A DNA stretch of 64,000 bases from NCBI RefSeq assembly GCF_037975245.1, contig NC_092571.1, positions 2,646,501-2,710,500 of the forward strand, given 5' to 3'. Positions 1-64,000 of this stretch are shown here, one piece after another. Each line of letters opens with the position of its first letter. Positions within the stretch are counted from its first letter, which is position 1. Position numbers and translations under genes: made by a program. The DNA comes from Apostichopus japonicus. Lineage: Eukaryota > Echinodermata > Holothuroidea > Aspidochirotida > Stichopodidae. The notes under the pieces are model-generated. The model was given only the letters and a program-made list of their open reading frames with translations. It made no database searches and had not been told where the DNA came from.

Positions 1-72
1 AATAAATAATCATGATAACAAAGATAAAGTTGTGTATTTTTGTTTACTGTTTATTTCTTTAATAGCAAACAG

Positions 73-210
73 ATGGTTGTTATTCTGATCACACTGTAGA
101 CTACGTCAGAGAGAACTGTCATAACAAACAGACTTGTACATACGACGCCTCAGTGTTAGAAAGTTACTGCCACGAGACGACAAAGTATTTCCAATGGACT
201 TACGTATGCG
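73..210 (+). CDS. Gene A exon: C-terminal part of a SUEL-type (Gal_Lectin) domain
   Basis: The exon lies between a cag acceptor and a gtatgt donor, is 138 nt long and is phase 1-1. It encodes 46 residues with the end pattern of sea-urchin-egg-lectin/rhamnose-binding lectin domains: Cys, about eight residues, an Asn-Cys followed by Lys-Gln-Thr-Cys, then a Cys followed by His-Glu-Thr-Thr-Lys-Tyr, and a closing Tyr-Val-Cys. In the family this is the half that follows the Gly-Arg-rich motif; the N-terminal half should be in an exon to the left of base 1. Such domains bind galactose or rhamnose in known members, but the sugar-contacting residues of this copy are not in the window. Confidence 0.7.
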
Positions 211-3200
211 GTATGTATATGTCAAGATATTATAATCTATGACGTTTTTGAAAATTGACCTAAATTATTTTCTCTATGAAGGGGAAGTCTATGTTTGCCT
301 TAAACTTAATAGACTAAACCTTGAGTTATTGTGAGGTCTCGTTCTTTCTTGAACCTCGCAGATAAAATCCATGTTGACGTGTCACCAATACCATACATCT
401 GAAAGTGCCACTTTCACTTTTCGGATGCTAAACAATCATACTCACATTTTCCTACAAACACTAAAACATATAAAAGACATACTCCCGGATACCAAACACT
501 TTCAAGATTGATTACACCCTTCACGAGTTATAATGACATGTAGAAGAATGCTCATATACAACAATAACAATTCAACAGGTATTACAGTCAGGCGGGATAA
601 GAATAGGTAATGGAACTACAAGCAGAGGGGGGTGACCACCGTCCTACACCATTGTACACGCCATGTGATTTACTCTCGTATACAACGACAACATGCAACA
701 GGTATAGCAGTCAGGCGGGGTGAAAATGGGTAATGGAACTACAGCAGAGGGGGGGAGGGGGTGACCACCGCTCACACCTTTGTACACGTCATGGGATTTA
801 CTCTCACACAGAACAATATTATTTACGCAATAATTGTGAGATACATGATTTACTAACCCGTCAATGTCTTGCGTTACTTTCTCTTAGTGAACGAGGTAAT
901 CACCAATCGAATCGTTGACAGCTATCCAAGTTCCCAACCACAACCTCCCAGCGAAGACAATGTCTTCGAGACCACTGAGTCAACCGAAGATTTCACATTT
1001 CCTTTACCCAAACTTCAAGATGATTCATATTTCATTTATTTCTGTGTCAAGTCTTCTGCTGAAGTCAGAATTGCCCTTTCATCGGAGAATGAAGTACAAG
1101 ACGACATGTATATCATCGGTAAGTTTCCTTTATCTTTTCCATTGTCATTGTAACTATGACCATTCTCTTGTCTGTTGAATCCTAAAAAATTATACTTACG
1201 AAATTAATCATCTATTGTCCCTCCCCCCAAAACTGGTATTTAACCATTGCCTGCACTGCATGACAGTAATTTGCAGAACACATGAATGAAAATAACTTGC
1301 CGAAAGTCATTCCTTTTAACTGTTTGATCTGTTAAATGTTTATTTTGTTCATCAGCGATCACTGCAACTTCTGTAAGCATCGCACAAGGATCTAACGTCC
1401 CTACTGAAGCCGCAGCTGAAGACTTGCTTGCAAGGTAAAGTTTTTTAGTGTCTCGTTCAAATGAATGAATTTGATTTAAATTGACTCTATATATATATAT
1501 TTATATATATATATATATATAGTCTCACAATATAAATAAATAGCTTAGACGTTACAGCTTGGCGAATAACATGCACAATATAGCATGACGATATACTACG
1601 AAGGAAATAGCAAAGGCTATCATATTATGATACACCATACCGGCAATATAGCACGTGCTATATGGTATGTAGGCGACACTGATGATGGTATGATATGGGA
1701 AATATGATATGAACTTTATAGCATGACGATACACTGCGGTGGATAAAGCATAAGCAATATGGCATGCACGAGACACTGATGACGATGATGAAATAAATTT
1801 AAAATATGAAAATTGGAATATGAAAGAGTCAAAAAATTTCCACCGAAGCAATATTTCATCAATATATGGTCTTCTCTTTTGGAAATATTCTATAGCAATG
1901 AATACAGATGTTTCTGGATAGCGTTTTACAATGGCCAAATTGCAATTGGAAGATACGGCGATTATTACCCTCTACTTCTCAATCAAGAAACCGGTGCAGT
2001 TGCGCCTGGTATTTCATATGTTGGCATAGCAAGCAGTGCCCCAGATGCAGCCTGGAGAGTCTACACTGAAGGATCTGGTGAGTGGTATATCAGTATAAAT
2101 GGTTACGCTAACTTACAATTCCAGGGTTCGGAATTTCAATCTCTACGAATGATGATGTTGCTTTTGCGGTGGAAATGTCACTGCAAGGTATGAGAGAATG
2201 CAGTGATGAGGAAGAAGGGGATGGGATGGTGGGGTGATGAGAAGGAGAGGTGGTGCTGAGGAGGGGAGGGGGAGTTTTGGCCCAAATACTAGGAGGGACG
2301 TATTCATGCATTGCAGATTTTATGAAGAATAATTGTGGTATTCGCCAGAACTTATATTTTCAAAACAGTTGACAACTTTCCCCTTAAGGAACGCTCAGTT
2401 ATAAACTTTTTCACACGCAAGGGAGTTTATTTGTCAGTTTGGACCGTTTCAAAGAATGAATTCTTTTGGGTTTAAGAGCATGTTAAATTTAAAAACAAAA
2501 CGCAACAGTTTGATTTCAAGGCTTATATGCCCGAATAATTTTGCGAAAACGCTGAAAGCGCAACATTTGCGTATGTAATTGTCGTTAAAGTATTTTATAC
2601 AGGTTACATTGGTGCACGTATGTTATGTATCTCGTTGCTTCCCCCAGCCATCGAATCACGCTGTGTTTCATTATCAAACCATATGCAATTCATTACCGTC
2701 TTTTTAATTTGATTCTCTTATACCTGCATATATACACCAATTTAAAACAGCCTTCACTCAACCTGTTGTTATTATTAATATTGTTTTTACTTAGAGCGTG
2801 AAATTTAGAAGCGGTATACTGCAGCACATATTTTCAAATATCTTTAACTTACCTTGCTTTTTTTTGTGTTTCATCTTTAGGTGAATACAAATATAAATCC
2901 GACCGATCCCGTCTCTACTCTCCAAACCTTGCCAACCTGCCACAGAGAATGTTCAAATTCTGCTTTGGTATCAAAGCAGAAGGTAGCGCCGTGCTTCGTG
3001 TTGGTCCCGAGGACTACGACGAGGGCGGTTACCCACTTATAATTTGTACGTTGACAATGTTTCAGTACATAAACTCACTTTGTATCAAATGTTGTTGCAT
3101 TGCAGTCCAAAGATATATGATTGGAATTGGGGACTGAGCTTTGTTAGTGCGTGTGGAACAAGAGGAGGGGTAGGAGAAGGGTAGGATGTTACGGGATACC

Positions 3201-6200
3201 CTTCACAAGCAAAAGGAGCCACGACCCCAACCATTATCCTTGATTAATGCAATAGAGATGACTGTGATACACAAACAAGGAAATAATTTTCATTACATTT
3301 GGTAGATATGACAGTGTTAATATTTCAGAAGACTAGATCAAGTCTAAATATGACACCATCGAGCCCCTTGTGCTTCGAGTTTTTTTATGTTTTCCTTCAT
3401 TCAACAGAACGGTTTAGATTCCATAATGGAGCTGGGTTTTGCAAGTGCTGAATCTTAAATATTTCATCTCTTAACATGACCTCAGGGTGACATCGGTTTC
3501 AATATAAACACTGCCGATAATCAACCTTGAGAAATATGAAAATAAAGGAAAGGGGGAAGACTTGAAATCGTATTGACACTATGAGGTCCTGATTTACAAA
3601 ATGGCAACCGACAGACGGGACTTTAAACTAGGACATCTCTATACTAGGATATCTCTATAGTAGGATATCTCTATAGAATAAACGTCCACCCGTCCATATC
3701 ATGTATTATTCATATTCCATATTCGTCCTTCGGACACCTTTTCATAATAATATCACTCATATGTAAAAAGTGAATGGGATATTTGTTTTTAATTTTAAGA
3801 ATTTTCTTTTTATTATCTGAACGTGACCATGACTGTACTCTAATTAATAAACTGCATTTATTATTGGATATACCTGCATAGAATAACTTAAAAATAAAAA
3901 CAAAAGGCAATGAAACCAAAACTGTTGTGTAAGAGGCACGGAGCATCACTGGCAAATTGATCCGACAGAACACGTTGAAATCCTTTACAGTCAACGAGTG
4001 AGATTGTTAAATAACCACCTTAAATTGACATATTTAATCATAAAACAAGGTGCTAATTAATAATTTGCAACATATTTTAGCAATACAGCATTTTGTAACG
4101 AATGAAGAGCTACAAATCAATATGTTGCAGTACTCGCACACGATGTAAAATTGTGATATGATAAAACACCTTTTTAGCCAATATTTATCAGCTCCCTTCA
4201 TCCCCCCACCTCCCGCCGCCACCCCACCCCAAATATAAAGGAACAATGCTCTGACACGACTGACGTTTTACTTTTTATTTTGTTTATATTTCGATTGCAG
4301 CTATTGGATCAGCTGGTAATACCAAAATCACTCTCCAGTATTCCGATTGGTCGGCGGAGTTGGAAGAGGCCAGTGTGCTGAGTACAGATACAGTTCGATA
4401 TTTCTGTCTTGTCCTCCTGGACGATTGCATTAGTCTCTTAGATGAAGATGGTAACGTCCTTCTCGAAGGAGTAGATGTGGTGGATTATCGTTATCTGCGC
4501 AGAATCAGCTTCTATAACATCGATTATGTTGGTTATTGGTATATTCGTGGCATACCATTCAGATTCCCAGGTGCCTATCTATTTTAGTTCACTCACGTAT
4601 AGCTTTATTGTCAAAACGAAATTGGTTGCTGGGGTATTTAGGACACTACAGTCATGTTACCAAGTCTGTAAGAAAGATCTTAGTCCTTGTCTAAAGCCCG
4701 GGTCACATCTGCGCGATTCAACACGCGATTCAACTCGCAACTAAAATCACGCGAATCAGAAAAGTCGCTTCTGAGAAGTTGCGCTGATTAGGACATTGCT
4801 CTATTGCAAATCAACCCAAAGCGACGGCGCAACTTTTATTGCGCAACAAGTTGATACCCGTGTCTAACTACGCGATTCAACCTTCAATTGTATTGCGAGT
4901 TGAATCGCGTGTTGAATCGCGCAGATGTGACCCGGGCTTAAGGCTAACTGAATCTATGCGACTGTCAAGGCGTCTCGGTGTGTGTGTGTTGGTGTGATAC
5001 CTTCATGTAAGCATCATGGCAGATGGTTGACACTGCTTGTCTTGTCTGTGCGGGATTATTAATCAAACATGTAAGCAACCAAACCGAATTCCTTAGCTGA
5101 CGTCTATTAAGGGCTCCAAAGTACAAAAAGTGGTAGAACGCAATGTATTAGTGCCCCCCCCCCCACCTCAGTATTAACATTGTGTGTCTGTATGTGTGCG
5201 GGGAGGCATGGTCCCCCGAATTTCTCCCCTCCTGTGTATGTACTTTCTGTGCGTATGGATTTTTACTTGACTATCTAGTGCTTGCTGTCTGCAGACCAAC
5301 TAACAAATAGTGTTCCACAGCTTATATTTCAAAAGCTAACATTAATTAGTGCCATATTAGTTTTTCGCTTGGGGAGGGGAGTATTAACTGTATATGAAAG
5401 GGGCAGTGGCAACTCTATCCTGTAAGTGCCTCTACAATGTTTGTGAATCGATGAGGTTTGTGGATGTCATTTCTCTTGGTACCGTCACCTACAGCCACAG
5501 CGCCTGTCTCAATCACAACACCAACGTACTCAACTTACTCAACAACGTACTCAAGCAGCACACCAACGTCCCCAACCACGACAGCGCCGGTCGCAACCAC
5601 AACACCAACGTACTCAACTTACTCAACAACGTACTCAAGCAGCACACCAACTTCCCCAACCACGACAGCGCCGGTCGCAACCACAACACCAACATCCCCA
5701 ACCACGACAACGCAGGTCCCAACCACAACACCAACGTCCCCAACCACGACAACGCAGGTCCCAACCACAACACCAACATCCCCAACCACGACAACGCAGG
5801 TCCCAACCACAACACCAACGTCCCCAGCCAGCACACCAACATCCCCAACCACGACAACGCCGGTCCCAACCACAACACCAACGTACTCAACCAGCACACC
5901 TACATCCACAACCACGACAGTGCCGGTCGCAACCCTACCACCAACGTCCCCAACCACAACACCAACGACCCCAACCACCACACCAACATCACCAACCACA
6001 TCAGCGTGGGTCTCCTTCACGACACCCTCAGGTGAGCAAAATTTTATCGTTACCCAATTTACCTTCAAGTAAACCCTACCTGATATAATATAGACCTTCC
6101 TTATAACTATACACAAAGCAGACGGATTTGGTAAGCAGCATGTTCCTTAAGCTGCATATGGATTCATTATTTCCATAATGTGTTTGAGACCAACCTTCTT

Positions 6201-9200
6201 TTTTTTGCAGCCAATTCTTTATATCATGTGAAAACCGCAACGATTCAATGCAAAGAAATTTTATTTGATTACCTGACAAAGCTCAGCATTTCAGATAATG
6301 ATCTGTAAAATTGTTATGGGGATAGGGCGGGGTGGGAACAGGGAGCATGACTAACTCAGCTTACTTACTTACATACTGCTGTAATAAGGGGGATTGACCT
6401 GTAGATAATTCAACTATTCAACAAGTAAGGTTGATTTTTTTTACTATTTTCCCCCAGTTATTCACTTACTACATGATCTTCTTCTAAGTTACATTCTTAT
6501 CGCCTCACATTTTACTATCAATAGAATGCAGTCTTCCCCCAGAAGATATTTTACTAGACATACAGAGTCCCGGAGAAGTCAAATTTGAGCTACCCGAGGT
6601 AGACTTTGAGACATTTGAGCTCTACTTCGACTTAAAACTCGAAGGTTGTTCAATCCTGATCTTATCCGATCAAAAATCCCAAAGTCCAGCTTCATACGAA
6701 ATAGGTAAGTATAGTTGCGCTGTAAGTTGTTCGCTTGTACTCTATAGATCAATCTACATTTTGTCGCTGTAGTCATATGTGGATAGGGTTACTCTTAAAA
6801 GACTGAACAGTTACGCTCAGTGGGAATAAAAACCTGATTGTGTGTTGTAAATGTCCGTATATATCCACCTGCTCGGCAGTTCTTTACTGTATCCGATAAT
6901 TCAAGGGAATCCATTCAATTCAGTTAAATGTATAGCGCCCTCCGGATCAGTCCAGCTTTGGATCTGTTGATTGATCGTACTGTCGATCAGTGAAACATTC
7001 GATCGATTGATCGATCTATCAATTTATCAGTCGACTTCAGACGACCTTTAAACGAAGAATGGAGTGTTAAAGCTTTTTCACATTGATCGCAGGTTTTGGA
7101 TGTGAGGATGGTGGCAACTATCTTAAGGTTAATTCGGAGGATTATCCACGTGACACAGACGACACTGCTTCCTTCCTAGAGTAAGTTTAAACTGTTTAAA
7201 AGTTTATTAATCAGAAACGATTCATCTCATGTATATTCATAATGTTTGCATGAATTTACAGAGTAAAGTTCAATTTTCGGTGATCACATTTGGTTATTGC
7301 AATGTGCGAAGGAGTCTTGTTCTGGAAGCTATCTCTACTTGTGTATTCAGAAATGTGTTACGTTCATTGTATGCGACATTAGAGATTGAGAAATTGGCAG
7401 CCACTGACATGGTATTTTAAACCCTGTTATCTCTCAAATCGAGAATATGTTTACATCTATCTATCTGTCTGTCTGTCCGCGGAACCCCAGGGGATCTGTG
7501 AATTATTTCGTGAGGGAAAGCTGGTCCACAGGGGGTTCACGGAAACATTGGGGCCTGAAACGCCAAACTGGTCAAAGATTATTTTACCGTCTTTTATCTG
7601 AGAATGCTGTTTTGGACAAAGAGAAATGTTTTTGTGACCTCAAACCCAATCATTGGGGATGAGGTAACTGGTCGTGCTTCCTTGACCTTAACCCGTGAAC
7701 CAGTTCTCTCTTTATCTTTGGTGGTCCTTGGATGGAAATGGATTTTATTAGGATATGAGCTTAACATGATGGTTAGTTCTGTTTTTCATTCACGTTTTCT
7801 TCTATTCTTCACAGTGATGCCTGGCATCATGTCCATATCATTTATAAATATGGTTTTGCGGTCGTATTCGTTGATGATGGAGATGACCCGATACTTTTCG
7901 CTTATTTCCAGTCTTCTCTCATTATCAAGCACTTCGGAATAACAGGGACAGGCGCGAGTTGGTGGCTGTTCCCTGCAGAAGGATTCGGTAAGTAAGCAGA
8001 AATTTGCAATAATATAACGTGGATGGTCAATACGGTTGAGGGGTTGAGGGAGAAGAACGACGGGGGGAGGGGGGCGGGGGGGGGGGGGTATGGTATATCC
8101 AGGAATGTTTCATTTTCAGTCAGCAATAGGGGAATTATTTCTAATATACCACGACATGGCTTCCACCACCCGACAATATGCTTCTCAGACGCGTAGACAG
8201 ACTTTTTTTTGTCCGCGCAATTTAAGAGAGGTCTGGTCTAAAGGTATCACGCACTTTTGAGAGTTGTTTGAGAAATGTATGGACCTTTTTTTCTCGACTG
8301 TTTACGTTTTACCACATATACACGTTATATTCTTATGTCCTGTACGGACTGAGCCCCATCCTCCTCCCTTCGCCCCCATCTCTGTGGTAAAAGTTCCACA
8401 GAAGTATAATTGGTTGCACCCCTGCTCTATCCTCCGTGCCACTTCCAATTTTAGGTTCCCCTCCCAGTTGAGAAATATAATTGTCGGTTAGGGGACCAAC
8501 TGCACACAGGTGATATGATTTCCATCATTGTAATTACACTTGTTTAGTACACTTGTTAAATAAATCTTGCCAATCTTTACGACATTTATGTGCGTGCCTT
8601 TTTTTTGCAGTTCCCATTTTGTCCCCCCCCCACCTCTTTGTTTTGTGTGTGTGTGAGCAGTGACGCCATACTGTCATGTATTCAAATTTAGTATAACGAA
8701 AGAAATATGGGTGCAACATGGAAGAATGTTGAGTTATATTTGCAGATATCCGTTATTGCATTTATGAACATAGATTGAAATGACATTTAGGCCAATATTC
8801 ATGACAACTCGCTTCATTCGAGCAGATGTGACATTGGTATCTTTTGCTTGACCTCAGAGACCTTTGCTGGAGAGCAAAGAGGAAATCAACCTTCCTTTGA
8901 ATTTTGGGTCGCCAATTTGTAAATCACCAATGTAGGCCTACAGGGTACTTACCTATGGTGTTGACGTCATCCCTACCTTCAGTACAAATTATCATCCATC
9001 ATGTAATTAAACATCTATCGCTTTTATATGTACGTGAATTTGTCTTTAACGTACTGGTTTGGACATTATATAGAACAGGGTCGACAGCGAACAAAAAGCA
9101 AATGGGAAAATCATGCAGGGTGCGGCTTATACAATTTTTCAAAAAGTTTCAACTGCTAATTGTTTTAAGAACTTAATCACCCAAGATAGGGCCTGGCCAC

Positions 9201-12200
9201 GTAAACCAAACATCTTGATTTACTCACAAGCCCAGTCCAGTCTTACCTCGAAACTGTCACCTTGCGATCATGGCAGTATTAACGTCAAGAGATATGCCGC
9301 TTCGATTAGGAACAGATGTACTGCTCGATTAAAGTTTACTGGCAAAATCGTTAGCGTGCTGTTAATATTGCGCTTCGACTGTTTTCGAACGGTACGAACT
9401 GATAAAAGAAAGAAAAAAAAACACGCCAAAGATAAGCTGTAATATATGTATGGTAGATGTGATAGGAAACGGACGTAGGTAATAACCAACGCGGAAGGCT
9501 TGGATGCCAGGAGGCCACATTAGTAAACATATGTGTAAATTTTTCCCCAGTGTGCAGTGGGCATGATAGATATGATGGTGCATTCATTGAGGGGAGATTG
9601 GTGAGCATCATCGCCCGTAAAGTTCCCTATTAAACCCTATTTGCAGTTAATGCTGCAATTTGTAAGCCGATCACATATCAGTCGTTCGAAGTGTCACATG
9701 TTTTCGTGCAGGTGCAAAATCTTACGAGGTTGACTCAAGCACTTACTACTATCTACCAATTCTACACACTGATGAATACGTCATCCCATTTGAAGTTCGT
9801 GCATGCTCCGAAGTAGTCCTTCACCTCGTGGAAGATATAATTGACGTCGGCTCCTCAGATGTGGAAATTGGTAAGTTTACATGCATGTTCATCAGGTGGA
9901 ATATATATGACTGCATTAATAAAGCAACTTGTAAAGGATACAGATAACTGTTTTGCAGTAAAATGGCTGTTAGAAAATGGTAAAATATCAACGTAAAACG
10001 AGCGGGACATAAAAAACCTTTTTCATTGTTGGGCAATGTATGTCCTATGATCTTGAACGTAAATGGGCAGGAAAGACAACGTATTTTAAGTGTATCTATT
10101 GTTTACTAGTTTCAAATTTCAGGATATTTGGAAGTGAAATTTAATTCTTCATTCATCATTTTAATTTCTCTTTTCACAGTACTTGGAAGTAATGGAAACA
10201 GTGAAAGTACAATTTCGTACAGTGGCGTCACTAATACCTATGAGGGTGATGTTCTAAAGCTAGACGATGTGACAAGTTTTGTCCTAGAGCGTACTGTAGG
10301 AGACAACCACATCAAGTTAATTGATGCCGAGGGGAACGTTTTATTGGAGGTTGGCTACGTTCGTACAGCTCACAACTACATCGCATTTACACCCTCAGAG
10401 GGAGTCAGTTATTGGTACTTTTATTGGTGTCCATTCCAATTTGAAGGTATGGCAACAGGTTTCTTTATCAAAATGTTATAACCTATTCAACAACACAGAT
10501 GAACACATACGTTTATGAGAACGTCAGTGAACATAGTGTAAAAAAGTACAGACTCGTAATATTTCTTGCAAACTTCTTAAAGTGGATATCGCAGTCAAGA
10601 ATTTGCATTTGACTGATGGAAGAAAGGTAGGGTGAGGTGGGGGTGAGGTGGGGGTGAGGTGGGGGTGAGGTGGGGGACAGGAACTAAGCGTCCCTGTGAA
10701 ATTTTCGTTAATTCCTACTTGGCATTCTGGAGATATTGATCACATAATTTTGTTCTGATTAAACTGCTCGTCACGTAGGTCTATAGTCACGATGGCGAAT
10801 GCGATGCGTTCGGTTTGGTTTTCACGAGTTTGGTTCGAATAACAATAAACCTAAAGAGCTCCTAAGATTTAACCTGAGTGAACAGTACAGTAGCAGTCTA
10901 ATGTGAAACTACATTTCAAGAATACAAATTTATTACGTCTAGATGTTGCATTGTTAGCCCCTTTATCAGTGCCCCCAATGTTCTAACTAAGATTATCGAG
11001 TCACATGTTGTAGACATCTGTATGACAAGATGATTTTATTCTTGTGTGCGAAGAGTTTAGGAATGTTTCCACTTTTGGTTTAAGTTGCAATATTACTTAT
11101 CATGGTAGAGGCCCGACGTTGCACCCAGATGTTCAATTGATACGTCCTTCCTAATGTTTGTCTTATCACTTGTCAGATGTGATTTTCGTTCAAATACATT
11201 TATAACTGACATATCAATTCAAAAACCAAACAGAAGGAAACTTGAAGATTTCTTGATGTGAGTCTTCCCCCTTCCCCCTCCACGCCCGGGCTTCGTGCCT
11301 GGACCCATCAGGGGCCCTAAGGCGGGACCCTGGACCCCACCTTATGAAAGCTTTGTAAATATCCTTCAGTTTTATCAATGTTCAGTCATTTTTGTCCCGT
11401 CTATCCACTTTTCAATTGGGATTGACGCTCCTGACAGCCATCAATATAGTTTGGTTTTACTTTATTTTTCCCTTTATTGTTTTGCCCTTGGATTGTATAG
11501 AGTGTCAACTTTTACCTACGGGGTTGCAAAGTTTACAAGATAACTGCGAAGGGTTTATACTCATAAACAATTATACTCATACACAATTTGAAATAGAAAG
11601 TTGTAGTAAAATCGGAAAGAAAACATAACACAAATTTATGTGTGTTCTTCTATGGCATCACACAGGGAAGAAAGGAAATTAATTAATTCAAATTTCACTC
11701 GGCTGTTAAAGGATTGGTTCAGGTGTTTGACATGTCTATTTTGTATGAAAGAGCACAAAAAGACAAAAAGAACAGTGAAGAAACTACCATGATAGCATAC
11801 TCTGTAAAGGAGATATGACACTTTGAAGATATCAAACAAAATTTCTTTGAAAACGACTGGTGTAGGAAGACTTACTGTGAGGGTGTGACGTCACATCCTC
11901 ACTTCCTTAACATTTGTGAATATATTTCTTTAAAAGTTATTTACGTTTTTTAACACATTTGAAAAAAATATAATCAAAAATTCTTCAGATGTTTAATCTC
12001 AAATACTTACTTTGACAAATATGAGATCTCCTGACATATCTTTTGGTTGAAAGTCATGAAATCTCACAAAATATTTAGAGAAAAAAACAAAGACTTTTCA
12101 GGAATGTGAGGATGTGACATCACAGCTAGTCAGATTTCAGCAGTTTCTACACAATCTGATAAAACTTTACACTTGAATATCTCTTTAACCGAAAAAGATA

Positions 12201-13990
12201 TTTGAACAGTTTTTTTTCACCATTGTGTTTCTTTTATTGTCCTCTTTCATATAACATAAACATGTATGACAACTGAACCAATCCTTTAAGATCATTGTTT
12301 TCTTACATCTGTCTAATGTCAGTTCTCCATTGCACTATCCTTTTCATATATTCAACTTATCGTTTTCTCATTTTCTTGAAAAATATAGTAATTGACTTAT
12401 TCTCAAAACAGGTGTTTTTTCCACCAAAAAAATAAGACAGCACCTTTGAATTACCGATGTTTATGTCAAATATTATTGATAATTTTGATTTGTTTAGATA
12501 TCGTAGGTGGTACTTCGTCGGTTTCACCCACAACATCCACAAGATCACCAACTACCACACCAACCCCAGGTAGGTTCTGTGGTTTGTAGTTTATTTGTGT
12601 CTAAGCATTTTGGGCAGATTGTGATCCATCAAACTAAGACCCACTCTTATTCTTTTGTCAAAGGGATGTTGAGTATCGATGACTTCACATGATTTCAAAA
12701 GTGGTTAAGGGGAGGGGAGGGTATGGGAGGTGGAGGGATAGGGAAGGTGGGGGTGGAGGGGAGGGGTAGGGGGAGGGGAGGGGTAGGGGGAGGGGAGACT
12801 GGAATTATACAAACTCTTTGACTGATTTATTTAGGAGGAGCAACCTTCATGGAAGGTAAAGATGTAGATTTGATCAATGAGACGGTGCGACCCTGTGGTT
12901 GTTGAAGGCCACTACCAGTTTAGGATGGTAGTGCGGTGGTGCTCCCCCTACATCACCCTTCTCGCTGCAGATACCGTGGGAATGATGATATATAATGTTT
13001 AGCTTAGGAATGTCTTATAATAGAATCATGCAACTACTATTAATGATTTCCCTTCTAAAACATGTAGTCAATAATATCTTACCCTTTGAGCATGATTTGT
13101 TATATGTGTATAGAGTGATTATTTTAATAATTTCTTTGTTTAATTTCTATGTTTGTTGTGCCTGAGCTGTATGGTATACCTTCTCAACTGTTGGGAACAT
13201 CAAGGTTGGAAATGACATCGATTTTTTAGATAAGATACTTTGATGAATACCTTGATGAATAAATCAAGCAATTGGATGAAACTTTGTTAACGAGATTTCG
13301 TATGCATAGATTGATTGTATACGTCTGCTGAGACGAAAAAAGCTTTGCAATATTTCCCGGTGTATTATGTCGAAATGAAAAGTAACGTTATATTGTATAT
13401 GTATTTTTGTGCTCTCTTCACAGAGTGTGATGCAGGCTGGGAGGAGTACCAGGGACATTGTTACCTCTTTGAATCGTATCTGACTTCAAACCTCGATGAT
13501 GCCATCGACAGATGCGACAGCCGCTGCGCCAGATTGATCGAAATCGATTCAGCAGACGAAGAGGCTTTTGTGGTATCAAGAGTTCCAGATCATCTAGGCT
13601 TTGTCCAGTTCTTGCTGGATATAAGTTTCCTTGATGACGTCACAATTGGATTCTCCCCGGATCACTACTTGTCCGATGTTGATCAAACGGGCTACTGGAA
13701 TAGTAAGTTCTCAAGTTCCCTTATAATTATACATGAATTAGGAAAACTTTAGTTTATCGTTAACGAATTAAAGCAATAAAAAAAAAAAATGAAATGAAAT
13801 ACTGCCATGGTTAACGCCAGTGTTTATAGCTCCGTTAGCATTGACATTGGGATATGTGCTGTGCTTTCTGTTCCCATTGGTCGTACTCAACTTGAATTTG
13901 CTATAGTGTAATAACTAGTCATAAAATTGAAGGCCATTCCTAAGTGGCATATTTTATTGGATGAAGCACGTGATTCGGTATAAATAAATA

Positions 13991-14036
<46 letters not shown>

Positions 14037-14350
14037 GCGTGAGTGTTGGTGGGAGTTGGTGTGCCTTTGTTTGTAAATTAATGCGTTTCTTCTGTTATTG
14101 TAAACGATGTTATAGCTAACACTGCACTGGCTTAGTTTTAGGCATGACAAAGCACAGAACTTTCAGTACAAAAAGTAAATGATAATTTCCCCTCTTCCCA
14201 TCTATAGTTGAAAGTGTTCCAGTCCGTGGTGATACACCTGTCTGTTTTGCGGTGACTAACGACCTACCAGTGTGGACCTCCGGGCCGTGTCCTTTTTTTA
14301 CTCCGACCGGTCTGGTTTGTGAAATTGATCTCGCTAACAGACTCTGTTGA
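73..14350 (+). CDS. Gene A: secreted multidomain lectin-like protein (SUEL - FAMeT x2 - mucin - FAMeT x2 - C-type lectin), 5' end outside window
   Basis: Sixteen exons were joined by eye: 73-210, 888-1118, 1356-1434, 1896-2077, 2125-2187, 2881-3045, 4301-4570, 5495-6031, 6525-6704, 7093-7180, 7815-7987, 9712-9870, 10180-10446, 12498-12569, 13424-13702 and 14208-14350. All have AG acceptors and GT donors, and all phases agree, giving about 1007 residues plus the missing N-terminus. Domain borders are all phase 1, typical of shuffled extracellular modules. Domains in order are the end of a SUEL galactose-binding lectin, two FAMeT domains, a Thr/Pro-rich stretch, two more FAMeT domains, a Thr/Pro linker and a C-type lectin domain. 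No membrane segment is visible after the lectin domain, so the product is probably secreted. The precise role is unknown; recognition of glycans or microbes is an inference from the domains. The least certain exon is 2125-2187. The signal peptide must lie upstream of the window. Confidence 0.78.
551..806. repeat. Two tandem copies of a ~123-bp unit in a gene A intron
   Basis: The motif cagtcaggcggg begins at 585 and again at 708, and the flanking sequence (taatggaactac, gtgaccaccg, gatttactctc) repeats with the same spacing. The unit ends just before the acceptor of exon 888-1118. Confidence 0.75.
888..2187 (+). CDS. Gene A FAMeT domain 1 (three exons) plus a short following exon
   Basis: Exon 888-1118 ends with the segment YFIYFCVKSSAEVRIALSSE and Tyr-Ile-Ile, the first third of the Methyltransf_FA fold. 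Exon 1356-1434 gives the middle third. Exon 1896-2077 is the clearest match: NEYRCFWIAFYNGQIAIGRY, followed by ISYVGIAS and a closing Trp-Arg-Val, the FWIxWxxGxIxVG signature of the family. A 63-nt exon, 2125-2187, follows after an intron of only 47 nt; it encodes FGISISTNDDVAFAVEMSLQ and is in frame, but it is short and less certain. The enzyme name of the family is historical; no SAM-binding motif is seen. The domain also occurs in non-enzymatic animal extracellular proteins. Confidence 0.75.
1488..1521. repeat. (TA)n microsatellite
   Basis: Nearly pure TA dinucleotides in the intron between the second and third exons of FAMeT domain 1. Confidence 0.95.
2881..4570 (+). CDS. Gene A FAMeT domain 2 (two-exon form)
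   Basis: Exon 2881-3045 (165 nt) carries the first third of the domain, with FKFCFGIKAEGSAVLRVGPE. Exon 4301-4570 (270 nt) fuses the middle and last thirds and contains VRYFCLVLLDDCISLLDEDG and a terminal Trp-Tyr-Ile-Arg. Both exons are phase 1-1. The last third is normally a separate exon in domains 1 and 3, so this domain has lost, or never had, one intron. A 244-bp transposon remnant lies just downstream in the next intron. The fold assignment rests on the position and pattern of hydrophobic residues and is weaker than for domain 1. Confidence 0.7.
4695..4938. mobile_element. PIF/Harbinger-like MITE, 244 bp, TAA target-site duplication
   Basis: About 48 bp at the left end (AGCCCGGGTCACATCTGCGC onward) are repeated in inverted orientation at the right end, including the doubled cgcgattcaac motif. 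TAA flanks both ends (4692-4694 and 4939-4941). No coding capacity is present. A 3-bp TAA/TTA duplication with GC-rich terminal repeats is typical of non-autonomous PIF/Harbinger elements. It sits in the intron downstream of FAMeT domain 2. Confidence 0.75.
5495..6031 (+). CDS. Gene A mucin-like Thr/Ser/Pro repeat exon
   Basis: One 537-nt phase 1-1 exon, acceptor ctacag and donor gtgagc, encodes 179 residues almost wholly of Thr, Pro, Ser, Tyr and Val. Two kinds of tandem repeat are visible: an 84-nt unit (28 residues, with TYSTYSTTYSSSTPTSP) present twice, then 42-nt units (14 residues, VPTTTPTSPTTTTQ) present about three times, then degenerate copies. The density of Thr/Ser next to Pro predicts heavy O-glycosylation and an extended stalk between the two FAMeT pairs. 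The same DNA gives long open frames in other phases, but those are by-products of the repeat. Length variation between alleles would be expected. Confidence 0.82.
6525..7987 (+). CDS. Gene A FAMeT domain 3 (three-exon form)
   Basis: Exons 6525-6704, 7093-7180 and 7815-7987 have phases 1-1, 1-2 and 2-1, the same layout as domain 1. The first contains FELYFDLKLEGCSILILSDQ and ends Tyr-Glu-Ile, as in the family. The last begins Asp-Asp-Ala-Trp-His-His and contains ITGTGASWWLFPAEGFG, where other copies have the closing Trp-x-Phe. The middle exon keeps a Cys-Glu-Asp and a Leu-Glu end. Sequence similarity to textbook FAMeT is modest, but exon lengths, phases and anchor residues agree with the other copies. 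Confidence 0.7.
9712..10446 (+). CDS. Gene A FAMeT domain 4 (two-exon form)
   Basis: Exon 9712-9870 (159 nt) encodes VIPFEVRACSEVVLHLVED and ends Val-Glu-Ile. Exon 10180-10446 (267 nt) fuses the middle and last thirds and includes TSFVLERTVGDNHIKLIDAE and a closing Trp-Tyr-Phe-Tyr-Trp. The layout matches domain 2 (165 + 270 nt), so domains 1+2 and 3+4 look like a duplicated pair. Both pairs are followed by a Thr/Pro-rich exon. An intronic stretch to the next exon (10447-12497) contains an 11-bp G-rich minisatellite and a TTAA-flanked inverted-repeat element. Confidence 0.7.
10631..10676. repeat. 11-bp G-rich minisatellite
   Basis: The unit ggtgaggtggg is repeated about four times at 11-bp spacing, intronic in gene A. 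The strand asymmetry and G runs could form a quadruplex. Confidence 0.85.
11710..12285. mobile_element. Foldback MITE with TTAA flanks (piggyBac-like), ~576 bp
   Basis: Left terminus AGGATTGGTTCAG and right terminus CTGAACCAATCCT are perfect inverted repeats, flanked by TTAA at 11706-11709 and 12286-12289. Similarity continues inward (tatgaaagag near the left end against ctctttcata near the right; gacgtcacatcctcac against gtgaggatgtgacatcac), so the whole element is a long imperfect palindrome. No open frame of transposase size is present. TTAA duplication is the piggyBac hallmark, but the family is an inference. Confidence 0.65.
12498..12569 (+). CDS. Gene A short Thr/Pro linker exon
   Basis: A 72-nt phase 1-1 exon with acceptor tttag and donor gtaggt encodes SSVSPTTSTRSPTTTPTPG, preceded by Asp-Ile-Val-Gly-Gly-Thr. 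It follows FAMeT domain 4 exactly as the long mucin exon follows domain 2, so it may be a short version of the same linker. The downstream intron carries a G-rich simple repeat. Confidence 0.65.
12709..12801. repeat. G-rich simple repeat (ggggaggggtag units)
   Basis: Repeated gggaggggtaggg and gggtggaggg motifs lie in the intron before the C-type lectin exons. Confidence 0.85.
13424..14350 (+). CDS. Gene A C-terminal C-type lectin-like domain (two exons) and stop
   Basis: Exon 13424-13702 (279 nt, phase 1-1) starts Glu-Cys-Asp-Ala-Gly-Trp, then GHCYLFESY and RLIEIDSADEEAFV, the standard start of a C-type lectin domain, and runs to Gly-Tyr-Trp-Asn. Exon 14208-14350 continues with CFAV, VWTSGPC and VCEIDL, then a TGA at 14348-14350. 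The spacing and cysteines fit a CTLD of about 140 residues. The usual calcium/sugar motifs are missing: there is no EPN or QPD triplet, and the WND position reads Trp-Thr-Ser. The domain therefore may not bind sugar in the calcium-dependent way. It is the C-terminal end of gene A. Confidence 0.85.
13996..14033. repeat. (TA)n microsatellite
   Basis: Pure TA dinucleotides in the intron between the two C-type lectin exons. Confidence 0.95.
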
Positions 14351-14448
14351 ATCAGAAACAGAATCTAGTTTAGATTTTATTGTCTCTTATTGATACTTCA
14401 TGCATATTCATAAGGGTATTACTCATCTTCGCTGTTAAAGTTGTTATT

Positions 14449-14454
14449 AATAAA
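14449..14454 (+). terminator. Poly(A) signal of gene A
   Basis: AATAAA lies about 100 nt after the stop codon of the C-type lectin exon. The distance and the absence of further lectin exons make it a good candidate; no cDNA evidence is available. Confidence 0.5.
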
Positions 14455-16960
14455 TAATACGTTAGTTTGTGTGTCTTTTGAGGTGGTGAAAGGGGGGAGG
14501 GGTAGGTGCGGGGTAGGTATGGGAATCACCGCGATAGGCTTATACAGATCAACACTAGTCTGACTAATAAGAGGTCGTTTCGCAGTGCAGGCTAACAATT
14601 TATGTAACATAGATTTTACAGTCAATATTAAAAAATGTTTTTTTGTTTTTGTTTGATGGCTCATGTGATAGGTTGATCAATGATTAGAGAGAAAGAAAAT
14701 TCAATGTAAACTAAAAAGGAGCTTAAAAAACATATGCTTTTAATTAGGCAAAAGAACATTGTGCTGTTATTCCTTTTAGAAGGAAACATGAATAACACGT
14801 ATACAATTTTAATTGTTAGAATACGAATAAAATACCCTTTAATCAGAATCATGTGATTGTCACTCTATCCAGAACTCAGAGAAAATATATTTGAAAAGTT
14901 AGCTTAACTATGGACAATGATCTTTGAAAGGACCTATGATGAAGGTGTTTTTTTCTTCTTCTTCTTTTTAAAATCAATGATACGTCAAACGTGATTATGT
15001 TAGCTTCATGACCATGATTTTAGTGTAGTCACTGTTAGACATTTGATCTTTTGATCTTTACAATAAATGCGAATATTCACTTTTGTTCACTTTTATTTAT
15101 TTAATTTTTTTGGCATACAGTTTGCTTTGAAAGAACACAGGTTTGCTGAAGTAAAAATAAACTACGAAATTGTTTGATGTTAAAATAAACATTGCTTATT
15201 CCTGCATAATTAATTTCAATAGTTTTTCTCCATTGTTTTTGTTTTGTCTTTATGCATTAGTGTAGGATCTCAAGTACATGATAACATTGTATTCCGGCTA
15301 TGCAACAGTACTTCCTCCAGTTCATACATTATAAAATAAAGAACCCGGCCCCGCCTGTCAGAATATGTAAAATTGCATATTTTACAGGTTACTTCCGCCC
15401 ACCAAAAAGCTCTTCTTTCGCCCGTTAATGTATCATTAAGTTATGAGGACTATATATGCACAAAGGGGGACTCGGTGACATCAAGCTCCCGTCGAGAAAT
15501 AAAGAAACTACACGTAAACTTGAGGAACGATGAATGACATACGTCATAAGATTATAAACTCTTAGTACAAAATTGACGATTAAAAACACTAAACAAAAAG
15601 ACAGCATTACACAAGCCCAAAAAAAGGAGGTAGGTTGTATATATATATTATCTTATCTTGGTATCTGCAATATATTTGAAAGCCCGGATGAAGGTCCATG
15701 GGTGAATCCCCGGACGCTTTAGCGTTTGGTGATATTTCATGTTCTCTTGTTGGGAATATAAATTACGCATGTCAGAATGGAAACTATAGCTCTTTGGAAT
15801 GTATTCCAAACCTTGGTAGGGTTACTCTATATTCATGGTTGCAATTCTACACTGAATTCGGCATCAATTTTGACACCAACTTGACATCGATTTAGAACCG
15901 CCATTTTATATTAAAGTCACCCACCCCACCCGTCATATGTACGCCCTGTTTGATACTACTGTCCAGTCACTAGTGTGAACTGTCAACACAATGCCAAATG
16001 CACTATAATGTTTGTTAACGATCATGTATCTTTCCTGTAATGGAGATATGGGCTTTTGGCAAATACTGAATCTTATAAAACATTGCAGCTAATCGCATAT
16101 GTTAATGATGACATTGCTTTTAGTGTTAACTCTGTTGACATTCTATATTGAAAATATGAAAAATATAAGAAAAAGAGAAATTAAAAGTATTCGGATCCTG
16201 TGGCTATATGGTACCATAAATGTACGTACTTTCTTGTATGATCTACGATACCATAATATTGATGCTGGCTCTCTCTCTTTATACTGTACACTCTGCGTTA
16301 ACACATGGAAGGCAGGGTAAAAACCACCGTTTGTATACAGTGTCCAATTAACTTGGTAGCAGTGCGGGTTTGAAGGCATGTGTTTCCTCATCGTATCGTC
16401 CTCCCAAAAAAAACCTTCACTTACTTTTATTGACTTTTTTAGCATTCGCTGAGCAAACTTTGACACCGACTCACGTATCCCTCAAAATCATTTGGAATCA
16501 ATGTCATTTTTCGTTTCCGAAAAGTTTACACACAGACAAAGTCAGAAAACAAATAAAAATAGCCTATATTGTCTGTGATATTACATCATCATCATCATGA
16601 CACGGATCGGGTGTCAAATAAACACAACCCTTTTCTGTTTTAACTGCATGGGGAAGCAGCCATTCGGCTTTAATACAGTATCGTAAAGCAAGCAAGGAAC
16701 TCATTCAGCGATATCACTATTGTCGCTGTCCTTCCGTAGAATTCCCTGCATCGGGCCTGCAAGCATTTGACAAGATCATTAAAAAATATAAATGTATTTA
16801 GCGGATAACATTTTGGGGTGTTACTTTTAATTTTTTCATTTCATTTGACTAATTCTCTTCAACACCAGCCTTCTTCAAAATAAATGGGAGAACCACCGAT
16901 CACCGATGATGTTTTGTTGTAAGAGAATTGTACAGTATATATATATATATATATATATAT

Positions 16961-17298
16961 ACAGGGATGTGCCCACGCTGGGCGGCACTGGGCGCCCAGC
17001 ACTAAAAATTACCGCCCAGCACTGTCTTAAATATCGTGAATCCCGCCCAGCACTATTTTCATCTAAAATCCCGACATTCCTAATAATATATTCACAAAAA
17101 AAATAAAAAATGTAAATGGTTAGCAAAACTAGTGTATGTGCTTAAAAAGCTACACAAGTGCCAGAATTTGGCATCTGAGCACCTCTAAAAACCGAAATAT
17201 TCCTCAAAGGGGAGGGGGACACCCCTCCCCCTTAGACCCCTCCCCCAGGACGACGACCAGTCTACCCGGCACTCAGGAAATCCTGGGCATATCCCTGT
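16961..17298. mobile_element. Non-autonomous DNA transposon remnant with inverted ends, 338 bp
   Basis: The left end ACAGGGATGTGCCCA and the right end TGGGCATATCCCTGT are inverted repeats with one mismatch. Both flanks are TA-rich ((TA)n on the left, tatatatat on the right), so a target-site duplication cannot be read. Inside are repeated cgcccagcact motifs and a cacccctccccctta segment. No transposase frame is visible. Confidence 0.65.
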
Positions 17299-17336
17299 AT
17301 ATATATATGTATTTGTATATATATTTGTATATATAT

Positions 17337-17570
17337 TTGTCTATCTATTTGTCTATGTCTATCTATCTATCTACGGTATCTATCTATCTATCCGCCTATC
17401 TGTCTATCTGTCTATCTGTCTGTCTGTCAGTCAGTCTGTCTGTCTATCTGTCTGTCTATCTGTCTGTCTGTCTGTCTATATGTCTGTCTATCTATCTGTC
17501 TGTCTGTCTATCTGTCTCTCTGTCTGTCTATCTGTCTCTCTGCCTGTCTATATGTCTGTCTGTCTGTCTC
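17337..17570. repeat. (TATC/TGTC)n tetranucleotide microsatellite
   Basis: Long run of tatc, tgtc and related tetramers. It keeps an open frame of Tyr-Leu-Ser-Val-Cys type residues only because of the repeat. Confidence 0.95.
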
Positions 17571-20500
17571 GAATAACAACATGCTGTAAGTTACCGTTTA
17601 GGTAGAGATTAATAATTACTACTGTGTGTTCGCGAAAAGGGAACATGTGTTACATACATGAACAATGGTTACAGTACCAGCTATGAGCATCGGCTGACTC
17701 ATAAATATCTATATGGACTCTAACCTGTATTTAGAGCCAAGACCAGCGGCAACGTTTCCCAGTCCGTTGCTTAATTTTGTTGTTTATGAAAACCGCAAAG
17801 TTTCAAAAGGATTCATCCCTTTTATCCCCATCATGGGCTCTATGGCTTGTCCCTGCACACCAAGCCGACATGGCTTCACGCTCCGCATTCTCACGGGCGC
17901 CCGTTTTCACAACCCACATGCAGTGTTCCCCTCCCCCGCAAATAAATAAACAAAAATGCTCTAATTAGGCTATGCCCTCAACTTCCAAATGCCTTGCGAC
18001 GCTACTGCGCATGTCCATTAATAAAATAACGTCTTTCAATGGCCTTCTACTCTGTCAACATCATCTGTCACACAAATTCTAAAATGATATTTATAATATT
18101 GATCTTTTATCGGAAGCTTTTTGTGTTCTTTTGTCCGTCAAACCAGCACCATAACAATATGTTTTAATTTCATTTGTTTAAACAGAAACAAACACTTTCC
18201 ATGGCTAGTCTAGAAAAATACTAAGGTTGGCGTCTGAAACTGCTAACTTCACACCCATTAATTAAAGCATATACAACAGTTGACAGCGCTGACAAAGCGT
18301 TGATATCGACAACAATACCAGAGGCTCAGGAACGGGGCCGGGAGTGGGGGGGGGGGTGTTCGGCGTAAAACTCGGAAAAGTGATGTCCTCCCTACCTGGC
18401 CAATAATTTGCCAATACAAAGCAACAAGAAGAAAGCAGATTCGTTTCAAATTTACAGAGTTATTCCTCTTTGTTTTCAACGCTGACCACACTGCATCTCT
18501 GTAAAGTTTCGACCCCTGGACCCTAAGGAGGGTTCTGATTTATATCTCAAAGAAGTTTTGGATTAATGCCCCATTCTTACTTGTAGAATTTTATGCTCGG
18601 AAATCGCTACGAGAAATAAATAAATATAATTCTGACGCTTCCAATCTGTACTCGGCGCTGTTCCTGATACTGAATGTGGCCCCCGAGCAGCTAATTGAAC
18701 CCGGCCAATAACAGTGTACGCTCTACCAATCAGAGTTAGCATCATACCCGTCGGACTAAACAATTGTAAATAATGTACATTACTGCGTGCTCAGCACACG
18801 CGGATATACTCTGTATCACCCCTCCCCTTTGCTCGATCAGTCACTGCAGTCGGTCTCGAAATCAATATACATCCCTTCCTTTGCCCGTTGACCAATTTAC
18901 GTATACGCGTCAGTACGTCTCTGTCTACTTCACTCTATCCCACTCCACCCCACTCGAACCAACATAGGCCTCACAATATTCTCATAACAGGCAGCAAGCC
19001 CATTGAGTGTCCTTCAAATTGAAAAGTATGAACACGCCAAAACAACATCGCGGCTCCACCATATTTAGTTTAAAATATTCCTTTCTTTATTAATCCTGGT
19101 ATTTTTAGAAAGTTTAGCAATGGATTCTAACATTATGGCTACTAGATACGGTTTGTTTGCTTTGAAAATGGTAAGGCAAAGAAAACAAAGGGCAAATATA
19201 ATTGCATCAGGATAGACTGACAGCCCTTAGGCATAACTTTTTTGCTAGCAAAGTTAGCTTTTCACTCGATTTGTTGCTTTTGTCGTTGCATGTTTTGGTA
19301 AGCAGTTGTGGATCAAACGCATTGAAAGGATATACTTCAAAAGCAATGGTTGAATACATGACGTTTATTATATATAATACATAGTATTGTAATATGGCAA
19401 CATTTACTATGGTTTCTTTGGATGTCCCGTTCTATCCATGTTTCAAATGTCACTGTACTTAACATATGACGTCATAATGTTCGGAATAATGAAGGAGTGT
19501 CGCTTTGGAAAACTCTTGACAAATCTTTACTTATTGATGCAATGGTTATAAACTTAAACAGTTTTCAATGATTGCATAACTAATTGCAAAGATCGTCTAC
19601 GCCCCCTACTCAATTGTACTCGGGGATGATGATTATGATAAACGTCCTAATTAAAGGAGTGAACATACACAATCCTACAAATAGGAAGTAGTGGGAAAAT
19701 AAAACTCTTTGGTGAGATGTTTCAAGCACCTATTTACAATGTATTGATCGACTTGCATAAACATAATCATTAAATTTCAACTGACTAGATTAAACAGTAA
19801 AACAATTCGTTCTATGATGACAAAGGCTTTTTGTTATTTTATTGGCCCTCCAACCATTAATAGACAAGCGATCGAAGATACACACATCTGTTATGAAAGT
19901 TTGACGTAGCCCGGTATGAATATTTAACTCTCTCATCTATATTTTAAGTATCTGTCGTCATGGTATTGAAATGATCTTGAAAGTATGTTACAAAGCTGAC
20001 AGTTGTTTAAATACATCATAGAATCAAACACATTTACAAATAAACGTTTATTCATTAATCACGATCCAGTAAAAATATTCTCTAATGTCTTCTAGACAAT
20101 ATCAAAACCTTAACAAGTTAATTTTGGATATCGTCATATATGATACGTTTGTGCATAAACTGGCGTTGGTTGGAATTTATTCACCGTCCAACCAGTTTCA
20201 GATATGCAACGTCTAATCTAAGATAGTTATATGAGAACAGTTTATTCTTTGTTAATGGTCAGTGTGGTGACTTCATTGTGTTTGCTGGTGTTGGTATTTC
20301 TATGCCGTTGGTGTCTCTGAAACGGACGTCAATGATGTCGTTGATCTCGTTTAGTTGGTGTCACTGGTGACGTCACTGGTGACGTTGATGTCTAAATTGA
20401 CGATGATGTTCAAGTCGTTGTTGACGGTACGTTGGTGCTGATAGTGATCTCCATTTCGTTGTTGAGCTTGTTTCTGATATTGTTGGTTCTTTTCTGTGAC

Positions 20501-20944
20501 GTTGGTGTCCTTGGTGGCGCTCATGTCAAAGGTGTCGTTGATATTGATGTGAAATTCTGTCATTGCTGACGTTGGTATCGTCAGTGGTGTTAATGTCAGA
20601 GGTGTGTTGGTCTTTGGTATTGATGATGTCTCTGGTGTTGTTAAATGCCATTGATTTCTTTAGCTTTCTCTGGCGTTGTGCGTGTTGTTGATTTCCTTGA
20701 AAGCTGTACTAGAGAAGGCGCATGTGGCGGTTTAACTGTGTACACATGGAACGGCATCATATTAAGAGACACGCTACCGGCGTGACTCTTATATATATCA
20801 TATCCTTAGGGAACGTAATAATGTGGATCTAATTTTGCAGTAACATAAAGCATTAGATTATCCTAAGAAAACCCCTGCTAATCTGGTAGAGCGAAAGATT
20901 TTCTGTCAGATAGGGCAATGACGGGATAAGTTACACTTCAGAAA

Positions 20945-21200
20945 AACAATGCAAGGCAACGCAAGACAACGCAATACAATGCAATGCAGCGTAATAAAAA
21001 TTGCAATGCTTTTCAACGAAACAAATATCACCTACACATTAACACACAACACGGCGCAATATATGCAGGGCAGTGTGGTGCAGTAGAATGCAAAACACAA
21101 CAATGATTTTCAACATTATTTAGGTACACTTTACCAATGCAATGTAATGCAACGCAATTAACTAACAATGCAATCATGCAATGCAACGCAACGAAATTAA
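20945..21200. repeat. Degenerate caatg/caacg pentamer-like repeat
   Basis: Many irregular copies of caatgcaa, caacgcaa and gcaatac type words. No gene is seen. Confidence 0.6.
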
Positions 21201-21756
21201 AAAAAGATATATAGCAAATTTAGTACGGTCCAATACGGTACAAAACAGTGCAGTATGGTGCTTTAGAATGCATTAGACTTTTAAAATGATTAAATTATCA
21301 ACCAAAATTTACTTGAAGGTTCTTACACGAAAGTTTAGTTGTCATCCTATTTGTGATGCTAGTAGGATTTTAGAAACAATAAAGAAAAATTAAATAGCTG
21401 TAAAACACCTTCTTGTGTTAATCTGGTAGCACAATGATTACAGAAGAGTAGGAGATCACTTTATCTAGAATATTGTTATCACATATCCATATACATGGAA
21501 CACAGCTCATGGACATACACCTTGTCATTTGTCATTGTAATTTCTAATGTTACACCTTATTCAATTTCAAATATAGACATGTGAAATGTAAATTGAAAGA
21601 AAAACGAACGAAGGAGAATACATCACAACACTGTGAATGTTCACACAACTGCACCTACCCGCAAAAAAAACAAAACAAAATTAAAACTTCCTAGGCCATT
21701 GTCAAATTAGAAGAGTGGAAGATAACACCCACAACAGATGGGAACCCTGAATCGTG

Positions 21757-21763
21757 TATAAAA
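21757..21763 (+). promoter_or_regulatory. TATA box of gene B
   Basis: TATAAAA in the context gtgtataaaactgg lies about 1 kb upstream of the signal-peptide exon. About 160 nt downstream a consensus donor (GTAAGT at 21920) would end a 5' UTR exon starting near 21787. This makes a coherent promoter plus non-coding first exon. The start site itself is inferred. Confidence 0.5.
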
Positions 21764-21786
21764 CTGGTGAGACGTGTGGAAATTAT

Positions 21787-21919
21787 GGAACACTTTCCGT
21801 AAACCGTTGTCAAGTCAACACAGCTAACTCCAAACCAGACTTTTGCCTCCACCAGAGAAGATCTTTACAAAAACAGAAAAAAAGCACATCTTTACAGTCT
21901 GCTAACGGAACGAGTTGGA
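21787..21919 (+). other. Probable 5' UTR exon of gene B
   Basis: The exon is bounded by the expected start site about 30 nt after the TATA box and a strong gtaagt donor. The next acceptor, ttttacag at 22753, leads directly into the signal-peptide exon. The start coordinate is approximate. It contains an upstream ATG at 21785 or nearby, depending on the true start site. Confidence 0.4.
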
Positions 21920-22766
21920 GTAAGTTACTTCTTTTTTATTCTTTACATTCGGTTTCACCCTTTAGAAGAGTAAAACTCGTCTCTTTTTAATCAAATTGAA
22001 GAGAACGCTTCATTTTTGGTAAATCTAGTTAGAAACAATTAAGACGGCGATGTGGTGATCGTAAAGATAAATTCACAGTTATCTGCCCGTGTATTACCTT
22101 TTATTGTAAACTTGCCTGTTAACGACGTCGGCCAATTCTTTAACAGTATTAAGAGTGGAATAGCATTGTCCTTTTCGATAGTGAAATCCCATAATTCTGT
22201 AGCTCAACAGCTTGATTGATCAGCTTTAATTTTCAATTAAAAAATATTGACATATCTATCGAAAATGTTCATGTTTTGTAAAGTTGTATTATTGGAGCTT
22301 TGCATGTAATTATAAGTCATTCAACCGTGTTTGGACGACCACCTGTTGAAATAAATTGTATTTAAAATTTGCTTATCAAGCCTTGTTTATTGGTGAAAAT
22401 ATGTACTAGCCAGAAAAAATTAAATTTATCTATTTATGAAAGAAAACTGAGCATTCTGTAAGAACTAGGAAATAATTGATTGACTCTTTTTTTCCTAAAA
22501 TATCTGCATTCCTCTGCATCAAATATAAGAAGCATTTGTTTTGCTTTCTATGCAACGATTTCCCTCTATTTCTCCTCAATCCACTAAGTTATTGTTCTCA
22601 GTTTGGAGGGGAAAAAAGGAGGTGGAGAATATCTTACTTATATCCTACACAAATGAAAATGTAAGGAAATAATCAGCAACGTTGCACATCATAACGAAAT
22701 AAAGGGTTATACCAGTGGTAAAGTATGTAATATTATCATTCTTCATTTTACAGGTACGACAGCATC

Positions 22767-22821
22767 ATGATGCGCTTGCTACTTCTCCTCGCTTTAGCCG
22801 GGTTAGCTTACACAAATAGAG
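22767..22821 (+). CDS. Gene B signal-peptide exon
   Basis: The ATG at 22767 (a second in-frame ATG follows at once) starts MMRLLLLLALAGLAYTNR, a short basic start and a Leu/Ala core typical of a secretory signal, with cleavage likely after the Ala-Tyr-Thr region. The exon has a ttttacag acceptor at 22753 with 13 nt of leader, and ends in phase 1 at a gtaaat donor. This exon has no copy in the downstream duplication. Confidence 0.75.
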
Positions 22822-25800
22822 GTAAATACAAATCTCATTTTTCAAAGGTGCAAAAGCATCCACTTTGGCCTGACAACAAGAAATGTTTTTATTCTTGGTA
22901 ATATCTCTTTTTTACATTCCGTGAACTAAGATATTCACACCGAAACTGTGCGACCATTGATGTTGTATTTGAGTTGAAAATTGATCTTACTCATTGCTAA
23001 ATAGAGAAAACAAATTTTGATCGTCTATCGCTAACACCTTATTGAGCTTTAATGGATCTTTGACGTTAGTTTGAGCAATTTCTACGTAAGGCATCTATAT
23101 AGAGGGTGACATACAAGGACAAATCTTTGAAAACACTATATTATATAAGAAATTAGGAAAGGATGTATGATATAGAAAGTGCATCTCCGTGAACTAAAGA
23201 ACATATTTCGTTTGCATATATTCTTCATAATGTTCTGCACCTTTTTTTTGGTATAAACTGTACTTTCGTGTCCTATTTAAAAGCACTTCCACATACACTA
23301 TGAGCAGTATGAATATCATGTTTTCATAAGGTAGAGCTAGAAATTGTGATAACTGTCAATACAAGTGCTTCAGAGCATGCATGGAATGGAGAGTACAGAA
23401 TATAATTACTTTGTTAGTTGCGTTAAAGAAATGTCTCAAAAAGTGGCTGCGCAAAGCACAAACATAATGCATATTCAGTACAAGCCTCAGATACTGATAC
23501 GACAAGATACGTTTATGCAACGATAAAGCGTATAAAGAAACGTTATGAAGTTTGTTAAGCATCTTGCACTCATATGGTTCTGGGATGGAAAAAATACGTG
23601 TTGACATAGAACACGACATCTTTGTGACACGTGATGATCTTAAGTAGAGTTTTCATTTCTCATCCAACATTTTGTTTGTGTTTTAATTTAGTTTCAGAAC
23701 CCAGAACGTACTCAATTACAACCCCAAATGAGTACTATTGGTTTCCAACGGCGTTACCGTCTAGACCATGTACCATCCATTTCCAGATCAAAGCCAGTCG
23801 TGATGCGGTCATTTCGTTTTCTCCAGAAAAACAAATTGTGCAAGACATCTACGAAATTGGTAAGTTCGGCGTTGACCTAATTTTATTATTTCTAGTTTGC
23901 TTACGTCTGATTCTAGGCAGGGCTGTCATAATGCCGATTAACAAATAATCTCCAAAACTGGAACTCTGGATATTGCTACTGTTTTTAAGAGAACTTGGAT
24001 AAGATGTGTAAGTTCCAAATACTAAGTAATGAAGTACTCAAAATTTGAGTTTACTGTGTCGATATTTTGTAACATAGTTTAAAACGAAATTCATCTATCC
24101 ATGTACGTCGAAAACATTTTCATTTGACTTAACACCACCGTAAAACCAAAAGAAGCTGCTCCATCTTTGCTGCCTTTATGATTCTAAGCTTATTTTGGTG
24201 GTAATTTGATAATTAAATCTAGTTATCGGAGCCGAAGGAAACTTGTTCCTCTGCATCAGGAGAGGCAATGGTGAAGCTCCTATCTTGGACCAGTTGGCTT
24301 TCGACATTTTGACTGGGTGAGTTCATTCATCGCCCGATTTAATTCTTGCATGACCGATCACTTGACGTGGTGACACAGAAGATTACAAATTTTAGTAACA
24401 AATTAATCTTCATCTCCTTCAAGAACATCGCATGGACGGTTATTGGCTTCAGTAGAGTTGTTCCATATTGTCATGATTGATTTATAGATTGGTTAAGTTC
24501 TCACTCACAACTTTGTACGCCACCCTCATAAGTTGCTCAATAGCACTTATATGTAGTTGAGTATCGTGAAGCAACAAACATGACATTTGATGAAGTCTAT
24601 AATTAACAGATTACAGTCACTCAATCAGTCAATCAATAATTCAATTATTCATTCCATCAATCAACATTTAATAAATCAAACAATCAGTCATTTAATGAAC
24701 GGTGGTTATTTTAATGCAGAAGCAGTTGTTGACGTCGTTGTTAATATCATGAACCTAAGACTAAACACTAAATTGTAACAAAGAAAATGTATCGAAATTT
24801 GTCAAACTGTGCCTATGGGAATGTTTCGACATTTCGTTTAAATGGATAAAGTTGACTGCCGTAAGCTTCAAATTGCTGTCTACTACGCGTAAACGAAGCA
24901 CCCATACAGGGTAGTATTTCAACTCATATCAGAAATTACAAGGAAACGATTCGTGGAAGTTCGTAAACGCATTCCACAATTCCCCAAAACTTCATAGAAA
25001 CTCGACGATGCGCACAAACATGAAGTCTTGAAGTGAGAAATTTATGTGTATCGTGTTCTATACAAAATGATGCCTTATCTACCTGTTGCTATCGCCAAAA
25101 CTGCAGCAACGTTCTTGTGGCTACTGAAGTGATAATATTATCCAATTTTGCAAGTTTTCGACAGAGGGTTGACGAATTTTTGACAAACGTATCACATGAG
25201 TTTAAACACTACTTTCAATGTGTGTTTCTAGTATGCGTAGTAGACAGCCGCTGGGTCCATTGACTTGCCATAAGTAACAGCATTTAAGCGTAGCCATAAC
25301 ATTTAGAACGGCAATACCGGTGCGAATTAAGAACAGGTTTGTACATCGTACCTTTCCACACTTAGAGAATGGCAAGACTTTTGGGTAGAGCTATGTAACG
25401 GAGTTGTAATTGTCGAAGGACTAGATGAGAACGCTGAAAGGGTACAACTGGCCAGATGGCAGGATGACGAACCATATACTGCTAACCAATGGTATGTCGG
25501 GTTAACTAGCATGGTAGAAGGAAGTGAATGGCGATTCGTTGATGCTGAATCATGCGGCATTGATGGCGAAGACAACGATATCGAGGAGAGAGAAGAGAGG
25601 GAGAGGGAAAATAATAATAGAAGAGACAGGCAAAGGGATGAGGCGACCAGACTACAAGACGAGAGAGAGCGAGAAGCCCGTGAGAGAAGACGTCGGCTAA
25701 GAGAAGAACGCCAGCGGAGTAAGTCAAATCATTTTCATAAATGATGCTACGTTTAGGGATACAAATTGAAAAAAATTAAGTTTAAAGTACAAGAATTGCC

Positions 25801-28800
25801 CAGCGAGTTAGTGATATTGTTATTTTTACTACATTACTAAATTTAACTGTAGTTTGGGGATTTACGGAGGGAGGGTTGCGGGGGAGGGGGGGGGTGGGGA
25901 GTGTCTCTGAGATCACGATAATTGTGAGTTTTGTGAAACTAACAAGGTTGGAAAAGAAAAGTTTATATCAATTACTTACGGATTTTCCGAGAGTGTCGAC
26001 TTTTTCTTGTGGCATGGATTGCAGACATGTAAAGGTCGAGATATATGAAAATGTTAATGCATAAAGACACTGTCATGTAAAGAATTAAATTACCACTAAG
26101 CTTAATGAGTATAAAATAGAATTACAATTTACCTAAATGTAACTTTTCAGGATAGTATAACGACATGTGCACTAGGTATTCACTTCATATTTAACTATGA
26201 TAGGTTCTTTTTATTAGAGAAAAACTTCAAACGATCGTCAGCGTGATAGCGATAACCAACCAACGTAAGTTGTCTTCATAACAGAATATCAAGTTGACAA
26301 TGCATGGTTGTGGTTCGCCGTTTCACAACTACCAGATTGAATATAACATTTTACAGATACGCTCGAATGATGGAATCGCGAAATTGCAGTTATTTAGCGT
26401 GTCTATCCTTTAGAACAACAACTTGTATCCTTGCAGTTTAATAAAATAAAAGCTTGACTGGGTCAACTGTTATCACCTTGTTGAAGTCTAAGACTGAGTA
26501 ATGTTGGTTTTTCTTGAAAACAAGTGAACTTTTTCATGTTTAAACATCTTCTCTCATGACCTGGGGTGTTAGCTCAGTGGTTGACGCCGGTGCCTTTCAA
26601 TCATAAGGTCCTCGGTTCGAGTCACTCCCAAATTAATGTTTGTCGTTCAGTTACAGAATTGTTGATAATTAGCAATTCATAATCATGGACGTTAAATATT
26701 AATGTAAGAGACTGACTTCGGTCAGCTTGCGGCTTTGATAAGCCAATGAGGCTTCTTCGCGAGTTCCTGCTTGCAGGAGGATCTAATATACATACATTCA
26801 TAAATCTGGAAAAAGAACGAGCCAATAATATCCTTTGAGTTGTTGGCGCAACCTGTGACGTAACATTGTCAGAACAACGAGTTAGTTGGTTCAGGAATTA
26901 GTGGCAAGATTTACTGTTTAACGTCTGTAATTTACCACACAATTATGGCAACACACATGTATGAAGTCATCACTGTTACCGTAGTCACACGCAGTCAGTG
27001 AAAACTGGTATCACACCAATAACATGGAAAGACTCATCGCACCCTTCATTGTGCTCCTGAAATGAGTGATCCTGAATGAGTAGATGTCTGGAGAGTCTCT
27101 AGTGATCTTTAAAGAGTGATCGATAAAATTGCAAAAGTGAAAGTAACTTTCAATCCGTTGAAATTTCTATATAGGCAGTGGATCTGGAAGTAGTTCGAAT
27201 ACCAGACCTGGATCAGGGTCTCGTAACTCAAATGGCCCAAGACGAGGTAGGTTGTCCTTTTAATAGCTAACTTGCAAAAGAAATTGGTAGCAGATACATA
27301 GTTGATGTTAGCCGTTTCACCATTATCATATTGAATTTGAAGCTCTAAATCTAGCTCTATTTGTTGCTAATGACTTAGGATGAGTGATGTTGGCTTCCCT
27401 TGTAAATAAGGTCATATTTCATGAGCCGACGTCTGGAGACCCTCCAGTGATATTTAAATAGTGGTCGATAAAACTGCCTAACTTTAGGTAACTTTCAACC
27501 CTTTTAACTTTTCATATAGGCAGTGGATCTGGAAGTAGCTCGAATACCGGACCTAGATCAGGGACTAGTGACTCAAATGGGCCAAGACGAGGTAGGTTGT
27601 CCTTATAATAGCATACCCTTGCAAAAGAATTATTGGAAGCAGATACATGGTTGATGTTAGCAGTTTTACCATTATCTTATTGGATGTGAAGCTTTAAATC
27701 TATCTGCATTGGTTGCTAATGACTTAGGATGAGTGTTGTTGGTTTCCCTTGTAAATAAGGGCATATTTCCACCAGCCGACGTCTGGAGACCCTCTAGTGA
27801 TCTTCAAATAGTGATCAATAAAACTGCCTAACTTGGAAGTTATTTTCAACCCGTTTAATTTTTTTTTAAATGGTGTTCCTTACAACTGCCTCGATTATAG
27901 TAACTTTCAACCCGTTTAACGTTTCATATAGGCAGTGGATCTGGAAGTAGTTCGAATACCGGACCTAGATCAAGGACTAGTAACTCAAATGGGCCAAGAC
28001 GAGGTAGGTTTTCTATAATAGCATACACTGGAAAATAATTTTTAGCAGATACATAGTTGATGTGAGCCGTTTAACCAAGATCAGATTGAATATTAAGCTA
28101 TAAATCTAGCTCTATTTGTTGCTAATGACTTAGGATGAGTGATGTTGGCTTCCCTTGTAAATAAGGTCATATTTCATGAGCCGACGTCTGGAGACCCGCC
28201 AGTTATCTTTAAATAGTGATCAATAAAACTACCTAACTTTAAGTAACTTTCAATCCGTTTAACTTTTCATATAGGCAGTGGATCTGGAAGTAGCTCGAAT
28301 ACCGGACCTAGATCAGGAACTAGTGTCTCAAATGGGCCAAGACGAGGTAACTTGTCCTTATAATAGCATACCCTTGCAAAAGAATTGGTAGCAGATACAT
28401 GGTTGATGTTAGCCGTTTTACCTTTATCTTATTGGATGTGAAGCTCTAAATCTAGCTCTATTTGTTGCTAATGACTTAAGATGAGTGTTGATTGTTTCCC
28501 TCGTAAATAAGGTCATATTTTTACCAGCCGACGTCTGGAGACCCTCTAGTGGTCTTTAAACAATGATCGTTAAAATTGCCTAAGTGAAAGTAATTTCAAT
28601 TCGGTTAAATTTCCACATAGGTAGTGGATCTGGAAGTAGCTCGAATACCGGACGTGGATCAGGGACTAGGAACTCAAATGGGCCAAGACGAGGTAGGTTG
28701 TTCTTATAATAGCATACCCTGTCAAAGAATTTGGTAGCAGATACATGGTTGATGTTAGCCGTTTCACCATTATCAGATTGAAGGCGAAACTCTAAATCTA

Positions 28801-31800
28801 GCTTCATCTGTTTCGAATGACTTAGGATGAGTAAATAAGGAAATGTTTCAACCGGTCTCTAGTTCATGGGTTGATGCCCGGCACCGATACCTTCTCAGGT
28901 CCCAGCTTCGGCCTCGATGGGAAGCACAGGTCACAATATAGTGACTTCGGTTCCAACGGTCCAAACAGAAGTTTTCGGAGGGAACCAACTATGATTTTAA
29001 AACAGTAGACCATCGATAGATGTATAGACCGACGTATTAAGTACTTCTGGTCCCATGTATACGATGAGGATACTACAGAGTAGGTAGAATGAATTGGCCC
29101 GAATTGGCATTCGAAATTATTCTGAAACGCCCTGGGTTCCATGAAACTGGCCGGGATCGAATACGAGAGAACATCCAAGCAAAGGTCGGCGAATGAGTGT
29201 CCGAGGGGGCATATGGAAACGTTGTTTCAATTATTATGTCGTACTTTTAGGTGGCCCTTAAGTTGAAAGGCTCAATGTGTGAATTTAATGACAGGAAATA
29301 GGCCAAAGTGTATACTCATTCATTGGGGAAAAGGCGTATGTCCGGAAGCGTTAGTGCTGGGCGCGGTCTCGGAGGGATACTTGTTAAAGTTCACCTCATT
29401 ATTGGCGCGATCAGGATATAGGTGACTACTCTTCCACTCGTCGCTTTTTCGACTCCAAAGAAAGTCTTTGGAGTAGCGGTGGCATTATCTTATACATCTC
29501 CAACACTGGTCATCCTAGAACATTTAATTTGGGTCTCTGCAAGTAGCGAAATATCATCAGTTGAAGTATATCGGCGTTACCCCCATTTATGAACCATTGA
29601 TAGTATTACCGATGCTCAACAATCTCGAAAGATAAGGAGCACACTGGAACGCACTTCAAAGAATCATTTCTCCGACGCGGGGAAATTTTTAAGGCATCTT
29701 GGCGTAATCGCCAGTTCAGTGAAAGTGATCCCACAGTGCAGAAATGACATCAAACCGTTATAGATGCCTCTCCTGTAATATTAAAATCCAGAAAATATAA
29801 GTCTACATCTGTTGATGCATCTAAAAACGTTGGACATTTATTGACACCTTCTAACCCTACACAGTTCAACCAATCCAAATTTAGAATTGAAAACAATAAC
29901 CGTATTCTAAATCCCGTCTCGTGGCACTAATATGGAGATATCTCATAACAAGATATTTCTATATTCTATAATAATTCGACCAAGAATTGATTACTTTCTA
30001 CTGGTTTTCTTTGCATATACAGGCAGTGGATCTGTAGACAGTTCAAATAGCCGACGACGTGGATCAGGTACAAGTAGATCAAATGATCGTGCAAGAAATG
30101 CCCAACCCGCGCCAAGACCAGGTAAGATTCCTTATTCTTAACACACACTCAACAGAAGTCTGCCTTCAATAAAACCATCGTTACATTCTCACATAACATA
30201 TAGGTTAAGCTGAGTAAATTTGTTATGAACTGGTTCAAATGCTAGAATGAGTCTCGTTACCTTGTCTTGCAAACTGTGGACTTTTTCGAAGTTGCAGACA
30301 TCTTTCATGATCAGGAACGAAAGAGGGCTGCAATATGCCTTTTAAGCATGTGGTTAGAAAATATAGACCTACTGAGTTTACCGTTAGAACACGTTGTTGC
30401 CTAGCACTTACTGTAGAATTATCAGTTAAACAAACTCACTGAATATAAAAACCTAATTAAATGGCGGCTTTGTGATATATGTTATTCTTGAATTGGATAC
30501 GCTAAGGAGCACCCCAGAACAGACTTTTGGTACTAGTACAACAGACTGAGCAAAAGAATGTGCGACGCTCAGTCTGACAGTATGAGAATAAGTACAAGGC
30601 TCGAACCGTGAGTGTGAGTAACAACGAGTACACAGAGGACGAGTATGAGTACATACAACTATGCTCAAATCAGAGTATGGGTATGAACTTACCACAAGAC
30701 TGCTCCGAATCATGATGCGATTTATTTCGCTCTTCTCTTACTTTTCTTTTACGTTCCTTACCCACCCCCCCCCCTCCCTCGTTAGTTTTCTCGTTCTGTC
30801 TGACTTTGATATCTCACTGGCGGAGTGTATAGCCTAGTGGTTAACGCCGGCGTCTCCCAGTCATGAGATCCCCGGTTCGATTCCCCGCCGACAGCAATGT
30901 GTGTCGTCTGGCAAGGGTGTTGTTCAATAACAACTTCCTGACATGGACGTTAAATGGATGTGTGCCGAGAGATTGGCTTCGGTCAGCTTGCGAGTCTACA
31001 AGCCTCCATGGCTTCTTTCGCGAGTTCCTGCTTCCGGGAAGATCACATATACATACATACATACACTGAATTGTCTTTGAATAATATCAATTTACACTTT
31101 TCAGATAATGGCGACAAAATTGAAAAGGACATACAGGGAAATTTCCCAGCCGAGTGGACATTTATCGAGTGGAAGCTTCGTAATCCCAGCGGTTTCAAAA
31201 TTCCGTTTTGGTTGAAGGCTGAAGGTGACGCATACATTCGACTTTCTGCTACCAATGCCGACAGCGCAACAAATTTCTACACAATAAGTAAGTATTAATC
31301 CGGTGAAGGATTTAGGGAAATTAGCAGCAAGCATATAAGGCGCTCCTCCGTCACCAATTATTTATTGATGCTTTTTTTCCACGCAAAGTGTGGATTGAGC
31401 CTGAGAGGATTCAACACCGTTTGTCGAGCTAAAAGTAAAAAAACAACTCCCTCCATACAGTTACAACTCCGTTACACGGCGTTATCGCACGCTCCGATCA
31501 CATGAAAGCAGTATACTATTACTTACGACAATTCGTTTCAAAAATCTGTCTTTCAGCATATCAATAATGATCGAGCATATATAGGTTAGTTTACAGAGAT
31601 TTCGAACAACTTCTTGAAGGGACCTTTGCTTTTGTGTAGCAGGGTAAGATGATTTGGAAGATTTTTGAAATGAATTTAACAAAAAAGTTGTAATGATACT
31701 CGTTGATGAAGTAAACATCGCTCTTTCAATGATTACAAGCTCATATAATGACAAATTGAACGAAAGAATAAAATTTGTTTTGAAAATCTTCCAATTAGCT

Positions 31801-34800
31801 TGGTTTTAATCAAATTAAATTCTGAAATACTATACCCAAATTCATATATACGCTTTCTTCCTTGATTTATTTACACTATTAGTGATTGGTTTCCGAAGTA
31901 ACAGGAACGTGTGTATCATGCGCTCCGGCAGGAACGTTGTGGATGAACCTATTCGAGGCGTGCTTGACAGAGAGTAAGTTAAAATGTTGTTTAACTTTAG
32001 TATGGGATAATGTTTAAAGGGATATTCCGGTGGCAGACACTTTAAACGTAAAAGGAAAATATTGTTAGTTAAAAACCCCATCTCAGTACCTTGATCCTAA
32101 ATCAAGATATCGTTAATTGAGAGTATCACTCAATGTAACCCTAGTTATTTCCTGGAGTAGAACACTGTAGATAATGGAAACAAATGATATTCCTGATTTA
32201 TGTAATTTATTTTTTTGGAGAACTTCCTAGTAATGATTCCATTGCCGTTGAGCAGAAACGCTCTGCATTGTCTGAAATGCCGCAACTCCATATATGACCT
32301 CAAATATGTATTCCCCCCCCCTTGTTTTTTAAACAGTGATTTCGTTTATTTCGAACTCGAGTGGGATGGCAGAACTATCAAACTATGGAAGGAAGGACAA
32401 TTACTCGTCGAATACACGGATCGTGATCCATATAGCGGACTGGATTGGATAGGCTTTACAAGTTACGACTCAGTCAACCCATCCAATCGAATTCCAAGCA
32501 GGTGGAAATTTGAGAGAAACTCCTTCGGTAATGCATCATCATATGCTATTAAATCTATACACACGTCCACAATAATATCACGAAATTAGACCGCTTAAAT
32601 TAGATTGTCAAAATATTATTAATACTAACCTCTAAATATGAAAAGGTCAACCATGTTAAAACTTTAAAATATCCTGCCTGTCACAATTATGTTACCATGT
32701 GTTTCTCTTTGTCCCCTTTATGCGAGATCAGATTCTCCAATGGTTGTCTATAGAGCTGCAGTAATATAATGTCAAACTTTGGCGAAATCCGGTGTTCTCA
32801 TCAATGACGATAAACTGTCACAAACAGATGGGCATTTAACCCACTCCCACTCTCCCTCTTGAACTGATTTTCCGAAGTGTATTTTAAGAAGAATGTTGTA
32901 TTTTTCGACACGTGATATTTGAGTCAGAGCCGTCGTCGGGAAACATTGCAGTATGTCGGATAAGTCATTTGTCGAGAAAAATTCTACCAGGGTGCCGGGC
33001 ACATAAGGTTGTGTCGCGGCGATCATCCATCTGCACGGTTCGTTGGGCCAATCATAGCTTGTTATTTTTTAAGAACCTTAGTATCACCCATGCAGTCATG
33101 GTGACTCCACTGTACACCACGCAACTGGAAGCATGATCTGTCACCTTAGCCCATCAAGATTTAAATGTCATTAGGCTAAATTTTCCTAAATTTGTGACAC
33201 TACCAATATTTTGTCATATGGTTAAGAAGCAACCACGGCTAACTATTTCGGAGCAACCAACCGGTCTAACAACATTATTTCAATGCTTAGTTACAAGATT
33301 ATGCTATTACGCGTGCCTATAACGTTTGGTCCAGGTCCCTCTAAGTTGAAACTTAAAAGTCGTGTATTTGTCTTTACTTTTCATCGTCCCAAGAAAAGTG
33401 AAACATTGTGAGTAACGAGAGTATTGCTAATTGGAGAAGAAGAAGAACATTGTGTAAACCCAGTTGAACCTAGCTCATACAAAGCATATTCCTGTTGGAA
33501 CCCAGTAAGACCCAGTTAAACACAGTTAAAAACAAGTTATACATAGTAGGCCCTATTAGAACCTAGTTGATTTTTTAACTGGGTTCTACTGGAATTTCTA
33601 CCAGGGATGATGAGTGTTGTTGGTTTCCCTCGTAAATAAGGTCATATTTTCATGAGCCGACGTCTGGAGACCCTCCATTGATCTTTAAATAGAGATCCAT
33701 AAAACTGCGTAACTTAAAGTTACTTTCAACCCGCTTAACTTTTTAAATAGTGTTCTTTAAAACTGCCTAAATTAAAGTAACTTTCAACCCGTTTAACGTT
33801 TCATACAGGCAGTGGATCTGGAAGTAGTTCGAATACCGGACCTAGATCAGGGACTAGTAACTCAAATGGGCCAAGACGAGGTAACTTTTCCTTATAATAG
33901 CATACAATGGAAAATAATTTGTAGCAGATACATGGTTGATGTGAGCCGTTTCACCATTATCAGATTGAATGTGAAACATATAGCTCCATTTGTTGCTAAT
34001 GAATTAGGATAAGTGTTGGTGGTTTCCCTCGTAAATAAGGGCATATTGTCATTAGCCGAGGTCTGGAGACCCTTTAGTGATCTTTAAATAGTGATCAAAA
34101 AAACTGCGTAGTTTGAAGTTACTTTCAACCCGTTTAAATTAAATAGTGTTCCTTACAACTGCCTAGATTAAAGTAACTTTCAATCCATTTAAATTTCCAT
34201 ATAGGCAGTGGATCTGGAAGTAATTCGAATACCGGACCTGGATCAGGGACTAGTAACTCAAATGGGCCAAGACGAGGTAGGTTGTCCTTATAGTAACATA
34301 CCCTGCAAAAGAAATTGGTAGCAGATACATGGTTGATGTTAGCTGTTTCACCATTATCAGATTGAATTTGAAGCTCTAAATTTAGCTCTATTTGTTGCTA
34401 ATGACTTAGGATGAGTGTTGTTGGTTTCCCTTGTAAATAATGGCATATTTCATGAGCCGACGTCTGGAGACCCTCTATTGATCTTTAAATAGTGATAGAT
34501 AAAACTACCTAACTTAAAGTTACTTTCAACCCGTTTAACTTTTTAAATAGTGTTCTTTAATACTGCCTTAATAAAAGTAACTTTCAATCCGTTTAACTGT
34601 TCATATAGGCAGTGGATCTGGAAGTAGCTCGAATACCGGACCTAGATCAGGGTCTCGTAACTCAAATGGGCCAAGACGAGGTAGGTTGTCCTTATAGTAA
34701 CATACCCTGCAAAAGAAATTGGTAGCAGATACATGGTTGATGTTAGCCGTTTCACCATTATCAGATTGAATTTGAAGCTCTAAATTTAGCTCTATTTGTT

Positions 34801-37800
34801 GCTAATGACTTAGGATGAGTGTTGTTGGTTTCCCTTGTAAATAATGGCATATTTCATGAGCCGACGTCTGGAGACCCTCTATTGATCTTTAAATAGTGAT
34901 AGATAAAACTACCTAACTTAAAGTTACTTTCAACCCGTTTAACTTTTTAAATAGTGTTCTTTAATACTGCCTTAATAAAAGTAACTTTCAATCCGTTTAA
35001 CTGTTCATATAGGCAGTGGATCTGGAAGTAGCTCGAATACCGGACCTAGATCAGGGTCTCGTAACTCAAATGGGCCAAGACGAGGTAGGTTTTCCTTATA
35101 ATAGCATACCCTCAAGCAAAAGGATTTGTAGCAGATACATGGTTGATGTTAGCCGTTTCACCATTATCAGATTGAATGTGAAGCTCTAAATCTAGCTCTA
35201 TTTGTTGCTTATGACTTAGGATGAGTGTTGTTGGTTTCCTTGTAAATAAGGGCATTATTTCACCAGCCGACGTCTGAAGACCCTCTAGTGATCTTTAAAT
35301 AGTGATCAATAAAACTGCCTAACTTTAAGTAACTTTCAATCCGTTTAACTTTTCATACAGGCAGTGGATCTGGAAGTAGCTCGAATACCGGACCTAGATC
35401 AGGAACTAGTGTCTCAAATGGGCCAAGACGAGGTAACTTGTCCTTATAATAGAATACCCTTGCAAAAGAATTGGTAGCAGATACATGGTTGATGTTAGCC
35501 GTTTTACCTTTATCTTATTGGATGTGAAGCTCTAAATCTAGCTCTATTTGTTGCTAATGACTTAAGATGAGTGTTGATTGTTTCCCTCGTAAATAAGGTC
35601 ATATTTTTACCAGCCGACGTCTGGAGACCCTCTAGTGGTCTTTAAACAATGATCGTTAAAATTGCCTAAGTGAAAGTAAATTCAATTCGGTTAAATTTCC
35701 ACATAGGTAGTGGATCTGGAAGTAGCTCGAATACCGGACGTGGATCAGGGACTAGGAACTCAAATGGGCCAAGACGAGGTAACTTGTCCTTATAATAGCA
35801 TACCCTTGCAAAAGAATTGGTAGCAGATACATGGTTGATGTTAGCCGTTGTACCTTTATCTTATTGGATGTGAAGCTCTAGATCTAGCTCTATTTGTTGC
35901 TAATGACTTAAGATGAGTGTTGATTGTTTCCCTCGTAAATAAGGTCATATTTTTACCAGCCGACGTCTGGAGACCCTCTAGTGGTCTTTAAACAATGATC
36001 GTTAAAATTGCCTAAGTGAAAGTAATTTCAATTCGGTTAAATTTCCACATAGGTAGTGGATCTGGAAGTAGCTCGAATACCGGACGTGGATCAGGGACTA
36101 GGAACTCAAATGGGCCAAGACGAGGTAGGTTGTTCTTATAATAGCATACCCTGCCAAAGAATTTGGTAGCAGATACATGGTTGATGTTAGCCGTTTCACC
36201 ATTATCAGATTGAAGGCGAAACTCTAAATCTAGCTTCATCTGTTTCGAATGACTTAGGATGAGTAAATAAGGAAATGTTTCAATCGGTCTCTAGTTCATG
36301 GGTTGATGCCCGGCACCGATATCTTCTCAGGTCCCAGCTTCGGCCTCGATGGGAAGCACAGATCACAATATAGTGACTTCGGTTCCAACGGTCCAAACAG
36401 AAGTTTTCGGAGGGAACCAACTATGATTTTAAAACAGTAGACCATCGATAGATGTATAGACCGACGTATTAAGTACTTCTGGTCCCATGTATACGATGAG
36501 GATACTACAGAGTAGGTAGAATGAATTGGCTCGAATTGGCATTCGAAATTATTCTGAAACGTCCTGGGTTCCATGAAACTGGCCGGGATCGAATACGAGA
36601 GAACATCCAAGCAAAGGTCGGCGAATGAGTGTCCGAGGGTGGCATATGGAAACGTTGTTTCAATTATTATGTCGTACTTTTAGGTGGCCCTTAAGTTGAA
36701 AGGCTCAATGTGTGATTTCAATGACAGGAAATAGGCCAAAGTGTATACTCATTCATTGGGGAAAAGACGTATGTCCGGAAGCGCTATAGTGCTGGGCGCG
36801 GTCTCGGAGGAATACTTGTTAAAGTTCACCTCATCATTTGCGCGATCAGGATATAGGTGACTACTCTTCCACTCGTCGCTTTTTCGACTCCAAAGAAAGT
36901 TTTGGAGTAGCGGCATTATCTTATACATCTCCAACACTGGTCATCCTAGAACATTTAATTCGGGTCTCTGCAAGTAGCGAAATATCATCAGTTGAAGTAT
37001 ATCGGCGTTCCCCCCCCCCCCCCCCCATTTATGAACCATTGATAGTATTACCGATGCTCAACATTCTCGAAAGATAAGGAGCACACTGGAACGCACTTCA
37101 AAGAATCATTTCTCCGACGCGGGGAAATTTTTAAGGCATCTTGGCGTAATCGCCAGTTCAGTGAAAGTGATCCCACAGTGCAGAAATGACATCAAACCGT
37201 TATAGATGCCTCTCCTGTAATGTTAAAATCCAGAAAATATAAGTCTACATCTGTTGATGCATCTAAAAACGTTGGGCATTTATTGACACCTTCTAACCCT
37301 ACACAGTTCAACCAATCCAAATTTAGAATTGAAAACAATAAACGTATTCTAAATCCCGTCTCGTGGCACTAATATGGTGATATCTCATAACAAGATATTT
37401 CTATATTCTATAATAATTCGACCAAGAATTGATTACTTTCTACTGGTTTTCTTTGCATATACAGGCAGTGGATCTGTAGACAGTTCAAATAGCCGACGAC
37501 GTGGATCAGGTACAAGTAGATCAAATGATCGTGCAAGAAATGCCCAACCCGCGCCAAGACCAGGTAAGATTCCTTATTCTTAACACACACTCAACAGAAG
37601 TCTGCCTTCAATAAAACCATCGTTACATTCTTACATAACATATAGGTTAAGCTGAGTAAATTTGTTATGAAGTGGTTCAAATGCTAGAATGACTTTTCTT
37701 ACCTTGTCTTGCAAACTGTGGACTTTTTCGAGGTTGCAGACGTCTTTAATGATCAGTAACGAAACAGGGCTGTAATATGCCTTTTAAACGTGTGGTTACA

Positions 37801-40800
37801 AAATATAGACCTACTGAGTTTACCCTTAGAACACGTTTTTGCCTACTAGCACTTACTGTAGAATTATCAGTTAAACAAACTCACTGAATATAAAAACCTA
37901 ATTAAATGACGGCTTCGTGAATCATGTTATTCTTGAATTGGATACGCTAAGGAGCATCCCAGAACAGACTTTTGGTACTAGTACAACAGACTGAGCAAAA
38001 GAATATGCGACGCTTCGGACAGTATGAGAATAAGTAGAAGGCTCGAACCGTGAGTGTGAGTAACAACGAGTACTCAGAGGACGAGTATAAGTACATACAA
38101 GTATGCTCAAATCAGAGTATGGGTATGAACTTACCACAAGTCTGCTCCGAATCATGATGCGATTTATTTCGCTCTTCTCTTACTTTTCTTTAACGTTCCT
38201 CCCCCCCCCCCCCTCCCTCGTTAGTTTTCTCGTTCTGTCTGACTTTGATATCTCACTGAATTGTCTTTGAATAATATCAATTTACACTTTTCAGATAATG
38301 GCGACATAATTGAAAAGGACATACAGGGAAATTTCCCAGCCGAGTGGACATTTATCGAGTGGAAGCTTCGTAATCCCAGCGGTTTCAAAATTCCGTTTTG
38401 GTTGAAGGCTGAAGGTGACGCATACATTCGACTTTCTGCTACCAATGCCGACAGCGCAACAAATTTCTACACAATAAGTAAGTATTAATCCGGTGAAGGA
38501 TTTAGGGAAATTAGCAGCAAGCATATAAGGCGCTCCTCCGTCACCAATTGCTTATTGATGCTTTTTTTCCACGCAAAGTGTGGATTGAGCCTGAGAGGAT
38601 TCAACTCCGTTTCTCGAGCTAAAAGTATAAAAAAAAAAAAACTCCCTCCATACAGTTACAACTCCGTTACACGGCGTTACCGCACGCTCCGATCACATGA
38701 AAGCAGTATACTATTACTTACGACAATTCGTTTCAAAAATCTGTCTTTCAGCATATCAATAATGATCGAGCATATATAGGTTAGTTTACAGAGATTTCGA
38801 ACAACTTCTTGAAGGGACCTTTGCTTTTGTGTAGCAGGGTAAGATGATTTGGAAGATTTTTGAAATGAATTTAACAAAAAAGTTGTAATGATACTCGTTG
38901 ATGAAGTAAACATCGCTCTTTCAATGATTACAAGCTCATATAATGACAAATTGAACGAAAGAATAAAATTTGTTTTGAAAATCTTCCAATTGGCTTGGTT
39001 TTAATCAAATTAAATTCTGAAATACTATACCCAAATTCATATATACGCTTTCTTCCTTGATTTATTTACACTATTAGTGATTGGTTTCCGAAGTAACAGG
39101 AACGTGTGTATCATGCGATCCGGCAGAAACGTTGTGGATGAACCTATTCGAGGCGTGCTTGACAGAGAGTAAGTTAAAATGTTGTTTAACTTTAGTATGG
39201 GATAATGTTTAAAGGGATATTCCGGTGGCAGACACTTTAAACGTAAAAGAAAAATATTGTTAGTTAAAAACCCCATCTCAGTACCTTGATCGTAAATCAA
39301 GATATCGTTCATTGAGAGTAGCACTCAATGTAACCCTAGTTATTTCCTGGAGTAGAACACTGTAGATAGACATTCCTGATGTATGTAATTTATATTTTTG
39401 GAGAACTTCCTAGTAAGGATTCCATTGTCGTTGAGCAGAAACGCTCTGCATTGTCTGAAATGCCGCAACTCCATATATGACCTCAAATATGTACTCCCCC
39501 CCCCTTGTTTTTTAAACAGTGATTTCGTTTATTTCGAACTCGAGTGGGATGGCAGAACTATCAAACTATGGAAGGAAGGACAATTACTCGTCGAATACAC
39601 GGATCGTGATCCATATAGCGGACTGGATTGGATAGGCTTTACAAGTTACGACTCAGTCAACCCATCCAATCGAATTCCAAGCAGGTGGAAATTTGAGAGA
39701 AACTCCTTCGGTAATGCATCATCATTTGCTATTAAATCTACACACACGTCCACAATAATATCACGAAATTAGACCGCTTAAATTAGATTGTCAAAATATT
39801 ATTAATACTAACCTCTAAATATGAAAAGGTCAACCATGTTAAAACTTAAAAATATCCTGCCTGTCACAATTATGTTACCATGTGTTTCTCTTTGTCCCCT
39901 TTATGCGAGATCAGATTCTCCAATGGTTGTCTATAAAGCTGCAGTAATATAATGTCAAACTTTGGCGAAATCCGGTGTTCTCATCAATGACGAAAATACG
40001 GTCACAAACAGATGAGCATTTAACCCCCTCTCACTCTCCCTCTTGAACTGATTTTCCGAAGTGTATTTTTAGAAGAATGTTGTATTTTTCGACAAGTTCA
40101 AAGATATAAGGGAAGTGATATTTGAGTCAGAGCCGTCGTCGGGAAACATTGCGGTTTGTCGGATAAGTCATGCCAATTTGTCGAGAAAAATTCTACCAGG
40201 GTGCCGGGCACATAAGGTTGTGTCGCGGCGATCATCCATCTGCACGGTTCGTTGGGCCAATCATAGCTTGTTATTTTTTAAAAACCTTAGTATCACCCAT
40301 GCAGTCATGGTGACTCCTCTGTACACCACGCAACTGGAAGCATGATCTGTCACCTTAGCCCATCAAGATTTAAATGTCATTAGGCTAAATTTTCCTAAAT
40401 TTGTGACACTACCAATATTTTGTCATATGGTTAAGAAGCAACCACGGCTAACTATTTCGGTGCAGCCAACCGGTCTAATAACATTATTTCAATGCTTAGT
40501 TAGAAGATTATGCTATTACGCGTGCCTATTACGTTTGGTACAGGTCCCTCTAAGTTGAAACTTACAAGTCGTGTATTTGTCTTTACTTTTCATCGTCCCA
40601 AGAAAAGTGAAACATTGTGAGTAACGAGAGTATTGCTAATTGGAGAAGAAGAAGAATAGGGACACGTTCCCATCATACATTGTCCTCACTTTTGAAAGTG
40701 GTCTATGTCTTGGGCTAAGATAAATCTGGAATCAAGAAAAGACAAGGACATTCTAAAAAGTGAGGCCACTAAAAGAAACGAAAAGGTCAAAACAGCTCAA

Positions 40801-43800
40801 GTTCCTTCAAAAAATAAAGATAAATGTTCTTAAAAGCATGATATAACAAATGAATTAGATGAGTGATTGCATGAGATTCGAAAGGGCATCTTAGTTTAGT
40901 TTATCGCTAACACGTTATTGGGGTTTAAGGGATCTTTGACGTTATCTTGATCAATTTGTACAGTAGGCTTCTATATAGAGGATAACATACAACGGCAAAT
41001 CTTTGAAAGCACTCTATTATCACAGTAAGAAATAAATGTAAGAAAGTATCATATAGAAAGTGTATCTCCGTGAACTAAAGAACATTTACTTCCTTCGCAT
41101 ATATTCTTCATAATGTTCTTCACATTTTCTTTTATAAACTGTACTTTCGTGTCCTATTTAAAACCACTTTCACATACACTATGAGCAGAATGAATATCAT
41201 GTTTTCATAAGGTAGAGCTAGAAATTGTGATAACTGTCAATACAAGTGCTTCAGAGCAGGCATGGAATGGAGAGTACAGAATAGAGTCACTTTGTTAGTA
41301 GCATTAAATAAATGTCTCAAGATACGTCTATGCAACGATAAAGCGTATTAGAAAACGTTATGAAGTTTGTTAAGCATCTAGCACTCAAATGGTTCTGGAA
41401 TGAAATAAAAAAACGTGTTGACATAGAACACGACATCTTTGTGACACGTGATGATCTTAAGTAGAGTTTTCATTTCTCAACCAACATTTTGTTTGTGTTT
41501 TATTTTAGTTTCACTATCCAGAACGTACTCAATTGCAACCCCAAATGAGTACTATTGGTTTCCAACGGCGTTACCGTCTAGACCATGTACCATCCATTTC
41601 CAGATCAAAGCCAGTCGTGATGCGGTCATTTCGTTTTCTCCAGAAAAACAAATTGTGCAAGACATCTACGAAATTGGTAAGTTCGACGTTGACCTAATTT
41701 TATTATTTCTTTTTTGCTTACGTCTGATTCTAGACAGGGCTGTCATAATGCTGATTAACAAATAATCTCCTAAACTGGAACTCTGGATATTGCTACTTTT
41801 TTTTAAGAGAACTTGGATAAGATGTGTAAGTTCCAAATACTAAGTAAGGAAGTACTCAAATTTCGAGTTTCCTGTGTCGATATTTTATAACATAGTTTAA
41901 AACGAAATTCATCTATCCATGTACGTCGAAAAACGTTTTTCATTTGACTTAACACCACCGTAAAACGAAAAGAAGCTGCTCCATCTTTCCTGCCATTTAT
42001 GATTCCATGCTTATTTTGGTGGTAATTTGATGATTAAATCTAGTTTTCGGAGCCGAAGGAAACTTGTTCCTCTGCATCAGGAGAGGAAATGGTGTAGCTC
42101 CTATCTTGGACCAGTTGGCTTTCGACATTTTGACTGGGTGAGTTCATTCATCGCCCCATTTAATTCTTGCATGACCAATCACTTGACGTGGTGACACAGA
42201 AGGTTTCAAATTTTAGTAACAAATTAACCTTCATCTCCTTCAAGAACCTCGCATGGACGGTTATTGGCTTCAGTAGAGTTGTTCCATATTGTCATGATTG
42301 ATTGATTGATTTATGGATTGGTTAAGTTCTCACTCACAACTTTGTACGCCACCCTCATAAGTTGCTCAATAGCACTTACATGTAGTTGAGTATCGTAGAG
42401 CAACAAATATGACATTTGATGGAGTCTATAATTAACAGAATTACAGTCACTCAATTAGTCAATCAATAATTCAATTATTCATTCCATCATTTAATGAACG
42501 GTGGTTATTTTAATGCAGAAGCAGTTGTTGACGTCGTTGTTAATATCATGAACCTAAGACTAAACACTAAATTGCAACGAAGAAAAAGTATCGAAATTTG
42601 TCAAACTGTGCCTATGGAAATGTTCGACATTTCGTTTAAATGGATAAAGTTGACTGCTGTAAACTTAAACTTGCTGTCTACTACGCATAAACGAAACATC
42701 CAGTCAGGGTATTATTTCAAATCATATCAGAAATCACATGGGAACGATTCGTGGAAGTTCGTAAATGCATTCCGCAATTCCCAAAACTCTTCATAGAAAC
42801 TCGACGATGCGCACAAACATGAAGTCTTGAAGTGAGGAATTTTATGTGTATCGTGTTCTATACAAAGTGATGCCTTATCGACCTGTCGCTATCGCCAAAA
42901 CTGCAGCAACTTTCTTGTTGCTACTAAAGTGATAATATTATCCCATTATGCAAGTTTTCGACGGTGAGTTGACGATTTTTTGACAAACGTATCACATGAG
43001 TGGAAACACCACTTTGATTTTTTGTTTCTAGTATGCGTATTAGACAGCCACTGGGCCCATTGACTTGCCATATGTAACAGCGTTTAAGCATAACCATAAC
43101 ATTTAAAACTTCAAAACAGGTGCGAATTAAGAACAGGTTTTTAAATCGTACCTTTCCACACTTAGAGAATGGCAAGACTTTTGGGTAGAGCTATGTAACG
43201 GAGTTGTAATTGTCGAAGGACTAGATGAGAACGCTGAAAGGGTACAACTGGCCAGATGGGAGGATGACGATCCATATACTGCTGACCAATGGTTTGTCGG
43301 GGTAACTAGCATGGTAGAAGGAAGTGAATGGCGAGTTGTTGATGCTGAATCATGCGGCATTGATGGCGAAGACAACGATATCGAGGAGAGACAAGAGAGG
43401 GAGAGGGAAAATAATAATAGAAGATTAAGGCAAAGGGATGAGGCGACCAGACTACAAGCCGAGAGACAGCAAGAAGCCCGTGAGAGAAGACAGCGGCTAA
43501 GAGAAGAACGCCAGCGGAGTAAGTCAAATCATTTTCATAAATGATGCTACGTTTAGGGATACAAATTGAAAAAATTTAAGTTTAAAGTACAAGAATTGCC
43601 CAGCGAGTTAGAGAGCAAGAAGCCCGTGAGAGAAGACAGCGGCTAAGAGGAGAACGCCAACGAAGTAAGTCAAATCATTTTATAAATGCCGCTACGTTTA
43701 GTAATACAAATTGAACAAATTTAAGTTTAAATTACAAGCATTGCTCAGCGAGTTAGAGATATTGTTATTTTTACTGAATTTATAAATTTAACTGTAGTTC

Positions 43801-46800
43801 TAGGGAATTACGGAGAGAGGGTTGTGGAGGGAGGGGAGGGGGGGGGCTCTCAGATCACGATATTGGTGAGTTTTGTGAAATTAACAAGGTTGGAAACGAA
43901 AAGTTGATATCAATTACTTACGGATTTTCCGAGAGTGTCGACTTTTTCTTCTGGCATGGATTGCAGACATGAAAAGGTGAATGTGAAGTTCTAAATCTAG
44001 CTCCATTTGTTGATAATGAAATAGGATGAGTGTTGTTGGTGTTCCTTGTAAATAAGGGCATATTTTCATTAGCCGATGTCGGGGGACCCTCTAGTGATCT
44101 TTAAATAGTGATCAATAAAACTGCCTAAATTAAAGTAACTTTCAATCCGTTTAACTTTTCATGTAGGCAGTGGATCTGGAAGTAGTTCGAATACCGGACG
44201 TGGATCAGGGTCTAGTAACTCAAATGGGCGAAGACGAGGTAGGTTGTCCTTATAATAGCATACACTGCAAAAGAATTGGTAGCAGATACAAAGGTGATGT
44301 TAGCCGTTTCACCAATATCAGATTGAATGTGAAGTTCTAAATCTAGCTCCATTTGTTGATAATGACATAGGATGAGTGTTGTTGGTGTTCCTTGTAAATA
44401 AGGGCATATTTTCATAAGCCGACGTCTGAAGACCCTCTAGTGATCTTTAAATAGTGATCAATAAAACTGCCTAAATTAAAGTTACTTTTAAACTGTTTTA
44501 CTTTTTTAATAGTGATCCTTAAAACTGCGTAAATTAAAGTAACTTTCAACCTTTAACGTTTCATATAGGCAGTGGATCTGGAAGTAGTTCGAATTCCGGA
44601 CCTGGATCAGGGACTAGTAACTCAAATGGGCGAAGACGAGGTAGGTTGTCCTTATAATAGCATACACTGCAAAAGAATTGGTAGCAGATACATGGTTGAT
44701 GTTAGCCGTTTCACCATTATCAGATTGAGTGTGAAACTCTTAATCCGGCTACAGCTGTTGTGACTGGCTGAGGACGATTGTTGTTGATTTAATCAGCAGA
44801 TACCTGGATCGTCTCTATTGATCTTTAAATAGTGTTCTTTGAAACTGCCTAAATTAAAGTAACTTTCAATCCGTTTAACTTTTCATATAGGCAGTGGATC
44901 TGGAAGTAGCTCGAATACCGGACCTGGATCAGAGACTATTGACTCAAATGGGCCAGGACGAGGTAAGTTGTTTTTAAAACACAATATCCTGCAAAAGAAT
45001 TTCGTAGCAGAAACATGGTTGATGTTAGTCCATTGTTGATGATTTTCTTTGCAAATAATGTAGAGCTTCGAGTAGTTATTTGTTTTCGTAACTCTTTTAA
45101 CGTAGAGTTAAAAAGGTATGGATCATTACAAACTATATGTCGGCCATCTCTTCCACTCTCAAAGTCATTCAAGAGGTTTCGTGGAATGGCAACCATTTCG
45201 CCGAATCCAAATTTGGCGTAGAACATTAACGATGTCCTAGGGAAACTAACATAATGAACTTGTAGAGCAATGAATCAGTCGTATCTCTTTCTCATTACCA
45301 TTAGGAATGTGATAAATTTGGAATGTTTGCCGAGTCGTCAGTGCTCTCTGTATTAAGAATTTCATTGGATACAATTCTCTCTGCGGGTAACTGAGTTAAA
45401 TGTTATATAGGAAAATTAAGAACAAACACATCTCAGCTCAATTGCCGTGATGGCATTTTGCTGTTGCCAGATGTATTACAAAATATGGCAAATATCATAA
45501 AATTTGAATAATGTATATCACCCCAAGAAAAAATGTTAAACTACTCTGATAAAAATCGCATCCTGTCAACTAAGTTATCGAAATGGTGACCTTTAAAATG
45601 GCTAAATCATGCCCCCCCCCCTCCCCCTTACAAAATCTTTCTCAAGGAATCATTTACTACATTATCTGCTAAATAATAGATACGATGGAAGATTGAATGA
45701 TTAATTTGAAATCCAAGGAAAGAACTAAAACTAATAACAGTAATATCATTCCAGTCTCGTGGCCCTAATATCTGATAACAAATTATTATTTTCTATGATA
45801 ATTTGACCACCAAATTGTTTGTTACTTTGCCTCGCAAACTGGTAGACTTTTCTTCTAACTATATGTTTTCGTTCGTGACCGTAGACATTAAATGGCCATG
45901 GCCACGATGCACTAATTAACTTAGAAAATAGCGGCACGTTTTTTTACTTCAAGGGTAATATTTCAGTTACAAACAATTGAGAGTCACGTTAACACAGGAG
46001 TACATTAAGTAAACAATGTTGCCTACAACTTATTATATTATTACGAGATTGATTAAATCCATCAATTTACAGAATGAACTATAAAGACAGCTTAATGCTC
46101 AGCGAAAATCACCATAACATGATTTGTTTTTCGATACACCCATGAGTACTCTGAATCCGAATTGTGATAAGCGTACAATTTGAGTTCAAATACAAAATGT
46201 TTAATTTCCCTGGATTGTTTGAGTATAGAGTCCGTGTACAATGCTCTAAGCGAAGTTATGCCCATTCAATCTTGATGTCGTATCTACGAATACAAATCAA
46301 TCGGGATGAGTACAAAAGTGTAGGCAAATATTCTTAGACTAATAAATTGATTACGAGTGCGGATCAGTCATGCAGTCACTTACTTCGCTATGTTATTATT
46401 ATTTTATGCTTGTATACATAAACTTGGTAATTTTATGATTTGAAAAAACTCTATTTCAACCAACTTCGCTTAACATAGTAAGTATGAATAGTTATACAAA
46501 AATGTGAGACAAGGTGTACCTTTAAGCAGCTTTAAACCTAAGGAAATGATTAATGTAAATGGGAAAAAAATGGGTTAAGGGGCATCCAAAGAAGATATAA
46601 CTAGCTTATGTAAGGTCCCCATAACATTCTTGGTGAATTCTCTTAAATCTCTGAATACTTTCAGATAATGGTGACAAAATCGAAAAGGAAATCCGGGGGA
46701 ATTCCCCAGCCGAGTGGACATTTATCGAAGGGAAGCTTCTTAATCCTAGCCGTTTCAAAATTACGTTTTGGTTGAAGGCTGAAGGTGATGCACACATTCG

Positions 46801-49655
46801 ACTTTCTGCTACCAATAACGATAACTCGAATGCCTACTACGAGATCAGTAAGTATTTATCAGAGGTGGACACAGAAAGGGAGGGCTCTGGGCCCATTCCC
46901 ACCATTTTCTTCCTGAAAATTATAGTTAAAAACAAACATATAATTCTGCTTATAACAAGGTACGAATTGGACAATTTTAGCACGTTTCGCGAGCGTGCAT
47001 TCCTTACATGCACCAATATGATGGCCTACTTGCCTCCCGCGCTGCTCCTTTTTTTAATAGAAATTGTGAACTGTTATATTCTACCTTATTTATACCCACA
47101 GCCGCAAGTTTGCTTGTGGAATAATGATGGATTCACCTAGTTTTATGTTATGCCATCAAACAATGTTACGGCGATAGCAAACTCGAAATATTTCTTGCAA
47201 TCGCGTTGCAAAATACATGGGAAAAAACTGTTGTTAATGGCCAATAGCTTTCTCCTTACTGTCGGACTGAAATTCCAACAGCAAGGCATTTATTATTTTC
47301 GTCCTAATGGATAAGAAATCTCGGTGTAACACGGAGTTTAAGTGCGCTCCGAATACTTTATTATTGTTTTATCAACTATTTCAACAATACGATTCCGAGC
47401 AAAACGTTAAAGATCGATATCAGACATAACTGATATCGTTTTGTACCAATTTTCTAAACGGAATCTTTTCATCTTTCTTTTTGTATTGTGTTGCCCTTAC
47501 TTGGTGTATAGTAAGCTGTCAGTTCATCTTTACGAAAAGTCAACAATGCACTTCCTTAACCGTGCCATACATTTTTTTCAATCATTAAGATACATATTTG
47601 AGACCACTGAATTTCCACCAATTTTGAAAGTAATTGAAATTGTCTGTTCGATATCCAATTCTATCTACTATCCTCTCTATCTGTTTACACTATTTAGTGA
47701 TTGGTTTCCGTAATAACAACAACGTGTGTATTGTCCGCTCCGGCAGATCCGTGGTAGATGACCCTATCCCAGGCGTACTAAGTAGAGAGTAAGTTCAATC
47801 GATCATTAGCTGAGTATGGGATGAAAGCACCAATAAATTGCGAATGATACTATATAATTTGTCATCCTTCAATCCTATTGTCACTTCAACAAATACCGCA
47901 TCTTTTTCTTTCTGTTTCTTTAACTAGAGATTGTATAACTATTTCATTGGTTTGTCCCATTAAGAATATATCATGCGAGAGAACAACGTCATATTCTCTG
48001 ACTTTAGGTATAGAGAATCCATACGTTAGGAGATGACCAGTTTATTTTTAAGATTACTTTTATTCCCTCTGATCCTGAAGTATGTCGCTGCCCGTAAACA
48101 TTACCCTATGCAGGATTAAACCTCCGGTCACTATACTTTACCCATTGATGTCATCACAGGTAACAGATACTATAGTTTATTGATCATTTGAATTCTGTAA
48201 GTAATTGAAACGTCTAAGAATGTTGTGTCCAGAATCAACAAAACGAAAAAGATGTTTTAACTTCATTATTTGGCAGGTTTGTGTAGGACTGCCGAGAAAA
48301 GGTCCAAACCGTCTTTGTTAAAGATGTGTTTATAATCTTTCCTTTGCGCTTTCTATATCTCCTTTCGTACTCAGATTATTCATTGAATTCGAACTCGAGT
48401 GGGATGGCAGAAGTATCAAACTATGGAAGGGAGGACGGGTACTCGTCGAATACACGGATCGTGATCCATGTCGCGGACTGGACTGGATAGGCTTTACCAG
48501 TTACGACTCTATCAACCCATCCAATCGTATTCCAAGTCGGTGGAAATTTGAAAAGAACTCCTTCGGTAAAGTATTAAATTTTGCTATTATCGTGAAATAT
48601 ATCAAACCCAGTGACGGAGCGTCCATACAGTCAGGGGGATAACCCCCTGATTTATGGAGTCTAATGGACTACTAGCGCCCTTTTCAGCTTTTTACCACTT
48701 TTTACTTATTCGCGACTATTGACTTTTTTATTGCGCTCTCATCTACCTATTGACATTTGTCACATTTTGTTGGTGTAATTTTCTGACAAAAATGATGAAA
48801 TGATGATTGTGATGAATCGCATGTACTTTCAACACCAATAGAAACTTCCGAGTTGTCACAACTGGCGATGACAACTATTTATTCTTCGTTTATCTGCAAA
48901 TCTGCAAAGATCTAGGGAGTTTGTTTACTCAACAAATTTCTCTACCCTCCGCGCCAACCTGTGGTGGCGCTCTGCTTAGATAGTGTCGAAAGCGCCCCTA
49001 CAGACCATTCTCGCCCCCCCCCCCCCCGACCAATATCCCTAGCTCCGCCACTGATCAAACCAACAATATGAACAGCACCTCTTCATTTGGTATCGTCGAG
49101 ATATCATGATTATTACCCCACAAAACAGGGACGGATTAGCTGGTGCGCCCTTGTGTCCGAGTCGCCGAACGCTGCACGAGCTTGAGGTAAAAAATGAGCC
49201 CCTTCCCTCTTGGACGCATATCAAGCAAAATACAAGTGCATTAAATTAAAGGTGCGTTGGAATAATAGGGCATGAGATTTGCAAAGCCTAATTAACAAAA
49301 CAGCTCATGTTGACTTACTCATTTCGGTATGCTGATAAATAAACCGGTCTACATTCAACATAATAAATACTACTAGGTACAATGCGTTCTATAATTTTAG
49401 TGCACAAAGTTGACTGTCCATAACAATAACATAGTGAAAGTCTTTTGCCGTAGTTCCTTTTCATGTTGTAACCGGCGTGTCATGTTTCTTACAATAGCTA
49501 TCTCCGGAGCGGGAGCAGGAGGGGGCGGAGGTGGAGGAGGCGAACGATGGAGAGGCTCCTCCCGTAGTAGATCATCTCGAAGAGGATCTAGTGGATCAAG
49601 AAGGGGATCAAGGAGGTCAGGGGGAAGAAGAAGAGGATCAAGTAGTAGCAGCTAA
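22767..49655 (+). CDS. Gene B: secreted protein with five FAMeT domains and three arrays of 72-nt Gly/Ser repeat exons
   Basis: Thirty-five coding exons were assembled by eye, all with AG/GT borders and agreeing phases. They are a signal peptide exon (22767-22821); FAMeT 1 plus charged helix (23692-25718); repeat array 1 (five exons, 27175-28692); a 99-nt exon (30023-30121); FAMeT 2 (31105-32527); array 2 (seven exons, 33809-36124); a 99-nt exon (37465-37563); FAMeT 3 (38295-39710); FAMeT 4 plus charged helix (41509-43664); array 3 (three exons, 44167-44962); FAMeT 5 (46665-48565); and an Arg/Ser/Gly-rich final exon (49498-49655, TAA). Together they code for about 1388 residues. Only one promoter and one signal exon are present, so one gene is the simplest reading. 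Two or more transcripts, or skipping of any 72-nt exon, would keep the frame. Function is unknown; the composition suggests a secreted matrix, adhesive or defence protein. Confidence 0.65.
23026..26036 (+). repeat. Segmental duplication block S, copy 1
   Basis: From tcgctaacacctt to the gcagacatg motif this stretch is alignable with 40902-43976, covering the FAMeT-plus-helix exons and introns. Copy 2 lacks about 55 bp near 23440-23515 and has an additional 146-bp tandem duplication. At its right end copy 2 joins array sequence directly, whereas copy 1 continues into about 1.1 kb that includes a SINE. Confidence 0.85.
23692..25718 (+). CDS. Gene B FAMeT domain 1 and charged helical segment
   Basis: Exons 23692-23859 (168 nt), 24223-24316 (94 nt) and 25366-25718 (353 nt) have phases 1-1, 1-2 and 2-1. 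The first gives IHFQIKASRDAVISFSPEKQ and closes Tyr-Glu-Ile-Gly; the second VIGAEGNLFLCIRRGNGEAP; the third EWQDFWVELCNGVVIVEGLD and WYVGLTSMVEGSEWRF. These match the three parts of the Methyltransf_FA fold (ASxDAxIxLS, YEIxIG, FWxxxxxGxIxVG, YVGxTS). After the domain the same exon runs into about 50 residues of alternating Glu and Arg (EREERERENNNRRDRQRDEA and REARERRRRLREERQR), predicted to be a single charged helix or coiled coil. The third-exon acceptor at 25365 was chosen because it alone keeps the phase. Confidence 0.78.
26562..26803 (+). mobile_element. tRNA-derived SINE in a gene B intron
   Basis: An A-box-like ttagctcagtggttgacgcc and a B box ggttcgagtca are about 35 nt apart, as in a tRNA. 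They are followed by a body shared with the element at 30820 (catggacgttaaat, ttcggtcagcttgcg, gagttcctgcttgcaggagg) and a tail of catacat words. A true tRNA is excluded by the long body and degenerate stem. Confidence 0.75.
27175..28692 (+). CDS. Gene B repeat-exon array 1: five 72-nt exons
   Basis: Exons are 27175-27246, 27520-27591, 27932-28003, 28275-28346 and 28621-28692. Each is exactly 72 nt, phase 1-1, with an atatag or acatag acceptor and a gtaggt or gtaact donor. Each encodes 24 residues of the type SGSGSSSNTGPRSGTSNSNG followed by Pro-Arg-Arg-Gly. Units including introns are 343-412 bp long and also share intronic blocks (agccgacgtctggagaccctc, tagtgatctttaaatag). Variation is concentrated at the Arg/Gly, Gly/Arg and Thr/Ser positions. 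The protein segment should be flexible, hydrophilic and basic. Because every exon is a multiple of three and symmetric in phase, copies can be skipped or gained without a frameshift. Confidence 0.8.
30023..30121 (+). CDS. Gene B 99-nt Ser/Arg-rich exon (first copy)
   Basis: A phase 1-1 exon with acceptor atacag and donor gtaaga encodes 33 residues: GSGSVDSSNSRRRGSGTSRS followed by Asn-Asp-Arg-Ala-Arg and a Pro/Ala-rich end. It starts with the same Gly-Ser-Gly-Ser as the 72-nt exons and looks like a diverged, longer member of that family, placed between the array and the next FAMeT domain. A near-identical copy is at 37465-37563. Confidence 0.72.
30820..31063 (+). mobile_element. tRNA-derived SINE with CACTG target-site duplication
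   Basis: An A box tagcctagtggttaacgcc and a B box ggttcgattcc are followed by the same body as the SINE at 26562 and a catacatacatac tail. CACTG lies at both ends (30815-30819 and 31064-31068). The duplicated copy of this intron at 38254-38258 has a single CACTG and no element, so an empty site is present in the same window. Confidence 0.9.
31105..32527 (+). CDS. Gene B FAMeT domain 2
   Basis: Exons 31105-31287 (183 nt), 31883-31973 (91 nt) and 32337-32527 (191 nt) have phases 1-1, 1-2 and 2-1. The first contains FKIPFWLKAEGDAYIRLSAT and ends Tyr-Thr-Ile; the second IGFRSNRNVCIMRSGRNVVD; the third YFELEWDGRTIKLWKEGQLL, LDWIGFTSYDSVNPSNRIPS and RWKFERNSFG. Order, phase and anchor residues match FAMeT 1, but sequence differs, so this is a second domain type. 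FAMeT 3 and FAMeT 5 are of this same type. Intron 31974-32336 ends in a C-rich tract and a good tttaaacag acceptor. Confidence 0.8.
33809..36124 (+). CDS. Gene B repeat-exon array 2: seven 72-nt exons
   Basis: Exons are 33809-33880, 34205-34276, 34609-34680, 35013-35084, 35361-35432, 35707-35778 and 36053-36124. All are 72 nt and phase 1-1, with the same 24-residue Gly/Ser/Asn repeat ending Pro-Arg-Arg-Gly. Start-to-start spacings are 396, 404, 404, 348, 346 and 346 bp. The longer units contain an extra ~60-70-bp copy of the pre-acceptor sequence (aaagtaactttcaaycc, gtttaac). The last two exons share the cggacgtggatcagg variant also seen in the last exon of array 1, which has only one such copy. 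Confidence 0.8.
37465..37563 (+). CDS. Gene B 99-nt Ser/Arg-rich exon (second copy)
   Basis: This copy is identical in coding content to the exon at 30023-30121 (GSGSVDSSNSRRRGSGTSRS and onward), with the same acceptor and donor and phase 1-1. It lies in the duplicated block. Its reading frame is intact. Confidence 0.72.
38295..39710 (+). CDS. Gene B FAMeT domain 3 (recent copy of domain 2)
   Basis: Exons 38295-38477, 39078-39168 and 39520-39710 have the same lengths (183, 91, 191 nt) and phases as FAMeT 2. Differences in coding sequence are few: GDIIEKD instead of GDKIEKD in the first exon, and an Arg-to-Ser and Gly-to-Arg type change in the second. Introns are also nearly identical, apart from the missing SINE and small indels. 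The open frame of all three exons argues that both copies are used, or that the copy is very young. Confidence 0.78.
41509..43664 (+). CDS. Gene B FAMeT domain 4 and charged helix (copy of domain 1)
   Basis: Exons 41509-41676 (168 nt), 42044-42137 (94 nt) and 43166-43518 (353 nt) mirror FAMeT 1 exon for exon. Changes include VFGAEG for VIGAEG, RRGNGVAP for RRGNGEAP and DQWFVGVTSMVEGSEWRVVD in the third exon. The helix part is RQERERENNNRRLRQRDEAT and AERQQEARERRQRLREERQR. An additional 51-nt exon (43614-43664, phase 1-1, QEARERRQRLRGERQR) arises from a 146-bp tandem duplication of the end of the third exon and has no counterpart in FAMeT 1. The acceptor of this mini-exon is weak, so its use is uncertain. 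The upstream exon of FAMeT 3 ends in phase 1 and joins this domain in frame. Confidence 0.75.
43468..43760 (+). repeat. 146-bp tandem duplication at the end of the charged-helix exon
   Basis: The sequence agcaagaagcccgtgagag starts at 43468 and again at 43614, and similarity continues through the intronic agtaagtcaaatcatttt, cgctacgttta and cagcgagttagag. Block S copy 1 has only one copy, so the event followed the larger duplication. Confidence 0.85.
44167..44962 (+). CDS. Gene B repeat-exon array 3: three 72-nt exons
   Basis: Exons are 44167-44238, 44569-44640 and 44891-44962. Each is 72 nt and phase 1-1 and encodes the Gly/Ser/Asn repeat. The third copy is more diverged (Gly-Ser-Glu-Thr-Ile-Asp, and Pro-Gly-Arg-Gly at its end instead of Pro-Arg-Arg-Gly). 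Acceptors are atgtag or atatag; donors are gtaggt, gtaggt and gtaagt. The intronic blocks found in arrays 1 and 2 recur here. Confidence 0.78.
46665..48565 (+). CDS. Gene B FAMeT domain 5 (older copy of domain type 2)
   Basis: Exons 46665-46847 (183 nt), 47698-47788 (91 nt) and 48375-48565 (191 nt) repeat the lengths and phases of FAMeT 2 and 3. Sequences are FKITFWLKAEGDAHIRLSAT; IGFRNNNNVCIVRSGRSVVD; and IEFELEWDGRSIKLWKGGRV with RWKFEKNSFG at the end. It is clearly more diverged from 2 and 3 than they are from each other. The Tyr-Glu-Ile at the end of the first exon is closer to the family consensus than the Tyr-Thr-Ile of domains 2 and 3. Confidence 0.78.
48609..49053. mobile_element. hAT-like non-autonomous element, 445 bp, with 8-bp target-site duplication
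   Basis: The left end CAGTGACGGAGC and the right end GCTCCGCCACTG are inverted repeats with one mismatch. A perfect 8-bp duplication ATCAAACC flanks it (48601-48608 and 49054-49061). The CAGTGRCGGAGC end and the 8-bp duplication are hAT hallmarks. No transposase frame is present. It occupies the last intron of gene B. Confidence 0.88.
49498..49655 (+). CDS. Gene B final coding exon, Gly/Arg/Ser-rich tail
   Basis: The acceptor acaatag at 49497 leads in phase 1 into AISGAGAGGGGGGGERWRGS, then Arg/Ser repeats (SRSRSSRRGSSGSRRGSRRS and GGRRRGSSSSS) and TAA at 49653-49655. The composition resembles the array repeats (Ser-Gly-Ser plus Arg-Arg-Gly). A poly(A) signal follows 78 nt later. Confidence 0.7.
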
Positions 49656-49732
49656 ATCTAGCTTAGGTTAGGTTTTTATTTCGGGTTTTCTATCTTTATT
49701 TCCCTAAGAGTGATAAACGTAACGCATGCGAG

Positions 49733-49738
49733 AATAAA
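49733..49738 (+). terminator. Poly(A) signal of gene B
   Basis: AATAAA in the context gagaataaagtaaac, 78 nt after the TAA of the Gly/Arg/Ser-rich exon. Confidence 0.5.
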
Positions 49739-50168
49739 GTAAACTATAGAAGTTCCCTTAAGGGTTTCGAATATTAAACTTATTACATTATCCTCTGATC
49801 TAACTGTCAGATCAACTTTTCAGGTTTGAAACTTGTCGGTATCCTATTGAAAGAATACTAGAACATCATCATTAAAAAAAAAGTTGATGATGGACAATGA
49901 GTGACCTAAATCTACAGTAACGATTACATACTGACCTATGAGAAAAACTGTCGAACAATGCAATATTATCCATGGTCAGTTGCATCGCAAGAATAAATGG
50001 TTTCCGCCATGCTATCATAATCCTCTTCATTTAACTAATACTTTAGTTGGTAATTGGGTCGATCTGATACACAATCAAACTATATTAACTTAATAAATAC
50101 AACTACAGAGTAAGCTGTACTTATCATATATTTGCTTTGTCCTCTATTTTTAGCACTTTGTTTTTCAG

Positions 50169-50212
50169 AATCTACCGTGGACTGCAAACGACAGTTGACA
50201 AATAGAACATGA
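50169..50212 (+). CDS. Candidate alternative terminal exon of gene B
   Basis: A strong acceptor (ctttgtttttcag) precedes, in phase 1, ESTVDCKRQLTNRT and a TGA at 50210-50212. It would fit the phase 1 end of the FAMeT 5 exon at 48565 and replace the Arg/Ser-rich tail by a short Cys-containing one. The case rests only on splice-site quality and phase, with no homology, so chance is quite possible. Confidence 0.25.
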
Positions 50213-50533
50213 AGTATGATTTTTTTTGTGAGAATTGAGTTCCATCAAATTATAAGTAAATTAAGTGGTTGTAACTTGCATGACCAATCCTTGCAGTATC
50301 GGACAGCGGGCAGTTTCTTCTGTGGAACGCCAAAAAGGACTACATATATGATGTTGTGTATAGGTCATGATCATTATCCTTACACAAACAACTGCAATAT
50401 AATCCGAGTATATGTTGAACCATGTAATTCAAATGTAAGTCACATGCACATGATATGTATGATACAAAGAACACAGTTCATAATATAAACACCGCATATA
50501 TGGTACATATTCCTTTTATACCGTACTCACATA

Positions 50534-50570
50534 TGTATATATATATAGGCCTATATATATATATATATAT

Positions 50571-50611
<41 letters not shown>

Positions 50612-50624
50612 TATATATATATAA
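50534..50624. repeat. (TA)n microsatellite with interruptions
   Basis: TA dinucleotides interrupted by aggcctata and acatacata. It abuts the SINE-like element on the right. Confidence 0.9.
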
Positions 50625-50760
50625 TTGAAATCATAATGAGTTGGAAAATCAGGAACAGTGAAAAAAAACTTCCAGCCCCCACCGGGATTCGAACCCGAGC
50701 CTCCATATATATAGTATTGACTACCAACGTTAGCTAACGAACATACTGTATAAATACCAA
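50625..50760 (-). mobile_element. tRNA-derived SINE, second family, minus strand
   Basis: Read on the minus strand it has an A-box-like ttagctaacgttggtagtc and a perfect B box ggttcgaatcc, then ggtgggggctggaag, a T run and a body ending at the TA repeat. The body differs from the SINEs at 26562 and 30820, so it is another family. Ends are approximate. Confidence 0.65.
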
Positions 50761-52754
50761 TACAGCACATAAAACTACATGTCCTTTTGATCACCGTCTT
50801 TCAACAATATCTCTAGTTAGGTTGTTATAAAGGCTAGTACAAATAGACAATATCCCCAAATGGATTGTTGCAAACCTATGCAAACAAAAACAAATCAGTC
50901 ATACAATTTAATTGTAAATACAGAGTTTTAAGTAGAATAATCGTTATAATACTTGGCAACAGGTGATTAGTGACATCACAAAGGCATATTCGAGCTAAAA
51001 GCGTTATTGATTATTGTTTCATAATGCACATATTATTGATCACCACGTCAACGACAAAATTTCCACTAAAGAAACGACATTTTTCATGAAGCCCTGGTTT
51101 TTCTCTCATTTATTGAATACAATGATTTTCGAAATGCGGCACGATTTGCCCAAAGTACATATGACATATGTGCCCAAAGTACGCAGAGTTAACGGTCCAA
51201 AGTACAAGAATATATAGAACACGTCTAGAACAATGCATCCATGTGGTGTTACATGTAGAAGGGCTAACTGTGTGAAACAGAGTTAAATACGTGAGAATTG
51301 TGTCTGTCACCTCGTGTGTCACACATTAGGGTTTCGTTTATCTTATATGGTGCAAGCAATGGCTGACGTGTTTCAGTACATGTTAGGAATGAACCTGTCG
51401 AGTCATTGCCTTAAAGGCAAAACTTAAAGGGTTGTGTAGACTCTAAAGAGTTGTTCTTCCTTTTTAAAAGAACAGTTCAGAGGTTTTTCTTAATTAATCA
51501 TAACGTCACGAAAAATACAAAACAACACTTCACCAAACACATGTACTAATCTGCTTTACAGCTTAAAAGAAAACGACATATGGAACTTGCTTCTAAGGTT
51601 TAAACAATAAGAATTAACATGGTTAATACAATAACATTATTTTAAGAGCCTTTATTGACAGGTCCGATAGCCATTACAGTTTAACAATACTTCAGACATA
51701 TACATTAGTGTATTGTCATGAAGTATCTAACATTATGACTTATAACGGAGCCTTAGAAAGGTAATAACGAAATATAATGAATTACACAAAGTGTAATATT
51801 GGTGCTAAAAGGGTAAGTAATCAATACGATTGAATGATTTCAAGTGATTACTCCTTCTGAATCAGTCAACTTTCGGCATAGAGAGCTGGAGAGTGAATTA
51901 TAACAATACAACTTCTAATCAGCGTAAGGAATTTAGAATGGCAACAATTTTTTTGGTTGGTGTTTTGAAGTCAGTAAGTTTAGGAAATAGGCACCTGCAC
52001 ATTGACCTATGGGGAATGTAGGTTGGATATATGGATGCAAAGTGTATCCTTGACGTCAGAAGGATGTTCGTAGCATTTAATATATAAGGGCATTGAAGCT
52101 ATTTTCAAGTTTCATGTTTCTCTTAACCTGTAGTTCATATATATGTTTTGGTACTGTGTTGTTTCGCATTTTTCTGGTTAAAAAAAAGCGCTGAACTATT
52201 TTTTTTTTATGTTGTTAAGGGCGTGCGCGCTGTAGTAGAAACAAAATCATGACGTCAATAGGCCTATATAACAAATTATTGTTTACTGTCAGGACACGAT
52301 ACTACTTTGAATAATCGAAAACACCCAGAATTCCACTTTTGTGAACAAGATGACAGTTGACAATAGTGTATGTTTCAGAAAGCTTAACAAAGAACCTGCT
52401 TCACATCCCTAACAGTCAACAGTACACAACTATGCAAATCTACAAAATGATGACGCGATATCATGTTTATAACATTTTACCTTACCGTGTGGTTTAATAG
52501 TGAAAAAAGGTTGCTCATGATCCTTGCATTGTAATACGAACAAAGTAGGTTTATATAAGGCAAATATTGCCCAGACAGTATAATGGTTTAAATTTTCCAT
52601 ACCTGCATGCAACTGCATTAAGTTTGATTTCCAAATTTTCATGTTTAGCCTACACTTTTTGCGTCAGTTCGTTGAATACCACGCATTACTATAATCAGTG
52701 TTGCAAACGAGAATCCAATCTTTCATCATTGGTTAACAGTCAAATGTCCAAGCT

Positions 52755-54176
52755 TTACCCTGGAAACACCTTATTACGCCACGACTTCACGTCCTTTAGC
52801 ATTCTTATACTGTCACTCCGGAATCTTGGATTTGCAAAACTGTATATAACTGGATTAATAGCAGGGGTCGTATAATAGATGTGTTGTAACACTGTTAGAA
52901 ACGCGAAGGCGTGCGGATTTTCGAAACGTAGATCATTCCACCACTCGCTTTCTGTGTTAGTTATCAGCCACATGATGCATCTTGCTGTCCAGGTTCCAAC
53001 GAACACAACCGTGGCTAGCAATAACATCCTCCCCGTTCTTCCGGAGGATCGCAACGGATTAGCACCAGCTCCTGATACCGAGAGTCTTCTGTTGTTTGCG
53101 GACGATCCAGGTCTCAAAACCACGTCTTCTCGACTCGTGACCTTTGTCTCTAGTATCGCTGTCATAAGGTCTTCATATTGTTTGTCAACATGTCCAATTT
53201 CTGTCGTGGCAAATTTAGATATATTTCTAATCTCCGTCGTCATCGGAGACGACGGATTAACGTTCGCATCAATTTTCGTTTTCTTTCCCACTGTCATTTC
53301 GGTTCGCCCAACTTCTACTTTTGCACTGCCCTCAGACCTACGTTCAATTTTCACTCCAAGGAAAGTCACCGATGCGCGTCTACTACAAGCGACGGGCTTG
53401 CTCCCATTGCTTTCTCGATGTTTTCCCCTTGTATCTTTGTCTTTGGGTATTACACGCACCGCCTCACCTACATGGGTAACTGCTGTCGTCTGTCCCCTCT
53501 CACTATCAATAGCAGTGCTCTCACTGGGACGTACAAATATCGCGGAACCAGCCCGGTTTTGAAATCTCTTTCTAACCTCTAAGTAAACTAGAGTATAAAG
53601 TACCAACGCCGTTACCATTAAGAAAATAAAGCAAGCGAACGCCAGAGTGAGCGGTATGTACAGAGCCAACCCGTCTTTAGTAATCTGGCATTTGTTATCT
53701 TCGATCCCATACAGGAATGCCACCGGTATACTAAACATGTTTGAAATCCCTAGGCCTATTAGCGAGCACAGAAGAGCTTTCTTTATCGTCATCGGAAAAT
53801 GCGGACGACAAATTTGAAAATATCTGTCCGCGGCGATAGTGGTTGTCATGAATGCTGAGAAAAATTCACTCCAAGATCCAAACACTTGGTATCCTTGACA
53901 TTTGTATGGCGTTTCGTATGAGCTTTCGTATAGCCAATGGACTATTCTAGCTATTGAGAATATGGTGATGAACATATCCAAAATGGCCATAGTAAGAATA
54001 AACACATGAGTGCTAGTTTTCTTCGTCTTGGAGTAATACACCGCAAACACCAGCACGTTACCCGGAACTCCAATGATCAAAACAATGGTCAAAATGACAA
54101 TCATCCAGCTCTGATAAGGTTCCAAATGTCCTTCTAAAGACAGTATTGGATATGGAAGTTTTGTGGCATCCGCCAT
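52755..54176 (-). CDS. Class A (rhodopsin-like) G-protein-coupled receptor, single exon
   Basis: One uninterrupted frame of 473 residues with seven hydrophobic segments at about 24-47, 57-80, 98-120, 134-157, 172-198, 383-405 and 422-447. Signature residues are present: Gly-Asn at 39-40, Asp67 in helix 2, the pair Cys93/Cys163 for the extracellular disulfide, Asp-Arg-Tyr at 117-119 and Asn-Pro-x-x-Tyr at 441-445. The third intracellular loop is very long (about 180 residues), hydrophilic, and has two Arg-Arg-x-Ser sites near 266 and 363 that suit PKA. Helix 6 has Trp396 but lacks the usual proline two residues later. The ligand is unknown; lack of introns is common in expanded invertebrate GPCR families. 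The ATG at 54176 gives a short N-terminus with no signal peptide, as usual for this class. It is convergent with gene B. Confidence 0.92.
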   Translation of the reverse strand: MADATKLPYPILSLEGHLEPYQSWMIVILTIVLIIGVPGNVLVFAVYYSKTKKTSTHVFILTMAILDMFITIFSIARIVHWLYESSYETPYKCQGYQVFGSWSEFFSAFMTTTIAADRYFQICRPHFPMTIKKALLCSLIGLGISNMFSIPVAFLYGIEDNKCQITKDGLALYIPLTLAFACFIFLMVTALVLYTLVYLEVRKRFQNRAGSAIFVRPSESTAIDSERGQTTAVTHVGEAVRVIPKDKDTRGKHRESNGSKPVACSRRASVTFLGVKIERRSEGSAKVEVGRTEMTVGKKTKIDANVNPSSPMTTEIRNISKFATTEIGHVDKQYEDLMTAILETKVTSREDVVLRPGSSANNRRLSVSGAGANPLRSSGRTGRMLLLATVVFVGTWTARCIMWLITNTESEWWNDLRFENPHAFAFLTVLQHIYYTTPAINPVIYSFANPRFRSDSIRMLKDVKSWRNKVFPG

Positions 54177-55755
54177 ATTCGTTTATGGGATGAATTACCA
54201 GTTTTCCAATAAATCAATGGTTGCTCTCGTTGTTTGGATCTTCATGTCTTTGGTGTCGATTTTATTCTACAAATGAAAACAAACAAACGTATCTCATATA
54301 TCAGAATCATTATACTGCAAATAGAAACACTGCAATGAAGTGGTTCTCGTCTTCTCTTGCCTAATTTTATGGCTTTTAACTTCCATCCTGAGAAAAATAT
54401 ATATATTTATATTATGTCCAATAAACGCTGAGAACATTTAAGTTAAGGGCAAACGAAAGCCTCTCCTTCCGATGAATTCATGTTTCTAATACACTGTTTC
54501 CAATAACACGAAGAAAAGTATACACTGATGTAATGTGAGAAAGATACAAATGGACGGTTAACCGATGGATATACAATGAGAGATATATACAATGATGGAT
54601 ATATACAATGATGGATCTACAAACCTGGTCTAAGGCAGATCCCGATTTACTTTTCCAGTGAGGAGTTATATACAAGCTCACTGAACACTTCCTTCATGGT
54701 GGGATAAACTGAGAAGAATGAAAATCACCATATAGAAATGAGTATGGCTCTCCGCTTTTTATTTGTCTTTCTCTGTGTTTTTCTTCTTCATGATTGTTCC
54801 CCGCCAAAAAAATCCAATAATGGTACAGTCTGCTTCAGATCCATACGTAGATATCGATCGTATATATGAATGTTTTATTAACCACCAGACGATGTTTTTC
54901 GACCGCAGAGAAAAGAATTAGATTCCTTTCATTTTGTTGAAAGATTTACAGAAACCCAGAGGAATTGCATAAAAGATAAAGAAAATAGAACAAGAAATGA
55001 AAAAGATAAAATAAGAAGAACAAATAATAGCAGATGAGGAGACTGACGAAGAAATGATGTCACTGTTTAATAGAAAATATTTTGTCTTCCCGGTGAAATT
55101 GCAATGACTGTGTTTACTTGCTAAACTTTCAGTCAAAGCAGTGCAAGTGTGGTTAAACGTTTTTCCCCCTTTTCTAGAGATATTTCACTCTTAAATGGAT
55201 CACTTCCCAGGGAGTTGAGGGAGTTGAGGGAAGGGTATGGAAGAGAGGCGATAACTTCGATGTGTAGTGTGACATTTGCTTTTGATTTGAGGACCACCAC
55301 AAAGATATTGAAAAACGTTCAGAAAAGTTTATCCTCTGCGAATTTGCAAAGACCATAACATAACTATTTCGAGCAATTTAATATATGTTTGGACTTCATC
55401 AAGTCTTCAGTATTGGATAACGTATGACTAGCAACTGATAAGTTTTTACAGCGGAATCAATAAGCGTTGTATAAGAACAGTCCTCATAGTTTCCAAAACT
55501 GAAAAATTCAGATCATCGACTGAAACAGAAATCATTGAAAACTAAATCATCGATATTTAAAGACAATGGTTAGAGGAAGATTTAATGAAATATTTTGGGA
55601 TGTGGAAGTTGTTGTTGCATCGCTAAGATATAAAATGAATTGTTTTAATGAAGTTCAGATGAAGAGTATTGATCTTGGACACTGCGAATGTATTGTCTTA
55701 AAATGAGGTTTTCTGTGGAGATTGCTGAATCACTGGATTGCACACGATTCCAATA

Positions 55756-55840
<85 letters not shown>
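55756..55840. repeat. (TA)n microsatellite
   Basis: About 85 nt of nearly pure TA. Confidence 0.97.
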
Positions 55841-55845
<5 letters not shown>

Positions 55846-57978
55846 TTGGGTATGTGTAAATACACACATCAATCTCCACGGTTTGCCTTTTTTGTCTTAA
55901 GTATGTCTACTGTTAGGTATAAACGCAAGGTTGTCCTAATCAATCCTTATTTTGTGTGTTTGAGGTGGGATGGGGATGTACACATTCCTCACCCGGGAGA
56001 GGTGCCTCATGCGTCCTGTGCCAAGAAGAGTGGTATAAATCTTCCCCGACTGCCAACAAAAAATCGCCGGTTGAATGTTTTGTCCACAGACAGACAACCA
56101 ACCACCCCCCCTCCCCACACGGCACGCCACTGTAAACGCCACTGTCTCATATACAAAGGACTCTACTTAGAAATGTGCCAATAAGTGAAGCATTGAAATA
56201 AGTAAAGCGATCATAGAAATCAAAGGAGAAAGAATGTCGGAATTTGCGAAACGCTTAAGGAACAATCACCTTCGGACACGGTATACAATGTCATTGATTC
56301 TAAATCGGCGCACAAAATGTTTAGAATTTGCTTAGACAATAAATGCTTTTCTACTCCAACACTCTACAAGGAGATTAAAAAAGACAGAACGAGGTAGTAT
56401 ACCCTGCAAGTTATATATTTGAAGCAAACGACACATGTCTTCCGAAAGTATTCTTACTACATTAGCATTTCTTGGGAAAGTTGACAAAGGGAGCAAAAGT
56501 GGAACATTTGTGAAATACTTACAAGGCCTAAATGTTTCTTTACTATAGTGGTGCCATTAATTACATAGGCGAATAAAAGTTTGAATGTTTATCTCAAATT
56601 CCATACACCATGCACTTCAGCAAACTTTGTTGTAAAAAAAAACACGATTTGGGATTCTCGACATTACCGGTAACCTTCCTCTTCAACGGCGTCCGCAGGA
56701 GTTTACAACTATCGGGCTACAATTTAGCGCACCCGTGGTCATGGAGCAAACGTTCCGCTGGAGAGGACACATTTAACAGTAGCTTTGAGGTCATAACATA
56801 AATAAAGATTACAACCGTCCCAACATGTAGCCTACATGGCTACCAAAATGGATTAAAACGCAGTCTTTTCAAGGTATAATTTTGTCAAAAATGCGATAAT
56901 TATAACACAGCCGGCAGTACAGCCATCATATCAGAAGAAATCAATCAACTTGCTGTTTTGCATGACATGTAGAGAATCGCAAAGATGTCCTATAGGGAGA
57001 CATTAAAGGTAGGTGGGTTCTTTAACCTTATTAATCATCGCATTTAATATGACATGGAATGAGCACTCGGCAGTACGAAAAACGTACCAACCATGTAGGG
57101 TCATGTGACGTTCTCCCAGGTGCTACTTACATATTATTTAACCCTTTGTCAGTTCGAGGAGATAAGCGTTCAGTAGACAACAGTAACGGGCATTTACCGT
57201 GAATCTGAGCATAATTGCTAAGGTTTGGATTTAGATTTACTTTCTTTCTCATAAAAAAAGATTGATCTGTATGGATCCTGGTCGAACATCTACTGTCAGA
57301 GTCGTATAGATTTCTACGTCGGTTATATGCGCGCATGTTTAGGTGCAAAAACGGCAATGAGCCATGTGTTGCTAAGGTTCATTGAACCCTGTCGTCTGCT
57401 ACTCTTGTCTTTGTTCAATTGTGTACAGTCCTGATAAGCTGCGTGCGTTCCAGCTGCAGTTCGATTTGTTGAATGAGGATACTCAAAATGACAATGTTGG
57501 AATTGAAAATTGCTGTAAACATTGGGAAATGTACCACTCAACTAGATTACACTGTTCACGTACCTTTATAAGGAAAGTGGTAGCTATAAGACCACGACAT
57601 TAGTTGGTGTAAAATAGACGTTCAAGGAGAACTATATGAGTTGAGTGCTACAGACGAGCACATCACACGACTCTCATTGATTGGTCGGTACGTTGTTTTT
57701 GCGCGCATCTCCCCATTGACGTAGCCGGTCCAGGTTAATGTGTACGCCGATGTTATTAGTATAGCAAGTTTAAATTCACCAGTAGACCCTAAAAGGTGCA
57801 ACATAACCCACCAGGCTCTTCCAAGCAATTTTTGTGCTATTTTTTGGAAAGTACCTGTCATCCCAACAAACCCCCTTCGTCATACCACCACTGTGACCCT
57901 ACCCCCACCGTGACCCTACCCCCACTTCTCCATTATGGATTCGTGATCATTGATGGCAATAATAAACTGTGAGTTTCT

Positions 57979-58447
57979 AATCTGAAACATTACGGATGAT
58001 TTCACCAGCGAATTTGTCTGCTTGCTTCGAGTCGGTTAATGTTTGGAACATAGTGTGTTAATGAGGCCTATTTTTGTTCACGTTAGAAATTTGTAACCGT
58101 CTGTAAAACCTTATCAGCTAATATCACAAATCTAATATTTGCATTTGCATTTACATTCAGTTTTAGTATTCTTTCAATTTAATATATTTACAGTCAATTT
58201 TCAACCTCTTTCCTAATCTGAGACATCACGGATGCTTTAACCAGCGAATTTGTGTGCTAGCTTCGAGTCGGTTAAAGTTTGGAACATAGTGTGTTATGTA
58301 GGCCTTTTTTTTTGTTCACGTTAGAAAATTGTAACCGTCTGTAACACCTTATCAGCTAATATCACAAATCTGATATTTTTTTAGTATACATTCAGTTTTA
58401 GTATTCTTTCAATTTAATATATTTACAGGCAATTTTCAACCTCTCTC
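57979..58447. repeat. ~236-bp tandem duplication
   Basis: aatctgaaacattacggatg at 57979 recurs as aatctgagacatcacggatg at 58215. The following gcgaatttgt, cttcgagtcggttaa, ggaacatagtgtgtta, cttatcagctaatatcacaa and tttagtattctttcaattta blocks repeat in order. Confidence 0.9.
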
Positions 58448-58815
58448 TCTCTCATGCTATAAATACACCAGAATTAAATTTAAAATGCCACCCGTTTCTA
58501 TTTTTTTTTTCATTTTTATTGTTGATTTTTTTAAGATCTGCTGGTGATGTTTAAAATAATGGTTTTTATTTTCTCAAATGCAGATGAAGACAATCGCAGG
58601 TAATTCATTTACTTTCACCGTTGATTGAAGGCTATACATATATACTGTACGAGTTGAAACTAATTACACAATTGTTATCGAGGTCTTAAGGGAGGCAGGT
58701 ATGTTTGTTATTGTTCCTTTATTACTGTTTTCTAAATGAAATCTGGATGTAGCGAAAGGCGATGGTGACTATACTTCTATACTCTAGGTATCGTTCTATT
58801 GGATGTTTGTGCACT

Positions 58816-58991
58816 TGTTTTGTATTCTGACCGAGGACTTGAACAAAAGAATTCCAGGTCCTCGGATGTGATTTCTAAAGAATCACCACGTCCTCGAAAG
58901 AATGCTATTGTTATGGGGTATTGTTAGGGTTAGGGTACGTGGATTTGAACAATGGAAAAACAATGGGGTCCTCGGTCCGAATGTAAAACAC
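58816..58991. mobile_element. Short inverted-repeat element (MITE-like), 176 bp
   Basis: The left end TGTTTTGTATTCTGACCGAG and the right end, which reads TGTTTTACATTCGGACCGAG in reverse complement, match over about 23 bp. Several ggtcctcgg and cgtcctcg motifs lie inside. No clear target-site duplication is visible, so the class is open. Confidence 0.55.
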
Positions 58992-59916
58992 ACCTGTGTG
59001 TGTGTGCAATAATCAGGGAAAAAGAACTTGATAGAATTTTAGATACAAATCGGTGACGAACCGCGCAAATGTACATTACACGACGTCCGAGAGATTGCCG
59101 GCGCAGTCAACGCCAGCCAAGTTAGCCAATCGTTTTCAATCGATACAGTGCCTCAATATTGACGTCAAACTAAAAGGTTGTGCTATTTCATTAGAAGTGA
59201 TTTTTTGTTTCGTGAGGTCATGTCAAGTTTGCCATATGATATTGTCGAGTGGATAACAGGGGGAGGGGGTGCAAGCATTAGAGACAATAAAACACAGCGG
59301 TGGGCTTGATTCTTGGCCGGCTAGAGAAAAGGAGGTGGTGGGGGGGGGGGGTCTTGCAGTAGATATCCATGTTCTTTCCATCTGGAATAGTATTCCAAAC
59401 TGTAAAAAAAAACACAGCTGAAACTGTAAATTGGATAGCCACGTGACGAACACATGTGGCTATGTAGCGTCGTAAAATAACTGATATAATACATTATTTG
59501 AAGTACAATGGCATTTTCCATATTCCAAAAATTGTAAAAGGGTTCGAGATATTGAATATAGGAAAATGCAATATGTTACGTAACTAAAATACACTAACCA
59601 CTAGACGACGGCATTTGAGATAAGCTTCAAAAGGGGTACCAATGAAACAGGATGTGAAGTACCACACAATATTTTATGCGCTACACTACAGCGATTTTAA
59701 GGAACATTGACGGCATTTCACGTAAATTATATCTCTGCTGATTTCGTATAATTTATGCGCTGGTTTAACATTTTTTTGTAAGTTCCTTTATCGTGACCAA
59801 ACAATTGGGATAAAAATACTGGACCAAGCTGAAATAATATATTATCTAAAAATGGTGAAAGGATTAAGAGGATTTTGTCATAACCTTGTGCCTCAAATGT
59901 TGCAACACCTGCAAGG

Positions 59917-60192
59917 ACCTTTTGAAAAGTAATACTTAAAGATTGGAAGATTGTTTACCTTTTGAAAAGTAACATTGATAATTGATAAGATTGTTTACCT
60001 TTTTAAAAAGTAACAATGATAGATTAGAAGATTGTTTACCTTTTGAAAAGTAACACTTATAAATTGGAATACTGTTTTCCTGTTTGAAAAATAACACTGA
60101 TAAATTGGAATACTGTTTGAAAAGTAACACTGATAGATTTGAAGATTGTTTACCTTTTTCAAAAGTAACACTTATAGATTGGAGTATTGTTT
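59917..60192. repeat. ~44-bp minisatellite, about six copies
   Basis: The unit gattgtttaccttttgaaaagtaacattgatagattggaa recurs with small changes and two shortened copies. Confidence 0.88.
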
Positions 60193-63047
60193 ACTGTATA
60201 GCTGAAAACAAAAGATGCATTCATCAGTTTTGAACTTTTATACTAATTGTAGGTCCTAGTTGTTATATATACCATACAGGAACAAAGTACTATTCACTCT
60301 ATGATTAATAACAAAAGATGCGGAACCCTTTGATTAATTATTCGCTAATGCACGAATGAACTTCAATGTTGACATGATATTAGTTGAGAAAAAATGAAAT
60401 GAAAATTTCTGAGATGGGCTTGGCGACCGTTATTTTCAGAAAATTGCAAAAATTTCATCAATTTCATTCAATTTCTATGTATCACTGCTTGAAAATCAGC
60501 AATTAAATTTCTGAAATCCACTGTATTTCCATTGACATTGACATTTTATTTAGTTCGACAGAGGTCGAACCCCATCTCTACCCCCTCTTGTAGTGATACA
60601 ATATTATAATGTGTAAAGAGATTATACTTTCTTAGAGCGTGCTTCTATCGTTATTAATGATTTCATTACATTTTCTATAAGTGCGAACACGAACATGATT
60701 TGGAAACGAATTTGGAATTACAAGTTAAGGATATCAGTATACAAGTCCCATGAATGACTCCGTATATGATTGACCTTCATAGGGACAGGGGTTTTGAACA
60801 ATTGTTTTGAAGAAAAATCGTTACTATTATTAAATATATGACTGCGGAAATCAAACAAGGTCAAAATTTACAATAAAATTATGGATTCCTCTTGAAGGCC
60901 AAAAAGTATATACATATATGTTTGTTAAAAAAAAAAAAAAAAAAATCTTTCATCCAATTGTTAGTAAGCAAAAAACATGTGATTCTGCAGCAAATAGCGA
61001 GGGCAGTGCACACCTGTCCTTTTCATCGTTAGGGTCGTTCAGATTTTTTGAAAGTCACTAAATTATATCGATATCAAACGACCGACGATCGTTTCAAAAC
61101 AAGGTTGTATAACCATTGTGTTCGATCCATTTAAAGGTATAGGCGCAGTATACTAACGCAATCAATTCATCTCTCAAACAGCGCCAATTATGTTAGTGCA
61201 CTACATTACACACCTTTAATCACGAAGTAGTTCTTCAAGGCTGTACAAGTGCATGATGCCGATTTAATTGAAAACAAAATTGATCAATTCAGTAACATTG
61301 TGGATACCCACACAAAGATCAATATGGACCTAATTATCGAAACAGGCTGTAATGACAGTATATAGAAAAGTTCCATGTAAGATTTTCAACTTAATCGTCG
61401 TGGTTATCGATTCGTCCGTAACCGGTGTTGAAATGGGGAATACCCGTAAAAACATAAGGCGGGGAATTGGGGTGGGGAGGGAGGGGTGGGGTTTGGGGTG
61501 GACAGAAGAAAACTGAAAACTAAATACAAAGACTAAATACAAAGACTAAATACAAAGGTTCTGAATAGAATTATGGCGGTTATAGTTTATATTGACATGA
61601 AAGTGTTTAAACTGACATTGTTACAATAAAGATTTAAAAAAAAAGGAAAGGAAAAAATTGACATTAAAAATTTATCAATCGCGAGGGGGAGAAATCTTAA
61701 TGAATCCTTCATATGATTTTTTTTATCGTTAGAATAAATCTTTATGATAATATTTTGTCATTCGTTTACATGGAAGAATCAAATACAGCTAGGCCTATTG
61801 CTTAATCTGCTTTATTTATAGTTAGCATATTGCTCTAATTCAGTTTAATTCACAAAAATTCAGTGGTATATCTTGGGAAGTTCCACACTTGACAAGTTCG
61901 CATCACACGACCGCACGTGCTTATTAGTATCCTGAAATGAAAAGGAAAGAGGCATTAAAACTTTGATTCATCTTTAACAAGTCCATCATTATTAAAAATT
62001 TCGACAGAAATGCTTTTAACGTAGTATAGTATTTGTTACTATAGTGCTCACGTTTGAGGGCTGTATTCTGTAAAACGCTATTTGTATTGATTGTGGTCAC
62101 AAACCCTCACCCCTTCCTTCCCTATTCCTCCTGCTCTTACATCCGCCCTTACATTTGTGACAGCTCCCTCTTAGGATGCAGTATAATTTACTTCTCAAGA
62201 GAGGGTTCACCTTGTGGCAGCTTGTGGCAGCCCATGACTCTTTGGAATTTAGAGAGTGCAGCTCTCCGCAAGTGTATCTCTTGCAAGAATACTTGAAACC
62301 ATAAATTCAATGCTTAAAAAGGACTGTTTAATTGGCGGACAATATAAACGCTCATCTTAAAGAGACACAAATTCCACAATGTTGGTTGAAAACCCCAAAC
62401 TCAATGGCTTCTTCCTAACACGAGATATTGTGTTGATTGAACGTAACCTATTTGGACTGGCTAAACCCTTGTTCCTTCATGGAGTGGATTATCATTGGCG
62501 ATTTGTTTTTTTCATCACGCGTATTTTGTGCTTTATAATCCTCTTGCTGGTTTATTCTAAAAATGTGATACCTTTTGAATGTTTGCTTAGCTATCAATGT
62601 TCTCTGTATCTATAAATTATTTAAAATGCCGCCTTTTTGTTGTTGTTGTTGTTGTTGTTGTTATTTTTGTTGAAATATTCTGTTTCTCTGCTCGTAAGTG
62701 AGTTAAACATATCTTTAAAAAATCACACACACAAAAAACAGTTTCAGCTGAATTGCCATGACAACATCAGTCAATCTTTCGTTGCCATATGCATAATTTT
62801 TTTAAATGTCATATTCTGCGTTGAACAGACTGCTATGAAAATGTGATTTGGACCTAAATATTTGCATTATACTTTATATTAGACGATCAATTTAATCCAA
62901 CGGAATATCGTTTTTGATGTATCATTTTAGTCTTCCATCTTGACTCAAAATTCAAGTTTCTAGAGGCCACAAGAAGCAAGATATTTCGTGCCCTTTCTTA
63001 TACAAATTTTTATTCGTACAAATCAAAGCAAAATAAAATTACTATAC

Positions 63048-63232
63048 CGAAGAATTCTCCTTTGAATTTCCACCAGCTAGGAACGCGATCGCCGCTTTCG
63101 TCGTAACTCGTTACCCCGATGTACTTGATACCCTGCAAGGGATCTGGATCCTCGTACTCAGCCAAAATAGTGCCTTCTTTAAAGAGGGTGAGTTTCGAGC
63201 CATCAAACTTCACAATGAAATCGGTGGAGACA
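63048..63232 (-). CDS. Gene C: last-third exon of a FAMeT domain, minus strand, partial gene
   Basis: Read on the minus strand, acceptor ttgtgtag leads in phase 2 into VSTDFIVKFDGSKLTLFKEG, TILAEYEDPDPLQGIKYIGV and SWWKFKGEFFG, then a gtatag donor in phase 1. Length (185 nt), phases and anchors (FDG, LFKEG, YIGVTSYDESGDRVPSWWKF) match the third exon of gene B FAMeT 2, 3 and 5 (FELEWDG, LWKEG, WIGFTSYDS, PSRWKF). Upstream exons must lie beyond 64000 or in 63233-64000, where I see none. Downstream exons were not recognised, so a solitary pseudoexon cannot be excluded, although the frame is intact. Confidence 0.75.
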
Positions 63233-63351
63233 CTACACAAGTAAAATTAAAAAAACAAATAAAAATAATAATAAGAACGAATAAAACATGTTTCAAAAAT
63301 GTTAATCTTCATTGAAAATAAGAAAACTCAAAATTTGAATCATAATAATAA

Positions 63352-63550
<199 letters not shown>

Positions 63551-64000
63551 AATGATGCGATCCTCATTTTGTTTGTTCTTCTTTCATGTATCCATTTTTT
63601 TCAAATTCAGTCATTATAAGCCTATAAAAGCATTACTTTGGGTAGAAATGTCGTCATAATATATTCTGCAGTGCAAGGAAAACAACACATTGTGTGCTAA
63701 AAGAAATGTTTCTACAGTCATTCCAGGTTGCAAGATATGCAGCAAAATCTTATGATAAATCTCTGGAATACTCCTTTAAGGCTTAAAGGCTCATCGGTGT
63801 AGGCCTTAAGGTTAATCCATCGCTTTTGGTTTTTAATTCTAATAACTCCAATAAGCAAAAAAAAATTTTCTTTTGCAAGTTCATTTTAATAATAGAGCAT
63901 CAGTGAATAATATTTCAACATCATTTAAACCTTGACAGTTGGACTACACGTAAAAACTTCATCTCACCCAAATTGAAGTCTTATGTTTAGAAGTCCTTCT

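Follow-up and report, generated by a model that had tools for sequence, protein, structure and literature searches.

Symmetric 72-nt repeat exons between FAMeT domains in a predicted secreted-protein gene of the sea cucumber Apostichopus japonicus

In the window, the 64,000-nt stretch of Apostichopus japonicus DNA that was analysed as a whole, a 34-exon gene model on the + strand (22767-49655) carries one uninterrupted 1371-aa frame in which all junction phases fit, the splice sites outside the repeat arrays having been picked to fit that frame. The model protein begins with a signal-like segment and ends in an Arg-rich tail; between them are five FAMeT (PF12248) domains and three Gly/Ser/Arg linkers. 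A second, inverted FAMeT gene lies next to it. The features are listed below, with repeat exons numbered by array and order.

22767..22821, + strand: first coding exon, signal-peptide-like MMRLLLLLALAGLAYTNR, ending in phase 1 (read from sequence)
23692..25718 (23692-23859, 24223-24316, 25366-25718), + strand: FAMeT domain A and Glu/Arg-rich linker (PF12248, E 2.4e-18)
27175..28692, + strand: array 1, five 72-nt repeat exons starting at 27175, 27520, 27932, 28275 and 28621
28275..33447, + strand: copy 1 of the module of a ~7-kb duplication, with r1.4, r1.5, L1 and B (unit-by-unit comparison)
30023..30121, + strand: L1, divergent 99-nt exon of the repeat family, phase 1-1
31105..32527 (31105-31287, 31883-31973, 32337-32527), + strand: FAMeT domain B (PF12248, E 2e-14)
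33809..36124, + strand: array 2, seven 72-nt repeat exons starting at 33809, 34205, 34609, 35013, 35361, 35707 and 36053
35361..40656, + strand: copy 2 of the module, with r2.5-r2.7, L2 and B' (BLAST and unit comparison)
37465..37563, + strand: L2, divergent 99-nt exon of the repeat family, phase 1-1 (nhmmer)
38295..39710 (38295-38477, 39078-39168, 39520-39710), + strand: FAMeT domain B' (by comparison to B)
41509..43518 (41509-41676, 42044-42137, 43166-43518), + strand: FAMeT domain A' and Glu/Arg linker (PF12248, E 2.3e-15)
44167..44962, + strand: array 3, three 72-nt repeat exons starting at 44167, 44569 and 44891
46665..48565 (46665-46847, 47698-47788, 48375-48565), + strand: FAMeT domain B'' (PF12248, E 1.8e-17)
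49498..49655, + strand: last exon, Gly followed by an Arg/Ser-rich tail and the stop codon (gene model)
63046..63222, - strand: FAMeT exon of B type in the adjacent inverted gene, whose other modelled exons lie beyond the window end

The initial annotation had described fifteen 72-nt exons in arrays of five, seven and three, and all 15 are in place, each exactly 72 nt long. The conserved splice borders and the 1-1 phase that it reported were likewise found in every copy, with AG before and GT after 15/15 exons and phase 1-1 in 15/15 exons of the spliced model. From one exon start to the next, the distance inside an array is 322-412 bp, and the unit is the exon plus its intron, as proposed. The Pro-Arg-Arg ending, for which a single exception had been given, is present in 12/15 repeats, and the exceptions are three: r3.1 and r3.2 end in Arg-Arg-Arg and r3.3 in Pro-Gly-Arg. 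Two longer exons of the family, each of 99 nt, had been missed; one comes after array 1 and the other after array 2, both at an nhmmer E of 4.6e-11, and the two are identical across the 32 codons compared. When the repeat unit was searched for in the animal's own genome, a DNA search, which skips very common words, returned 14 matches and a protein search 10, all of them at the present locus.

The mean identity among the 72-nt exon copies is 93%, while the 12 in-array introns average 85% (range 77-99.7%) and include two groups at 99-100%. For the 12 copies that are followed by an in-array intron, 16/72 exon columns are variable compared with 116/237 ungapped intron columns (Fisher p 7e-5, a value that overstates independence because the repeat copies are related), and 14 gap intervals occur in the alignment of the introns but none in the exons. 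Exon third positions are also less variable than the introns (4/23 vary, p 0.004). Being less variable than the introns and free of indels, the repeat exons therefore look coding. The variable exon sites concentrate in nt 27-52 (13/19, p 0.001), a stretch picked after the data were seen. Over 105 exon pairs pN is 0.076 and pS 0.053; these are descriptive values from small counts, and diversifying selection is not claimed.

As the repeat unit is a tandem DNA repeat, it could be regarded as a satellite within introns that happens to have an open frame, rather than as exons. However, the exon-specific conservation, the lack of indels, the intact borders of all 15 copies, the matching phase and a Gly/Ser exon held at the same position by the neighbouring gene make this very improbable. 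It is just as hard to believe in a precursor of many peptide copies that would be cleaved at the Arg-Arg closing each repeat: a dibasic pair ends 14/15 repeats after a signal-like start, but the repeats are of simple Gly/Ser sequence and sit between FAMeT domains, and r3.3 has no dibasic pair.

The placement of the arrays between FAMeT domains was borne out. All four scanned domains (A, B, A' and B'') scored 53.9-66.7 bits against a curated PF12248 cut-off of 24.2, and B' is assigned by its near-identity to B, with a single amino-acid difference over the 152 codons compared (dS 0.021, dN 0.003). In the five pieces submitted to Pfam, with the tail, B' and arrays 2-3 outside the scan, PF12248 or no match were the only outcomes, with no spidroin terminal domain among them. 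For the lectin-like fold suggested in the initial annotation, a search for solved-structure relatives of FAMeT gave no meaningful PDB sequence match (best E 0.6 and 1). Between A and A', dN exceeded dS (20.25 vs 2.75 changes); the counts are small and selection is not claimed. The linkers carry net charges of +22/153 and +29/201 (each including its 99-nt exon) and +6/72, and the tail +12/52.

That these exons belong to a single gene, as first annotated, agrees with the continuous frame through 34 exons and with the start-exon scan, which recovered 22767 and found none in four other stretches, including the 39711-41508 intron before A'. The modular layout (A-array-B, array-B', A'-array-B'') could instead reflect two or three tandem genes, and in 44963-46664, before B'', the scan gave two weak candidates against about 0.5 expected (antisense rate 2.8 per 10 kb). 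Given the single frame throughout, the single stop at its end and the scan results elsewhere, we regard tandem genes as improbable.

The history of the arrays can be read in part from their units. Arrays 1 and 2 cannot be treated as independent, because their ends sit in two copies of the ~7-kb segment, which are at least 97% identical in 16/19 bins of 250 bp before the end of copy 2. The left edge of the duplication is at exon r2.5 (35361): this unit differs from r1.4 at 50 positions over the 400 nt before the exon, is identical to it within the exon, and shows 2 differences over the initial ~340 nt after it. BLAST had put the left edge of module copy 1 at 27865, which is one unit out of register. 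In addition, r2.3 (34609) and r2.6 (35707) are left/right chimaeric units with switch points at the exon 3' end. Upstream r2.6 matches r1.5 (4 differences in 400 nt, none in the exon) and downstream it matches r1.4 (only 2 differences in 270 nt), which places its switch in the interval from exon nt 53 to intron +3; that of r2.3 falls in the interval from exon nt 49 to intron +7.

The two chimaeric units and the module duplication substantiate the earlier claim that units are gained without frameshift, and from these sequence traces the array appears to be one that grows by in-frame duplication. As the right end of the module duplication (33447/40656) is outside the arrays, one array-to-array crossover cannot explain the whole layout. 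Further exchanges, beyond those reconstructed, are needed to account for a dS of 0.022 between A and A' alongside 0.42 between B and B''.

A possible artefact is that the end of array 2, L2 and B' are the other haplotype set in tandem by the assembly. The high identity of the module copies would suit this, as would an insertion found in a single copy and a dS between B and B' within the allelic divergence plausible for an outbred marine animal. On the other hand, both copies fit one reading frame, A' follows B', and no intron of r2.1-r2.4 matches those of array 1 at more than 90%, so array 2 is not merely a second array 1. We give such an error only a small chance; even if it had occurred, the exon count would differ between the two alleles.

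The initial annotation viewed the locus as an isoform-diversifying gene, in which regulated skipping of cassette exons gives many length variants. Because the 15 repeat exons and the two 99-nt exons are without exception symmetric, any subset of them keeps the frame. Weak pairing with U1 (-6.6) in 4/15 array donors (GTAACT) leaves room for some skipping. As a set, however, the array donors are no weaker than the others: the median U1 pairing is -10.4 kcal/mol compared with -7.2 for the other donors of the gene (Mann-Whitney p 0.024). As they are on average stronger, the claim of length variation by regulated splicing finds no support in the donors. As the copies average 93% identity, skipping would mainly alter length. 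In Dscam-like mutually exclusive clusters, the alternative exons are of clearly different sequence and one exon of the cluster is used per transcript; the near-identical exons of the present arrays differ from these in the first respect. In favour of the diversifying view, insect FAMeT genes, according to the parts of PMC10015273 available, vary the number of PF12248 domains (one or two) by alternative splicing, and in the neighbouring inverted gene an alternative terminal exon carrying a stop (charge -27/209) is predicted. In the insect genes, unlike here, whole domains vary, DUF3421 follows, and those parts mention no Gly/Ser linker array. On balance, regulated diversification seems rather unlikely.

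The explanation that we favour, and hold to be fairly probable, is one gene for a secreted multi-domain protein, likely structural, with flexible basic linkers from mostly constitutive, duplication-grown 72-nt exons. Long and flexible Gly/Ser/Asn/Arg linkers with a positive charge would connect the folded FAMeT domains; one symmetric phase 1-1 exon would correspond to each 24-residue linker unit, and most repeat exons are most likely spliced in constitutively. The linkers would lengthen when an exon-plus-intron unit is duplicated, through unequal crossing-over or a slip of that sort, and the exchanges fall at the exon, where the unit is best conserved. A larger duplication of like kind would also have copied the FAMeT-B module. 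The products would stay in frame because units and domain cassettes are all phase 1-1.

Secretion and a structural role are likely, judging from the predicted protein and its analogues. In the sea star, the available portions of PMC9382459 describe FAMeT domains in the footprint proteins Sfp1, Sfp3, Sfp4a, Sfp5, Sfp7 and Sfp8, with two in each of Sfp7 and Sfp8 together with predicted disorder. Those two resemble the present protein in being from an echinoderm and having at least two FAMeT domains, secretion and disorder here being read from the sequence; compared by description only, Sfp7 differs by EGF-like and hyalin domains and Sfp8 by WAP and antistasin domains. No repeat-exon array is mentioned in these portions. 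The methyltransferase activity implied by the FAMeT name was never reliably shown in vitro, as stated in the extracts of PMC10015273. Within the open-licence PMC literature, no farnesoic acid paper on holothurians was found, and among the matches listed in further searches PMC9382459 was the only paper with a FAMeT term, which is no proof of absence. The protein may be an adhesive, mucus or matrix component, with the length and charge of its linkers adjusted through the number of copies.

To call this an undescribed diversification system was too strong, since spidroin genes already have repeat units bounded by iterated introns (PMC9779670, in the parts available). In Argiope MaSp2 and flagelliform spidroin genes these introns are near-identical (PMC9779670, PMC3522626, both as excerpted), with a mean identity per gene of 94.3-99.7% in Argiope and an average of 97.6% within a gene for Argiope MaSp2 (PMC9779670, same parts). 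As in the spidroins, the present gene encodes a repetitive protein whose repeat unit is an exon-intron unit. It differs in that the introns are not strongly homogenised (in-array mean 85%, against 93% for the exons) and in that the units are only 72 nt and are placed between FAMeT domains. The present gene is therefore an unusual version of a design known from spider silk. What is new is the echinoderm FAMeT setting, the exons being less diverged than the introns, and the inverted FAMeT neighbour with acidic intra-exon minisatellite linkers.

This neighbour likewise has the A-linker-B order, agrees in exon phase across its six modelled exons and has a Gly/Ser linker in the same place. Its linkers, in contrast, consist of minisatellites (54- and 57-bp units, Val-Asp-Pro units) contained within single exons, and they are acidic (Gly/Ser exon -29/250, Val-Asp-Pro part -22/73). 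Conceivably, the 72-nt exon acts as coding unit and recombination handle and tunes linker length so that individuals differ, while the acidic-linker partner would combine with the basic protein by complex coacervation into glue or mucus. This is a doubtful proposal; the A domains are acidic (-15/155 each), so the whole protein has a net charge of only +32 in 1354 residues, which counts against it.

Two related genes, side by side on one chromosome, have lengthened the same linker in two ways, by exon arrays and by intra-exon minisatellites, and the chimaeric units reveal where exchanges fell. The role of iterated introns in the frameshift-free growth of repetitive structural proteins thereby becomes testable outside spiders, and the opposite linker charges offer a concrete and cheap test for a two-component animal secretion.

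When 34 exons on the plus strand (the 72-nt and 99-nt repeat exons and those of the FAMeT (PF12248) domains; first at 22767, last at 49498) were spliced together, they gave one frame of 1371 residues with its sole stop at the end, and all junction phases were consistent. The predicted protein has a signal-like start, then FAMeT domain A, a Glu/Arg stretch, five repeats with L1 (a 99-nt exon of the repeat family), domain B, seven repeats with L2 (the other 99-nt exon), B', A', a second Glu/Arg stretch, three repeats, B'' and an Arg/Ser tail. PF12248 was matched above the cut-off by all four domains scanned, out of five in the gene. This continuous frame supports the proposal in the initial annotation that the arrays would belong to one gene. 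Outside the arrays, splice sites were picked to fit, which makes the frame evidence for this without being an independent proof. When signal-like start exons were scanned for, the one at 22767 was recovered and two weak candidates appeared before B'', with about 0.5 expected; the stretch before A' and three other long introns gave no candidate.

A tandem duplication (43464-43759; period about 145 bp) covers the donor of the A' linker exon and the exon's 3' end, and the corresponding place after A has no second copy. After A', that extra copy (43614-43664) may represent a new 51-nt exon of phase 1-1 whose acceptor is poor.

Direct reading of the sequence confirmed the fifteen 72-nt exons in groups of 5, 7 and 3, each with AG before and GT after it, and the within-array spacing of 322-412 bp was as previously claimed. 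For the repeat endings, the initial annotation was right about the single Pro-Gly-Arg copy and not about Pro-Arg-Arg for all others, which is found in 12 copies, with Arg-Arg-Arg in two. A motif scan requiring Pro-Arg-Arg or Pro-Gly-Arg caught 13 of the 15 exons because two copies have other endings. A profile built from the fifteen copies with a short stretch on either side was run against the window plus 30 kb of upstream and 10 kb of downstream flank. It recovered all fifteen and the two longer, diverged 99-nt members, which start at 30023 and 37465 (both E 4.6e-11). We take the one remaining match (E 2.4) as chance.

Arrays 1 and 2 both end inside a duplicated module of ~7 kb, whose two copies run from 28275 (r1.4, the fourth exon of array 1) to 33447 and from 35361 (r2.5, the fifth exon of array 2) to 40656. 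Between the last array exon and the module end, 16 of 19 bins of ~250 bp were at least 97% identical and the other three 93.6-96.8%, with identity falling to 71% in the bin just past it. The module's right end is outside any array, which counts against a simple growth story. A too is present in two copies, A' matching it at 92.6% across 2.3 kb. Divergence was dN 0.044 and dS 0.022 for A and A', dN 0.13 and dS 0.42 for B and B'', and dN 0.003 and dS 0.021 for B and B'; the differing ages of the first two pairs would call for additional exchanges. Module copy 1 also has a tRNA-like insertion (30820-31063; SINE-like by eye) with CACTG at either end, without counterpart at the matching place near 38258 in copy 2.

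Unit flanks were compared in eleven pairs picked from the identity matrix, and in three copies the nearest relative differed between the left and right sides. The left side and exon of r2.6 are r1.5-like and its right side r1.4-like, with the switch between exon nt 53 and intron +3, while r2.3 has an r2.4-like left side and exon and an r2.2-like right side, switching between nt 49 and intron +7. Both of these exchanges fall at the exon 3' end. In r2.5, the exon and right side are r1.4-like and the left side is not, placing the switch in the exon or just upstream. These mixed flanks indicate that array 2 gained one r1.5-type exon relative to array 1, or that array 1 lost one.

Over the 12 copies that precede an in-array intron, variable columns numbered 16/72 in the exon and 116/237 in the ungapped intron (p 7e-5), and 4/23 at exon third positions (p 0.004); both p values overstate independence, given the relatedness of the copies. 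The intron alignment had 14 gap intervals and the exons 0. That third positions are conserved as well suggests either that the DNA or RNA is constrained (by splicing) in addition to the protein, or that exchange centres on the exons. Among the fifteen exons, pS was 0.053 and pN 0.076, giving no sign of tight amino-acid constraint in the repeat. Tandem duplications of 58 bp (33684-35002; four listed) are present in or before array 2 introns, and a 58-column gap sets the longer introns apart from the shorter in the alignment.

In terms of pairing with U1, the 15 array donors (median -10.4 kcal/mol, with four GTAACT donors at -6.6 kcal/mol) were not marked as weak relative to the 18 others (median -7.2).

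Iterated introns also mark the protein repeat units in Argiope MaSp2 and flagelliform silk, according to excerpts of the two reports (PMC9779670; PMC3522626). The within-gene intron identity given for Argiope MaSp2 averages 97.6% (PMC9779670, excerpt), whereas in the present gene identity averages 85% among in-array introns and 93% among exons, and the strong homogenisation of introns throughout that marks the silk genes is not seen here. Judged from its sequence, the present gene is one that would work like the silk repeat-exon genes, minus this homogenisation.

A neighbouring FAMeT gene downstream, on the minus strand, has the same A-linker-B order. Its coordinates extend past the window end.

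Exons of the neighbouring inverted gene
70618-70445, minus strand, A1, exon model
70176-70083, minus strand, A2, exon model
69573-69152, minus strand, A3, exon model, holding a Val-Asp-Pro minisatellite
67468-66719, minus strand, Gly/Ser exon of 750 nt, exon model, with twelve 57-bp units
65522-65337, minus strand, B1, exon model
64384-64288, minus strand, B2, exon model
about 63222-63046, minus strand, B3

The six modelled exons share phases with the present gene, assuming phase 1 entry, and both domains match PF12248 (the B piece joined by hand). The linkers are minisatellites within exons, and a separate exon of ten 54-bp units, ending in a stop, could be an alternative end. Net charges (per residues) are -22/73 for the Val-Asp-Pro part, -29/250 for the Gly/Ser exon and -27/209 for the stop-ending exon, compared with +22/153, +29/201 and +6/72 for the linkers of the present gene and +12/52 for its tail; its A domains have -15/155 each, and the whole protein only +32/1354. 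One linker position has thus been lengthened in two ways, by minisatellites and by exon arrays, with opposite charge.

A 68-copy ATG trinucleotide run (63354-63557) lies between the neighbour's B2 and B3, and a telomere-like TTAGGG-type array (L020 about 1918-2161) between its Gly/Ser exon and B1, past the window end. Between the two FAMeT genes is a rhodopsin-type GPCR in one open frame (52755-54182, minus strand; 7tm_1 E 1.4e-25). Upstream of the present gene, on its strand, there are further FAMeT-like exons in the flank and at the start of the window (about 2624900-2649700 of C11, the contig of the locus). Amid such exons, a Thr/Pro-rich minisatellite in a single long open frame (5455-6072) may represent a further type of linker in this gene cluster. 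Broken COX1 pieces on the 31-kb contig C29, beside the mitochondrial contig C35, may be either assembly debris or a nuclear copy. On C35 itself (16.1 kb), COX1 has in-frame TGA; translated with code 9, it aligns to mammalian COX1 over its full length, and 10 of its 11 AAA codons coincide with Asn in the best PDB match (7o37 chain a), the remaining one being residue 2. Use of AAA for Asn agrees with the echinoderm and flatworm code. The genes for tRNA-Phe and tRNA-Glu are separated by about 0.8 kb, with further tRNAs after them, and this set of features is read as that of an echinoderm.

No paper mentioning both farnesoic acid and holothurians was found in the open-licence literature, to which the search was confined. 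In excerpts of the sea star study, six footprint proteins carry FAMeT domains, of which Sfp7 and Sfp8 have two each plus predicted disorder, and the authors give the role of the domain as unknown (PMC9382459). For insect FAMeT, the excerpted source states that the name is not backed by a demonstrated activity, and that domain number is altered through alternative splicing (PMC10015273). Because of this literature on sea star footprints and insect FAMeT, we favour a structural secreted protein as the likely product of the present gene. The condensation of opposite charges is a known principle in worm glues. An adhesive role would be one option for the sea cucumber protein, beside a role in mucus or matrix.
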